Position numbers and translations under genes: made by a program | Part shown: one piece after another, positions 1 through 64,000 of the stretch | Numbering within the stretch: position 1 is the first letter of the stretch | Layout: each line of letters begins with the position of its first letter | Notes under the pieces: generated by a model | What the model was told of the DNA's origin: nothing | Seen by the model: the letters and a program-made list of their open reading frames with translations, nothing else | The model's database searches: none | Source: Hyposmocoma kahamanoa | Lineage: Eukaryota; Arthropoda; Insecta; Lepidoptera; Cosmopterigidae | Reading direction: 5' to 3' | DNA length: 64,000 nt | NCBI RefSeq assembly: GCF_003589595.1 | Contig: NW_020654229.1 | Coordinates: forward strand, 5,605,339 to 5,669,338

Positions 1-274
1 ACCTAAATGCGTTGTTATACTGAACCCGCAGATCACTGTATGCACTCGCTACAAAAGCATATCTCTTCGTTCAAATAAAAAGTATGTGTTATTATTACAG
101 TGTTACTTTTAACTAAAAACTAAATTTAAATGTCCATCCAACCTTAAAACAATTTCTTTTATCAGTTACAACAGTATTTACGTAACGGATCCCAGCATTA
201 AGCAAAATACGACAACAAACGATCAGTTAAGTGTTGCCCAAACCACGTGGGGCTATGATATTATACTTTGTTTC

Positions 275-313
275 TGGGGACTATAGTCCATTTCACACAA
301 GATGGGTACTGTG
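275..313. repeat. Isolated terminal-repeat end related to element Z
   Basis: The stretch containing actatagtccatttcacaca resembles the terminal inverted repeats of the 992-bp element Z at 22169-23160 (actatagtccatttcaatag). Only one end is present, so this is probably a solo end or a truncated copy. The rest of 1-536 is AT-rich and shows nothing I can name. Confidence 0.4.
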
Positions 314-536
314 ACTTTTCAAATTTTAACGTTGCATCCATACTATTTTTAATTACTCTCATAATCAGGTTTCAAAAAAGAAAGTAAATTTGTTATAATA
401 GATCAGAAACTTTGTTTTAAATATCAAACGATTTTCTCATTTCATTTTCATTCGACACTGCATTTCTAAAAAAACTTCAAATCTCAAACATCACCAATCT
501 CAAACCAGGCTTGGTCTTGGTTTTTAACACCCCGAA

Positions 537-678
537 CATTGACCTACCAACAAGTGGACGTCTAATACAAAAACCGCGAAAAAAATGTCCGAAGTTAACC
601 TTTACAAACGTAGTGACATGTAACGAAATATAAAAAACTAAAACATTTAATTTAAATTGTAACGTCATTGCAGCACTG
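537..678 (+). mobile_element. Truncated hAT-type MITE H2
   Basis: This begins with cattgac, like the H2 MITEs at 9498, 10644 and 50020, and shares their internal block (gtctaatacaaaaaccgcga, then tagtgacatgtaacgaaata). The far terminus is missing; the copy stops where repeat R1 begins at 691. No target-site duplication can be assigned. Confidence 0.6.
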
Positions 679-690
679 CCTAATTTTTAA

Positions 691-1139
691 CCGACTTCAA
701 GAAAGGAGGAGGTTCTCAATTCGACTGTATGTTCTTTTTTTTTGTATGTATATTACGCGATAACTCCGGTATTTGTGAACCGATTTTCATGATTCTTTTT
801 TTGTTGGAAAGGGGGTACTTCCATAGTGGTCCCATTTCATTTTGAAGAAAATCATCCACCTTTAAGGGTGGCTGTTCTGTTCACGCATGAAGATTCATTT
901 TTATAAATAGCGCCTAACTTTAATTTAGGAGCAATTATTTTAATGGTTGATTTTGCTATTTCTAGAATTCAAGGCGTTTTTCTCTCAATATACTTTGAGT
1001 TGTGAGAACCGATTATTATTATCTCCAGTGTCAAGTCCTGTATAGTGGCGAACTAGGGGATATTTCAATAAAACTTAGCAAATAGACGTAATTCCTCGTA
1101 CTTTTGAGGTCGGTTTTTTTAGTACTCTGTACTGAGATT
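691..1139 (+). repeat. Dispersed repeat R1, near-complete copy
   Basis: This copy begins ccgacttcaagaaaggagga and runs through cgcgataactccggtatttg and gaaccgattttcatgattct to a 3' end of gtttttttagtactctgtac. The same order recurs many times in the window; the copy at 38387-38858 is equally complete and others are truncated. No open reading frame spans it, so it is non-autonomous or the tail of a larger element. The family style is common in Lepidoptera (recalled, not searched). Confidence 0.75.
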
Positions 1140-1865
1140 ATACTTGCTACAATTTAAGGGCCCAAAAATACCATATTCGGCTTCTACTGGAAACTTAACA
1201 AAATGCACCTTATTTAGCTTCCACTGAAAATTACTTGAACACAAAAGTAATGGAGTAGCTTTTATCGTAAATATGAATTAATTTTTAAATATATTATTAT
1301 GTCGAATTTTGTACAAATTCACTTAAAGAAATAATAAAGAGTTGTGTAAAATGTGAATATTACTACAAATGTGAAAATAAGCGTGTACTATAAGAAATGT
1401 ACCGATATTCCAACTAAACGTAAACTGAAATGTCCGTAATTCCGAAAACGGATTTATAATAAAACCGTTACGCTTTCGAATAATTTTGATGCTTTTCACA
1501 AAGACAAAATTAGCTTTTGTTTTGTAATCTTCCTAAAAAAATACATTTGACATTATGAAAATTCGAGCTAACATTATTTCAGGCAAATGTATTTTCTGAC
1601 TTGTGATAGGTAATCCCAAGCCGTAAAACGAGTACAACAATATTTTGTTAGTTATTGCTAACGTTTAATAATAAAAAAACATTTTAAAAATAAGATTAAA
1701 ATCAAAGCGACTATAGTTTCTTTGTTATAATTATTGCAATCGCTTGTGGTTCGAACAATTGAAAATGACCAAGAGTTTATATAAGCTTCTTGAAATTGAC
1801 GTAATGGGTAAAAGGACAGTTAGCTATTTGATTATTTTGCGTGGTTTTGTTATTATTGTATGGTA
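1140..1865. other. AT-rich sequence, nothing recognised
   Basis: Both strands were inspected. I see no exon-like reading frame, tRNA or recognisable repeat here. Confidence 0.5.
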
Positions 1866-1936
1866 CTGCATGATTAGGCGTCATCGTCGCTTTCCATTGA
1901 GTAAGATGGAGGTCAACTCTGCCCTCGTTGTAATAA
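1866..1936 (+). repeat. Non-LTR retrotransposon 3' tail fragment
   Basis: The words cgtcatcgtcgctttccatt and agatggaggtcaactc match the 3' tail of the retrotransposon remnant at 15555-16019 (cctcatcgtcactttccatc, gagatggaggtcaaatgc). Only the last tens of bases of the element remain. Confidence 0.5.
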
Positions 1937-2082
1937 TTAACGCGTTTGCATTTTGATAGCTTTCGAGATATTGGCACCTAGTTTTATTGTCACCTAAAAA
2001 AATATCAATTTAATGATCTATTTCACTAATTTTCCTTAAGGTATTTGAACATTTTAGGAGGTGAGTTACTTTTTAACGACTT

Positions 2083-2151
2083 CAGTGGTCCAACGGCTTA
2101 CACTGCAGACGCAAGAGGAGGAGGTCTCGGATTCGATTCCCGGTGGGACCA
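2083..2151 (+). repeat. tRNA-like SINE head
   Basis: It has an A-box-like cagtggtccaacggctta and a B-box-like ggattcgattcccggtggga about 50 bases later, as in a tRNA-derived SINE promoter. The acceptor arm does not pair, so it is not scored as a functional tRNA. Flanking 2152-2794 shows nothing recognisable. Confidence 0.5.
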
Positions 2152-2794
2152 ATTTGGGATAATAAATTTTCTAAACTTGTTCTGCTCTGGGTGTTCTGAG
2201 GCTCCAAAGTAATTTTCGTTGCTCTGGTATCCAAAGTATAGGGAATTCCCGTATAAAAGAATTAAAAGTATGAAACTTACTGGAAATCACAACTGAATCT
2301 TGTCTGGAAGAAAAAAAAGAGCAGCCAGCTCTTTCATGTTCCTTCTCCAACTGCCTCTGTGGCAAACGGAAACTCACTACTAAAAATTTTATTTGACCGG
2401 TTAACCAAGTGACAGCTGAAGTTTGTTTACGTTTAGTTAATTACCGAAGAAACCTTTATGTTCAATATTAATTCTTTCTACATGACCAAACCATCGAAGT
2501 ATCCCTTCTATACTGGACACAACATCATCTTTCACACCATAATGCCCTCTTACTACACTGTTAAAATAGTTGCACCGTAATTTACTTTCAAATGTATCGT
2601 CTTGCATTTGTATCGTGACTGTTTGAAAAAATGTAACATCGTAATTCGTTCTGATTTAGCACTTTCATGCTCACCAGTTATTGCTATTTACAATAGCACA
2701 ATAAGAGCGCGAAATCGTAATGTCATTGTCAACTTTCGCGCCTAATTATGACGTTTGCCTTTTTAAATCGTTTCTAACGCCTACGATCTCTATA

Positions 2795-3190
2795 ATTTCG
2801 GGTGCTGGTGAAATTATAGGCACATGGGCCTTGTGAACTAATGTCTCAGGGTGACGGGCGCAGTGGCAGTGCCCCTCAGATCTTTGTGATTTAAAACTCT
2901 GAGTCACATTACGGTTACCATGCCGGACTGCCATGCAGAGGTCCTGGGTTCGATTCCCAGGCTGGGAGAAATATGTGTATGGCCTACATTTATTTCTCTC
3001 GTGAGTTCGGGTGTAATTTGTGGTTGTCTATGTGTGTGTCCATGACACCCGCGAAACAGGGTTTCCCTAGTGCGGGGCTATGTTGAGTGTGTGCGTTATT
3101 ATTATATTATTATTACATTGCAACTGTTATAGTCAGGCGTGTCGCTTACCAGGTTCGTCCCGTCACTTGGTATCCTAAAAAACCACTGTT
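2795..3190 (-). repeat. SINE-like repeat R2, split by a SINE insertion
   Basis: The antisense R2 sequence (ggtgctggtgaaattatagg ... gatctttgtgatttaaaact) is interrupted by SINE S1 and resumes at about 3120 with gcgtgtcgcttaccaggttc and tcgtcccgtcacttggtatc. Copies elsewhere (11020-11250, 25363-25628) are uninterrupted. acatt flanks the insert on both sides and is a plausible target-site duplication. Confidence 0.6.
2912..3115 (+). mobile_element. tRNA-derived SINE S1
   Basis: A tRNA-related head (ggttaccatgccggactgcc, then B-box gggttcgattcccaggc) is followed by a shared body (gggtgtaatttgtggttgtc, gggtttccctagtgcggggc, ttgagtgtgtgcgttatt) and an AT-rich (att)n tail. Related copies are at 4866, 7619, 8545, 28815 and 62330. 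It is inserted inside R2, so it is younger than that R2 copy. Confidence 0.75.
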
Positions 3191-3824
3191 ATGGTGTTTG
3201 TCCATCGTGCAAATTCAGCCGGATTCACCCTTACGTTATTCGCTTCTCATCCGAAATTTCCACTAGAGTGAGAATAAACCCTTTATTTTTTGGCATCGGT
3301 ATTCCCATACGCAAAAAAGGGTGCGATTTCAAAGCCACCCGGTAAATTTATCCATTTACTATTTCCAGATATAACTCCTTGTTATTTATCGAACAGACAC
3401 CCGGTTAACTTGTCAAATCAATACAATGTAACATCAAAACCAACAATTTTGGGAAACGGTTGCAAAAACTTCTTTTTTATTTATTTTTTATTTGTACAAT
3501 AGATAAAAAGATTCTATTCAGCCAGTATGACTTCTATTGAAAAATGGATAAATTTATTCTTAATACAGATTTATTTTTCCTTGAAAACAAGCGAAAGGTT
3601 CTTGTTACAATGGACTTAGTGTTTTGGTTTGACACGATAGGCGGCTGTATTGATATTTTCTTTGTTTATTTTTAATTTATTTTATGATCTTTTGTTTAAG
3701 TCGCTCACTCGAAATATTAGAGATGAATTAATTAGATTCTGATAAGCAATAACGTGTCAATGGCACCTAAACATTTTTCGTTGTTTTTGATAGTTTGTTC
3801 TAAAATTTATGAAAATTATTAATG
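3191..3824. other. AT-rich sequence, nothing recognised
   Basis: I see no supported gene or repeat boundary. Short reading frames here lack motifs and splice context. Confidence 0.5.
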
Positions 3825-3832
3825 TTAAAAAA

Positions 3833-4210
3833 CTTAGAATAATAACGCATAGAATGATAGTTTCATATCAAACGAGCTGTCATAAGTGAGGCAAAAATCA
3901 AATTCATGTAGGCTAGTTTTAGTAGTAGGTTAATTTTTGGTTTTAGTGAATATTTATATAAAAATACAAGTTGAAACGTGTTACTTCCTTGTGGAATGTG
4001 ATGTTAGTATCTATTTTATGTTTGTCTGACGTATTTTTACACTCATTTACCGCACATTTCGTAATTTTTAGCAAAAATTCTTGATCTGTTCGCGGTGCAA
4101 GTTGACCTTGAGCACTGAAGGCCCGCCCGCTCGTGTAGGCCCTTTGGGAGCGCTTCAATTTGCCTCACTTAGCGTGTGCGGGCCAGGTTTCTATGCGTTA
4201 TTATTCTAAG
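3833..4210. mobile_element. MITE H1 copy 1, hAT-type, complete
   Basis: This 378-bp element has perfect terminal inverted repeats: CTTAGAATAATAACGCATAG at the left and its exact reverse complement at the right. It is flanked on both sides by the 8-bp duplication ttaaaaaa (3825-3832 and 4211-4218). An 8-bp target duplication is the hallmark of the hAT superfamily. No transposase is encoded, so it must be mobilised in trans. A second copy with its own target duplication is at 24494-24870. Confidence 0.9.
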
Positions 4211-4279
4211 TTAAAAAATATAAACATTTTTATGAAAAATAGTGACAGACATAACATTAAACGAGGTGTAAAAATAAAA

Positions 4280-4567
4280 GCGAGACCTCACACAGCACGA
4301 GAAACCATTTTGACCCTTCAGGAACTGCAGTTAGAAACCATTCGTCATCCTCCGTATTCACCAGACCTTGCTCCAACGGACTACCATTTTTTTCGTGATT
4401 TGGACAATTATCTACGTGACAAGAAGTTTTCTTCCCAGGAGGCAGTACAAAATGCTTTCACACAGTTTGTGCAGTCTAGATCGTCGGAGTTCTATCGCAA
4501 AGGCATTAATAACCTTCCCATTAGATGGCAGCAATGTATAGATAATAATGGCAACTATTTTGATTAA
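4280..4567 (+). pseudogene. Mariner transposase, C-terminal remnant
   Basis: The frame ending at 4567 reads ARPHTARET, then HPPYSPDLAPTDYHFF, then GINNLPIRWQQCIDNNG and YFD. This is the end of a Tc1/mariner-type DDE transposase. The third catalytic Asp (in SPDLAPTD) is retained. The second, normally in DNARPH, is replaced (KARPH), and everything N-terminal, including the HTH domain and first Asp, is absent. H1 lies just upstream (ending 4210), but no mariner sequence is recognisable on its far side. About 95 residues remain of about 345, so it is dead. Confidence 0.85.
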
Positions 4568-4865
4568 ATAAATTTGTTAAAAATTTAAAAAATAAACAAT
4601 TTAGATTTTCAGTACAAATCGGCAATTTCATACTTTAACCCCTATTATTTCCTAAGACCAATCTAAAAAGAAACTACAATCTAAAAAGCGCTAAACGCCC
4701 AATGTAAATTGAACTGTACTAAATATGTACATAACATGTAAATTTTTTTGAACGCACACACTCCTAACTCACAATATGACGCAAACATGCTCCAGGCCCA
4801 AGCAAGTATTAGTTTACTACATATGTATTTTTAGTATACTACATAGTTAAGTAAATAAATAAATA
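4568..4865. other. AT-rich sequence, nothing recognised
   Basis: It follows the mariner remnant. No terminal inverted repeat of mariner can be assigned here. Confidence 0.4.
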
Positions 4866-4976
4866 ACGCACACACTCACAGCCCAGCACTAGGGAAACCC
4901 TGGGTCGCGGGTGCCATGGACACACACATAGACAACCACAAATTACACCCAAACTCACGAGATAAATAAATAGTAA
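4866..4976 (-). mobile_element. SINE S1, 3' portion
   Basis: The antisense S1 body (aacgcacacactcacagccc, agggaaaccctgggtcgcgg, caaccacaaattacaccc) is present and the tRNA-like head is missing, as expected for a 5'-truncated retroposed copy. Confidence 0.7.
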
Positions 4977-5183
4977 ATTAAAGCCATAGAGTTCAAATCA
5001 AAACAAAATATCTTATTGCGTACATGTTGTTACATAGCTCTTATATTAGTACAGATCAAACATGAACCCTATAAGGGCACTGCAATGTCAATTCTACATT
5101 CGAAATAAGAATTCAAAATGAATAACAGAGATGCATAACATGACAAAAGCAACCCCCGTAGTATGCCACCTGGATAAAGCTAT

Positions 5184-5452
5184 TATATCCACATTTAGCT
5201 CTCAAATTCGAGTGATAAATCGGTATTTTAAAATTTTATCGCAATAGCTAGCATGGCAAGCACCGTGGAGTCACATTTTTATGTAAACGTGAGCGCCGCG
5301 ACCAATGCCTGCAAAAGATTAACACAGTGTCAAACATGGCTGCAAGGTCACAGCTGATTTTATAACATTTTGACAGTTCTGTTGTGTAATTTTATCAAGT
5401 TAAATTAAGCGCGATAAAGGAGAGGAAAAGAAATATTAAAAACAAACAGATT
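5184..5452. repeat. Dispersed repeat R3, copy 1
   Basis: It shares tagctctcaaattcgagtga, gccgcgaccaatg, caaacatggctgcaaggt and acattttgacagttctg, in the same order, with 61748-62015. Both copies are in the same orientation. No coding potential or clear terminal repeats are visible; the class is unknown. Confidence 0.65.
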
Positions 5453-6339
5453 GATGTACAGGGTGTAATCGTTAAGTGTGCCCAGGCGATTATTCCATAA
5501 ATATAAGAGATATCTCAAAAAGCTTTAAACTGATATCGAAAGTTCGTTACCTAAATGAATAACTAACGCTATAAATAACTAAGCTAGAAATATCCAAAAT
5601 TTTGACATTAAACCCTTCCATCATTGACCTACCAATAAAGGTCAATGGCTTCCATACATTTAATATGACATTCGTAGAGAGGCTTTAGTTTTCCTACTGT
5701 AAGCGGTAACAAGTTTACAGATGACAAAACTGATACAAATAAAGTAATAAAACTATCTTTTAATTGAATAAAATTATAATGGCATAGTCAATTATTTGGT
5801 CAAGTGTGAGTTGCCTATAAAAATGAATAAAACTGATCAAATTTTTTTAGTGTTGAACTTAGTTTCACGTAAGGATAATTTAGAATAGAATAGACATTTA
5901 TTGCAGCGCCACAACACGTAGATACAAAATAAATATTGGTACCACTTAGACAAACAAAACAAAATAAAACGACGTAATAAACAAAATTAAAATATATATT
6001 AAAAAATTGGACAAAAAAAAACAAAAAGCAAAAAAAGTACTAAATATGACGACTACACATGTTGTACTGTCATATGTGTGGTTGTGGCGTACGCAAAGAT
6101 TGTTTCAGATTCATTTATTTGTCAAATATAACATTACAGTATAAATTGCACTACGTGTCAAAGTATAAGAAATTATATTGAGATCGTCAGGCAAAAATGA
6201 AAATTATAAGAAAAATACACAATAAATAGAAAATTAACAATTCATTATATAATATTGTTGTCATTAAATTAAATATCAAATATCATCAAGGATCGTCATA
6301 AGTCGATAACAATTATACAAGATTATGTTAATGCGTTAA
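5453..6339. other. AT-rich sequence with a retrotransposon-tail-like patch
   Basis: The patch near 5883-5930 (tagaatagaatagacattta) and 6110-6180 look like antisense 3' ends of non-LTR elements (tail sequence reading TTTATT). Nothing else is identifiable. Confidence 0.35.
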
Positions 6340-6364
6340 AAATTGGAATAAAATTAGAAAATAT

Positions 6365-6690
6365 GAGGGCTGGCTCGGCAGCTGAGCTGCCGGAAAGAAT
6401 AAAAAGTAATAAATACCACGATCTCGGCTCCGACTCTATTCACAGCCTTTGGAGTCGAAACCCTTGCCCGTGGGATCCCAGTGCCCTACATCTGTACAAA
6501 ATTTGAACTAAAAAAATAATTGACTGTTTTGGAAACCCAGGGACCGGCAGCTACCTTGTCCAACGCATTAGCATAGCAATACAAAGGGGGAACGCTGCAA
6601 GTATCTTGGGCACCTTACCGCGGGGACCCAATTTTATTCATATAATTTAAAAATCCTGGTTTTACTTTCTAGTATTTAAGCTTTATTGCC
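6365..6690 (+). pseudogene. Non-LTR retrotransposon ORF tail
   Basis: The plus strand encodes, in broken frames, FGVETLARG, then PVPYICTKF, then [20 protein letters not shown]. The same arrangement recurs at 63195-63500 and, antisense, at 14086-14290. This C-terminal signature (GVETLGPW ... [11 protein letters not shown]) is one I associate with retrotransposon ORF2 ends in arthropods; this is recalled, not searched. Frameshifts show it is dead. Confidence 0.55.
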
Positions 6691-7127
6691 TTTTTTATTG
6701 TGAATTATAAACGTGAACCATATCAATTTACCGAGAAGTGTCCTTATTGGTGAGCAAACTGATAAAAACATCATTTAAAAAATGTTACGCTGACTTGCTC
6801 AAGTGTACTATGTACCTTGAAAATACAATCACGAACAAAAAATTATTTATATAATTGACCGTAAATCATCGTGTAATTGCTACGATATCTGATGCGAGAC
6901 TCATTCGCCCTTGCATCTTGCTCTGTTGGCAATTGGCAACCAAGGCACTTTCTCATGCGTCTATGAACCATTTTGTACCTTTGGGCTGGAAGTTAAAACA
7001 TCAATAGTTTTCTGTCAACATCAAAAAAAAACATCAATTGTTCTGGCTCTGGTTTATTCCTCGTAACAGTGAAAGTGTGGAATCAATCGCTTAGGAAAAA
7101 AATTGTAAATTTCACGATAGAAAAAAA
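6691..7127. other. Nothing recognised
   Basis: AT-rich sequence without supported features. Confidence 0.4.
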
Positions 7128-7385
7128 AACAAAACTTTTCTCGAAATGAATAGTGAATAGCGACATCTCTAGCTAAAAAAAAGGACTGTTAGCTGCAAAG
7201 GTGACCTGGGTGATAAAACTTACATACCTATATTTCTCATAGATGGCGCTACGACTAGAAAGTCGTTGAAAGACACGACAACAAGCACATAGAAAAATTC
7301 GTGAGGTCCGCTGGTTCATTCCGTGACTTAGTTGGTATGATTATTACATAACAAAAATAATTGAATATCAATTCAATAAAAATTT
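7128..7385 (+). repeat. Dispersed repeat R4, copy 1
   Basis: It matches 32690-32990 in inverted orientation: gataaaactta, gatggcgctacgactagaaa, acatagaaaaattcgtgagg, tccgctggttcattccgtga. In this copy the tRNA-like internal part breaks off after ttagttggtat; the 32.7-kb copy retains it. Confidence 0.55.
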
Positions 7386-7391
7386 AAAATT

Positions 7392-7610
7392 ATCCCGAAA
7401 TCTTACAAGAAAACCGCTGTATTCAATACGTGCTTTACATATACCAATAATTTTTTTTTTATATTAACTAGAACACGTTATACATTTTTCAAATGGATTT
7501 AATTTCATTAGTATAAAGATACATTCTGAAATAAAGCCAGTGTCCCTGTCGCTCGACCCGAGTAAAATGAACCGTATTAGTACGGAACAAATTTGAATTT
7601 GAAATGATGT
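7392..7610 (+). repeat. Dispersed repeat R9, copy 1
   Basis: It shares ttacaagaaaaccgct, gctttacatataccaat and gaaataaagccagtgtccct with 62895-63110 in the same order. It sits directly between R4 and SINE S1. The class is unknown. Confidence 0.5.
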
Positions 7611-7618
7611 AGTATAGA

Positions 7619-7803
7619 TGACTGCCTCCGTGGCCGAACGGTTACCATGCCGGACTGCCACGCAGAGGTTCCAGGTTCGATTCCCGGGCCGGGAGAAATA
7701 TTTGTATGGCCTACAGTTGTGTCTCTCGTGAGTTTGAGTGTAATTTGTGGTTGTCTGTGTGTGTGTCCCTAGTGCGGGGCTATGTTGAGTGTGTGCGTTA
7801 TTT
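7619..7803 (+). mobile_element. tRNA-derived SINE S1, complete head
   Basis: This is the best-preserved head in the window. It has A box gtggccgaacggttaccat, B box ggttcgattcccgggccggg, then the S1 body ending ttgagtgtgtgcgttattta. It is transcribed by RNA polymerase III if active (family knowledge). The acceptor-stem ends do not pair, so it is not a tRNA gene. Confidence 0.75.
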
Positions 7804-7917
7804 ATATTGATAGACTCTTCTTTTGCTTAATTTCTTTACTTTCGGACACGTGATTGGTGAATGAATGAATCATATTTACTTGCCTAAAATAAAGTTGATA
7901 AAAGCTGGTACAAATCG

Positions 7918-8137
7918 TCTGCTTAAAGATAAAATCACATAAGTGACACTTTCCACAAAAAAATCTCCAAATTATGTACCTTTTGTAAGAAAATCACCAT
8001 CGTTCTGAAGTAAAACCCTTATTGAGTTTATAGCTTTTTTGAGTGTAGAAAGATAGTGATTTTCTTAAAAAGCTGAATAAATTAAAGACTTTTTGTGGAA
8101 GATGTCACTTGTGTGGTTTTACCTTTAAACAGACGAA
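7918..8137. mobile_element. Foldback element with ~90-bp imperfect arms
   Basis: The left arm begins gtctgcttaaagataaaatc and the right arm ends ggttttacctttaaacagac, which is its imperfect reverse complement. Pairing continues inward through cacttgtgt/acataagtg, ccacaaaaa/tttttgtgg and taagaaaatcac/gtgattttctta. A half copy may lie at 63800-63875. No open reading frame is present. Confidence 0.6.
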
Positions 8138-8324
8138 ATAATAATAAACGTCGTTAGTAACTAGAGGCAGTTGGATTTTTGTGGCGTGTATCTTCAGCAC
8201 AAATGCAAAATGCCGTCCAGTTCGAGTACCAGACGCGCTATGATTACCAGAGCAACGGAAACCACATCTACGGAAACAATCCAGGACACCCAGACCAGAA
8301 CCAATTTAAAAAAGTTCATTTCTC

Positions 8325-8400
8325 AAGATGGTCCGATCCGCAAATTGAACCCGGAATATCCACATCCAGCGCCCACAGTGTAAACCGTTAGGCCGAGATC
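8325..8400 (-). repeat. Degenerate tRNA-like SINE head
   Basis: The antisense sequence (attgaacccggaatatccac, gtgtaaaccgttaggccgag) matches the tRNA-like patch at 21825-21912, which has the same arrangement with a better B box (gaatcgaacccgg). It is too degenerate to be a tRNA. Confidence 0.4.
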
Positions 8401-8544
8401 GTCAAAAAAATCTATTTGCCAAGATTTACAGAAAACGGTTAACGGAAATTGCGCAGCACCGGATTCATCCCCTAGAGAGCAACCCTTAGAGGTGGAATGT
8501 TTTCTTGATTTTTTTTAATAATAGCACAGAGACTCACGAGAGAA

Positions 8545-8642
8545 ATAAATGTAGATCATACAAATATTTCTCCCGGCCTGGGAGTCGAACCCGGGATCTC
8601 TGCGTGGCAAACCAGCACGTAACCGTTCGGCCACGGGGGCAC
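8545..8642 (-). mobile_element. SINE S1 head, antisense
   Basis: Antisense A and B boxes (gaaccgttcggccacgg-like and ggagtcgaacccgggatctc) and the body word gtagatcatacaaatattt match the S1 head at 7619. The body is truncated after about 20 bases. Confidence 0.65.
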
Positions 8643-8694
8643 TTGTTAAATGGGACCAAATACGGGTGCCCCAGTATTTGGTCCCATTTAACAA
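8643..8694. repeat. Perfect 21-bp hairpin
   Basis: ttgttaaatgggaccaaata plus c (8643-8663) is followed by a 10-base loop and an exact inverted copy (8674-8694). The arm contains ggtcccattta, an internal word of repeat R1, and antisense R1 continues immediately to the right. The hairpin therefore probably arose by inverted duplication inside an R1 copy. Confidence 0.85.
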
Positions 8695-8818
8695 TCTTTC
8701 TAATATAAAAGTATTCCCAAAATCGATTCACAAACACCTTAGTAATGGCGTGACATAACTACACAAAAAAAAATACAGTTCAATTGAGAACCTAGTTCTT
8801 TTTTTGAAGTCGGTTAAA
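8695..8818 (-). repeat. R1 5' end, antisense
   Basis: The sequence runs aaaatcgattcacaaacacc through cagttcaattgagaacctag to tttttgaagtcggttaaaag, the inverted start of R1. Confidence 0.65.
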
Positions 8819-8939
8819 AGTAGTTCTCAAATATGATCGAAATGGATGCCCATTCAAAGAAAAACAGTTAAAACTTTTGGACCTTTTTTAAGTTCTTTTT
8901 AAAACGGCATTTAACGACTAAATACTCAATCTTGATGTA

Positions 8940-9145
8940 ACTATCTAAGTATAAGTAAGCTGTACTTGCTTTTGGTCCGGAGTGTGGAGGGGCTAGTGAT
9001 CTGTAATACAGGTCTCCTAGTACGGATGCCAGTCTCTCACACAGACTTAAATATTGTACTATTTAGATAATTAAGCACTGTTTTTGTATTTATACTAAGA
9101 CTTTGTGAGAGAAACAATAAAGATATATTATTATTATTATTAATT
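8940..9145 (+). repeat. Non-LTR retrotransposon 3' UTR with (att)n tail
   Basis: The stretch ends gtgagagaaacaataaagat and then (att)n. This is a typical 3' end with a microsatellite tail rather than poly(A). No coding sequence remains upstream. 9146-9489 shows nothing recognisable. Confidence 0.45.
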
Positions 9146-9497
9146 AAGAATCAATGTGATATTCCCATGTTAATACATCTCACGATTAGAAATTCTACTC
9201 TTATGACGTAGTATAATATTAATTAATCTACTGTATAGATGAAGTAAATAGACATTAAACTAAACTTTAATTATTAAACGTCAAAGTAATCGACAACGTT
9301 AGATATTGACTAATAAAGTTTCGTATTTAATTGACATGAATACATCAATCATCTATTCGATAGCTTATAGACGTGGCAACAGCGTTCGTGGTTTCTGAGT
9401 TTTCTAGACGTTCAACGATTATTAATCATGGTCATTATCATTTCCACGTCCACTTACACGCGTGGTGTTATTGGTGGTGGTAATTGTCTTTACCACA

Positions 9498-9725
9498 CAT
9501 TGACTTACAAATAAATGGACGTCGGGTCTAATACAAAAACCACGAAAAAAATGTCCCAAGTCAACCTATTCGAAATTTAAATTGTAATGTCATCGCAGTA
9601 TCGTGCTGTCAGTAGAACAAATGAAGACTAAAGCGGAGTTTGGCGCTCTGTATACGATTTTAGCGCCTTACAAGTGCGGACACTTTTTAGCGCGGACCCG
9701 ACGTCCATATAATTGTAAGTCAATG
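9498..9725. mobile_element. MITE H2, hAT-type, 228-bp copy
   Basis: Terminal repeats cattgacttacaaataaatg and its near inverse (ending aattgtaagtcaatg) are flanked by a perfect 8-bp duplication ttaccaca (9490-9497 and 9726-9733). This copy is an internally shortened version of the ~287-bp elements at 10644 and 50020. It is non-coding. Confidence 0.9.
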
Positions 9726-9803
9726 TTACCACATCACTATTTAACACATGACATTCCACTTCCTGAATTACGTTACGCATGAATGAGAGTAGATGTCTCA
9801 AAA

Positions 9804-10315
9804 TCGAGTCTATATATAACCAGTCATAGAGACGAAATGTTATTTAATTTGTTTGAAAACTATTCTGCCAAATCATTACTGTGACAACTGCGCTCCGATT
9901 GGCCAGCCCGAGTTCGAAACAATTGACGGGTGTCGTTAATTATTTCAGTTCAAATCGACCAGTTCAACTTGAGCGTTGCTATAATGTCCGAAAATTGCAA
10001 AATTACATTACATATTTAATTACCGATGAAATGTGATTTTTGTAATTAGATGTTTTGCTGTTTTTCCCACACCACCGAATGGAACAGCCCCCATTGTTAG
10101 AGATATTATCTTTATTACAATAAATACAGAATATTTTTGGAATATACGGAGACGTACACACAGGTCAGTTGTTGGCGCTGTACTATTTCAGCTTTCTAAT
10201 TTGTGATTTCAGCGCAAACGAGAGTTGATATTTAAAAGTGACAGAAGGCCCACTTGCCTGATGAGTTGCCAGGGATGGATGGACCTTATTTCGTCTCTAT
10301 TTCTGGTTATACTCG
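9804..10315. mobile_element. TIR element X, copy 1
   Basis: This 512-bp element has a left end reading cgagt..tataaccag..atagagacgaaat and a right end reading tcgtctctatttctggttat then actcg, the inverted equivalent. Its body words (gtgacaactgcgctccgatt, acagaatatttttggaatat, acacacaggtcagttgttgg) recur in the copies at 12310, 34715 and 44788. No open reading frame or certain target duplication is visible, so the superfamily is unassigned. Confidence 0.75.
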
Positions 10316-10643
10316 ATGTGTATAAATTACCTAATTTATAACGTACATAGCGTGTTGAACGCAGAGTGCATTTTGTTAAGCACACAATGAAATTTTAATT
10401 TAACTGTATCGATACTTCCAATAAACACAACATCTACTTTATTTTTGGCAATTTTCTGGTATTTTTGTAATTAGCCATATTTATTTACTAATATTATGCT
10501 CTCCGAATCTCGTGAAAAAAAAGAAACAAAAAACAAAACCCGAAAAAAAAAACAAAAAAAAAACGAATTTTTGTGAAAAAAAAACACCAGGTCAATAAAT
10601 TTAGTTTGCGTAGTCCATTGGAGGTATCGATATTGTTTATAAT
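10316..10643. other. A-rich spacer, nothing recognised
   Basis: The interval 10515-10600 is dominated by A-runs. No gene is supported. Confidence 0.4.
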
Positions 10644-10928
10644 CATTGACTTACAATTATATGGACGTCGGGTCCGCGCTAAAAAGTGACCGAACTTATA
10701 GGGCGTTAAAATCGTATACAGAGCGTCATTCACGCTTTAGTCTTCGTTTGTTCGACTGACAGCGAAGCAAGCAAAATTAGACAGTACTGCGATGACATTA
10801 CAATTTAAATTCAACGTTTTAGCTTTTTCATATTCCTTTACATGTCACTACGTTTAAATAGGTTGACTTGGGACATTTTTTCGTGGTTTTTGTATTAGAC
10901 CCGTCGTCCATTTATTTGTAAGTCAATG
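10644..10928. mobile_element. MITE H2, hAT-type, full-length copy
   Basis: It starts cattgacttacaattatatg and ends tttatttgtaagtcaatg. The flanks tttataat (10636-10643) and tttgtaat (10929-10936) differ at one base, so this target duplication has decayed slightly. The body is nearly identical to the copy at 50020-50308. Confidence 0.85.
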
Positions 10929-11019
10929 TTTGTAATGAATTTTTTTTATTACTTCACGTTGTTTTTGTGTTTACATTATTAAAACATCTTCAGGACTTGA
11001 CTGAATAAGTTTATTTAGT

Positions 11020-11250
11020 AGCAGAATAGAGCTCCTTGGGAAAGAGTTTGTCCAGGGAAGTACTGCTACTTTACCTATTCCTGCCGCCAAGCATTACTGC
11101 GGTCCGGTTTCGAAGAGTAAGAGTGGCATTGCCCCTTAGATCTTTGTGATTTAAAGCTATGAATAGCACTGCAACTGTTATGGACAGGCGGGTCGCTTAC
11201 CACCAGGCGCACGACTTGTTCGTCCCGTCATTTGGTATCATAAAAAGGGT
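11020..11250 (-). repeat. SINE-like repeat R2
   Basis: This antisense copy runs from gtagcagaatagagctcctt through tgccgccaagcattactgcg to cgtcccgtcatttggtatca. About 230 bp; non-coding. Confidence 0.65.
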
Positions 11251-11349
11251 CCATGTGCGGGCTTGCTTGCATTGGTAATAGTGCCCTGGCCGTATAAGCA
11301 AGAGGTTGATAGGGAGATGCGCTATATACAAAACATGTTATGTGATGTT

Positions 11350-11602
11350 ATACGTTCGACTGTATGTATGTTTTCCGATTTCTCCATCAATTGTGTATCG
11401 ATTTTGCAAATTCTTATTTTGTTTGAAAGAGTGCAATTTCGTGGTGATACCATTGTCACCAAGTCAAAATCTGAAGAGGGGAGCCCACGAAAGTCGAAGG
11501 AAATCCTCAAATTTTATAGGCATGTCTTTGGATTCACCAATTTCTCCGTCAATTGTGCACCGATTTTGAAAATACTTATTTTGTTTGAAAGGGTTATACA
11601 CT
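11350..11602 (+). repeat. Repeat R5 with an internal direct duplication
   Basis: Two units, gatttctccatcaattgtgt (starting about 11379) and aatttctccgtcaattgtgc (about 11540), are each followed by cgattttg..aaat.cttattttgtttgaaag. Unit spacing is about 163 bp. The word style resembles R1, so it may be a divergent relative. Confidence 0.5.
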
Positions 11603-11734
11603 GAAGGTGGTCACTGATGCTTTTCCGGGTTCGCTACGTCTATCACAAATTACTAATTATTTTCCGCAAATAATACTCAATATTCAGTATTTTATTAAAA
11701 GTAAAAGTCGACTTTTCATTTGACACAATATATA

Positions 11735-11803
11735 TACTTAACATCAGGTGGAGTGGAGTCATTTGCCTGTCAGGTATAATAAAAAAAAAAAAAAAAAAAA
11801 CAT
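11735..11803 (+). repeat. Non-LTR retrotransposon 3' end with poly(A)
   Basis: acttaacatcaggtggagtg, gtcatttgcctgtcaggtat and an A20-class tract match, in opposite orientation, the 3' end of the remnant at 23398-23805. Only the last 70 bases remain. 11804-12309 is AT-rich with nothing recognised. Confidence 0.65.
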
Positions 11804-12309
11804 GTAATCAACAAATCACCGTCACCGTGAAAACCAGAAAAAAAGTATAAAATGTACAAAGGAGTCCTAAATTATTGTCACTAAGAAGTCAGAACCATGG
11901 AAATCGAAAAAAGCCGATAAACAATCTTTTGAGACTGGTTTTTTTTTTCAATGAAGTTACAATTAACGTTCATTTGTTTGATTGTGCAATTCAAGTGAAT
12001 ACCGAATAAACTTCGCTTGCTGCGCTTTCCTCTAACACTTTTCTATGCGACTACTCAACGGAAAGCGATAACCACAGGTCAATAACATATTGGTCCAGTA
12101 TGTTTTACAAATAACCGTTAGTTCAATATTACTTAACGTTTTTTAACACATCGCAAAGCAGTGGTTCGGCTAGTGCTTAATATTATAAAAATTGCAACAC
12201 GGTCAAACTAAATTGTAATTTCACGACAATGACTTTCAATCGATCGATTTAGAGCAGAGCAACCGGTGCGGAGTCAATCGATTTTGTACCTGTCGTATAG
12301 ACCGATTAT

Positions 12310-13337
12310 AGGTATAACCAGGAATAGAGAGGAAATGTCATTTAATTTGTTTCAACAAGGTTTGAACACTGTTCTGCCGAACATTACGGTGACAACTGCG
12401 CTCCGATTGGCTAGCCCGAATTCGAAACATTTGACGGGTGTCGTCAATTGTTTCACTTCAATACGACCAGTTTAACTTGGGTTTTGATGTAAATGGTCAA
12501 AAATTGAAAAATTACGTATGTAAAGGAGGTTCTTTCTTCCGTTGGATGAGGTTACCAAAAAAGCCAAGTGAAACTCCTAATTGTTGTTTGTTTAGAAGAT
12601 TTTTATTTTCATCTTGTATGTCGCCAATACAATTTCACCCTATATGCGGAAGGCTCGGGCAGTTGTTCCCAGAGAAGGGACTCGACTCCTGGAAACCGTT
12701 CCGCGAGATGAGGTTTTTCACCCTATATGATGGGCAATAATCTTTTACCCTATATGAGCGTACGAAATATCAGAAGATCCGGTAGCAGTTCCCAAGAAGG
12801 GACTCAACTCCTGGTTGCCTTACTGAGCTTTCTGTATTCTCAGATTTCTATTCACATTAACAAAATTGTGTTCGAGTACTCACCACTCGAGGGAAAAATC
12901 TTAACACCGCGATTCAGAAATAAAAGCCAAATGGGTCAATGCCATCTACCGGATTCTTAGGGAACTAAAAGTGAATAATCTGGCTTAAGGCCATCTATTA
13001 CATAAAGTAGGTTTGTTACACGAATTTAATTTTTGATTACCAATGAAAGTGATTCCGTTTGTTTTGTAATTAGATGTTTTGCTGTTTTCGCCACACCACC
13101 GAACGGAATAGCCCCCCATTGTTATAGATCTTTACTACAATAAATACAGAATATTTTTGGAATATACGGAGGCGTACACACAGGTCAGTTGTTGACGCTG
13201 TACTATTTCAGCTTTCTAATTTGTGATTTCAGTGCAAGCGAGAGTTGATATTTAAAAGTGATATAAAGTCCATTTACCTGATGAGGTGCCGTGGATGGAT
13301 GGCCCTTATTTTGTCTCTATTTCTGGTCATATACTCG
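12310..13337. mobile_element. TIR element X, copy 2, with internal insertion
   Basis: The ends match X copy 1 (left tataaccaggaatagagagg, right tctatttctggtcatatact). The body is split by about 500 bp of foreign sequence at roughly 12523-13020. The right half repeats the X words cgcaca..gtcagttgttgacgc and gagagttgatatttaaaagt. Confidence 0.7.
12523..13020. repeat. Insertion inside X carrying a two-unit tandem repeat
   Basis: This segment is absent from the other X copies. It contains two related units: caccctatatgcggaaggct ... gggactcgactcctgg and taccctatatgagcgtacg ... gggactcaactcctgg, about 120 bp apart. Its start (aaaggaggttctttcttc) resembles the R1 5' word. It has short open frames but no motif. 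Confidence 0.45.
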
Positions 13338-13714
13338 ATAGTGAGACCCCAACAGCGCAGTAAAAGTTTTTTGTGCTCCTATACTTTAATTTGTCAATTA
13401 TAAAATCATAAACCATAATACAAAGACGCTCTCTTTAGTTCGGAATCAAAATTCTGTCGTCTATAGTACTCGACACTGAACTGAAATTTTTATATATTTT
13501 TTTACACGGAAACAGAGAACTATGAGTTTTAAAAATAGAACGTCGTATTTTTGCCAATTAAAATATAAAATATGGCGCTACTCAAACGCTCTACTGCTTC
13601 CTGATTGGTTAAATTGGCCTAAAGATCTTGCAACCGGGCCATTACACCTTTATTAAAAAAAAATTGGTTAAAATCGTAGAAGTTAAAATAAAGCGTTAAG
13701 CCGGATTCACATTT
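13338..13714. other. Nothing recognised
   Basis: AT-rich sequence without supported features on either strand. Confidence 0.4.
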
Positions 13715-14013
13715 TGACCCCTCCTACGTAAAGTGTCGTATGTCGGAATTGTCAAGTTTACAGGGGAGCGTTTTAAAGTTCTCCGTTTTATTCGGCAAAG
13801 CTCACATAGAGTGATCATTTAATGAATTATTGTAGATCGTCTAACCGATATCTAGGATTTTATAATACACTTTGTGAGTAACGAGTTTTTCCGAATAAAA
13901 CTCAGAAATGCTAAAGTCACGTGTTGTGCTTATTTCAGTGAATTCAGAACTTTAAAAGGTTCCCCTGTAAACTTGGCAATTTCGACATACGATACTTTAC
14001 GTAGGAAGGGTCG
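13715..14013. mobile_element. Long-TIR element T, copy 1
   Basis: The left arm begins gacccctcctacgtaaagtg then tcgtatgtcggaattg and continues through aagtttacaggggagcg. The right arm ends with its inverse (cttggcaatttcgacatacg, actttacgtaggaagggtc). The arms span about 80 bp each. A second copy is at 45673-45946, inside intron 1 of gene A. Target duplication is unresolved. Confidence 0.75.
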
Positions 14014-14085
14014 ATTTGTCTGACGTGTCGTGTCGTGATTGTATCGGTTTCATTTCAGACCCTAGGGTTTCTTAGACAGTCTATT

Positions 14086-14290
14086 AATTTTTTGGATAAA
14101 ATTTTGTACAAAGAAAGGGTACCGGGACCCATGGGCCAAGGGTTTCGACTCCTCTAAAGGCTCTAAATGGGTAGTCTGAGCCAAGATCCTGGTACTTATT
14201 AGTTTTTATTCTTTCCGCCAGCTTAGACCAGATGAGGCAAGTGTGTCGGCACTTGTGAAGTCCCACACCAGTGCCCGACCCATACCCTAA
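14086..14290 (-). pseudogene. Non-LTR retrotransposon ORF tail, antisense
   Basis: The minus strand reads KYQDLGSDYPFRAF then GVETLGPWVPVPFLCTKFYP, the same signature as at 6365 and 63195. The frame is open for about 60 codons but starts and ends within repeat. 14291-14590 shows nothing recognisable. Confidence 0.6.
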
Positions 14291-14595
14291 GGGATGATAG
14301 TCATTCAGTCCGAGCGTTTGATTTTATTGCAACATCCACAAATGTGTGCGTTGAACTCATTGAATTTTGTGAGTACGTAGGTGATTCTTCTCTATGGAGA
14401 AGCAGTAGGAGGAAATTACATTGTAAAGCCAGTAGTTGGTTTTTGTAACGTGTAAATTTATTATTGTTTTTAAAATAAAACACATGTTTATGATAGTTAC
14501 GAAATGTTTGATGACCATTAATAAAAAAAAGAGCTAATTTTGTGTAGTCTGTCAGGCTTTGTATATTTTTCGAATGAGCACATTTCCTATAATTT

Positions 14596-14626
14596 ATTTA
14601 TTTATTTATTTATTTAAGATTTACCA
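14596..14626. repeat. (TTTA)n microsatellite
   Basis: About seven tttat units precede an antisense-looking retrotransposon tail (taagatttaccaacgcttga). This is the usual microsatellite 3' tail of a non-LTR insertion. Confidence 0.6.
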
Positions 14627-14745
14627 ACGCTTGAGTACATTGTTACAATTATAAGAACTTATGCTAGCAAAAAAAAATAAATAAAATAATATGTCAGGTT
14701 TAGTTTATAATCCATTTCCACGCAGCCGATTAATTCCCGCCAAAA

Positions 14746-14840
14746 ACAATATAGGTACGGCTGCACAATTGTACAGCCGTACCTATATTGTAAAACCATG
14801 ACGTTTAACAATATACCTATATTGTTAAACATCATGGTTT
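14746..14840. repeat. Two adjacent hairpins sharing an ACCTATATTG word
   Basis: Hairpin 1 (14746-14791) pairs caatataggtacggctg with cagccgtacctatattg. Hairpin 2 (14793-14840) pairs aaaccatgacgtttaacaat plus ata with its inverse, with one mismatch and a 2-base loop. Both use the same aggt/acct boundary word, suggesting one foldback arose inside another. Confidence 0.8.
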
Positions 14841-14990
14841 TCCGGCAATTTTTATTTATTTATTCAAGATACTCAGAATACTTACTTTTCAATAAAACTC
14901 CTTTCAAACAACCCTTTAAAGGGTTTAGACGAAGTGGGAATGCATCGTTATTGTTACATTTTGTTACAACAGAAGTAATACTTTATATAT

Positions 14991-14992
<2 letters not shown>

Positions 14993-15029
<37 letters not shown>

Positions 15030-15385
15030 AAACTGTTTATTACACAAGCACAGATACGCATATAAACAAAACAACAGTGGAACAATAATAATAATAATAG
15101 TAATAACAGTTCAAAATTAATCTTTTAGACCCTCGGAAAAGCGAGAGTCTAAAATAAATAATGATATAATAACAATTACAAAAAAAAAACAAAAATTAAA
15201 TTAAAACAATTGCTGATGCAGTACCTAATTCACCGTCATGCGTGTCGCGACTGGTGCAATCGGGACTTGCTCAGCTTTAGCCACAAACAGCTTTTTTTTA
15301 AACCGTTTCGTGGCGCTGATTTTCAGCAAGTCCGGGGCGAGTGACCCACTGACAGCAATACAGAACTCAACAATAAATAAATAAA
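14993..15385 (-). repeat. Microsatellite-tailed repeat R6, copy 1
   Basis: A (gaaa)n tract at 14993-15030 leads into aaactgtttattacacaagc, acaacagtggaacaataata and then cgcgactggtgcaatcggga, tgctcagctttagccacaaa, aaaccgtttcgtggcgctga. The same order occurs at 53340-53532. Read on the minus strand this is a retroposed 3' end with a (ttct)n tail. Confidence 0.65.
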
Positions 15386-15554
15386 CAGATAAGAAAACCG
15401 ACTTAATAGGTAGTGTACATACAACTACATACAAATGAGAAATACTTATGATATGCAAATAACAGTATATCAATAAAATAAACTAAAATTCTAATATTTT
15501 TATACAAATTGGATAATATATGAAATGTATAGGTAATTATGTAAAGTGTCATAT

Positions 15555-16019
15555 CCACTCGATCGGAGGCTCGAGGCGAGGTGCGGGAGCGGGTGACTTT
15601 CGAACAGGCAGCAACCTGTTTGGTTGCGCATATATGTAGAGTTGAAGCTGCAGAGCCTTGAACACCGCCGTAGAGTTGTATGCTTATCGGTATTCTACAG
15701 GATATATCACGGAGAGTGTGCGATGGAATTGCATAATTTTAATTCCGCCTTCCCCTTTGTTGTGGATATTCCCAGAACTCACATGCAGCGTTTCGCTTCC
15801 ACATTTATATGGCGAGCGGCTAGGGAGTGGAATTCCCTGCCTGCGAAACTGCGGACTTGTTCTCTGAACGATGTAACTTGGACCTTTTCAAGGCGAGGGT
15901 GGATAGGCATTATTCAGGTGTGCATGCTCCATCGTCGACCTCATCGTCACTTTCCATCAGGTGAGATGGAGGTCAAATGCGCACTTATATTTTATAAAAT
16001 AAAAACGAAACTATTTTAA
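15555..16019 (+). pseudogene. Non-LTR retrotransposon ORF2 C terminus and 3' tail
   Basis: The plus frame reads LQSLEHRRRVVCLSVFYRI, YHGECAMELHNF, RTHMQRFASTFIWRAAREW and NSLPAKLRTCSLN, then leaves frame. This is the region following the reverse transcriptase in the Jockey/CR1-like elements common in insects (family knowledge). It ends with the tail words cgtcactttccatcaggtga and gatggaggtcaaatgc. A second, disrupted copy is at 25190-25760. Confidence 0.7.
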
Positions 16020-17639
16020 TTGCATTTCCTAACATTCAGTAACATATCTACATGGTTTGTCCAAAGCGGTACATTTTTAAATATCTTGGGGCAGTAGGAC
16101 ATGAAGCTTAAGAGCGGGACTCTCCTGCTCAAAATGGGACGTTTGGTCACGTTATTCATATAGCGAAAGGGAGTATTACTATTATATTCTGACATTAAAT
16201 TTTACGTGTAAACTACTAGTATTTATGTGGTCTGTGGTGTAAACTCTGTTACTGTCTACGAACATGTTATATTGTCGTCTTATTTTCTCAAACTCGTATC
16301 TTAAACACAAACTTACTGTAATGCAAAAAATGGATTGTGTACACAAATTTTGCAGTCTGATATCACATCACATTTCCTTTATATTCACACACTGGTTTTT
16401 ATATATTCTTAAAGTAATGTATCCAAATTAACATCCTTGATAAGAAATTTAAAATAAATAGACGAGATACGTGGTATTTAGATAGAGAGACTTTATAAGA
16501 TATGAGTTTGAGAAACTAAGGCGTCGATATTTTGTCCTTTTGGTACATTTTAATTTAAAAAACTTCTTTACCTTCATGGTTCAACCGTGCTGTATGTTAT
16601 TATTGGTCAAGTTTGTTTTGTATTGTATTTTGTAATTGTACAAAATGGTATGTCGTGACGATTTGTCACGGCTTTTTAAGTGTTAATACTTAGTCTCTTG
16701 TATTGGTTAAGTGTTTGTTGTATTTTAGATGCTGTGTAAGATTTTGGATATAGGTTCACAAACTTTTTGGCTTAGGCAACATGAAACAATTTTAACGCCT
16801 ACCGCCACAAAAAAAAATAATTAAAAACACGTATTTTTTATATTAACAACGCAAAATATCACAAGACATAACGACTCATCCGAAGAACAGAGTCCGATGT
16901 GATTATATAGCGAAAAGAGAATAAGTACGTTACGAAAACAATTTCGTTATTCAAACTAAGGGCTATGTAAAGGTGTTTTGATAATTTATATATCTTATTT
17001 CGTTTCGGAAATATAATATCGAACAACGATCTATCTGACATCCACAGCGAAGAAGAACGAACGAAATGCATTATGTCCAGAGAACAAGTAATCTTGCACA
17101 CACATCTTTGTTCTACGGATGAGTCGATAAATATACATTTGAATTATATAGATTATTCAGGGCCCCTGCTAATTTTATTTGCACCATTGGTCATTGTAAT
17201 TCCTTTGACACTCCACTGAGATCGTATTGCAATTATGATAAAATATGTTATTCTGCTAAAATCTAGTTACAATGGCAGATGAGACTCAATAGAGTGTCAG
17301 TGGAATGGCAGAAATGGTATTTATTCATTTAACCACTAACGATCGATGTTACCTTAGTAAAGCTACGGTAGAAATGACTCTGCATAGCTTAATTTTTATG
17401 TCGTTTAAAGAGAATATGAAATAAATATAATATTAGCAGACTACATCATCGAGGTGCCATCGATTCGCCATTAAAGAGCAAAATACCAAAAAATCGCAAT
17501 GGCAGTTGAATAGTAACTCGATGGCGAGGCACTGACTACTCGTAACTTTTTGCAGAATACCAAACGTACTAAATCCTGCCATTGACATTCTATCAGCACA
17601 CAATTGAGATGATTTAAAGTTAGTAGAATTGGACCTCTT
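16020..17639. other. Unique-looking AT-rich stretch, nothing recognised
   Basis: About 1.6 kb without an identifiable repeat, exon or RNA gene; one of the longest apparently single-copy stretches in the window. An unrecognised exon or regulatory region cannot be excluded. Confidence 0.4.
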
Positions 17640-17992
17640 AAGAAGGCTCAAGGTCAATGGAGAGAGCGATGTTCGGTATGTCCCTACGTGATAGAATCAG
17701 AAATGAGGAAATCCGTAGGAGAACTAAGGTAACCGACATAGCTCGAAGAATTGCTCAGCTGAAGTGGCAGTGGGCGGGGCACATAGCTAGGAGAACCGAT
17801 GGCCGTTGAGGCGGAAAGGTTCAACGCTCAGTGGGTAGGACCAGGTGGTCCGACGATCTGATAAAGGTCGCGGGAAGCCGATGGATGCGGGCAACGCAAG
17901 ACCGATGGTCGTGAATATCGTTGGGGGACGCCTATTTACAGCAGTGGGCGTCGTATGGGAGAATGATGATACAGCCCTACAGCCCACTGCAG
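17640..17992 (+). pseudogene. RTE-type retrotransposon ORF C-terminal remnant
   Basis: Plus-strand translation gives SLRDRIRNEEIRRRTK, VTDIARRIAQLKWQWAGHIA, RRTDGR, a stop, then RSVGRTRWSDDLIKVAGSRW and a degraded end. The RRIAxLKWQWAGHIAR motif typifies the C terminus of RTE-like non-LTR elements. At least two in-frame stops make it a pseudogene. Confidence 0.75.
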
Positions 17993-18309
17993 GGCGGGAA
18001 CCACTTTGGACAACTATGCTCTAGCCAAATTCGACTAACTGAATAAAAAAAATTAAATAATTTATTTGACAACACAATTGTGCGTGTAAGTACATAATGA
18101 ATATGAAATACAACGCCAGAAACACAACTTGTTGCAGCGCATGTCGCGTACAGAGAGAATTGGTTTTGATTCCTGCACTAGGCCAAGCGCTTTTGCGCTA
18201 GAAAACTAGAGAACTCGGATCCACTTCGAATGTCACTTGTGCACTAAGTCCGATATTCGAATCCAAGAAAAGACGAATATCGCTTGAACACCTAGAGATG
18301 AAATGCTGT

Positions 18310-18555
18310 CGTCCGCGAATCACAACTCGGCTAAGAGACAACATATTTTTTTGAGAATTATCTTAAAAAACCATAACCCAGTTAGAATATTGAAATCGAT
18401 TAATGGTAAGTTCCGATTAGTGGAACACGTTAACTATTTTTAACTGTTTTTAAAATAGAATATTCTGCTCTATCTTAAGATAAAAATAAAAACATTAAGT
18501 ATTTAAAGCGGATATTTGACTATTTCTCATTTAGCCGCGTTTTATTTAGTGGACG
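18310..18555. mobile_element. TIR element Y, copy 1
   Basis: The left end cgtccgcgaatcacaactcg then gctaagagac and the right end catttagccgcgttttattt then agtggacg are imperfect inverted repeats. The body contains aaaaccataacccagttaga and acacgttaactatttttaac. Other copies are at 20697, 31262 (antisense, partial) and 50645 (partial). 17993-18309 shows nothing recognised. Confidence 0.65.
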
Positions 18556-18904
18556 GCAGAATCCCTGTGACATTTCGGACCGCCATTTTGAGTTTTTTTT
18601 AATTACGAAAGATTTCGCAACTTTTAGTACTAACCTTAATACACTTGTTCAATTTTCAATGAGAGGTCGTACGTGGAGTTATACTACTTGTTTGCCGACA
18701 CGGCAAAGAAATAATTTTACGTTGTAATGGAAAGAATAATAAAAAGGAAGTTGATTATGGGCGTTTCTGTATGTATGTATTAAAATGTCCTCCATTTGAT
18801 GCCCATTTGATTATAGGCCGACGTGTCTAGGAACTTCATAACAAAACTTTGTTGGTGCGAAATATGTGAATATCATTGTAGTAGTCACAATGTTCAATAA
18901 ATTA

Positions 18905-19125
18905 CTTTTTTATATAAAAAAAAGGATCTCAAAGGTTCGTGGAATGTATTTACCAAGTTTTGTTGAAATCGGTTACCGGAAGTGCGCGAAATTAGAGGTG
19001 GAATATTTTCTTCAAATGGAAATGGGACCAATGAGGTACCCTTTTTCCAACAAAAGAAGAACCATAAAAATCAGTTCACAAATACCGGAGTAATAGTGTA
19101 ACATATACAGAAAAAAAACTGTCGA
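18905..19125 (-). repeat. R1 fragment, antisense
   Basis: It contains gaaatcggttaccggaagtg, ttagaggtggaatattttct, gggaccaatgaggtaccctt and aatcagttcacaaataccgg, the inverted order of R1. Confidence 0.65.
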
Positions 19126-19128
19126 ATT

Positions 19129-19560
19129 GAGAATAGAATAGAATAGAATAGAATCGTTTATTTCATGCTATCAATGTCACAATATTGCAATTCGAAATAC
19201 AATGTCAAGGGATAACTATGATCGTCAGTAATAAAATTATAATAATAATAATGAATATAAAATAAAGTAGTATAACTACTACTTGTCGAATAAAATTAAA
19301 TTAAAATTGTTTCATAAGAAACTCATCGACACTGTACAATTCAATATCCAATAAAAGGATTTTTAGTCGGGTACAAAACGTTTCATCGTTTCTAACACTT
19401 TTCAGGTCTGTGGGTAGATGTTCGTAGAATCGGGGACCTATTACCCGCGGATTTCTAGTTGCAAGTTCGGTACGGTGGGCAACGGATTTTAGTGTTCCCG
19501 CGTTTCGTAACGCTCGGCCTCCGCCCGTACGTCGCTCATAAGTAACCAACCTCCTCAGAA
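19129..19560 (-). pseudogene. Non-LTR retrotransposon 3' end, antisense
   Basis: A (gaata)n tail at 19129-19155 is followed, on the minus strand, by an open frame of 82 codons reading ELATRNPRVIGPRFYEHLP, TDLKSVRNDETFCTRL and LLLDIELYSVDEFL. It is related to the remnant at 27165-27668 (WLFDNLFYSVDEFM). The upstream reverse transcriptase is missing. 19561-19974 shows nothing recognised. Confidence 0.6.
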
Positions 19561-19974
19561 CCTCCTCAAAAATTATTGCAAGCTTAAAAACCTTTAAGTC
19601 CCTATTCTAACATGGTTTAAACATCCTCCTTAGACAGGAGACATGTGTCCAGCTGTGAGACGTATATTGGTATGATGTTGTTGTTATACTCAGAGTCTGA
19701 CTGACTCGAATAAATGTTATATTACAAAATTCAACTCAGGCGCATCGATAATGGATTATTCACGCAATTCGGCCGTCTTAACCATCAATCATTTGAATTA
19801 AACAATGCTACAGGCAGACTGCACGATTTTTTATAGGGTTTTGTATTTTTTTTTTGTAAATCGTGTTTTCATTTAATTTTGTTTTATTATTAGACTTCAA
19901 TGATATTACTTTTAAGGATGAGTGTCAACAGATTTTCTAAATTATTTATGTTTCACGGTTAAGCTTCACAGCAT

Positions 19975-20540
19975 ATCGAAGAGGTGGAATATTTTTTTAG
20001 AGGTGATGTTTTCTTGAAATTTAAAAGGGACCAATTATTAAAATCAGTTCACAAACGTGGAGTTATCGCGTTATATATATTCAATATAATCTCAATCTCA
20101 AATACTAAAACAACCGACCCCAAAAGTACGTGGAATTACGTCTATTCGCTAAGTTTTATTGTATTATCCTTAAATTCGCCATTATACAGCACTTGACACT
20201 GGAGATAATACAAATCGGTTCTCGCTACTCAAAGTATATTGAGAGAAAAACGCCTTGAATAGGAGAAATAGCAAAATCAACTATTAAAATAATTGCTCCT
20301 TAAGTAAAATTTAGGCGCTGCTTATAAAAATGAATCTTCATGCGTGAACTTAGAGGTGGATGATTTTCTTCAAAATGAAATGGGACCACTATGGAAGTAC
20401 CCTTTTTCCTACAAAAAAAGAATCATGAAAATCGGTTCACAAATACCGGAGTTATCGCGTAACACATTAAAAAAAAAACTTTCGAATTGAGAATCTCATT
20501 TTTTGAAGTCGGTTAAAAAATGCAGTCGAATTGAGCACTT
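19975..20540 (-). repeat. R1 antisense, near-complete, plus fragment
   Basis: It carries the inverse R1 order: agtacgtggaattacgtcta, cagcacttgacactggagat, agagaaaaacgccttgaata, gagcaattattttaat inverse, ggtggatgattttcttcaaa and gaaaatcggttcacaaatac. A short duplicate of the R1 start follows at 20590-20650. Confidence 0.65.
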
Positions 20541-20696
20541 CCTCCTTTATTTTTAAGTCGGTTAAAAATATTAGGCAATTTTGATGAAAACATTATGTTG
20601 CTTTCACCGACTTCAAAAAAGGAGGAGGTTCTATTATATAGTTCATTTTCCACCTCTATGGGTGGCAAACTAGTGGATGAATACGGTTTTCTGCCG

Positions 20697-20944
20697 TTCT
20701 CTCACTACAACGCGGTTAAGTGACAAAATATTTTTTTGCGATATCATAAAAAACCATAACCCAGTTTTAGAATATTGAAATTGTTTAATGTTATTTCAGC
20801 TATGCATCGTTAGGGTCAGTTCCGATAAGACGAACACGTTAACTAATTTTGACTGTTTTTAAAAGAGAGTTTTCGGCTCTATTTTTTGCTATTTAGAACG
20901 GTTATTTGACCATTTGTCACTTAACCGCGTTTTAGCTAGTGGAG
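20697..20944. mobile_element. TIR element Y, copy 2
   Basis: The left end cactacaacgcggttaagtg then acaaaat and the right end catttgtcacttaaccgcgt then tttagctagtgg are inverted repeats. The body aaaaaccataacccagtttt and gacgaacacgttaactaatt matches copy 1. Y sits between two R1 segments. Confidence 0.65.
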
Positions 20945-21824
20945 TTTAGAGTTCCGGTAACCGATTTCAAAAAAACTTGGCAAATAAATGTAATTCCACA
21001 AACTTATGAGGTCAGTTTTTTTTTACAAAAAAGTTACAATTATCGAACACTGATTTATTTACATTAACATCAACATGCTCATCGGTCTGGTTTCCCATGT
21101 ACACCATGCACATTGATAATGTAGAGTTATATAATAATATAAATTTGTTAGGTTATGAAAACCGACAGCTGTCAATAGAATATGAGGGTTAAAAAAACTG
21201 AGACGTGTCTCGAAAAGCTGACTCAAGTAACGCCCCGGTGCAATCAATACCCACCCTGGCGCCCTCTAGTAGGCACGCGATCGAAATGGAATATTTTCAG
21301 TTATATTTTAATTAATTAGCAGATTTTTTTGTTTTGTGTTTTTTTATCTTCTATTTTTTCGTTGTTGTGTCTATTGTTGTGTGTGCTTGTGGAAATTCAG
21401 GTGCAAGTGCAATTACTAATGATGTCGGGATAATACATTTTTTTTCCCATTGTTTCTATTATTCTCAAACTTGTAAATGTGTGAATGATAATTCTGAACC
21501 GGATAGACTGGAAGTCAATGCCAACCAGCTATCTTTCGACTTCCGCAATTAGCCACCCAGTGACTGGTCAAAAATTTTGAACCTAAACGTTTGTATTGCT
21601 ACTAAAACAATTTATTTTTCACCTCACTAACTCGGAAAGGCTTTCTTTCTCATTAGAAATTTACGCGCAAAAGCTCTTTGTGTGTTTCGCTCGGCAGCAA
21701 AGTTCTTTTGCGTCTCGTTGCTATTAAATCCTCACTACGCTCAGGATTATATTTTTGAATCACTAGAGAAATACTGCCACGTTACCTATTTCTACCGCCA
21801 AGCATTAATGTGAGAATCGATTTA
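20945..21824. other. Mixed repeat debris
   Basis: 20950-21030 is an R1 piece. 21334-21425 (tttgttttgtgttttttta ... ggaaattcaggtgcaagtgc, atgatgtcggga) is shared with 23190-23345. The rest shows nothing recognised. Confidence 0.4.
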
Positions 21825-21912
21825 GAAAGTTCATTCCTCAAATTGAGAATCGAACCCGGAACCTACACATCCAGCGCCCACGATGTAAACCGTTAGGCCA
21901 CCGAGGTCGTCT
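21825..21912 (-). repeat. tRNA-like SINE head, antisense
   Basis: Antisense B box gagaatcgaacccggaacct and A box atgtaaaccgttaggccacc lie at tRNA-like spacing. The intervening arms do not fold convincingly, so it is treated as a SINE head related to 8325-8400. Confidence 0.5.
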
Positions 21913-22168
21913 TAGTTTGACCGTTGTCTAGCAGTCTTAATTCTTTAGTAAAGTCTTAAGTAAATCAATATACTTAATAAAAGTGCGCAAGCGGCACGCC
22001 AGCCAGTGAAGCAAAGAACAATTATGTAGTTAAACAGACTACATCGGCACAGATATGCATCTCGCATTGATTATATTTCACTTTAAATTTGATGCAAGAT
22101 TAAGGACTGTAAACTCATACGAAGCTAGATTATTATCTAGACAATAGCACGGATTGTTGCAAAAGGCT

Positions 22169-23160
22169 AACTGTAGTCCATTTCAATAGGGATGATTCTG
22201 GTGACGTTTTTTTTTATTAATAATTTTGGCTTGGATACAAGCCCTTTGACCCATCTCTTCGTTTAATTATGTTTCTGTAAATATGGCCGCCACAAAGAGG
22301 ATAGGAGGAATTTGAGGCGGCGTATTTTAGTTCGAGATTCGTATAATGTAGCGTTTTAAACTTTGTTTAAGGCACAATAACACTATCCTGTTTCACTTTA
22401 AACTAGATTTCACAAAATAATTGAAAGTCAAAATAAAAAGACACTTTTTCCTCCAAAAGGCCCAGAGCGAATCCTGGTGACGTTTGAAATTTGAAGTTTT
22501 TTAGAGATGTGATAAACAATCGCATGAAAAAAATCGATTTAAATATCTTATCGAGACAATTCGTAACGAAGTGGGAATCGATTTACAGAAAGTAATTTAA
22601 GAACAACTAATGAACAAAGTAATGATGTAAATATCTATGGATAAATATTTCGTTTTACACATTACGTAATTAGGGTAATTTATATTGTATCTATCCCTAA
22701 AAACTACAAAACCAAACAAAAAGTCAACAATAAAACATAAAATCAACAGCAACGAAACGGAGTTTGAACAATTACTCCAAAAAGATCACGCAAAGCTAAA
22801 AACAAAATAAAACCCGCTAACAAGGTATATAAATGCCTCGTATTGACGCGAGTTATACAAAAATCAATTCGATTTATCGATTCTATGGTGTAAACCTCTA
22901 TGGATAAATAATCCGTTTTACGCATTAAGCAGTTGGGGTAATTTATTTTTATATTTATTATTTAATTTTCAGTCTACATAACATACCACAATTTTTACTT
23001 AAAATTACATCTACTACAAATATTGTTTGATTTTGGTACATTGTAACAAATTTACTATTTATTTTGTAACCTGATTGACAGATTAGTTATAAATGGTATG
23101 CGTGGAACGTAAAAATTAGAAGTGTCACAGAACTCATCCCTATTGAAATGGACTATAGTT
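22169..23160. mobile_element. TIR element Z, 992 bp, non-coding
   Basis: The ends are aactgtagtccatttcaata then gggatgattctg, and the inverse actcatccctattgaaatgg then actatagtt (about 30 of 35 bp match). Inside, a ~70-bp unit occurs twice: ctatggataaatatttcgtt (about 22634) and ctatggataaataatccgtt (about 22898), each followed by tta..cattaa/acg and ggggtaattta-like sequence. No transposase frame is present. Target duplication is unresolved. Confidence 0.65.
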
Positions 23161-23189
23161 CAGATTAAATTACATTGAATGTTACTAGT

Positions 23190-23345
23190 ATATTATGGTT
23201 TTTGTTTTGTTTTTGTGCGTGCTTGTGTAAAGTCAATGTAAAGTCAAACGCATTCTATCTATCTATGTATCTCATATTTTCCCCAGTGATTGGAAATTCA
23301 GGTGCAAGTCGTGCAATAACTAGTGATGTCGGGAAGCACCAGAGA
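23190..23345 (+). repeat. Repeat shared with 21334-21425
   Basis: It contains gattggaaattcaggtgcaa, gtcgtgcaataactagtgat and gtcggga, almost the same as the earlier stretch. A splice-acceptor-like ccccag precedes it, but duplication in a repeat-rich area argues against a host exon. Confidence 0.4.
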
Positions 23346-23397
23346 GAAATTATGTAAGATAAGAAATGATCGACAAAACGCTACCGTTCTAAGATTT

Positions 23398-23805
23398 TTT
23401 TTTTTTTTTTTTTTTTTATACCTGACAGGCAAATGACTCCACTCCACCTGATGTTAAGTGGAAAGTGGTATCCAAACGCGAAGGAACCTAGTGCAGTGAT
23501 GGAATCCTCACTGCACTAGCCGCCTCCACCCTGCCTGCCTACAATATGCCTCTTCACGCCTCGTTTGAAGGACCCCATATCATAAGAGGGAGGGAAGACA
23601 TGTGCCGGAAGGGAGTTCCATTTGTCAACCGTGCGGCAGAGAAAGGAGCCACCGAACCTTTTAGTACGCGATGGAATGCGGTAGGTAGTGAAACGGTGAC
23701 TACGAAGGCCAGCACGCGTGTTTCTGAGCAGGAACGGGGAAGGGGGGATGAGGTTGAACAGCTCCTCAGAGCACTCACCAAGATGGAGTTTACTAAATGT
23801 CATAC
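23398..23805 (-). pseudogene. Non-LTR retrotransposon C terminus with poly(A), antisense
   Basis: Minus strand: the frame reads GECSEELFNLIPPSPFLL, RNTRAGLRSHRFTTYRIPS, RTKRFGGSFLCRTVDKWNS, LPAHVFPPSYDMGSFKRGV and KRHIVGR, then stop, a ~100-bp 3' UTR and a poly(A) tract (T-run at 23398-23421). It is related to 36740-37152. It begins in mid-ORF, so it is a 5'-truncated insertion; the remaining frame is intact and could be young. Confidence 0.8.
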
Positions 23806-23837
23806 AGTTAAATTAGTATTTTTTTGTAATACTAAAT

Positions 23838-23975
23838 GACGGGACGAAAAACTCGTGCGCCTGGTGGTAGGCGACACATCTGTCCATAACTGCCACTGCG
23901 CCCGTCACCCTGTAACACAAGTTGACAAGTCCCATGTGCCTGTAATTTCACCAGCGCCCTTACACTTCAATGACA
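23838..23975 (+). repeat. SINE-like repeat R2, 5' part
   Basis: Sense-orientation R2: gacgggacgaaaaactcgtg, gcgcctggtggtaggcgaca, actgccactgcgcccgtcac, gttgacaagtcccatgtgcc. Confidence 0.65.
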
Positions 23976-23989
23976 GACAGTACAGAGTA

Positions 23990-24240
23990 TTACATCTGCT
24001 AAGTTTTGTAGAAATTACCGGAAAGCGCGCCAAACCGGATTTATCCCCTAGTTTGCCAAAGTCAAAGTCAAAGTCAAAGTCAAAGCGATAGAATATTTTC
24101 TTCCAATTTAAATGGGACTGCTGAGGTATTCCTCTCAGTCCTCCTCCCTCTTTCCAACAACAAAAATAATTAAAATAAATACCGGAGTTATCGCGTAACA
24201 TACGTACAAAAAAAACCTCATTTTAAAGTCAGTTAAAAAC
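23990..24240 (-). repeat. R1 antisense with an (agtcaa)n microsatellite
   Basis: R1 words gtagaaattaccggaaagcg and gatttatcccctagtttgcc are followed by a five-unit hexanucleotide run at 24057-24087 and then more R1 (gaatattttcttccaattta, ccggagttatcgcgtaacat). The hexamer run replaces the usual ttagaggtgg word. 24241-24493 holds an R2-like patch (acattactgcttggtaagta). Confidence 0.6.
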
Positions 24241-24493
24241 TGAAATACAGCAATGCTAACATTACTGCTTGGTAAGTAAAGTGGCTATAGGTAAAGTGGC
24301 CGTCCACAAGTAGCCTTACTGCTACTGCAAATTACAAAACCAAATCACAAACAAAACGAAAAAGATATTAAACCAAAGATTATATCCATAACCGTAAACA
24401 AGGACATTAGGTATAATATATGGATTCAAATCTAACTGAATATTCATTTTCTTAAAAAAATCATCTAATTAAGACTTTGCTAGTATGTATACC

Positions 24494-24870
24494 CTTAGAA
24501 TAATGACGCATAAAATGAGAGTTTCATATCAAACGAACTGTCACAAGTGAGGCAAAAATCAAGTTCATGTTGGCTAGTTTTAGTAGTAGGTTAATTTTCG
24601 GTTTTAGTGAACATTTGTATAAAAATACAAGTTGAAACGCGTTACTTACTTGTGGAATGTGATGTTAGTATCTATTTTATGTTTGTCTGACGTATTTTTA
24701 CACTCATTTACCGCACATTTCGTCATTTTTAGCTAAAATTCTTGAGCTGTTCGCGGTGCAAGTTGACCTTGAGCTTGAAGGCCCGCCCGCTCGTGTAGGC
24801 CCATTGGGAGCGCTTCAATTTGCCTTACTTAGCGTATGCGGACTAGGTTTCTATGCGTTATTATTCTAAG
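24494..24870. mobile_element. MITE H1 copy 2, hAT-type, complete
   Basis: A 377-bp element, near-identical to 3833-4210, with ends cttagaataatgacgcat and atgcgttattattctaag. It is flanked on both sides by the perfect 8-bp duplication tgtatacc (24486-24493 and 24871-24878), which differs from the duplication at copy 1 and so proves independent insertion. It is in the same orientation as copy 1 (gcaaaaatcaagttcatgtt, aagcccgcccgctcgtgtag-type body). Confidence 0.92.
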
Positions 24871-25189
24871 TGTATACCTGTATAATTTAAGTGTGTATTC
24901 TCTGTATTTTGACTTACCTATAAGCAATGTACTGTGTTGTTTTGGTGAATAAATAATTTGACTTTGAAATATATTTTGTGTGCTGCCATCTATGATAACA
25001 AAAGTGTCACTAACTCAGTATTTGCTGGAAAGCGCATTGTGTTCTCGACATGAATTTTCTGTTGTGTTTCTAAGCGAGTCGTGTATGGAGAACTCCTGCC
25101 ATGTATGAGATGGTTTTGCTAAATACGAACTGACCACCTTGGACTCTATTGAGGAATATGCCAATAGGCTTATTATAGGTGACTTGGAT

Positions 25190-25760
25190 TTGTAGAGGCG
25201 ACGCTGCGGAACATTGAACACCGCCGTAAAGTTGCCTGCTTATCGGTATTCTATAGGATATATCACGGAGAGTTTGCGAGGGAATTCCATAATTAATTCC
25301 GCTTTCCATCATCGGGGGAGTAGACGTAGGCTGGTTCCCACCCCTATGTTGAGGATATTCTTGCAGTAGAGCTCCTTGTAAAAGAGTTCGTCCAGGGAAG
25401 TACTGCCACCTTACCTATTTCAGTAATGTCAGCGTTACTGTGTTCCGGTTTTGAAAGGTAAGGGTGCTATTAGAGGCACATGGGACTTGTTAACTTATGT
25501 CTCAGAGTGACGAGCGCAGTGGCAGTGCATCTCAGATCTTTGCGATTTAAAGCTCTGAGGACACTGGAACTGTTACGGACTGGAGCTCACCATCAGACAC
25601 ACATTTATATCATAAAAAAATAATCCAAAAATTCACACGAAACATTTCGCTTCCACATTTATATTGGGAACGGCTATGAAGTGGATTCCCTGCCTGCAGA
25701 CTTATTCCCTGAACGTTATGACTTGGGTCTTTTCAAGGCGAGAATTTTAAACATTCCCGA
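25190..25760 (+). pseudogene. Non-LTR retrotransposon C terminus split by R2
   Basis: The left part (aacaccgccgtaaagttgcc, ggatatatcacggagagttt) and right part (gaaacatttcgcttccacat, cctgcctgcagacttattcc, tcttttcaaggcgaga) are collinear with 15655-15905 but separated by R2 at 25363-25628. The copy was dead or died on insertion. Confidence 0.65.
25363..25628 (-). mobile_element. SINE-like R2, complete antisense copy
   Basis: It runs from gcagtagagctccttgtaaa through agtactgccaccttacctat, acttgttaacttatgtctca and ggactggagctcaccatcag to an A-rich end at cataaaaaaataa. Because it interrupts a retrotransposon frame, its limits are clear: about 265 bp. A candidate target duplication is attc. Confidence 0.65.
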
Positions 25761-26242
25761 ATTTCAGAGGGAGATATTGTCCACTCTGTACTATATAAAG
25801 TGTAGCTAAATATATGTATTGTGTATTTCGACATCTTCTTATAGCAATGTACTTTGATTAATATCATACGCAGCGCATGCGCAGGTCGTTCCTCGTAGTG
25901 TGATGTAACCAAATGACTGTTTAAAGTACTAAACGTTATTTGACGCGAACTTTCTACTTTAAAAAAGATTAATAATATTTGAAAGTGAATGTTAGCTATA
26001 TGAGATTGACCTTTGCCTTTCGGATGGGTCAGATATTTAAAAAAAATTCACCGCCGGCTACTGCAAGTAATTTCGTGTCTGTTAGATAATAAGGTCTAGC
26101 TGTAGTGGAATACATTATTATAATGAGTAGTATATTTTTAAATTTTGGTCAAAATAATAAATGACTTCCTGTGACATTACCTTTAAAACAGTAAAAGTAA
26201 ATATAACTAACACTCAATTCACATTACCTCTAAGTAAAATTT
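25761..26242. other. Nothing recognised
   Basis: AT-rich sequence without supported features. Confidence 0.4.
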
Positions 26243-26345
26243 TTATAACCGCTTTGTCGGATTTACAATTGCATTTCTCGTGATATTAAAGCCCTGTGAT
26301 TGGTTAGCTCCTATTGCATTCTTAATTCAAAATAAATAATAACTT
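26243..26345. repeat. Dispersed repeat R8, copy 1
   Basis: It shares aattgcat.tc.cgtgatat, ctgtgattgg and ttgcattc.taattcaaaat with 33545-33650. Short and non-coding. Confidence 0.45.
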
Positions 26346-26364
26346 CTTTTTTACAAAACTAAAC

Positions 26365-26500
26365 CGATTTCAAAAGTTTATGCAATTACGTCTATTTGAC
26401 AAGTTTTATTGAAATCGGTTAACGGAAAGAGGGTGAAATCCAATAAACCGGTTTCATCCCCTAGTTTGCCACGCTTAGAGGTAGAATTCTTAAAATTCGG
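26365..26500 (-). repeat. R1 fragment, antisense
   Basis: tgacaagttttattgaaatc, ggttaacggaaagagggtga and catcccctagtttgccacgc are inverted R1 words. From 26501 to 27128 the sequence is strongly AT-rich with nothing recognised. Confidence 0.5.
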
Positions 26501-27122
26501 ATAGGATCACTACTGGTCAATTTAATCAAAGTCTTTTATTGTTTTAATACAAAAATCATAAATCAAATATAGTACTTATTTTATTTTTCATATTCATGTG
26601 TTTTATTCGGGTGCGGTTCGTAATATATAACAACAAATGAAATATTTTTAGTCGATATAACGCTCAACAGATATAATTAATTTATGATATACAAACATTT
26701 GACATATTCTTGCAAAGGTCACTGGGTATATAACAATTTTCAATCTAATATATCGATGCCATGGTGTTCATTTTATATAAACACTTCAGATATAACATTC
26801 ACTAAGTCTAATGTAGTATTAACATAATTCCATTGGTGTTTAGGTGCAATGGTGAATAAACCGAATTTTTTTGCATTTCCTAGTTGGTTCGACCCCTTCT
26901 GTGGGTTTAGATTAGGTTAGTATATGCAATTAAACATTCTACTTAAAGTTTTAATAAATATAAAGCTATACAAAAACAAATTTATTTTGCGATTGCACAT
27001 TTAATAAAATAAAAAACTTCTTATACATTATACTTATGATACTTATACCATTTGTTCATTATGTCACCTAATTATTGTATCTAATGTTTGTTATACTGAA
27101 AGTTTATTTATACACATTGAAA

Positions 27123-27128
<6 letters not shown>

Positions 27129-27165
<37 letters not shown>
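27129..27165. repeat. (TA)n microsatellite
   Basis: About 18 uninterrupted ta dinucleotides. Confidence 0.9.
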
Positions 27166-27167
<2 letters not shown>

Positions 27168-27668
27168 GCGAAGGACGTAACAGCCTAAGGAACCCCAATA
27201 AAGTGATACTTGGTACAATACCCAAAACAAAACGTTTCCAAAATAATTCGAACGTCTTGTGTAGAAAACTTTTTAATCATATACCAGATCGCTTTAAGCT
27301 TCTTCCATTGACTAGTTTTAAAAAGGAATTGCGCAGGTGGCTCTTTGATAATTTGTTCTACTCAGTTGATGAATTCATGAAATATAAGGAGTAATTAACT
27401 GATGCATACATTTTTCTTTACAATAATTATTTTTTTACAATTTTTAAAATTATGACATACACGATTATGACATCTCGCATTAAATCAATGAACTTTAATT
27501 TATCAATTTATTGTCTAATTATTGTTTTTACATTTAGTTTTAATCTATCAATGTATTATTTGATTATTGTATTTACATCACTTTTTACCGCCGAATTTTT
27601 ACCATCAATATGTATAATGTACCGTACCCTATTTGAAGCGAATAAATGAATTATTATTATTATTATGC
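27166..27668 (+). pseudogene. Non-LTR retrotransposon C terminus with (att)n tail
   Basis: The frame from about 27166 reads EGRNSLRNPNKVILGT, NNSNVLCRKLFNHIPDRFKL, LPLTSFKKELRRWLFDNLF and YSVDEFMKYKE then stop. A ~260-bp 3' UTR follows, ending aatgaattattattattatt. It is related to 19129-19560. It is 5'-truncated exactly at the TA microsatellite. Confidence 0.65.
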
Positions 27669-28204
27669 CTTTTGTGGTTATACCTTTCGTTGATTATATA
27701 CAGTGAGTGATTATATCCTTAGAAATTATATCAAATGTTGTTATACAAAATGACAATAGATTATTTATTGTATTTTCTCATTACACACCCGTTTTATTCT
27801 GTCTTTACGCAGGGAAAATTTGCAGGATTAAAGTGCCGGTACCTCAAGTTATCGATATTTTTATGAATACGATACTTTTTATGCGATACTGTGTTCCTAA
27901 TTGTAAATAACTTTGAGATCTCTGGCACCCTCAGGAAAGAGAACGACTATTAATACCTTGTAGAAAGGTTGCAAATTCACCCGGCTCAAGGTTAACTAAC
28001 ATTCAAAAGTACTTTTTCACAATTGCAATCAACGAATTCAGAGCTATTCAAATTTGTTGCAAAAAAGACATGCTTCGCAAGACCACTGGGATATTAAAGC
28101 ACAGTAGACGCCTAGCATAGTAGAGGTGCTGTGACACGTCTACGCCACTTTAAAAGGAATGGCGCAATAAAACTTTAGAAGAAACGGGAACTCATCTCTG
28201 GAGC
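27669..28204. other. Nothing recognised
   Basis: No supported coding or repeat features. Confidence 0.4.
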
Positions 28205-28290
28205 TCTGTCGTCAAAATCAAAATAATCTTTATTTCATAGGTATATTACACTTGAAATCGTCATATTGGTTAAACTCTATAATCTTAATT
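28205..28290 (-). repeat. Retrotransposon 3' end, antisense
   Basis: gtcaaaatcaaaataatctt then tatttcataggtatattaca has the style of an antisense non-LTR tail. 28291-28655 shows nothing recognised; 28660-28745 is locally enriched in the word cgagta (about ten occurrences), a degenerate simple repeat. Confidence 0.4.
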
Positions 28291-28814
28291 GAATTTGTGA
28301 CTTTGCGAAGACGAATATCGAGAACAGCTAGTATATTTTTATTTCACGTATTAATGTTATGTCTGTCACTATTTTTCATAAACGTATTACTATTGCTCTT
28401 AACATAAATTATATTTTCATAGATATACTGTGATGCTAGTGTAAGAATATTAGTTTCCTTAAACTATCTGTCAAAGATACTCTGGAACCCAGAATTGCCT
28501 GTATACTTCCTTTTTAAATTACTAAATTGATACTAATTGTTCCAATTGTCTAAAATTTGTAGTAATAAATCTCTTTTGATTATTTTAAATGCCTATATTC
28601 TTAGTTTTACTTTATTGTCTATAGCTGTAATACTTTATTTTAACCGAGTAACTCTTCTCATGAACCGAGTTATTCGGCCGAGTACGAGTAGTAAAAAACC
28701 GCCGAGTACTCCGAGTACCGAGTAGCAAACGAGTACTCGGCGCATCTCTATTGCGAATATCAGCTTACGCATCCGCATCCGCGGACAATCTGCATATAAA
28801 TCATTCATTGAACT

Positions 28815-28976
28815 GCATCCGTGGCCGAACGGTTACCATACTGCCACGCTACCATATGGCCAACATTTATTTCTCTCGTGAATTTGGGTGTAATTTGTTG
28901 GTGTCTATGTGTGTGTCCATGGCACCCGCGACACAGGATTTGTGTAGACATAGCCCCGCATGTTGAGTGTGTGCGT
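28815..28976 (+). mobile_element. SINE S1 with a deleted head
   Basis: A box gtggccgaacggttaccata is present. The B box is deleted and the body (ggtgtaatttgttggtgtct, catgttgagtgtgtgcgtt) follows directly. Loss of the B box would abolish internal pol III promotion. Confidence 0.65.
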
Positions 28977-29117
28977 TCCCTTCGTTCGCATCCAGTACAA
29001 CGGAACAAGATACTGATGTGTTGACAGTACATTTTTGTTTATTTTTTTTATTTAATAGTACATAGTAAATAATTTTTCGTTAAATAAAAATACGCGATCT
29101 TTATTTCGTAAAATAAT

Positions 29118-29605
29118 AACAGCGCCATCTATATGCTCCTTGGCGCAACTAACAGTTGACACTAGACTATAGTTCCGAACTCACAACGTGACTATCAAGA
29201 CCATAGATGAAATCAAGACTCAGCTTGTTTTATTAATTTTTCTTCATGAAAATGCGGAATAATTATGAAAACAACGTAATTTTAATAGATTTTATTATTA
29301 CATACTTTTCTTAGCAGTCAAAATTCTCTGAATGTAAATGCCATTAAGTACTTAAACATTATCTACGATAAGACGATTCGGAACTTCAAGAAAGAAAGAG
29401 ATGGCATTATACAGTTTACATAGCGTTATCTCTTTCCTATTTGTAGTAAGGAATAGACAATGTTAGGAAATCATTCATTCTTTCAATCACACGTTCGTCA
29501 TGGTACGAATATGAGTAATATTACAATAAGCTTACTTTAATCTTACATTGAATTAAGTTTGTTTTTGGAAAGGTTATGGGCACATTATAATATAATTAGT
29601 TGCAA
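29118..29605 (+). repeat. Dispersed repeat R7, copy 1
   Basis: It is an inverted counterpart of 43870-44350 over about 480 bp: gagtctt/aagactc with agcttgttttatt, cattttcatgaag inverse, cattaagtacttaaacatta, aaagagatggcattata and ataagcttactttaatctta. The second copy lies in intron 1 of gene A. The class is unknown; no frame is conserved. Confidence 0.7.
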
Positions 29606-29825
29606 GTGTATTTATTTAAAGTGTGTTCACTGATTATAAGTTGCGTTAACTGTGCCAAAGCAAAGGTCAGTTAAGGCCGCCGCCACGCCTAGAAATAAAT
29701 GCGATCGGTCGCTCATTGTAGATGGTTGAAGACAAAGGAACTAAACGCCCACTGTGGCCATGGAAACTAGCAAAGTTCACAATCGTGGTAACGGGATTTA
29801 GATCGTTCGTAAATCTCTCTATTTT

Positions 29826-29995
29826 TAAACGACTTCAAAAAAATGATAAGGTTCTCTATTCGACTGTCTTTTTAATTTTTTTATTTATGTGTGTTACACG
29901 ATTACTCCGTCACTTGTGAACAGATTTTAATATTTTTTTTTGGTTGGAAAGAGGATACTCCAGTGTTGGTCCCATTTCCCAAAAGACTTGTACGG
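29826..29995 (+). repeat. R1 5' fragment
   Basis: aacgacttcaaaaaaatgat, aaggttctctattcgactgt and cttgtgaacagattttaat are degenerate R1 start words. A further patch (gggtggcaaactaggcgatg) is at about 30520. The rest of 29996-31261 shows nothing recognised. Confidence 0.5.
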
Positions 29996-31261
29996 AATTA
30001 TTATAGAGCTTGGAAAAAAATTTAACCAGGCTAAATTGTTTTGCTAGATATAAGCTTCAAATAAAGAGCTTAGCAAAATAATAAAAAAATATTGTGAATC
30101 GCATTTTATATTTATATAATTAAAATAAAATTGTGGTAGGTATGTTAATTTAATTACCAGCAACACAAAACACAACAAGCAGCAACACTTAAACGTTAGC
30201 GTTTAAAATTTTCAAAATCTTAACATTTGATCTGTCAATATTCTTTTATGGCATTTTTTTTTGGCCCTTGAGCCAAAAAATTACATAAAAATCCGTTCCG
30301 TTTCGTGGGATTGCGTTCCGTTTTACTTTACATAGTATTAAAAATCCCTAACGATTCTCTGGAAATTGTAGGTGAAAAATAATTTGTTTTTAATTCAGAC
30401 TTTCTAGATTTTTAGAGCTATTTACAAAAAACCAACTAATAGCCTGGTTAAATTTTCCATTTATTTTAGTGTCCCTAAAGGAACAACTCCTTTGACGAAA
30501 ATATTCCAATTCTAAGGGTGGCAAACTAGGCGATGAATGACATTTTCGTTTTTTTTAATACTCTGTACTGAAACCATGAAATTGCATTGACAGATAAAAC
30601 AACAGAAAAAAAAGCACAGGAGTAGAAAAACACTTATCTAGCTTACTTAAACGACAGAATAAACAATACAAAAATAAATCAGATTTTCCGTACATTAATG
30701 ATAGTGAATTGGTTAACTCTGTTGAGCTTATACAGCACCTTCATTTAAACCAAAGTTCAAACCCTAACCGAGATCCAGGACTTGCTAGTTAGTAAAGTTC
30801 TGAGTAAAAGTTATAAACTTCATAAGTTAAGTAACTAGTAAATGCGAAGTTCAGGTTATTACACTTCATTATTAACGAGGTGGTTTAATAACCACCCTAA
30901 TCAACAATTTATGCGTTTTTTTTAAATATATTAGACTCTGACTTTTTTGAAGATGGAGTAAAATGACAGTTCATTGGGTAAAAGTGTTGCCCGCTGTCGA
31001 TAAAATATTCTATCGACTAACGACTAAATCGAATTGAAATGTTGAATGTTGGTCACGCTCATGCATTGATAGCCAAACTTCTTTCATTTGAATCGTCATT
31101 GGCCCATTATTTGTCCATCTGCAAGACACAGTTTCGTTTAAATTGTCAGTTTTGTAAGTTCATACATGAATACACTGCATTTAGAACTATGTTTATTAAA
31201 AATAAAAGGAGGTCAAGTCCTTCCTTATGCCTACTTATTTGTACTGTATATCTGCCGTCCA

Positions 31262-31480
31262 TTAACTAAAATGGTCAAATAACCGTTTTAAATACTAAAA
31301 AATAGAGCACTAAATTCTCTTTTAAAAAAGTTAAAATTTGTTATGTGTTCGACTTGTCGGAACTTACTCTACGATGCACAGCTGAAATATCATTAAAGAA
31401 TTTCAATATTCTGAAAACGGGGTTATGGTTTTTTATGATATCTCAAAAAATTATTCAGTCCCTTAGCCGGGCGGCAGATA
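31262..31480 (-). mobile_element. TIR element Y, antisense partial copy
   Basis: aatggtcaaataaccgtttt, ttcgacttgtcggaacttac, gggttatggttttttatgat and atctcaaaaaatta are the inverse of Y body words at 20697-20944. The right terminus is degenerate. Confidence 0.55.
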
Positions 31481-31721
31481 TTATCTATACAATTATACCA
31501 TATCTCCAATGGTTTTTCTTTAATCATCATTGTATTGTTTGCTGAAAATTTAATAAACGACAAAACGAAAACAAAACAATACTTAATAGGAAAATTTTCC
31601 GAGAAATTGATAATGAACAAAGTTTCATTATGGCAGACATTCGAATTGCGACGTTCAAATTATATTTAACTAACTTTAAATTAAATGCGAGTAAATACGA
31701 AACATTTATTTTATTTACCTA

Positions 31722-32121
31722 NNNNNNNNNNNNNNNNNNNNNNNNNNNNNNNNNNNNNNNNNNNNNNNNNNNNNNNNNNNNNNNNNNNNNNNNNNNNNNN
31801 NNNNNNNNNNNNNNNNNNNNNNNNNNNNNNNNNNNNNNNNNNNNNNNNNNNNNNNNNNNNNNNNNNNNNNNNNNNNNNNNNNNNNNNNNNNNNNNNNNNN
31901 NNNNNNNNNNNNNNNNNNNNNNNNNNNNNNNNNNNNNNNNNNNNNNNNNNNNNNNNNNNNNNNNNNNNNNNNNNNNNNNNNNNNNNNNNNNNNNNNNNNN
32001 NNNNNNNNNNNNNNNNNNNNNNNNNNNNNNNNNNNNNNNNNNNNNNNNNNNNNNNNNNNNNNNNNNNNNNNNNNNNNNNNNNNNNNNNNNNNNNNNNNNN
32101 NNNNNNNNNNNNNNNNNNNNN
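31722..32121. other. Assembly gap, 400 N
   Basis: Exactly 400 ambiguous bases. Reading frames that span it are artefacts. A round length suggests a sized scaffold gap or a placeholder. Confidence 0.99.
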
Positions 32122-32689
32122 TTCGACTCGTCGTTACTTCCGTGTCCGATACGAAGCACGGATACACGTTGTCAAAATCCTGTCAAAATGGCTTTTCGTA
32201 GTAGCTTTATCAACATTCGATATCGGACACCCATATAAATCACGCGTTTCATTCCGCAATCGGGCACTTAACGCGTTTCATAGTAAGAAATTATTAAAAC
32301 GAAGGAAAGTAGCTACGTGTATCGGATTTTACTTTTGGGAGTAGACGCCCTGCGGCGGCGCGCAACATAGTATCCCTAATTAATTTGTAGCCGATGAGCT
32401 GAGAGGTGGGCGTTTAAAAGAAAAGTTTGCTTTCTAAAATAAGCACATAAGCTAAGTTTCAAGTCACGCCATTTATGTTTCATAAACAAATTAATTCTTC
32501 AATAATAATTTTATAAATAAAAATAAAACTCGTGTTTTACAAACAAACTTACTTATCTTAAAAACCTTTAGTGGTCTACTCTTGCTTTTCGCTATAAACA
32601 CAACGTTGCAAGCTTTTTTAACATAAAGTTTATGCGCTTAAACGTTTATCTGAACGATTTTTTAAGTTTCAAACTAAACCTATAATTTG
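32122..32689. other. Nothing recognised right of the gap
   Basis: Mixed-composition sequence with no supported feature. An element boundary inside the gap cannot be judged. Confidence 0.4.
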
Positions 32690-32990
32690 TTATCATTATT
32701 AATACAAAGATCGAACACTCAGAAAAAATTCCTTCGATCCGGCCGGATTCGCACCGAAGTCTTCTAGCATACCGAGGCAGACGATATACCAACTAACCCA
32801 CGGAACGAACCAGCGGACCTCACGAATTTTTCTATGTGCTATTTGTGACTTTGTATTTGGTTTTTTTAACGACTTTTTAGTCGTAGAGCCATCTACGAAA
32901 GTTTTATCACCCAGTTAGATACCTTTACAGCTACCGGCCCTGGCGAGACATCTCGCTATTCAATGTATTTTAAATTTTTATTGAATAGAT
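32690..32990 (-). repeat. Repeat R4 with a tRNA-like core
   Basis: On the minus strand, cgtgggttagttggtatatc (A box) and cttcggtgcgaatccggccg (B box) are about 45 bases apart. They are embedded in the R4 body (catagaaaaattcgtgaggt, tacgactaaaaagtcgttaa), which is shared with 7128-7385. This is a tRNA-derived short retroposon rather than a functional tRNA, because no paired acceptor ends are visible. Confidence 0.6.
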
Positions 32991-33004
32991 ATTCAATTAT
33001 TTTT

Positions 33005-33150
33005 TATGAAATTGCTCCACTAGTTTCTTATGATTAATAATGCAAAGATCGAACACTCAGAGAAAATTCCTTCGATCCGGCCGGATGTATTAATTAATTA
33101 TAACAAACTAGTGGAGTAATTATATGAAAAATAATTGAATATCAATTCAA
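33005..33150. repeat. Foldback containing an R4 fragment
   Basis: attgctccactagtttctta and aacaaactagtggagtaatt are inverted arms. Between them is gatcgaacactcagagaaaa and tccttcgatccggccggat, the R4 end. It looks like an R4 piece captured inside a palindrome. Confidence 0.55.
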
Positions 33151-33204
33151 TAAACTTTAAAGCTATAATGTTTAAACGTTTATAAAATTAAGCAGTTTTT
33201 CCCA

Positions 33205-33325
33205 GCTCTAGTGCTGTGCGGCGGGTATACGCCGCGCTAGCGTTGCGTCGCGGTCGCGCGGACGTCGTATCGACGCTGTGCGTCCGTTAAGCAAAGACGC
33301 TAGTGTGGGCGGTCTCTTACCCTTT
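33205..33325. other. Short GC- and CpG-rich island
   Basis: The segment gtgcggcgggtatacgccgc then gctagcgttgcgtcgcggtc is far richer in CpG than its flanks and contains a gcggcg/cgccgc hairpin. An antisense R2 end (ccaaggagctctactg) abuts it at about 33340. It may be a TE terminus like the CpG-rich element at 51728; no gene is seen. Confidence 0.4.
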
Positions 33326-33544
33326 AAAACTCTTTTCCAAGGAGCTCTACTGAAACAAAACTTGAAAATTTACTGCATTTTTTTGTTATTTCGTCCATCT
33401 GTTTTAAGGTATTCGTGAATTATGATACTATATTTGGTAAGTACAAGGGCCAAGAACAAATTAAGCTTCACACGTGAGATTTAAATTGAACTCTAACCAG
33501 CTTGTAATAAAAACGATTTATATTGTCAAGCTTGCTGAATACCG

Positions 33545-33650
33545 AAGCCGTCAACCGATTGGTCGAATTTCCAATTGCATATCACGTGATATTTAAGTGC
33601 TGTGATTGGCCAGGTCCAGTTGCATTCCTAATTCAAAATAAAACAAAACA
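33545..33650. repeat. Dispersed repeat R8, copy 2
   Basis: Same words and order as 26243-26345 (catatcacgtgatatttaag, gtgctgtgattggccaggtc). 33651-33889 shows nothing recognised. Confidence 0.45.
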
Positions 33651-33889
33651 AGAAATACTTTTTAAATGAGGTAACGCAATGATGAAAAGTGACATAGTTA
33701 AGTTATTAAGTTAGATAAGATCGTGGGAACCATGCTCAGCAGTTATGGGAACGCGTTGACGTAATGTTTAAGCAAAAATGCTGGTTCATAAAACAAAGAT
33801 AGATAGAATCAGTCGTGAAAACGGTGGACTGCGAGGTGTACGATAGGTTAAGTACTAACAATACAATCAGACAACTCATTACACTAAGG

Positions 33890-34050
33890 GTCGTATTCTA
33901 GAACTCTACTCAATGCTCAAGTCAGGATTTGAGTATGGTTTAAAGCACTCGAAATCATACTCAAGTCCCTGCCATTAGAGTCGTATTTCCTGTGCTTGTG
34001 TTTCCAGTGCAATCCTGACTTGAGCATTGAGTAGAGTTCTAGAATACGAC
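33890..34050. mobile_element. MITE with perfect 40-bp TIRs
   Basis: Left arm 33890-33929 (gtcgtattctagaactctac then tcaatgctcaagtcaggatt) and right arm 34011-34050 are exact inverse copies. The 81-base centre contains a second weaker palindrome (gagtatgg/ccatactc-like). Flanks actaaggg and tctgaggg may be a decayed 8-9 bp target duplication. Long TIRs plus 8-9 bp duplication suggest a Mutator-like origin, tentatively. A partial copy is at 60909-61005. Confidence 0.8.
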
Positions 34051-34714
34051 TCTGAGGGTCGTAAGGGTCTGCTAAGTTTAAATCATTTGGTTTTCTGCTA
34101 AAGGAGTAGTAGCTTGTCAGTGGCTTGATAGCCTTCGTGTACTTAGGTATATAAAATACATTATGTATATTTGTATATATGAATATCTATCACGCAATCA
34201 AACTATTATATATTATTTATGTATATGCATTTTATATCGTGTCAACCCCATCTATACTTCGTTTCAATCCATTTTAATAATATTGCAATATTTTTTATAA
34301 TCATGCCTGTACTTGTGTTCGCTTTTTACAATATTTTAGTTCGGGTTATATTATCCAATTTTTATCCAATATAAAATCCATAATTGTTGTGTTGTGAGCC
34401 ATATTTACATTGCATTTATATCCTCGCAAAAAATTACATTGCATTTATATCCTCGCGAAAAAATTGTATGTATCACGGACGGTAAACAAATATGTAACTC
34501 GAGTTACTCAAGCCTTTGACTTCGGGCTTCTAATAGACCCTCGTTAGTAATTTCTAATTTATCATCCTTAATCATAGTACTATTTTACTTCCCATTCTCT
34601 AAAAGTACTTATTAATAAATAGAAAACCACTGTGGGACTCGGACATGTGCATTTAGCTAAACAAAAGGTAAGGGAAACAGAATTATAGATTATGGAAAAG
34701 GTGCGTAATTTCAT
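34051..34714. other. Nothing recognised
   Basis: AT-rich. It contains a short tandem of cattgcatttatatcctcgc at 34410-34457 (two units). Confidence 0.4.
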
Positions 34715-35190
34715 CGAGTATGTAACCAGAAATACAGACGAAATAAGGGCCACCCATCCCTGGCAACTAATCAAGCAAATGAGTATTATATCACTTTTAA
34801 ATGTCAACTCTCGTTTGCACTGAAATCACAAATTAGAAAACTGAAATGGTACAGCGCCAGCAACTGACCTGTGTGTACGTCTCCGTATATTCCAAAAATA
34901 TTGTGTATTTATTGTAATAAAAATAATATCTCTAACTATCAGGGACTGTTCCGTTCGGAAGTGTGGGAAAAACAGCAAAACATCTAATTACAAAACAAAC
35001 GGAATCACATTTCATCGGTAATTAAATATTAAATACGTAATTTTTCAATTTTCGTCCATTGTAGCAAAGCTCAAGTTAAACTAGTCGATTTGAAGTGAAA
35101 TAATTGGCGACACCTGTCAATTGTTTGGAATTCGGGCTGGCCAACCGGAGCGCAGTTGTCACCGTAATGATTTGGCAGAATAGTTTTCAT
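34715..35190 (-). mobile_element. TIR element X, copy 4, truncated by a retrotransposon
   Basis: The intact end cgagtatgtaaccagaaata is at 34715. The body runs antisense to copy 1 and stops at ttggcagaatagttttca, about 30 bases short of the second terminus, where the reverse-transcriptase fragment begins. The missing terminus is not found on the other side of the retrotransposon. Confidence 0.65.
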
Positions 35191-36090
35191 GCCTTAAATT
35201 TTTAAAAATAAAAGTCAATTTTCGAACTTTTTGGGCAAGATTTGAAATATGTTCGTCAAACAACATATTTTTGTCCAGCGTGACACCAAGATATTTAATA
35301 CTCTTCGTATTTTCTATGGGCGTACAGGCACAGTCTGAATCCAATGAGCTGAAACAGGAGTGAGCAACTATGCAGTGGCGAGTATTATCCAGTGTGCAAT
35401 CATTACGTATGGAGAACGTCATATATTTTGATTTAGACACATTTAAAGTTAAGGTATGCAAAGCTAGCCAGTGACAAATTATATTAAATCCTCTCTGTGC
35501 TGAGGCAAACACCGAATCCCAAGTGTCTCCGAAAAACGTAAGTGTTGTGTCATCGGCGTATGTAATGATTTTGCAATTCTCAATTTTGATGTCACACAGG
35601 TCATTAATATAGCAGAGAAACAGAGAGGGACCAATAATGCTTCCCTGAGGCACACCGAAACCCATCGAACACTCATCACTCACGACATTGTCAATTTTTA
35701 CACGTTGGGAACGATCGGAAATATAGCTCTGCAACAATCGCAACTGTTTGCCCCTAACTCCTAGCTTTTCCAGTTTTGACACAAGTATGGGTAGAGATAC
35801 TGCATCAAAGGCTTTTGCCAGGTCTAAGAAGATAGTGAGACATTTTTGTTTACTATCTAGTTTTTTGACAATAAAGTCTACTAATAAATGCACTGCATCA
35901 CTTGTAGACCTACCTTCCCTAAATCCAAATTGAGCCTCTGAGATAAGGTTTTTTGATTTCAGAAACCCGATCAACCTAGAATTGATAATTTTTTCCAGTA
36001 GTTTGGATAATGAAGGCAGAATAGAAATCGGCCGATAATTGGATATACAGTCTCTCTTCCCACCCTTGTGAATCTTGTGAAAATGTGAAT
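35191..36090 (-). pseudogene. Non-LTR retrotransposon reverse transcriptase fragment
   Basis: The minus-strand frame covers RT blocks in order: HKGGKRDCISNYRPISILPS, QFGFREGRSTSDAVHLL, IFLDLAKAFDAV, GFGVPQGSIIGPSLFLCYIN and the catalytic TYADDTT, then the thumb start. The active-site pair DD is intact. The 3' part of the ORF is lost at the junction with element X. Upstream it joins the endonuclease fragment through a frame change and a deletion of the linker. It belongs to a Jockey/CR1-like clade by style. Confidence 0.85.
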
Positions 36091-36670
36091 GTTTAATAAA
36101 ATGGCATCATGATCGGTAACGGCCGAAGACAGAATGAATGTTTGTGACGAAAATTTAGTTTTAATAATAATATGATCCAAGCAACTGTTACCCCTAGTAG
36201 GTGAGTTGAAAGCAGGAATCATCCCGTGATATGAAAGAACATCTAAGTAGTTTGAAGAATTTTCATTACTTTCAGAGATATTGATATTAATATCACCCAC
36301 AAGTATTATATTTTTAAAAGATGCAAGATCAGAGAGCACAACGGAGAGTGAAGACAGAAAGTTATCAGTGTTTGCAAAGGAAGAGGGACGGTACACAGCC
36401 AGTAATGCGATCTCGTTACCAACTTTGATTAGAAGACAGTTAGCGTCCAACAACCGAGGCTCCTCCACTCTAAACTTCAGCCTATCCTGGACCATAACCA
36501 CTACACCATCATTTTGGTTGTAGTTATAAGTTGTTCTAAATACAATAAACTTATGTAAATATATTGTGGGGAATGGGACATGGATTGCCTGGAGTTCGGA
36601 TAATATGAAAATATTGTGATCAATGAAAGGACGGATGAAAAAGACATGATTTGGACCCCCACAAGCTCTA
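36090..36670 (-). pseudogene. Non-LTR retrotransposon endonuclease fragment
   Basis: The minus strand reads NQNDGVVVMVQDRLKF, LLIKVGNEIALLAVYRPSSF, FKNIILVGDININI and LDHIIIKT, ending at VTDHDAILLNI. These are conserved blocks of the APE-type endonuclease (YRPP, GDxN, DH). The conserved SDH is DH within TDHDA. The N-terminal portion decays near 36670. It belongs to the same dead element as the RT fragment, with an internal deletion at about 36090. Confidence 0.75.
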
Positions 36671-36739
36671 AATTTTACTTTATACTTCTTTTTTATTTAG
36701 TATGGACATGCGTAAGGTTTTCGTATACAAGTTTAATTT

Positions 36740-37152
36740 TTGTCATACGCAAGTTTCGCCATCTACAGTGTTAAATATGTACCACGGTGAGAGCTCTGAA
36801 GAGTTATTCAACCTTATCCCTTCCTCTGCTTTCCATCAGCGGACCACCCGTGCCGGACTGCGTTGCCACAGTTGGACGGTCAGTTCAATACCGTCCCGCA
36901 CTAAAAAGTTTGGCAATTCGTTTTTATGCCGAACCATCAAATTGTGGAACCAACTCCCGGCGCATGTATAACATCGGGTCCTTCAAACGTAGTGTGAAGA
37001 AGCATTTGGCCAGACCGGCAAAATGATAGTGACGGAGTGAAGATATTTGTGTTTTCCATCCGTTACTCTCATCTCTGGACTGTATTCGCACTTTCCATCA
37101 GGCGCGGTGCAGTCATTTTGCCGAGTCACAATTAAAAAAAAAAAAAAAAAAA
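36740..37152 (+). pseudogene. Non-LTR retrotransposon C terminus with poly(A)
   Basis: The frame reads YHGESSEELFNLIPSSAFHQ, RTTRAGLRCHSWTVSSIPS, RTKKFGNSFLCRTIKLWN and QLPAHV, shifts once, then YNIGSFKRSVKKHLARPAK and stop. A 3' UTR with gcactttccatcaggcgcgg and an A20 tract (37133-37152) follows. It is related to 23398-23805. The single frameshift and long poly(A) suggest moderate age. Confidence 0.8.
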
Positions 37153-37600
37153 ACTGAAGTTAATTTGTGAATCGATTTGGATGATTCGTTTTTTGTTTGA
37201 AAGAGGGTATCTCAGTGTTGCTCCCATTTAAATTTGAAGAAAATATATCACCTCTAAGGGTGCCCAACTAGGGGATGAATCCAGTTTCGCGCACTTCCGT
37301 TACCTTACCTACTTCTGCCGCCAAGCAGTAATGAGAACATTACTACGTTCCGGTATGGAACAGTAAGGGTGCTGGTGAAATTACAGGCACATGGGACTTA
37401 TCAACTTACGACACACGGTGACGGGCGTAGTGGCAGTGCCCCTCAGATCTTTGCAATTTAAAGTGTCGCTTATCACCAGGCGCATGACTTGTTCGTCCCG
37501 TCACCTGATATTATAAAGAAAAAAACAACAGATTTCAACAAACTTGGCAAATAGATGTAATTCCACGAAAACTTTGTGGTCAGGTTTTTTTTTATAAAAA
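37153..37600. repeat. R1 fragments flanking antisense R2
   Basis: 37153-37305 is sense R1 (tgtttgaaagagggtatctc, gaagaaaatatatcacctct, ggggatgaatccagtttcgc). 37306-37515 is antisense R2 (gccgccaagcagtaatgaga, gcacatgggacttatcaact, gacttgttcgtcccgtcacc). 37520-37600 resumes R1 (ttcaacaaacttggcaaata). R2 therefore inserted into R1. Confidence 0.65.
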
Positions 37601-37604
37601 AGTT

Positions 37605-37777
37605 ATAATTCGACAGTTGAAAGGCAAAATGGGATAAGCGACACCTTTGGGTCATTTTGAGTTATATATACCGTTGGAATCAGAAATATCAGCTCATTCC
37701 AACGATATATATAACTCAATATGACCCAAAAGTGTCGATTGTCCTAACCCATTTCGGCCTTTCAAGCGTCGAATTAT
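37605..37777. mobile_element. Foldback element, ~75-bp arms
   Basis: Left arm: aattcgacagttgaaaggca ... gtcattttgagttatatata ... cgttggaat. Right arm: attccaacgatatatataac ... tgacccaaaagtgtcga ... gcctttcaagcgtcgaatt. The arms are imperfect inverses separated by about 15 bases. Non-coding. Confidence 0.7.
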
Positions 37778-38386
37778 TTAATTTTAGTGTTGTAAAAGCA
37801 CTTTTAACCTTTGATCACAAGTAGCCTTATTTATACCAAAGGGTAGGTTATTAGTAATTAAAAAACGTGCGGCTATTTGGCAATGTATTGCTGTTATGAA
37901 GCCATGTAGTTATATAACAAAATTATCTCAAAACTGGTTAATTCGAACTCAATACCGTCAAGTAAGTCTCACTAAGCCTTGACCTCTATGCAATGCTCTG
38001 ACCACACAGAGACGACAACGATCCGGAGCCGTGATTTTTTTTAAATTTTTGTTCTTTTCCCTCCTATCGATACTCGCTTCTGACTGGTTAATAAATAACG
38101 TTTCTGATTGGTCAGTGTGTGACCAAACAAAATCGTCCGCCTTTTTAATTTGGAGCATCGTAGCGTCATCTCTTTAAAGTCGTTAGAACTAAAAAAAGTA
38201 TTTAAAATCGTTTTATCTGTTTTATCGACTGAGAGGCTATATATAGTGTTAAACTGACGTAAGGTTTTCGTGCTTCGAAAGTAGAACCCCAGGACCGGGG
38301 AGAGTTGGCTTGGAGTGGACTCATATCCAGCAGTGGATGTGTGTAAGCTGATGATGGCAAAAACCTCATCAGACGTAGTCTTGTTA
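37778..38386. other. Nothing recognised
   Basis: Open frames on the minus strand here (up to 124 codons) show no motif or splice context and overlap the R1 boundary. Confidence 0.4.
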
Positions 38387-38858
38387 ACCGACTTCAAAAA
38401 GGAGGAGGTTCTCAATTCGACCGTATGTTTTTTTTTTTGTATGTATGTTACGCGATAACTCCGGTATTTGTGAACCGATTTTCATGATTCTTTTTTTGTT
38501 GGAAAAAGGGTACCTCAGAAGTGTTCCCATTTAATTTTGAAGAAAATCATCCACCTCTAAGGGTGGCTGTTCACGCATGAAGATTAATTTTTACAAATAG
38601 CGCCAAAATTTTATTATAAGGAGCAATTATTTTAATGGTTGATTTTGCTATTCTCCAATTCATGGCGTTTTTCTCTCTCAATATACTTTGAGTAGTGAGA
38701 ACCGATTTTTATTATCTCCAGTGTCAAGTCCCGTATAGTGGCGAACTAGGGGATGAATCCGGGTTTGCGCACTTTCCGGTAACCGATTTCAATAAAACTT
38801 GCTAATTCTACGTATTTTTGAGGTCGGTTTTTTTAGTACTCTGTACTGAGATTATTTT
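38387..38858 (+). repeat. Dispersed repeat R1, complete copy
   Basis: It starts accgacttcaaaaaggagga and ends gtttttttagtactctgtac, with every internal word of the 691-1139 copy. It is the best reference copy in the window at about 470 bp. Confidence 0.8.
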
Positions 38859-40659
38859 TAATTTAGATTTTGACCGTGACTTCCCAGAATTCAATAGTCT
38901 ATGTCGTTTTTGTCATGCATATGCCGTTGTCGGCTGTCAACAGACTCTATTGACAGACGACGAAGTGTGACTGATTGGAGTTTTATGTAAATCGTAAATG
39001 CCCGTAACATTTTTATGCTTTGTTTATGAAACAAAGTGTTGACCAAATTGCGTTCTAATAATTTATTTCAATAACTTGAAATTATCTGAAATATAAACCT
39101 GACAATTTTAAATCCTTTAAGTTTCAAGCCTTTGTCGAGTATCTTTTTTTTACGATGCCATGTGACGGTTAGACTATGACGAATATGACGAATGTGACGA
39201 GACGAAGAAATCGTGCGCCTAGTTATAAGCCACACGCTGCCCGTAATAATTAACCCTTATGGATGAATGTCCGAAATAAAGGCTTCGAAATTGAATTAAA
39301 ATTGTAACAGAACTTGATTGAACGTGTAATCGTGTGATCTCGGAGCAGCAGGTCGATTCAGAACCTTACGATAACTCAGTTGTCGACCGATTTCTTTTCA
39401 TTTTTATTCACAACACCCGAATCGAACATCAAACTGTCGTGTTCGAAACCGTACCGAAATGACGTCACACCCGTACGATTACTCGAACTTCTCGACCGGC
39501 AAAGCTACAAACGTTATTCAGAACACAGTTATCGGATGAAAGTTACCGAACGTCCCATTGTTTACAAAGCAAGAATGTAATCAGAGAATAAATCCAGATG
39601 GATTTTGTTCATTTTTATTAATTTATTTTAATGCAAGACTAATGCATTCCCATATTATAAACTTTTAAAGTCTTAAAAATGTATATAACAGGATTCTTAT
39701 TTTTCTTATAATCTATATCACCGACTAACTCCGTAAACGCTGTTAGATAACAATATCCTATCCGAATCGTACGTTTAACTCGGAATGTTCTGAATAGCTC
39801 GGAAAGCGTCTTTCGATTCGAGAACGATATCCAATCGAATGATCCGGTTAAAATATCGAAGAGTTCTGAACTCGGGTCCTGAAGCTCGAAACAAAAGCGT
39901 TTGTGGGTAACGTACTGCGGATGGCTAATAATCGTTTTGATTTCGTACGCAGCTGCGGTTGTATATTTTGGGAGTAGGCATCGTGGTTGCTTGTCAAAAA
40001 TATATTAATTACATTTGTATCGTCTGAACCCGAATTTGCTTCCGATTGATATTGGTGCATTTTCGCCTGGTGGTAAGCGACACGACTATCTATAGCATTT
40101 TTAGTGTCACTTTGAGCTTTAAATCGCAAAGATCTGCGTCCTGATTTTTATACAAATCGGAATCAGGTAGCCCATCCGAGTCTCCAAATCAGATGAGTTT
40201 CTGAGCGAGAAGATGAACCTGATCCCTACTATATTTTTCTAATTTGTGAGTTAAATCAACTATTGTCCCGATTAGAAATGTCACAAGTTTCCGATCGGCC
40301 AGTTGTGAATTGCAATTATGCGCCTTGACTCGGAAAAGACGCAGTCTCCGATCGGGAGAGGCAATCAAAATCAAGCTGCTGAGGAGCATTACCACTTTGC
40401 CCGGAAGTTGATAAATCCGATGTGCTTGTAATTTCAGCACACTTAGCCTTCAAAATCGGGATGTAGTAAATGCTCATAAGACTATGCTCAGAAGCTTGGC
40501 GGCAGAATTGGTAATGGCAAATTTCACATTAAAAAGTAATTGATTGGAGGTCAAGCGCCACTTCGGGTCGCCAAGACAGCAGAGTAAGTAAGTAATTACA
40601 TTATACGATTAGTAAACGTTAAAAAAAACAATAACAATACCGATGATAGTACACTTTAT
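38859..40659. other. Gene A downstream flank, mostly unrecognised
   Basis: Two degenerate R2 patches are visible (39195-39240, gacgaagaaatcgtgcgcct; 40062-40135, gcctggtggtaagcgacacg). 39330-39870 has less AT-rich composition with many tcgaa/ttcga words but no supported exon. Nothing else is recognised before the 3' end of gene A. Confidence 0.4.
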
Positions 40660-40660
40660 T
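40655..40660 (-). terminator. Poly(A) signal of gene A overlapping the stop codon
   Basis: On the minus strand AATAAA starts on the last base of the TAA stop codon (40660-40662). A GT-containing stretch (gtgtactatc) follows. The 3' UTR is therefore probably only about 20 nt. Gene B has the same arrangement with ATTAAA. Confidence 0.6.
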
Positions 40661-43600
40661 TAAAAATTTCTTTTACGAGACTTATTTTTTCTTTTCTGTG
40701 ATTTACAATATCGTAATATCTTCAGCAAATCAGGGTTTCTTAATAAAGTATTTTTGAGACGTGACACGTGCGTTTGATTTTTTGAAGCTTTTGTTGGTTG
40801 TAACACTACATTTTCTTTATTACTTGAAATCTCTTTACTGGAAGTTTCCTTTGAAGATCTTTCATTTGCAATCTCTTCACCGTCACTTTCAGTTGAAGTC
40901 TCTTCATCGTCTCTTTCAGTTGCAATCTCTTTACTATAAATCTCTTTTGTTAATTTTTCTTTATTATGCTTCGTTGGTTTTACCTCCCATGCTCCAGGTT
41001 CGATGCTTGATTTTCTACTTTCGATGGAAACTTCCCTACTATGTGTAATTTTTTTGTTAGGTGATTTTTCGTTACTATTGGCAATTTTTGTGAGTGAATG
41101 TGAATTCTTTGTATTATTTATTTTCTTGATTGCATTTGTAGTAGAAATTTCTCTATTCGTAGTACTTTTTGCTTGAAAACCTTCTTCTAAGTTATTAATC
41201 AAAACTTCTAAATCTTTCATATTATTGTCCTTTGACTGTTGATTATCAGCTTTATTTTTTTCCCTAGCGCTATGTTTTTTATAATTCAGTAATAATTTAC
41301 CCATGATTTCAGTCTGTTGTCTTAAAGAGTCGAAAACTTCTGGATTTTCAGAAATGTACTTTGGATCTATAATGTCTTCATCATTATTGCTTTGTAGTTC
41401 TACTGTCTCTGGTAATCTTGAAGTGGTTTTGTTTTTATTCGACTGTTGAGATAGTAGTATATAGTTTTCGTTTAATACTTTTCCAATTAGATCTAAATGT
41501 GGTATGCTTGTCCATTTCTGGTCTATGTTTTTAACTCTATGGGGCTGAATTACGTCGCCCACTTTTTTCTCTTTTTCTTCGTATGCTTCGATTTCTAAAT
41601 GTCTTGGTGTAGAAGTAATTGTCTTTTTACGTTCCATAGTAAATTTATCTAATGTTTTTTTAATTTTGTCAAATGTGGCTTTTTTGTTTTGAATAAACCC
41701 CGAGTCGTCTTGTAGTTCCAAGTCATCCTTATTTATTTGTAATTGTAGTGGCTTGTATGATTTATTATCAAGTTTTAATGTTGTAGTTTTAGCATGTTTT
41801 GTAGTGATATCCATTTCAACATGAGTGGTGGCAATCTTTGGCGGATTATTAAAAGTATTTAGAAATTTAGTTGATCTAAGACTAGGAGCTTTCGAAGTAA
41901 CGTGTTCATTTATTGTCGATGTTTTATACCTTTGAGTCTGACTTCTGGCATTTCGTGTTTGAATTTTATTATTGAGGTGTGATTCTATAAACACTGACTC
42001 TGTCAAATAAGTTCGATTTACAATGGGTAGTCCGGTTGTCTCTCTTTGTGTTTTGTTAGAAGTATTGTTTTTACTGAATTCACTCAACTTCTTCAAAGTT
42101 TCTAAAGTGTTTTGTAGTTTTTTTATTTCGTTGTCTATTTTGCCGGCCGGTATAGGATTTTCACCGAAATATCTCGAGAATTCCGGGCCCAAGATTGATA
42201 TCAATTTTGGAAAAACATTTTCTGTGTGCTCCTTAGCTAACTTAGGATCTATGATGTATTGTTTTATTAGCGTATCTATTCCCAATGTATCTGTACTGTT
42301 GGTTACATGTAAATCTCTCTCAGCTTTACGATAGGAAACATTACCTTGTACTTGTGAAAAAATACTTGTGAAATCCTTTATGGTATTATTATCAATATTA
42401 TATTTAAGGGTTTCAATAATTTGTGGCTGATAGTGTTCGACAACATTGTTGGGTATTTTTATACGCGCGTCTAGGTATTCTTCGTTTTTGTTTACTATAC
42501 CTCTTCGTGTGTCATCAAAAGCAGTATAGCTATTTTTAATTGGATTTACCTTGACTTGCCGTTCGACTACGCTATGCCCTTTTGATATTGGGATACCATA
42601 TTGTTCATATATATACGACTTAACATCTTCACCACCTTCAAAAACACCCTTTTCAAGTCCTTTCAATTCGCTGGGTTGATTGCTATAATGTAATTTGAAA
42701 TATTTTTCCAAATTGTTAAATTGGTTTTGTGGAGAAATACCCTTGGAAATAGTATCAAGGTGTGAAGAGTACACAGGATCAGGCGCATGAAAATGCAGTG
42801 GTAAATTATCACTTTGGTAAACCGGTATAAACTTTGGCAACGTATGTTGTGGGGGCAAAATTGGGGGTGGCAAAGGCACTTCACTGATTTGGAATTGTCC
42901 TAACACAGGTACATGATATTGTATGGGTAGAAATCGAACATTTTCGTTTTCAATTGTATGCTCTGTATTAGCTCTAAAATGAACATCAGATTTATTTTCG
43001 ATGTTGAAACCAGGCACAGTTCTTTTTGGTAAATTTTCTGTATCATTTTTCTTTTCTCCTTTTATCTCTGGATATAAATTCTTAGTTGTATGTTTATTGT
43101 TATTATTTGCAATAGTATATTGAGTTGGTATATTATCATTGTGCTTGGTCTTGTCATGATCATTGTCTTTTTTTGATATTTTGACTTTCAATTTAAAACC
43201 TGGTTTGTTATTATGAATAGTGTCATTCTTTTTATTAATAACAACACTTCTAGTAAAGTTATTTTGCGCTGATCTTATTGCTTCATCTAGATATTTCAAT
43301 CGAAGTTTAGTTACACGTGATTCATATGTTGGTTTTATGTTTGTTCTCAAAAATGTCGGTTTCAACTCACTATAGTTCAGTGTTGGCAATAGAGGTTCAA
43401 TTACTTTATCATCATTATTTACATATTCCAACAGTTGATTAGAAGGAAAATCAACCAGTGTGTCGTTATTGCCAGTATTTAATTTAACGCTTATCGTTAA
43501 GTTAGCTAATCGCCTAAGTATATCCTCAGCTATACTTTTAGGTACGCCTACATAATTTAATGTATTTCTTTTAGCAACTTCTTTGGATAAAGTTGGTACT

Positions 43601-43685
43601 TTAATGTTATCGTCGACACTCGGTGCGAGAATATGTTGTGTTTTTTCAATTATATTCTGTCTTTTGTACTCCGCACAGTGTATTG
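40660..43685 (-). CDS. Gene A, exon 2: large secreted low-complexity protein, unknown function
   Basis: Exon 2 supplies residues 14-1021 when joined to exon 1 (46372-46411). I recognise no known domain. The exon opens after a good acceptor (cgtaatttcag): two bases complete a Thr codon, then IHCAEYKRQN. An ATG at the usual place is lacking; the in-frame run continues upstream only to the acceptor, which shows exon 1 is elsewhere. The protein is Asn/Lys/Ser/Thr-rich, with about ten N-glycosylation sequons (NLT, NFT, NVS, NST, NKT, NRT), a Pro-rich stretch at about 269-319 (VPLPPPILPPQ) and an acidic Ser/Glu repeat at about 921-971. Blocks shared with gene B: 62-80, 482-528, 691-702, 784-820 (NPEVFDSLRQQTEIMGKLLL) and 989-1021. 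Cysteines are very few. Inference: extracellular, disordered and probably glycosylated. Alternatives: a structural matrix, glue or seminal protein. Host gene rather than transposon, because no enzyme domain is present and the paralogue has conserved splicing. Confidence 0.85.
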
Positions 43686-43869
43686 CTGAAATTACGAATG
43701 TACATTATTGCATAAAACAGGAAATAACCAGAAGCTGGATCAGTATAAATATGGAGACCGAGTCGCAGGCCGTTACTATCGTGGCGCAAATAGAGTGACC
43801 CCTGAAGATCTGCTAGATTTGTAAGCGGTAAAAAATTAGCAGTTCTTTATAGGTGAAGTCCAGTGGGCC

Positions 43870-44350
43870 AACCATAACCTTTCCAAAAACAATCTTGTTT
43901 CAATGTAATCTTAAAGTAAGCTTATTACAATATTACTCATATTTGTACCACGACAAACTTGTCAACCAAGTAATGTATTATTGCTAAAGTGATTGAAAGA
44001 ACGAATGATTTCCCAATATTGTCTATTCATTGCTAAAAATAGGAAAGAGATAACGCTATATGAACTATATAATGCCATCTCTTTCTTTTTTGATGTTCCG
44101 AATCGTGTTATCGTAGTATAATGTTTAAGTACTTAATGGTATTTACATTAAGAGAATTTTGACTGTTGAAAAAAGAAAAGTATGTAATAATAAAATCTAT
44201 TAAAATTACGTTGTTTTCAATAATTATTCCGCATTTTCATGAAGAAAAATAAATAAAACAAGCTGAGTCTTGATAGTCACGTTGTTAATTCGGAATTATA
44301 GTCCAGTGTCAACTGTTAGTTTCGTCAAGGACCATATAGTTGGCGTTGTC
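43870..44350 (-). repeat. Dispersed repeat R7, copy 2 (in gene A intron)
   Basis: Inverted relative to 29118-29605: aaccataacctttccaaaaa, tcttaaagtaagcttattac, gttgatagtcacg-type words and gaccatatagttggcg. Good overall similarity with scattered indels. 44351-44787 shows nothing recognised. Confidence 0.7.
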
Positions 44351-44787
44351 ATAATTTTAAGAAATAAATACCGCATATTTTTACTTAACGAGAACTGCCA
44401 ATAATACATCTTAGTTTTAACTTTACAATAAGCTTACTTTAGGCGCATTATGATACGAAAAGTCAATATAAGGTTAAAGTAATATTGTGTTAAGAGGTTG
44501 TGGTAGGCCCCTTGATAGTAAAAAACTTTTAGTATTGAATAACTTTTTTTCAAAGGGTTGCTGCGCAAAAGTTGTTGATATTCATGTGTGATCTACACAT
44601 CCCTTAAAAACCACGGAAACTTCTTGGGATGGGTCTGTATAACACTTTTTTATATTCCGTCCTACCGTTGCAACCACACACTTTTTTATAGTAGCAAGAA
44701 AAAATGTGTCCTTCGGGATGCTATCCAAAAAGAAAATCAGAGGGTGGAATTTTTCATAGACTCGATCAAGTGGTGACATAATCACAA

Positions 44788-45314
44788 CGAGTATATAACC
44801 AGAAATAGCGACGAAATGTCATTTATTTGTTTGAAAACTATTCTGCCACATAATTACAATAACCAATACTATATATTACTTATATTAATATATGTACAAT
44901 ACCACATAAACAAATGACGGGTGTCGTCAATTGTTTCATTTCGAATCGACCAGTTTAACGCGAGCTTTGCTATAATGGACGAAAATTGCATATATACAAC
45001 ATATTTAATATTTAATTACCGATGACATGTGATTCCGTTTGTTTTGTAATTAGATGTTTTGCTGTTTTTCCCACACCACCGAATGGAATAGCCATCCATA
45101 GTTTGAGATATTATCTTTATTACAATAAATACAGAATATTTTTGGAATATACGGAGACGTACACACAGGTCAGTTGTTGGCGCTGTACTATTTCAACTTT
45201 GTAATTCGTGATTTCAGCGCAAGCGAGAGTTAGTATTTACAAGTGATATAAGGTCCATTTGACTAATGAGATGCCAGGGATGGACGACCCTTATTTAGTC
45301 TCTATTTCTGGTCA
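44788..45314 (+). mobile_element. TIR element X, copy 3 (in gene A intron)
   Basis: The left end cgagtatataaccagaaata is followed by gcgacgaaatg. The right end gtctctatttctggtc is missing its last dozen bases. The body matches copy 1 except for a replaced stretch at 44858-44910. Confidence 0.7.
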
Positions 45315-45672
45315 ATGTGGGTCGGTCATGCATACCACGATGGCGTTAAAAAAGAATACAACACAACCCAATAATCTCTTCAACAAACTCTTTGATAACT
45401 GGCAATCGCTAGTTCTTCACTCGTGGTAAAATTCAAATTAAATTTCACACGTAAATTACGTATAGCGGATTCTAAACCACAGCCTCTGTCGTAGGGCAAA
45501 CCATTGGGCAACCAACGCTTTCAGTTAACTAAAGTTTTAGTATTAAAATTTTCGTACCATGATAAAGGAAAATTGAAGGCTTACCATATATCTTCAAGAT
45601 GAGTAAGCCCTGCCCTATATTAAAGCGTTTGTACACTACGTCTTATTCGCATTAGCTCCGAATCCGAGAAAT

Positions 45673-45946
45673 CGACCCCTCCTACGTAAAGTATCGTATG
45701 TCGAAATTGCCAAGTTTACAGGGGAGCGTTTTAAAGTTCTGAATTCACTGAAGGAGTGATCACCATAGATCATCTAACCGATATCTAGAATTTTATAATA
45801 CTCTATGTGAGTAATGAGCTTTGCCGAATAAAACTGAGAAATGCTAAAGTCACGTGTTGTGCTCGTTTCAGTGAATTCAGAACTTTAAAACGCTTCCCTG
45901 TAAACTTGGCAATTTCGACATACGATACTTTACGTCGGAGGGGTCG
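45673..45946. mobile_element. Long-TIR element T, copy 2 (in gene A intron)
   Basis: Arms cgacccctcctacgtaaagt then atcgtatgtcgaaattgcc, and the inverse ggcaatttcgacatacgata then ctttacgtcggaggggtcg; about 80 bp each and more perfect than copy 1. The inner ends contain gttctgaattcactga and tcagtgaattcagaac. Confidence 0.8.
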
Positions 45947-46091
45947 AAATAATCCGAAATGTTATAGGGATCATTGTATTTCTATGTGTACAAGCGACAT
46001 TCGTATCTTCTCGGATACGAATCGGAATTAATGCACAAGCGACATCCGAAGTGGGTTCGAGTCTGGATTTGTTTAGTCTCGGATGTGGGCC

Positions 46092-46266
46092 TACTCTCGA
46101 TCTTCGCCCAACATCCGTCCGAAAGAATTACTGCCAAATAAGCAATACTTGACCAAATGAAAAGACGCGTGATGCGAAATGAAACCTCATACTGGATACT
46201 TGTCTTTTAATTTTGTCAAATATTACTTATTTGACAGTAACTGTTTTGGACGGAGATCGAGCGTGG
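46092..46266. mobile_element. Foldback element beside the gene A donor site
   Basis: tctcgatcttcgcccaacat then ccgtccgaaagaattactgc pairs imperfectly with cagtaactgttttggacgga then gatcgag. A related half copy at 48508-48600 reads tctcgttttccgcccaacat and cgtccgaaacaaatacagtc. It lies about 105 bp inside intron 1. Confidence 0.6.
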
Positions 46267-46371
46267 TCCCCCTGCACTGCATCGATTCGTATTCGTAGAT
46301 ACGTATCCAACTATGTAACGTTGCTGGCATAACTTGAATGAATTTATGTTGATTAAAAAAAAACAACTTAC

Positions 46372-46411
46372 TCGATATTGTTAACAACATGCAACGCCAA
46401 AAATCAACCAT
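46372..46411 (-). CDS. Gene A, exon 1: start codon and signal peptide
   Basis: The minus strand reads ATG at 46411 and encodes MVDFWRCMLLTIS plus one base, then a consensus donor GTAAGT. Spliced to 43685 it gives ...LTIS-T-IHCAEYK, a short hydrophobic leader ending in a plausible signal-peptidase site near HCA|EY. Support: the phase matches the exon 2 acceptor exactly; gene B has an exon of the same design; and the nine bases AAGGAAATG around the start are identical in both genes. Not proven by transcript evidence. Confidence 0.7.
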
Positions 46412-46675
46412 TTCCTTCAAAAAATTTAACAGAAATCAAATAAAAATAAATGTTTCGCTGGAAAATAAAAGAATTACATAATGCTTGTTAAATATTATAT
46501 GTAAACGTATTGGTATTTCATAACTTCATCGATTTACGGTTCAGTTTTGTACTAAAATTGTTAGTGTGGAAGCGATTTTATTAGCAATATTATTTGTTAA
46601 CGCAGCGGCCGCGAAACGTCGCTCCCATGATAACTAAAACCATCTAAAACGATTTTTTTTTATGATTCCAATTGG

Positions 46676-46925
46676 CGGGACGACCAAGTCGTGCGCCTGC
46701 TGGTAAGGGACACACCTGTCCATAACAGTTGCAGTGTCATTCAGTGATTTAAATCACACAGATCTGATGGACACTGCTACTTCGCCCGTCACTTTGAAAT
46801 ATAAGTTGACAAGTCTCATGAGTCTGTAATATTTCACCTGCACCCTTACGCTTCAAAAGCGAAACGCAATAATGCTAATATTACTGCTTGGTGATAGAAA
46901 TAGGTAAGATGGCATTAATTACATA
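46676..46925 (+). repeat. SINE-like repeat R2, sense
   Basis: gcgggacgaccaagtcgtgc, gcgcctgctggtaagggaca, cataacagttgcagtgtcat, tgacaagtctcatgagtctg and taatgctaatattactgctt give a near full-length copy. A CpG-rich patch follows at 46960-47100 (gcgtgcccgcgaccggtgac), possibly another TE end. Confidence 0.65.
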
Positions 46926-47129
46926 GATGAACTCTCTCACAAGGACCTTTACTGTTACTAAAATTGTAGGCATTGGGTTGGTCGCACCGAATCGCTGCGA
47001 CTTGTTTTAACACGTAGAACTAAATGGCTAAGTGCAGCGTGCCCGCGACCGGTGACTGTTGGTCCAGCGATGAGTCGTCGCAAGTCGCTTGCGACTGCTA
47101 ATAGATGATCAATTAATGTTATTATATTG

Positions 47130-47398
47130 GACAAACAAAGCGAAGTATTGTACCCGCGTCAAAGAACATACAGCTGATGTCAAACACCGTCGAGCATGAT
47201 AAACTATGTTAAATGGATAAACCTACACATTCAATGAAGTTTGACAAACCCCAGGTCCTTGCAAAAGAAGTCCGTTATCTACCCAGGACGCTGCGAGAGG
47301 CCATTGAAATTAAAACACGTCCTAATTTCAACAGGGAAGATGGTTTCTCCGTACCACCAGTTTGGGATCCTCTAATAAAAAATCCCAAACAAACATAA
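47130..47398 (+). pseudogene. Penelope-like element, GIY-YIG-region C-terminal remnant
   Basis: Plus strand: RVKEHTADVKHRREH, a stop, then SMKFDKPQVLAKEVRYLPR, TLREAIEIKTRPNFNREDG and PPVWDPLI, then stop. The order (R.KEH.., FD....LA, REA.EI..RP.N.NREDG, W.P) is the end of the GIY-YIG endonuclease region typical of Penelope-like retroelements (recalled family signature). Only the C-terminal tail survives. Confidence 0.65.
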
Positions 47399-47640
47399 GA
47401 CTGCAGTACTAATTAATATGTTTGGTTTATTATAATTTCTATGATTAATTAATAAGAAATTGAACTTAATAAAAATTCATTCAATAAAATAATTTGTAAA
47501 ACTTAATGTTGTGTAAATTGGAATGTTTTGTAAAATTAAAAATAAGATATTTAATTAATAACAATTGTAACTATAGTGAAAAAATAGGGTGGTTTTGCAT
47601 CAATATTAGACATAACTGGTTGAAGACTGTACCACTTCAG

Positions 47641-47745
47641 TCAACTGTGACCATGGAACCTGTAAAGGGCCCGAAACGTCGGTTTGTTTTAAAAAACAAA
47701 TACCTATACGGGATTTAAATCCGGAAAAATAGTTTCATTTCCTAT
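47641..47745 (+). repeat. Penelope-like terminal sequence (half copy)
   Basis: tgtgaccatggaacctgtaa, agggcccgaaacgtcggttt, tttaaatccggaaaaatagt then ttcatttccta match one arm of the 67-bp inverted repeat at 63560-63724. Its position about 240 bp 3' of the Penelope-like remnant suggests it is that element's terminal repeat. 47746-48631 shows nothing else recognised apart from the foldback half at 48508-48600. Confidence 0.6.
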
Positions 47746-48631
47746 TGTTATTAGATTATTACATAAGTAATTAAAATTATAATAATGAACCCAGGTAGGT
47801 TAATTGATGCAATTCGTAACCGCCGCGGAATATTAATTGGATGAATATTAAATCTCCTCGGAGATTAAGAAATCTCCGAGAAGTTGATTAATCTCATTGA
47901 AGTTGTGAATTCCATAGAACAAAAATCTACAAAACACTGATTTGATGTGTTTTAGTTTTCTTACACTTGAAAAGAATTATTTGAGTACAACAATACAATA
48001 CAAAAATATCCGAAAAACCCGAGTAACCGAAAATTAAGAACTGATAAAACCGGTTTTCAAAATCACTCGGATTTTTTATGCCCTAATCCCAAAGGAACTG
48101 ATCCAAAAGTTTCGTGTTCCAAAATCGAGTTTTTAGGAGACAATCTCATGAATGGTCGTGACACCTCTGGGTCGAACTGGAAACTGGACTGGAACGGAAC
48201 TGGAAAATACTCATGAAGTTCATCTACGATGGAACAGCGATCGACTTTTGTCACAAGTTCGTACTTGACAAGTGAGGGTCTGCCTCTTTCACTTTTGTCC
48301 TCAAGTGAATGTCTTCCCGCCTTAAACTCACGACCCCTTCACCTTTATTATTTTCAGCCTTAATTTTCCCACCATTGACTCACTCATTACACCCTTTCCA
48401 TACACAGAAAGAAACAGTTCATGAATTTCAAACGATTTGAAACCTTGGCTCTAAAAATATTATTACACAACAACTTGAGATAATTTAATACACAACAACT
48501 CGAGACGGAACCTGTACTCTCGTTTTCCGCCCAACATTCGTCCGAAACAAATACAGTCAAATGAGTAACTCGCGACCAAATTAAAAAACAATGTCAAGTA
48601 TGAAGCTTCATTCGCATCAAACGTCTTTTTA

Positions 48632-48958
48632 ACCGACTTCAAAAAAGGTTTTCAATTCGACTGTATGTTCTTTTTGGATGTATCTTACGCGATAACTCCG
48701 GTATTTGTGAACCGATTTTCATGATTCTTTTTTGTTGGAAAGAGGGTACCTCCATAGTGGTCCCATTTAATTTTGAAACAAAATCATCCATTTTTATTAT
48801 CTCCTGTGTCAAGTTCCATATAGTGGCGAACTAGGGGATGAATGCGAGTTTGCGCACTTTCCGGTAACCGATTTCAAGAAAACTTGGTAATTATATCTAC
48901 TTCCACGTACTTTTGAGGTCGGTTTTTTTGGTACTCTGTACTAAGATTATAATTTTTA
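48632..48958 (+). repeat. R1, internally deleted copy
   Basis: The R1 5' half (accgacttcaaaaaaggttt, ttacgcgataactccggtat) jumps to the 3' half (atctcctgtgtcaagttcca, atgaatgcgagtttgcgcac, gtttttttggtactctgtac), losing about 120 bp. Confidence 0.7.
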
Positions 48959-49148
48959 TCGAATCTATCTATCTATCCGACCGTATTCGGTCAAGGCGAC
49001 CACTTCGACTCCTAGTTGAGTTGGCGCTGATGTGCTCGAAGATGACTAATATAGCCAATCTTCGCGGCGAAACCTCGGGACACGTGAGCACATCGCCGAC
49101 GTAATTATAGTAAATAGCGGAGGATGGATGGGCCTTTATTTCGAGAAC

Positions 49149-49335
49149 TTACCTCTTCACAATCCCTCGCCATTCAGGGCGCAGTGCTGCCCAATCTTCC
49201 CATTGAGACGGCTCGATGTTGCATCTTCTCATATGTCGCTTCTGAACATCTTTATAAATGAGGAGTTGACCGCCAGGCTTCCGCCTACCCTCCTCTAGTT
49301 CAAAGTAGAAGATGCGCTTCGCCAGTATATTTATT
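49149..49335 (-). pseudogene. Non-LTR retrotransposon C-terminal remnant
   Basis: The minus strand reads ILAKRIFYFELEEGRRKPGG, QLLIYKDVQKRHMRRCNIE and PSQWEDWAALRPEWRGIVK. The LEEGRRKPGGQxLxYKDVxKRHMxRC motif is a common retrotransposon ORF2 end in invertebrates (recalled). Its upstream part is gone. Confidence 0.65.
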
Positions 49336-49379
49336 GACCGAGTATCTATTTGGCAGTATTCAACAAATATGTTTCGAAC

Positions 49380-49560
49380 GGAGCACGAGAGTACCTGGGC
49401 CAGGCACCGAGGTGGCGAGACCCGACGTCGAGAACTCCATTTCAACGACTTGCTGTGATTTATTGAGAAGTTTCCCTCTTCCGCACAATATTGCGAGATT
49501 TAAAAAGAAACACCAAAAGCGACCTAAGACCAAACCGGAACTCATTTTCTGGATGACCTT
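49380..49560 (+). pseudogene. Possible retrotransposon C-terminal tail
   Basis: Plus strand: TEVARPDVENSISTTCCD, LLRSFPLPHNIARFKKKHQK. The LPLPxNIxRFKKKLK style is that of a retrotransposon ORF end, abutting the minus-strand remnant at 49149. Weak evidence. 49561-49811 shows nothing. Confidence 0.4.
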
Positions 49561-49811
49561 CGTATTTATTGTCCACCAACATTCCCATTTTAAAATACTC
49601 TCACGGCTTTCAATTTATGAACGAAATACCTGCAAGTACTGCGTAGCTATTTTTAAAAGAACCAGTTAACCTTTACCTTCGTAAAATTGCGTTTTTAACC
49701 TTTTTTTGCTTAACTATTTATGGGCGGTTAAGTTTATCTGATTTAACATTTTACTTTAGATCAAGTAAAGCGGCGCACTAGTTGTTAATGCAATAATTAC
49801 AACATTTTTAT

Positions 49812-50590
49812 AAAAAAAAAACTGACCTCAAAAGTACGTGGAATTACATCTATTTGCCAAGTTTTATTGAAATCGGTTACCGGAAAGTGCGCAAACCCGG
49901 ATTCATCCCCTAGTTCGCCACTATACGGGACTTGACACAGGAGATAATAAAAATCGGTTCTCCTACTCAAAGTATATTGAAAGAGAAAAACGCCTTGAGC
50001 AAAATCAATCATTAATACACATTGACTTACAATAATTATATGGACGTCGGGTCCGCGCTAAAAAGTGTCCGAACTTATAGGGCGTTAAAATCGTATACAG
50101 AGCGTCATTCACGCTTTAGTCTTCGTTTGTTCGACTGACAGCGAAGCAAGCAAAATTAGACAGTACTGCGATGACATTACAATTTAAATTCAACGTTTTA
50201 GTTTTTTCATATTCCTTTACATGTCACTACGTTTAAATAGGTTGACTTGGGACATTTTTTTCGTGGTTTTTGTATTAGACCCGTTGTCCATTTATTTGTA
50301 AGTCAATGTTAATACAACAAATAATTGATCCTTATAATAAAATTTTGGCGCTATTTATAAAAAAAATCTTCATGCGTGAACAGCCACCCTTAGAGGTGGA
50401 TTATTTTCTTCAAAATTAACTGGGACCACTGTAGGTATACTATAGGTACCCTCTTTCCAACAAAAAAAGAATCATCAAAATCGGTCCACAAATGGCGGAG
50501 TTATCGCGTAACATACAAAAAAAACATACAATCGAATTAAGAACCTCCTCGTTTCTTTAAAATTGGTTAAAAACAAACGGAAACCGGATT
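49812..50590 (-). repeat. R1 antisense, interrupted by MITE H2
   Basis: Left part: aaaaaactgacctcaaaagt, acatctatttgccaagtttt, gcgcaaacccggattcatcc, gggacttgacacaggagata, cttgagcaaaatcaatc. Right part: aataattgatccttataata, gtgaacagccacccttagag, gaatcatcaaaatcggtcca. The break coincides exactly with the H2 target-site duplication. Confidence 0.75.
50020..50308. mobile_element. MITE H2, full-length, perfect 8-bp duplication
   Basis: 289 bp. It starts cattgacttacaataattat and ends tttatttgtaagtcaatg. The target duplication ttaataca is perfect (50012-50019 and 50309-50316). Nested inside R1, so H2 moved after this R1 copy was established. Confidence 0.92.
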
Positions 50591-50995
50591 CATCCCCTAG
50601 TTTGCCACCCTTAGAGGTGGAATATTGTCTTCAACTTTAAATGGGACCAATGCTGTCGTCCGCTGACTAAAACTTGGCTAAGTGACAAAATATTTTTTTG
50701 AGATGTCATAAAAAATCATAACCCAGTTTTAGAATAGTGATATAGTTTAATGGTATTTCAGTAATGCAATGTTCCGATAAGTTGAACACGTTAACTAATT
50801 TCAACTGTTTTTAAAAGATAATTTTGTGCTCTATCTTTTTCTATAATGCAGAATGCGGAGGTACCCTCTTTCCAATAAAAAAAAGAATCAAAAAATCGGT
50901 TCACAAATGCTTAATAGTAGAAGAGTAGGCGCATAATATACATTAAAAAAATACAGAGAAATTGAGAATCTACTCCTTTTTTGAAGTCGATGAAA
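50591..50995. repeat. Y fragment and R1 fragments
   Basis: 50591-50655 is R1 (gattcatcccctagtttgcc). 50656-50845 is a Y copy without its right end (aaaacttggctaagtgacaa, ataacccagttttagaatag, gaacacgttaactaatttca). 50860-50995 is R1 again (taccctctttccaataaaaa, gagaatctactccttttttg). Confidence 0.6.
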
Positions 50996-51179
50996 AACAG
51001 GACAAACCGGAGGTTTGTAGCATCTGAACCCGGGGTTGGTTTAAAGTTGCAACGGAACCCAAATGAAGCCAATCGCGAGTTTTGTGTGATTCCGGGGCTG
51101 GTAGCTTGTCAAAAAAAATTAAATTTGTATTATCTGAACCCGAATTAATTTTCATTAGATATGGCACATTTTTTTATCA

Positions 51180-51345
51180 TACCAAGTGACTGAACGAGCA
51201 AGTCGTGCGCCTGGTGGTAAGCGACACGCCTGTCCATAACAGTTTCAGTGTCAATCAGAGCTTTAAATCGCAAAGTGGCCATTGCGCCCGGTCTCCCTGA
51301 GACATAAGTTGACAAGTCCCATGTGCCTGTAATTTCGTGTTACCC
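51180..51345 (+). repeat. SINE-like repeat R2, sense
   Basis: aagtgactgaacgagcaagt, cgtgcgcctggtggtaagcg, gtccataacagtttcagtgt and gttgacaagtcccatgtgcc. It ends about 180 bp before the gene B start codon, within the presumed promoter side. Confidence 0.7.
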
Positions 51346-51522
51346 TTATATTACTATCTCATGCTATTCATTTTCCAGTTGGGTTTACTAAATGAGTAAA
51401 CCCGAAGGAAAATGGTAGTAATGGAGTTTTATATCTGTAACAAAATGTTTTATTTCAATTTGTTTTTTATACCCTTACGAAACCGAAAATCAAATTTATT
51501 TTTAGCCTTATCGGCAAAGGAA

Positions 51523-51568
51523 ATGCTATATTTTGTGAATTACATATTCTATGCTGTTTTATTTTCAC
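51523..51568 (+). CDS. Gene B, exon 1: start codon and signal peptide
   Basis: ATG at 51523 encodes MLYFVNYIFYAVLFS plus one base, followed by the consensus donor GTAAGT. Spliced to 54512 it reads ...LFS-P-IICDNITV, a strongly hydrophobic leader with possible cleavage after the Cys. The design matches gene A exon 1 (46372-46411): phase-1 donor, M[LV].F start, aliphatic core, then [PT]I.C. The nine bases AAGGAAATG at the start are identical in both. An in-frame ATG at 51412 could give a longer N terminus; the shared start context favours 51523. No transcript evidence. Confidence 0.75.
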
Positions 51569-51727
51569 GTAAGTATATTAATATTTCAAATAAGCTGCTG
51601 GAGATATGTTGGCACAAACATTAATATATAAACGTCCTACAGCTGGGTATTTGGCGTCGACCTAATTGAAAGCGAATACGCGACCATTGCGTGGATTGAC
51701 GATGCGATCTTCGCGCGCAGGTGGCCT

Positions 51728-52270
51728 AAAGGCCTCTCCACACTCGCGCGCGGTTCACGCGCAAAACCAATGCGCGAATCGCTGCCACAGGTCCACGCTC
51801 GCAGAGGTTCGCGCCTGGTTCACAGCATAGCTCGTGCGCTTGACGAACATGGACGCCGAAGTTGCTGCTGCGGGATTACTTAGCGCTTTGGCGATTTACA
51901 ATTAAGCTTTTATAATGAAAAAATGCTAGAACAATCTACAAATATCAGTTCTAGTGGTTCTAGTTCATTTGTCCAATTCACGGCTATTAATTTACGCACT
52001 TTCAAATCGGCAACAATAAAAACATAAACACAACCGTTCGCGGCACTTATCAGCAACAGAGCCGCACCCGAATGTGGAGCCTTGTCGCGTTCACGCTAAG
52101 TTTGCGCTTCGCGAACCCTTTATAGCGGGACAAAGTACCGACAAGAATCGGGTACTAGCCACGTACACGGCGCGAAACCGCGAAGAATATGCCAATGGGA
52201 TCCACACTCATGCTTCGCGGGTAGGTCGTGGCATCGCGCGTGAATCGCGCGCGAATGTGGAGAGGCCATA
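51728..52270. mobile_element. CpG-rich TIR element in gene B intron
   Basis: The left end ggcctctccacactcgcgcg then cggttcacgcgc and the right end gcgcgtgaatcgcgcgcgaa then tgtggagaggcc are inverted repeats with 2 mismatches in 32. TAA lies just outside both ends (ctaaagg.. and ..gccataat), compatible with a 3-bp TWA duplication of the PIF/Harbinger type, tentatively. Base composition is far richer in CG than the flanks. Short open frames within have no motif. Confidence 0.6.
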
Positions 52271-52309
52271 ATACGTAACCGCGCGAGCCCGTGTTCTCGC
52301 CATTATAGT

Positions 52310-52580
52310 TGCGGCAGCGGAGCCTATCAATTAGGACACCTATTCCGACGTCAATGTTTGATCGTGCGTTCGTACGAACTAAGTTCGCACGAATAGATTC
52401 AAACATTATAGTGGGGCAGTTAGGACACCTATTCGAGATCTGTATATATGATCGCAGATTTGCACGAACATAACTCGCGCGATCTTGCGATGGTCGCGTA
52501 ATCGCGTTCCGCGTAATAGGATGACGCCTCATTCTCCTTTTGGCGACCTTGGTGACCCAAAGATTTGCTTGCACTGTGGG
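52310..52580. repeat. Palindrome-rich segment with a partial tandem repeat
   Basis: taggacacctattc occurs twice (about 52332 and 52420). Between them are cgtgcgttcgtacgaactaa and gttcgcacgaatagattcaa, a hairpin-forming stretch. The right part is again CpG-rich (aactcgcgcgatcttgcgat). Probably TE debris. Confidence 0.4.
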
Positions 52581-52706
52581 CGCTGGAGGTGGAGTAGTCA
52601 GGGAAATGAACCTCTTTTTAAACTGGGTGATAACCCGGATTGATTTCCGATTGCTCTGGTACTCATAGCACTGAGAATTTAGATTAACTTCACATTCAAT
52701 TTATAT

Positions 52707-52923
52707 GTTATATATACCACATATCTTTAATTCCATCTTCTATAACAAAATCATAAAACAAATAAAGTTGAAAATAGCACGCAAGACAGTATTAATGCTG
52801 CAATACAGATGCTGCCCCTCCTGTAGCCCAAGATATCCCTTATATCGTACAAGCGCAAGTTCTTTCTGTTCCATTTCATTTTTAATGTCAATTTATCTAG
52901 AAATATAATTTACATTTCTTGAT
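52707..52923 (+). repeat. 217-bp direct repeat, distal copy
   Basis: It is colinear without gaps with 54257-54473 and differs at about seven positions (about 97% identical by eye). Shared words include cacatatctttaa, gtattaatgctgcaata and gctgcccctcctgtagccca. The two copies are 1550 bp apart within gene B intron 1. Confidence 0.9.
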
Positions 52924-53339
52924 ATCATATAACAAAGTGCTTGATCTATTAAAATCGAAATCAATGATAAAATATTATTCAAAGAGCGAGCGTGCTAGCT
53001 TCTCCGTCCGCTGCGCGCTTCTGCTCTTTCAGTGTGACTTGACCCTTAGCGACGTGTCTGGCAGAAACGGGCTCCAAACGGGATATGTGGCGGAATTTGG
53101 TGTTAAAGGTCAAAACCCACTTTACCAGTAATTTTTTTGAAATTTTATAGAGTCCGCTACTGGTTTTATGCACCGTACATTCCCTTAAAAAAAGGCAATT
53201 AATAAACGAGGAGTTTATTATCGACATATGTAGCAGCTGACGAATCGTGTTCAAAATACACCTTGTACTTCACGTGACCATTATTTTTATACCACGTTAA
53301 AATAACTCTTTTTAATCTAAAAAAATTTAAATGTAATTT

Positions 53340-53532
53340 TTTGTAAGGAAAGAAAGAAAACTGTTTGTTATACAAGCACCGACACGCATTAAACAAAACA
53401 ATAGTGGAACAATAATAATAATACCAGTTCATATAATTCACCGTCTTGCGTGTCGCGCTTGGTGCAATCGGGACTTGCTCAGCTTTAGCCCCAAAACGGC
53501 TTTTTTTTAAACCGTTTCGTGGCGCTGATGTA
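53340..53532 (-). repeat. Microsatellite-tailed repeat R6, copy 2
   Basis: aaagaaagaaaactgtttgt, acaatagtggaacaataata, cgcgcttggtgcaatcggga and aaaccgtttcgtggcgctga, as at 14993-15385 but with a shorter tail. Confidence 0.65.
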
Positions 53533-53700
53533 TGTATGTTACGCGATATTCTTTTGATAATGATAATTTGTTTTTATTGGAAAGACGGTACCTCAGATGT
53601 GGTCCCATTTAAATTTGAAGAAAATATTCCACCTCTAAGGGTTGCAAACTAGGGTATGAATCACTTTTGAGGTCGGTTTTTTTAGTACTCCGTACTGTCT
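53533..53700 (+). repeat. R1 fragment
   Basis: tatgttacgcgatattcttt, agacggtacctcagatgtgg and ggtcggtttttttagtactc. 53701-54256 contains no recognised feature. Confidence 0.6.
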
Positions 53701-54256
53701 TTTAAAGCATACTGTTAAACCTTCTATACGTGTACCCTGTGGGTGAAGGTGACCCTAATTACGCCGAGGGTACAGCATAATAAAGCGTTTAGGATGTTAC
53801 TGGAGTTACCGCGACAATGTAGCACTTCAGGTATGTTCGCTGAGGCACGCATAGAAGGCTTTCGTGCCATTTTGAGGAAGCGGGTTGCCTCACTTTGGCG
53901 ACATGTACGTGGGTACCAGCATTCTGAAAGTCGAGGTGGATAGAATTGACTTGCCCATCCAGGCCCTAGGGATGCAACTTTATGTGGCGGTTTAGTTTAA
54001 GTTTAGCTTAAGTATTCTATTGTACTTTACTTATTTTTAAGTGTTAGATCTATTTCAATTTTATGTTTAAACAATTTCAATTTTACATTTAATCAATTTC
54101 TATTTTATATTTAATGTAATTTTCTGTGATTTTCTTTTAATTCTATTTTATGATTTCATAGTTTTTGAATTTTAATTTTGTATCCTAAGTTCTTTACTAA
54201 CAAACCATGGATAATTGTTTTTGTCCTGTCCTTCTCAAAGCGAAGCGTACGGTCAC

Positions 54257-54473
54257 GTTATATATACCACATATCTTTAACTCCATCTTCTATAACAAAA
54301 TCATAAAGCTAATAAAGTTGAAAATAGCATGCAAGACAGTATTAATGCTGCAATACTGATGCTGCCCCTCCTGTAGCCCAAGATATCCCCTATATCGTAC
54401 AAGCGCAAGTTCTTTCTGTTCCGTTTCATTTTTAATGTCAATTTATCTAGAAATATAATTTACATTTCTTGAT
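54257..54473 (+). repeat. 217-bp direct repeat, proximal copy
   Basis: This copy ends 38 bp before the gene B exon 2 acceptor AG, so it overlaps the area where a branch point would be expected just downstream. It is probably the ancestral copy, because it is contiguous with the acceptor. Confidence 0.85.
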
Positions 54474-54511
54474 TTGAGAAATAACTAATACATCGCACTT
54501 GTTTTTTTTAG

Positions 54512-57500
54512 CTATCATTTGCGACAACATCACTGTAACTGTAACTGGAACTAATTTTACAACTACCACTAAACACATACCAGTACCAAATGGGACTAGA
54601 AAATACGTTAACCGTCAAAATACTACAACTACCATTGCACCTACAAATATAAATGTCGCTGAAGCTATTGTGAATGATATTAAAAGAAAGGCAGTTTTCA
54701 ACGATACTAAAGAAAAAGACGTAATGATAAATAATAATAACAATAATTCTAAATTATATTCCAATGTTCCTGTCGTACTTAACACTACATTTGTGACATC
54801 CCGTGTGGGGTCGACTGTTAAGCCCTCGTCTTCTACAGATGAACCTAATGCATTAAAAATCGCTAATGAATTACACCTGCTCGAGAAACTTACTGCAATA
54901 CTACCAGATGTTCTCGATGAGAAAATGAATAGTAATCAAAGTAGTGCCAATGAAACTGCAAAAAAGGATTTAGAAGTATTTGAACAGTTTTCATTGTCAC
55001 ACTATTTAGATCCAGACGCAGAAGTAGTTGTATTTAGAAAGAATGAAAGACCCCAAAGGCAAATTTCTGATTTATCACCTCAAAAACATATTTTAGACAA
55101 CAATAATAACGAAACGCACATTTTTGAATTAGCACCACAAATAAAGAATTTTGACACTTATAACAACGCCGATAAAACTGTTCCAACGGTCTACGATCGA
55201 AATAGAATGCTTATTTCAGATGCACCACCTCAGTTTAGATCTTTAGACAATGATAATATATCTCGAAAACTAATTCTAGATATGCCTAAGCCAGACTTTA
55301 ACCCAGTTTTACACATTTCCCAGTGTAATTCTTGTATAGCCAGTGTTAACAAAATGAACTGGAATATGCCAGAACCAATCAGTACAGCAAATAACCAGCA
55401 ATTTGATATAATACAGTCATATCCTTTACAAATTCGCAATACGGATATGTACAAAAGTCAAAATTCTTTTGACAATGATAAGGGAACTTATCTATATCTC
55501 TCACCTACACTGGATAATCCACATATTCTTCAAGGATATCGAAGAATTAATCATATAAATAAAAATTTTCGTACCAGCGACGACAATCCTCCTCTTCATT
55601 ACGAGATGGAAAAAAAATTGGAATCAAAAAATAAAAATGTAATTGAATCCAAAGTGGGTGCAGATAACACTATTTCTTTTGATATGCTCAACAATCCCTA
55701 TAGTAAGCTTAACTTAGTACTTCCCACGCCTGGATCAGATTTCAATAACAAGTATCCTTGGTTAATAGGAAATTCTCCTTTACATTCTGCACTGAGACGT
55801 CAACCATTGCCAGCTATGCATTCACTTTTAATGCTAAATGAACCTGAATCCAATTCAGATCTAAAATCTGCTACTCCAGCTCCAGTTGGATCACCAACGA
55901 AATTTTCTCAACTGCCTACCAACAAAGACAAGTTTGAATATTACGATACGCTTATAAATATTATTTCAAACAAAAACAAAATTTCCAATAATAATAAACA
56001 TCGTGCGAAAGAACCAGTGAATGCAATGTTCGAGACTGCTAACGAAAAGTTACTTTTAGAAATGAATGAATTTAAACAAAATTTTCTTAAATTAAAGCCA
56101 CAACACCTAGTGGGTGGACCGGGAAGGCTAGAGGATGAAAAACATCAATTGCCGTTGGATAAAAAAATCGATCTTCCAATTCAGTATCTAAAAATGGCTG
56201 ATACCAGTGCACAATCAAACAAAATAAGCCACGCAAGTGAAGCAATTATCGAAGATCAAGCTGAAGTTACAGCACGAAAAAGATACTCTTCAGCTAATTC
56301 AAACCAACTATCAACAATGGACAATAAAAAACCTGAAAGCAATAAACACGTAGTAACGGAAGACCTTATACAATATCCGTTTGAAGTACCACCTATGGAA
56401 ATTGATACTTCAAAGAGAAGAGCTTTGGATTCTAAAACTGGACGTAATATTCAAAGAGATTTGACCGTCCCTTTGGATATGCTTATAATACAATTATTAC
56501 GGGCTAATGGATTTGATACAGAGAAAATTGATCAATTTTGGCCACACCTTGTTGCTCTTTTAGCCAATCATATTCCTTATCTTCCTAAATCTATACCTTA
56601 CTATCCACCAAGTCAATTACCAAATGATAGTTTGAAAGTACAAAATATTAACATCCCTAATTTACCTGCTATTGAAAATATACGTAATGTTGAACCTAAA
56701 TACTTACCTATCCCAAACGTGATTTCTAATGTAACAGATAGACAACATATCACTCAATCTCATGGAGGGAAACTGAATAATGAAACAACAACAACAGTAA
56801 ATTACAATGTCACGGATTCAATACAAAATACAATACAGTCTTTGCTATCATCGCATAATGTTACTAACAATTCGGATACTATATCAGTTAGTACAACAAT
56901 TTTTCTTGATGTAACTGACAATGATACAAATTTAGACCCAAAAGATATTAGAAGACATTTGGAAATTATTAAAATTGAGAACAATGCTAATAACGCATCT
57001 GTTTTATTACTTAATAAAAGAAACTATGATGAAATATTGAAATCTTTAGACAGTTTTACATTAGAAAGAAAGAAAGCCTATGTAACTGTAGTACCAACTG
57101 AAAATACTAGAGAATATTTAGATATAGGACGGTCAAAATACAACAGAACTGTAGATCCAACATTTTTGGACAAAGTTTTTGGTAACAAATACACTCCCGA
57201 AAAACAAGTAACTATAGGTCCAGCAAAAGAAGAATTGTTAGATTCTAAAGACTTTTTAGACAATCCACAAGTTTTCAGCGCTTTGAAAAAACAGACAGAA
57301 CTTATGGGGAAACTGCTTCTTAAACTAAGAGGCGAGAGCGCTCGAAAGAACGCTGGAAAAGATTTCCAAGATTTGATAAAAGAAGTTGAGGCTAAAAAAC
57401 ATGGAACGTATACAACGGAAATTATAGAAGACCTGAATAAAAGAATAGGCGATGAAACAAAGACACCACCGACTACAGTTATGACAATGATTGACGAAAC

Positions 57501-57618
57501 GGAAGTACGTAAAGCATTAAGGAATAGTCCTTATGTAAAAAGGATTCTGAAGCTCAGTAAAATGAAAAGAGATAAATATTATCAAGGCAAGAAAACTGCG
57601 GAGCGTAAAAAATATTAA
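54512..57618 (+). CDS. Gene B, exon 2: large secreted low-complexity protein, paralogue of A
   Basis: Exon 2 encodes residues 16-1050 when joined to exon 1 (51523-51568). The apparent MFFLA start upstream is an artefact of reading through the polypyrimidine tract; the coding part begins IICDNITVTVTG. No known domain is recognised. It is rich in Asn, Lys, Asp, Ser and Thr, with homopolymeric Asn (NNNNNN near 85), Pro-rich patches and about a dozen N-glycosylation sequons (NIT, NFT, NQS, NET, NVT, NAS, NRT). Blocks shared with gene A: 62-80 (AEAIVNDIKRK), 668-712 (LDMLIIQLLRANGF ... WPHLVALL), 860-872 (LDSFTLERKK), 924-965 (NPQVFSALKKQTELMGKLLL) and 1010-1050 (basic tail). One CxxC (CNSC near 290) is not conserved. 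Inferred extracellular and largely disordered. Function unknown. Confidence 0.88.
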
Positions 57619-57619
57619 A
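57614..57619 (+). terminator. Poly(A) signal of gene B overlapping the stop codon
   Basis: ATTAAA spans the TAA stop (57616-57618), followed by a GT-rich stretch (tttggtgttttt). This mirrors gene A, where AATAAA overlaps the stop. Confidence 0.55.
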
Positions 57620-57828
57620 TATATATTTGGTGTTTTTTATTTTAATTTTAAACTGGCTGATTCAGGCTCATCATCAAAATTCCAATGTTTCGTCAATTCA
57701 AAACTGTATAATGATCGTGAGAGTATTATCATAATGATATCCATTCCTGTTAAAAATACGAACATACTTTTGTGTAAATATTTAGTAAAGGAGATGGTCA
57801 GGTAAACATTTAATTCCTCACACGATTT

Positions 57829-58075
57829 TATTTATTTATTTATTTAAACTTTATTGCACACAAAGATGGCGGACTTAATGCCATTAAGCATTCTCTATCA
57901 GTCAACCGGAGAGCTGAGTTCAGTTTAAATAAAAGGGGTGAATAACATGACAAATAAAACATAAATAACGCACAAATAAATAAAAAATATAGTTAACTAT
58001 GATAATTATTTACACACATTATAAAATATACATACGATATATAACATATAATACATGACACATATAATGTATAAT
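57829..58075 (-). repeat. Retroposon 3' end, antisense
   Basis: A (ttta)n run leads into actttattgcacacaaagat, ggcggacttaatgccattaa and gcattctctatcagtcaacc, a style common at antisense 3' ends of lepidopteran retroposons (recalled). No coding part is visible. Confidence 0.5.
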
Positions 58076-58277
58076 ATATATAGGCTGTATATTTGAAAGT
58101 GAGACACATTCATACATGTCATAGTAAATCATGTTACAACTTAATGTAGACTAAAATAAAATTAGGATACGGGACAGAACAAAAAATAAATCAACAAATG
58201 CGTTTTGAAGTGTGCATAGGAATAAACCGATTCCCTTTACGCTTGATTTCGCAATGGGAATACTACCAAGAGAGCGC

Positions 58278-58445
58278 CGAGTGAGACAGCAACAACAACA
58301 GTGGTTTCACATAGTAACAGGTGACGAAACATGGATTTATAGTTACGATCCCAAAACAAAGCAGCAATCGAGCGTATGGGTCTTTCGAGATGAGCCGAAA
58401 CCAACCCAAGTTGCGCGCGTGCAAAGTGCCCCGAAGCCAGGGGTT
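58278..58445 (+). pseudogene. Mariner transposase, first-catalytic-Asp fragment
   Basis: The frame reads FHIVTGDETWIYSYDP, KTKQQSSVWVFRDEPKPTQV and ARVQSAPK. GDETWI holds the first catalytic Asp of mariner transposases. The HTH domain upstream and the second and third Asp downstream are missing. About 55 residues remain, so it is dead. A different portion of a mariner transposase survives at 4280-4567. Confidence 0.85.
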
Positions 58446-58606
58446 CCCAAAATTATTTCGTCTACTGCCAACTATGATTTATTGAATTATTTTTTAGCGC
58501 CTCCATTTTTTCACCTACTTAAAACCACTATAACTTCAAATTAAATTGAATATTGTGAGCTATATTAGCAGAGATTAAACATTCATTCTAAACGAGACTT
58601 TTACTA

Positions 58607-58691
58607 TAGCCCGCAAGAGTTAACTTGAGACCTGAGCGCAGCAGGTAGTACACAACCGGCGCTCAGGTCTCAAGTTAACTCTTACGGGCTA
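58607..58691. repeat. Hairpin with 33-bp arms
   Basis: tagcccgcaagagttaactt then gagacctgagcgc pairs with its inverse at 58659-58691 with a single mismatch (c versus t). The spacer is 19 bases. A small foldback, possibly a minimal MITE; no target duplication is assigned. Confidence 0.85.
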
Positions 58692-58791
58692 CACCTGCCA
58701 ATGAGAATGATTATTGAAACGCAACTTTATAGTATTCAGACAGAGTATCTTTTATTCAAAATAAAACAAACAATCGATTGTAATATAAAAA

Positions 58792-60469
58792 CTAATGTGA
58801 ACGATGCTGTTTAATAAGTTTGTTGATATCAGGTTCCAATTTACTCAAGAACAGCCGCAAGTCACCACGTTCGGTAACAAGCAAACGATTTCTCTTTTTA
58901 GTAAGCAGCGTTGTCACAGCACTAAAACCACGTTCACACAAATATGACGATGGGAATGCTATCGAGAATCGTTGAACGATTGACCACAATCCAGGGTACA
59001 ATGCGGGATCGGTTTTTGTAGCCAAAATTCTTGGTAGCCATTTTTGAACTTGATGTTTATTTCCTCGTTCGTTGTCAATTCTATAAGTTCTTCTTCCAGC
59101 TGAGGTGATATTGCTGTGTTGACATTTGAAAACGGATCCAACACCCAGTCTGGCATTTCCGAATTCAAAATGTCCTGGTATCGTTCGGTGAAGTCAATGT
59201 GGAGGTTTTCCAAATGTTGGCAGTAAGCAAACAAGTCGTCGTTAATGCAGGATAGTAATAAATTCGGAAAATTGTGAAACACACGTCTGCCCATATTCTT
59301 TTTGTGTAGAGCAACGACATTTTTTGTTTAAATTAAATTTAGTTCATCGCCTTGCAGTTGGAGATTCATGTCGTTGAACAATTTATACAGGGGCCTTACC
59401 ATGAACTCTTATTACGATTCAGATTAGGCCCTAGGAGACAGCACTACATGAAGTGTATATCACCATCCCGCTTCTCTCTTCTTTGATGTAATGAGCTTGT
59501 TGCGCAATTCTGTATCTTTAGTTTCCAAAAACTTTATCACAGAGTCATACAGGTTGTAAAATCGAGTCAGACAATTGCCTCTTTATAGCCAACGAACTTT
59601 AATATAAAACAACAAACGGTTGAAATCTTCGTCATTAGTAACACAAAGCTGATGAAATAATCTATCATTCAAAGAGCTGTTATGGATTTTATTGAATGCT
59701 TTGATGACATTTTGCAGTGATTGAAATATTCGTTAACTTAAATTTCTAGCAACCAAATGTTGTCTATGAATAACGCAATGTACAGCAAGGACATCTGGAA
59801 TTTTATTTTTTAAGTACGCTATGAAGCCTTTATGGCACCCTGTCATAGCCGGAGCGCCATCCGTAGCAACTGATATAATATTTTTCAAGGAAATCTCTTT
59901 CTCATCACAAAACTTTTTCAATGTCTAAATTTCTTAGTTCTTCACATATTTTCTCATCTTTAATAAACCTCACGTAAGACAGCAACAATGCTTCATTAGT
60001 TGGTAAAGTGGACTCATCGAGCTGAATTGAGAATTGACTAGTCCTCAGATGATTGCACAATGATTCTTCAATGTTTTCACCCATTTCATCAATTCGTCTT
60101 TGCACAGAATTCTTACTCTTCTCCGATGTTCTGTGGTTCGCCTTTTTGAGCAATTAACAAAGAGATACTGTACGAAGCTCGAAGTCCGTCGTCATCTTGC
60201 TTAGCAGCCGCCGAAAAGAGTTTTGCTTCACTTGGCTGAGTATTATGCTTCTTCTCTAGGTCTTGAAAACATGCTACATTCTTGTCTTTCTTATCTGGAC
60301 GCATTTTATTCAAATGATCTTGCCGTCTTGAAGGCTTCATTGCTTCATTCGAAAATGTTTTTAGACATAGAAGGCACAAAGGCGACGATGGGTTTGTGGG
60401 ATTTTCAATGAATCCGAATTTAGTATATTCCGCACAGTATTGCCGTCTCTTCTTTTTTACTACCGACAT
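58792..60469 (-). pseudogene. hAT transposase (Buster/ZBED-like), multiply disrupted
   Basis: Minus-strand pieces in order: BED-type zinc-finger region at 60469-60113 (CAEYTKFGFI, PLCLLCLKTFSNEAMKPSR with a C..C..H spacing, QDHLNK); the start of the catalytic part at 60153-59905 (HLRTSQFSIQLDESTLPTNE); 59921-59733 (SVATDGAPAMTGCHKGFIAY then AVHCVIHRQHLVARNL); a decayed stretch; 59294-58959; and the C-terminal dimerisation region at 59025-58792 (SSYLCERGFSAVTTLLTKKR then NRL). At least four frame changes and several stops rule out activity. The family normally runs to about 600 residues, so most of the length is still represented. Terminal repeats were not found with confidence. Confidence 0.85.
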
Positions 60470-60908
60470 TGTTTTGTTTTGAGAAATACGTAAGTAAGTG
60501 TTGAACTTAAGTACTGCTTATCTTTTGTGAAACCGCAAATGAAAATAAAATAAATATTACGTTGTTTATATAGGATTGCATAAGCAGCACGCACCGACAG
60601 GAATAAGACAAACATGCATAAACTCGTTTATCTCATTCGACGTCCAATCGTACTCAACAAGTAATAACAAGTATTCTATGAACCAGCCGATTAATACAGG
60701 AATGCACAAATCGGGTTATTTAACAAAAAGTTGTTAAAACATGATTGCCCGCGGTCTATTAAAATGAGAAACTCAATAAAACAGGACAGACATATGAACT
60801 ACACGGAGAGAAATATCGAACCGAGTTAGTTTGAGCAATCTCCTAATTAATATTAGTTCTTGTTCACAAGTTGTAGTCGAGAGTCGAGAGCTCAGTCGGT
60901 GTCTAAGT
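60470..60908. other. Nothing recognised upstream of the hAT remnant
   Basis: AT-rich. The element's 5' end may lie here, but no terminal repeat matching the other flank was identified. Confidence 0.4.
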
Positions 60909-61005
60909 GTCGTATTCCAGAACTATACTCAATGCTCAAGTCACGACTTGAGTATGATTTCAAGCACCGGAAATACGACCCTAATGGCAAGGACTTGAGT
61001 ATGAT
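60909..61005 (+). mobile_element. Partial copy of the 40-bp-TIR MITE
   Basis: gtcgtattccagaactatac then tcaatgctcaagtca matches the left arm at 33890-33929, and gagtatgatttcaagcaccg matches the centre. The right arm is missing. Confidence 0.65.
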
Positions 61006-61747
61006 TTATATGTATGAGTATGAATGTATAACTCGACACAACTCGGCATTTGTTTTTCGAAATTTAAAAAAATTAAATTTATTACAATCGTCACTTATGG
61101 GGTCGCTGGCCAGCACAACTTCTACCTCCGGCAAACACGCGTCAAAGCTGCAAAACAAAGCAGTTTCAAATTGACGATATGTTAAGTAAACGTTTTTATT
61201 TTTGTTTTATTAAAACTTTTTAATCAGCTACCCCTTGCAATACTAGTTATTCTAAAAACTTACAGATGCGACTCGCATTTGATTATATTTTTGTCGATAA
61301 TGACTTGAGATTTGACCTCACTATTGTAATCTGTCAAAACGGCCATCATAGCGTGCTGGTACTGTAACAGATTATGGATCTTGTTATCTCAAATAAAATA
61401 ATTTTATTCTAATATACAGTACATTCGACGACGTTATTGAATGCAATTGCTGCGGTTCAACCGGACTGTATTGAATTGACCTGAATGACGAACACTGCAT
61501 AACGTTATGCCTACCTAAGCGTAATATTACTATACGGTTAGCGACAAATCTAGCGAGAAAATTCCAACAAGTAAAAATGCGTAAAAATCTGCAATGTGGT
61601 TCGATTTTTTATGATAGATCAAAGCACGGAAGAAAAAAAAATGAAATGGCCTTAAGTCTCGATTACTATCAGAATCACAGTCGCCTAAAAACTCACACTA
61701 ATATATGTCGTAGTTTTTAATGTAATAAGCTGTAACAAATTCAGTAT
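61006..61747. other. Nothing recognised
   Basis: No supported feature. It could contain an upstream exon of the peptidase gene at 62511, but I did not find one with matching phase-0 splicing. Confidence 0.35.
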
Positions 61748-62015
61748 GCTCATTATATCCAAATTTAGCTCTCAAATTCGAGTGATAAACCTGTAAAATT
61801 TTTAAATTTAATATAGCTAACGTGGGGAGCACTGTGACGTCGCATTTTTTGGCATCGCGAACGCCGCGACCAATGACTGCAGAAGATTTACACAGTGCCA
61901 AACATGGCTGCAAGGTGATTTTAAAACATTTTGACAGTTCTGCACTGTAATAAAGTAATTTTATCAACGACATAATTTAACGCGACAAACGATATGAAAA
62001 GAAATAATAAAAACA
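61748..62015. repeat. Dispersed repeat R3, copy 2
   Basis: It matches 5184-5452 (tagctctcaaattcgagtga, cgccgcgaccaatgactgca, aaacatggctgcaaggtgat). Confidence 0.65.
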
Positions 62016-62329
62016 AACATACCGATATATTATATATATTATTGGAAAAAGCTGAGGAGAACAGTTTTAGTACAGTTCAAAACATGAGAGCTATTAGAAC
62101 TACGTAAATAATGACTTAAATATATACGCAATTTCATATCGGTGTCCTTGTTGTTCAAAATGTATAACAATTCATCATTGCCAAATAAGCACACTTAGCT
62201 TTATCAACTGAAATAAATATTATCACGGGAGGTTTATCACACATCACTGTCATGCTACGGCCACTGGACTGTTTATAATTTAAACTTCACCCTGTTGGCA
62301 TATCGTTGAGCTCTACTGCTATTACTTTT

Positions 62330-62425
62330 TTGTTTCCGTGTAATTTGTGATAGTGTATGTGTGTCTATGGCACCCGCGATACAGGGTTTCCCTAGAGCGG
62401 GGTTATGAGTGTGTACGTGCTCATA
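62330..62425 (+). mobile_element. SINE S1 3' body
   Basis: gtgtaatttgtgatagtgta, ggcacccgcgatacagggtt, tccctagagcggggttatga. The head is missing (5'-truncated). Confidence 0.6.
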
Positions 62426-62510
62426 GTTGTGATTTTGAATAACCACGAGATTTATTTGTGCGGCGCTGTTTAAATTATAAAAAATAATAATTCTTATTTT
62501 TATTTTTCAG

Positions 62511-62611
62511 GTAATTCGCGGTGTTCACATCGAACCAGCTCACGTGGTTAAAAAGCGAAGCATTGACCAACCTTTACGAATTAGTATATTCTACGACCAT
62601 TCCGTGTATAG
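62511..62611 (+). CDS. Internal exon, invadolysin/leishmanolysin-like M8 peptidase (probable)
   Basis: A 101-nt exon bounded by a strong acceptor (tttttatttttcag) and donor (AG|GTGAGC). It is open in one frame: VIRGVHIEPAHVVKKRSID then QPLRISIFYDHSVYR, starting in phase 0 and ending in phase 2. The pattern V.H...I.P.HV.KR....QPLRI...YD.SVYRL corresponds to the segment before the catalytic domain in leishmanolysin-like peptidases (invadolysin), zinc metallopeptidases with HExxH further downstream; this is recalled, not searched. It lacks the catalytic motif itself, as expected for an early exon. The KR dibasic could be a propeptide site. Confidence 0.65.
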
Positions 62612-62894
62612 GTGAGCATCATTAATATATTTGTCCTGTTTATAGATGGCGTCACACGGCCTGTGGTTTCACAGGCCGTCCCGCGCCATGTCGCTTTATT
62701 CTACCAGGGACTGCGATAATTTCTACATTAAGAGTCGATACAATCTGTAATGGCTTTGGTTGATTCCGTACAATAGTGGTAGTGTTAAATCAATTACTTT
62801 GGAATAAATATATAGTAAAATTGACTATATACACTGATTAGTATATGGTGTAAAAAACACGATTTCTAAATATTTTCGCGATAAAAAAAACAAA

Positions 62895-63110
62895 TTAACC
62901 TCGAAATTTTACAAGAAAACCGCTTTACATATACCAATGATTTTTTTTTAATATCAACTGAACTAAATAGAACACCTCGTATACTATACGATACCTATAC
63001 ATTTTTCTATCAAAATAAATTGTGAAATAAAGCCGGTGTCCCTGCTGCTCAACTCAAGCAAAATGAATTGTATTAGAACGGGAAAAATTGAAATTCGGCC
63101 TGAGGTAGTC
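62895..63110 (+). repeat. Dispersed repeat R9, copy 2
   Basis: It matches 7392-7610 (tttacaagaaaaccgcttta, aataaagccggtgtccctgc, gaattgtattagaacggg). Confidence 0.5.
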
Positions 63111-63194
63111 TCGATTCTTAAGTAGTATGTTAAAGTTTAAAGACCGACCGTATAAAGTTAATTTAAAATATTGGCTGCTCGTGTTTTCAATTAA

Positions 63195-63510
63195 GGACCA
63201 ATTAATTTGCTGCAATTAAAAGCTGGCTCCTGAGCTGAGCGGGCGGAAAGAATAAAAAGTAATAAGTACCTGGATCTCGGCTCCGACTACCTATTTGCCT
63301 TTGGAGTCGAAACCCTTGGCCCGTCGGGTCCCAGTGCCCTTCATCTGTACAAAATTTTATATAAAAAAATAATAGACTGTTTGAGAAATCCAAGGGCTGG
63401 CAGCTACCTTGCCCAACGCATTAGCATAGCAATACAAAGGGGAAACGCTGCCAGCATCTTGGGCACCGGCGACCCAATTTTATTAGTATAATTTAAAAAT
63501 CCTAGTTTTA
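63195..63510 (+). pseudogene. Non-LTR retrotransposon ORF tail
   Basis: Same signature as 6365-6690: FGVETLGPSGPSALHLYK, then a broken [17 protein letters not shown]. Plus strand; disrupted. Confidence 0.6.
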
Positions 63511-63559
63511 CTTTCTAGTATTTAAGCTTTTATTGTCTTTTTTAAATTACCTGAATATG

Positions 63560-63724
63560 GGAAATGAAACTATTTTTCCGGATTTAAATCGCGTATATTT
63601 GTTTTTTCAAACAAACCGACGTTTCGGGCCCTTTACAGGTCCCATGGTCACGGTTGACGAAACGTCGGTTTGTTTGAAAAAACAAATATACGCGATTTAA
63701 ATCCGGAAAAATAGTTTCATTTCC
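63560..63724. mobile_element. Perfect 67-bp inverted repeat, Penelope-like terminal pair
   Basis: Left arm 63560-63626 and right arm 63658-63724 are exact inverse copies with a 31-base spacer (ggccctttacaggtcccatg gtcacggttga). Each arm ends cgaaacgtcggtttgttt on its inner side. The same sequence as a single arm follows the Penelope-like remnant at 47641-47745. This suggests two terminal repeats in head-to-head orientation, as Penelope-like elements can form. 63800-63875 may be half of the foldback seen at 7918. Confidence 0.75.
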
Positions 63725-63994
63725 TATGTGTAACAATCGCGAAAACCTAAGATCAAAATTAAAATATAATGTGGTACTAAATTGAATTTCAATATAGTCG
63801 GCTAATGGTAAAACTCTCAAAAGTCTCATTCAGCTTAATGGCACTTAGTGAGTTTTACCTTTTAACAGACGATATATTATTAATGAATTTTGTAAACAAT
63901 TAATTGTGTAACTGGTAATTTTTTTTAAATAACGGATGTTAATCCTTTTTTGGGGCTTACATTAATTTTCTAATCTCTATTTAAATATTTTTAG

Positions 63995-64000
63995 GCTTTC
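63995..64000 (+). CDS. Start of the next exon of the M8-like peptidase gene
   Basis: Six bases (gctttc) follow an acceptor (atatttttag). Phase 2 fits the donor at 62611, and the joined codons read R-L-S, consistent with SVYRL in the family. The exon runs out of the window. Confidence 0.45.

Follow-up and report, generated by a model that had tools for sequence, protein, structure and literature searches.

Two genes, here called A and B, are divergently transcribed, head to head, in a 64,000-nucleotide stretch of the Hyposmocoma kahamanoa genome (assembly GCF_003589595.1, contig NW_020654229.1), which we analysed as a whole and refer to as the window; all coordinates are positions in it. Their start codons lie 5.1 kb apart, and the two genes share an exon plan in which a short exon, encoding most of a probable signal peptide, is separated by a phase-1 intron from a single long exon. 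The original prediction had described a divergent two-gene pair at this position, and its coordinates, exons and protein lengths were confirmed by our gene models, with canonical splice sites and phase-1 introns in both genes.

Gene B, on the plus strand, encodes 1050 aa in two exons with an intact frame. Exon 1 (51523-51568, 46 nt) encodes MLYFVNYIFYAVLFS and the first base of a split codon, and ends at a GTAAGT donor with a phase-1 join. Based on a hydrophobic peak, this exon is the probable start of a signal peptide that continues as ...P-IICDN in exon 2. The phase-1 intron (51569..54511, plus strand) recurs elsewhere in the window over 29% of its length. Exon 2 (54512-57618), the long coding exon with the stop codon, is an open frame with eight relatives and is single copy in the genome. 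It includes a nearly invariant block, DLEVFEQ-SLSHYLDPEAEVVVFRKNERSQRQISD (54967..55071, plus strand; exon-2 residues 153-187), which contains an RxxR furin-type site at residues 180-183; in the alignment, R180 and R183 are invariant in all nine B proteins.

Gene A, on the minus strand, encodes 1021 aa, also in two exons with an intact frame. Its exon 1 (46411-46372, minus strand, 40 nt) encodes MVDFWRCMLLTIS and the first base of a split codon, followed by a GTAAGT donor and a phase-1 join, and is likewise the probable start of a signal peptide, continuing as ...T-IHCAE in exon 2 according to the Kyte-Doolittle hydrophobic peak. The splice sites of gene A are canonical; taking A and B together, the donors are CGA/GTAAGT and CAC/GTAAGT and the acceptors TTTCAG/C and TTTTAG/C. 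Interspersed repeats occupy the phase-1 intron (43686..46371, minus strand), 50% of which recurs elsewhere in the window, and 65 genomic matches were obtained for a 501-bp piece of this intron. Exon 2 (43685-40660, minus strand), the long coding exon with the stop codon, is an open frame with seven relatives, and one copy of the locus was seen in the genome.

Considering the local base composition, the chance of a stop-free frame as long as those of A or B is about 1e-31 to 1e-32. The exons of both genes have no repeat elsewhere in the window, and a genome search with B as query returned only two matches, B and A. Co-regulation of the pair from the spacer between the start codons (46412..51522, 5,111 bp) had also been proposed; this idea is unsupported, and 42% of the spacer recurs elsewhere in the window. 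A similarity between the 5′ flanking sequences of the two genes was dropped, since 130 of 1000 shuffles reached its score over the 120 nt compared. The long exons of A and B lie in a repeat-rich region of approximately 204 kb that yielded a single further long coding exon. The domain library that finds no transposon domain in A or B detects a reverse transcriptase in the window. Gene C, located 48 kb rightward of B, was not supported as a third member of the family, as its score was reached by 53 of 1000 shuffles against A and by 137 of 1000 against B.

The two proteins are paralogues, as had been predicted. BLASTP aligns A and B with 73.9 bits, compared with a maximum of 49.3 bits among 1000 shuffles, and profile-profile comparison with hhalign gives a probability of 99.2% (E 9.3e-20). 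That A and B are genes, and paralogous ones, is close to certain. The collinear blocks of the original prediction hold for the C-terminal halves, where they fall within residues 441-1009 of A and 621-1035 of B in exon-2 numbering (profile probability 99.5%), but not over the whole length; profile-profile comparison of the N-terminal parts gave a probability of 0.2%, with no homology seen. Homology between A and B is thus limited to their C-terminal halves.

Following the genes from the N-terminal to the C-terminal side of this region, with B on the plus strand and A on the minus strand, block 1 corresponds to LDMLIIQLLRANGFDTEKIDQFWPHLVALL in B (56473..56565) and IDTLIKQYIIDPKLAKEHTENVFPKLISIL in A (42190..42279), both delimited by hhalign. 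The A-B alignment defines block 2 as NYDEILKSLDSFTLERKKAY in B (57022..57081) and TFDKIKKTLDKFTMERKKTI in A (41617..41676), and block 3 as DPTFLDKVFGNKY in B (57154..57192) and PHLDLIGKVLNENY in A (41461..41502). The strongest match between the two proteins is block 4, LDSKDFLDNPQVFSALKKQTELMGKLLLKLRGESAR in B (57238..57345), whose partner in A is IDPKYISENPEVFDSLRQQTEIMGKLLLNYKKHSAR (41263..41370). It is followed in the A-B alignment by block 5, GKDFQDLIKEVE in B (57355..57390) and MKDLEVLINNLEE in A (41182..41220). A sixth block, additional to those predicted, lies at the C-terminal tail, with ETEVRKALRNSPYVKRILKLSKMKRDKY in B (57496..57579) and SRLKNTLLRNPDLLKILRYCKSQKRK in A (40687..40764); none of 500 column shuffles reached the A-B score, showing that this block is real, and its B sequence is mostly invariant in all nine B proteins.

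Conservation of both proteins extends beyond this assembly. Protein searches scored the 7993 and 7992 candidates that had the most words in common with the query and were 0.55-1.75 times its length, so broken copies are undetectable in them; they identified eight relatives of B and seven of A, with identities of 55-92%. A search with the C-terminal 275 residues of B recovered only the same eight proteins, the query among them. These relatives are proteins from contigs of 3.1-4.5 kb, and exon 1 is known from this genome alone. By eye, the sequences of four of the eight B relatives and four of the seven A relatives open with codons running through the intron acceptor, indicating that the acceptor position is common to them and that their contigs are genomic. 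The tree of A is mirrored by that of B; among 40,320 pairings, the best has a distance correlation of 0.937, against a median of 0.04. The pair thus predates the sampled species; mirrored trees would arise for any two co-inherited genes and are no proof of an interaction between A and B. The predicted constraint was borne out, with conservative replacements above the neutral expectation in all 15 comparisons (z 0.3-3.2). In B, the C-terminal 275 residues are 76-94% identical to the relatives per 40-residue bin, whereas other regions fall to 41%. Both paralogous genes are intact and under constraint, are transcribed divergently, and occur in several related species.

The expectation that neither protein would contain a recognisable domain was also upheld. 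A matched no family in Pfam and NCBIfam, and B had nothing above the curated cut-off in these libraries, its best hits being SRP54_N (E 0.26, 12 of 22.4 bits) and PRK08691 (E 0.0061, 15.2 of 969 bits). When relatives were included, three Pfam families appeared, each in one of the nine B members (best E 0.02), and none appeared in the eight A members. In the PDB, B had no matches by sequence or by profile (E <= 1), and A had no credible match, with one hit by sequence and one by profile at E 0.52 and 0.79. Pattern matches in IMG/VR (89 for B and 75 for A) and, with query B, in GTDB genomes (122) yielded none that was confirmed. The six diagnostic peptides were absent from the main text of papers, and in keyword literature searches no description of the pair was noticed, which is not proof of its being unpublished. 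A and B constitute a two-gene family outside the protein-family libraries searched here.

Hydrophobic N-termini span the exon join in both proteins, with 9-residue Kyte-Doolittle peaks of 2.09 and 2.41 on hydropathy only, and the products are probably secreted. The disorder originally attributed to both proteins is only partly supported. FoldIndex predicts 70% of A to be unfolded, in agreement with that description, but 54% of B (40-65% among its relatives), so that disorder would be moderate for B. The AlphaFold models, with mean pLDDT values of 28.3 for B and 29.8 for A from alignments of 8-9 sequences, are uninformative on fold or disorder. N-glycosylation sequons are conserved in every alignment row with a residue there at six positions in B and five in A, and their counts in the two proteins are modestly above the compositional expectation (19 vs 15.0 and 20 vs 15.0). 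Each protein contains three cysteines, and there is no cysteine-rich or enzyme domain. Glycine (2.6% and 2.4%), alanine (2.9% and 4.4%) and serine (7.4% and 7.0%) give the two proteins a composition unlike that of known structural matrix proteins.

We tentatively propose that A and B are co-secreted as a two-subunit extracellular scaffold, associating through their conserved C-terminal helices, with B cut at its furin-type site. The largely exon-1-encoded peptide would direct both products into the secretory pathway; they would be N-glycosylated at the conserved sequons and released as long chains that are flexible for the most part. Their N-terminal parts, which evolve fast, may act as spacers or partner-specific regions, while the C-terminal helical motifs (shared blocks 2 and 4 and the basic tail) may mediate A-B association or the binding of a common extracellular partner. 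Such association would build or organise an extracellular layer, and a furin-type protease would cut B at the conserved RxxR, freeing an N-terminal piece. In a more demanding version, which appears improbable to us, an extracellular assembly not yet described would require both A and B as its two subunits; the genes would descend from an old tandem duplication maintained as a divergent two-gene unit, the matched C-terminal helices would co-assemble, the N-terminal halves would have been free to diverge into unrelated tethers, and furin cleavage would activate B.

The secreted plan, the size and the rapid evolution over most of the chain would also suit reproductive-tract secretions, i.e., eggshell, vitelline membrane, accessory gland or spermatophore proteins, and large lepidopteran vitelline membrane proteins (VMPs), which are very diverse in sequence, are known (PMC9455775, PMC3654919). 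Secreted egg proteins such as VMP90 and EP80, large and poorly conserved, could have a similar appearance. Nevertheless, for a reproductive protein under rapid evolution, B has an unusually conserved C-terminus, and we consider this origin possible but unlikely; it overlaps the scaffold proposal, as a tissue-specific form of it. The concentration of constraint in short helical motifs and the basic tail could instead reflect secreted signalling or immune modulators, non-structural, that bind a receptor or matrix partner via their C-terminal helices. This seems rather unlikely, as the proteins have neither a cysteine framework nor a known ligand fold and nothing ties them to a receptor.

Processing sites raise the further idea that A and B are peptide or prohormone precursors, cut at furin and dibasic sites, with an invariant C-terminal segment of B as the active product. 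One RxxR and five dibasic sites are conserved across the B alignment, several KR sites being invariant like the RxxR, and the segment between KR 977-978 and KR 1010-1011 is almost unchanging among relatives. However, A conserves no RxxR and one dibasic site despite the C-terminal region common to both proteins, no glycine precedes the B sites for amidation, and many KR pairs are expected by chance in lysine- and arginine-rich proteins, which makes precursors quite unlikely. Domesticated or decaying mobile-element genes, suggested by introns and a spacer full of repeats, are extremely improbable, and a transposon or viral origin was set aside, given exons unrepeated in the window, a genome search with B that finds only the pair, long open frames kept in relatives, no transposase, integrase or reverse transcriptase domain in A or B from a library able to detect such an element nearby, and no confirmed IMG/VR match.

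As it stands, the pair is one more uncharacterised, probably secreted protein family. It is nonetheless good material for studying how secreted flexible proteins hold function though half of their sequence diverges past recognition, and co-assembly of A and B, if true, would amount to a new way of building extracellular structures in insects.

Among known systems, the plan of A and B, as large and probably secreted proteins, resembles that of VMP90 and EP80. Those lepidopteran vitelline membrane and eggshell proteins are large, secreted and poorly conserved outside the order (PMC9455775, PMC3654919). With CPR (R&R) cuticular and other chitin-binding proteins they would have in common that they are secreted extracellular insect proteins; they differ in having no chitin-binding Pfam match and three cysteines each. 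The silk fibroin heavy chain and the sericins are encoded by a short signal exon followed by one giant exon. A and B, whose composition and alignments are free of Gly/Ala/Ser repeats, differ from these silk proteins in sequence but resemble them in gene plan, with a short first exon for a probable signal peptide and then one long coding exon.

The long open frames of genes A (minus strand, 40660-43704) and B (plus strand, 54478-57618) are both present as the original prediction described them; from stop to stop they span 1014 and 1046 codons, respectively. Given the local composition, the chance of a stop-free frame of this length is 1e-31 to 1e-32, and G+C at third codon positions (25.0% in A and 24.3% in B) is below that of the first and second positions. 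In each gene, a short exon 1 with an ATG start and a GTAAGT donor (46411-46372, minus strand, in A; 51523-51568, plus strand, in B) makes a phase-1 join to exon 2 (43685-40660, minus strand, and 54512-57618, plus strand), which gives proteins of 1021 and 1050 aa. By eye, the join falls inside the hydrophobic N-terminus of both proteins, at S-T-I-H-C in A and S-P-I-I-C in B; because of this common placement, the intron position looks homologous between the two genes.

Without composition correction, BLASTP aligned A to B with 73.9 bits, compared with 49.3 bits for the best of 1000 shuffled B sequences and 29.3 bits for reversed B. Profile-profile comparison of A and B gave a probability of 99.2% (E 9.3e-20, 27% identity over 327 columns). 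When the profiles were split, A 441-1009 matched B 621-1035 at 99.5% (E 1.1e-22), while the N-terminal parts reached 0.2% (E 0.26). The five collinear blocks proposed previously are borne out in substance; they lie inside the C-terminal half, and a sixth block at the tail is significant alone (0 of 500 shuffles reached its score). As judged from these alignments, A and B are paralogues, and a likeness along their whole length is not confirmed, the signal being confined to the C-terminal halves. The window corresponds to positions 5605339-5669338 of contig C1004 in the 728-Mb assembly, and a search of this genome with B retrieved B and then A (E 5.7e-4), with no further match at E <= 10 (three candidates scored).

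Conservation extends beyond this assembly, as the protein database contains eight relatives of B (956-1089 aa) and seven of A (876-1030 aa), 55-92% identical in both cases, each from a single contig of 3.1-4.5 kb. By eye, four of the eight B relatives (P0001, P0002, P0003 and P0005) and four of the seven A relatives (P0010, P0011, P0013 and P0014) start with codons that read through the intron acceptor, indicating that those contigs are genomic rather than transcripts and that the acceptor position is common. A third protein search, with a query of 275 residues from the C-terminus of a B relative, returned the same eight sequences and nothing further. The tree of the A set, with 8 sequences, matches that of the B set, with 9, in shape. 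When the seven A relatives were paired with seven of the eight B relatives, the maximum A-B distance correlation over 40,320 pairings was 0.937 (median 0.04); the next-best pairings (0.937, 0.931, 0.930 and 0.921) differed only within close groups, and among the B relatives P0008 lacks a counterpart in the A set. The matched trees and this correlation support co-occurrence of the two genes within species, and the comparison likewise supports an old pair that would have been inherited together.

In 40-residue bins, with the closest relative excluded, the last 275 residues of B are 76-94% identical to the relatives, and identity falls to 41% elsewhere; in A, the bins range from 48% to 85%. Conservative replacements exceeded what single random base changes would yield in all 15 comparisons, with z >= 2 in ten of them (range 0.3 to 3.2), although the sequences compared have ancestry in common, and a one-step model describes distant pairs only roughly. 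For the two closest pairs the same model predicts 4.2 and 4.4 stops, and for the remaining ones 15-26; none was seen, a count limited by a search that can return long open frames only and that broken copies would escape. Taken together, the replacement excess, the bin identities and the missing stops are read as purifying selection on A and B, strongest in the C-terminus of B, in agreement with the original prediction and at the level of sequence comparison.

The Pfam scan of A retrieved no family, and that of B only SRP54_N, under the cut-off (E 0.26); the NCBIfam scan of B retrieved only PRK08691 (E 0.0061), with 15.2 of 969 bits. Scanned singly against Pfam, the nine members of the B set gave three families, each in one member (best E 0.02), and the eight members of the A set gave none. 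In the PDB, B had no match at E <= 1 by sequence or by profile, and A had single weak matches (E 0.52 and E 0.79, respectively). As a positive control, Pfam detected the reverse transcriptase at 35159-36106 of the same window (E 2.3e-37). Pfam, NCBIfam and the PDB thus contain no credible match, consistent with the earlier statement that neither protein has a recognisable domain; by sequence and profile matching, a described family for A and B is not found in the libraries searched. Six diagnostic peptides were all absent from the main text of the 5.39 million papers searched. Insect genomes commonly contain uncharacterised secreted families of this kind, and relatives of A and B may already be annotated as hypothetical proteins.

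The exons of A and B have no repeats elsewhere in the window; the repeated fraction is 50% in the A intron, 42% in the spacer and 29% in the B intron, and a 501-bp segment of A's intron (44000-44500) has at least 65 genome matches, with identities elsewhere of up to 93%. A shared promoter region could in principle lie in the spacer; the likeness between the 120 nt preceding the two starts is within chance (130 of 1000 shuffles reached its score). The B intron contains 217-bp direct copies (52707-52923 and 54257-54473; 97% identical, 1.3 kb apart), the second ending 38 bp ahead of B exon 2; they may flank a short element as its terminal repeats. An 81-bp inverted repeat in the A intron (45672-45752 and 45867-45947; 98% complementary, 114-bp loop) looks like a young MITE. 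On the minus strand of the window, a broken non-LTR retrotransposon occupies 35159-36696, with an RVT_1 frame (Pfam, E 2.3e-37) overlapped by an endonuclease-like frame in a different phase, and a tRNA-like match at 32734-32807 (30.7 bits; Rfam cut-off, 29) is perhaps a SINE head.

A codon-bias scan of 204 kb (the window plus fourteen 10-kb stretches) identified one long coding exon besides A and B, that of gene C, with 408 codons on the minus strand ~48 kb beyond B, in the right-hand flanking stretch L020 (L020:1103-2326; G000:C1004:5710441-5711664 in the assembly). This exon is Asn/Lys-rich and has a hydrophobic start and a TTTCAG phase-1 acceptor, as in A. Gene C as a third A/B member is not supported, its similarity to A or B not being significant; the three genes possibly form a loose cluster of secreted genes. 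In another stretch right of the window, a 129-codon minus-strand frame of coding-like composition (L017:4119-4505), containing PPSYDSINREED, has no Pfam match and is possibly an exon of another gene.

Both proteins are rich in Lys, Asn and Thr, with three cysteines each and net charges of +30 (A) and +7 (B). Sequons number 19 in A and 20 in B (15.0 expected in each); of these, five A sequons and six B sequons persist in all aligned sequences that have a residue at the position. The coding exon of A also carries ~27-bp repeats at 40816-40962 (SKE.ATE/SSKETSSKE units), whose number varies among relatives. The single RxxR site of B, R180-R183 (exon-2 numbering), lies inside the most conserved N-terminal block of the protein and is identical in 9 of 9 sequences; the A set has no conserved RxxR. 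According to FoldIndex, the unfolded share is 70% in A (68-78% in its relatives) and 54% in B (40-65% in its relatives), and AlphaFold, with 8-9 sequences, gave mean pLDDT values of 29.8 and 28.3, drawing helices at the shared blocks with confidence too poor to use. Based on the FoldIndex values, the disorder originally attributed to both proteins is likely in A but only partly supported in B.

In the best reading of these data, A and B would be secreted together as flexible extracellular glycoproteins, their secretion being suggested by hydropathy and the gene plan. Conserved helical motifs in their C-terminal parts could hold the two together, and the pair could contribute to building an extracellular layer; B would be cleaved at its furin-type site. 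The best-defined rival is a reproductive version, with A and B acting in the eggshell or accessory gland; a role as prohormones fits the processing sites of B but not A. Large, diverse vitelline membrane proteins are known in moths (PMC9455775 and PMC3654919), which is what makes the reproductive version the best-defined rival.
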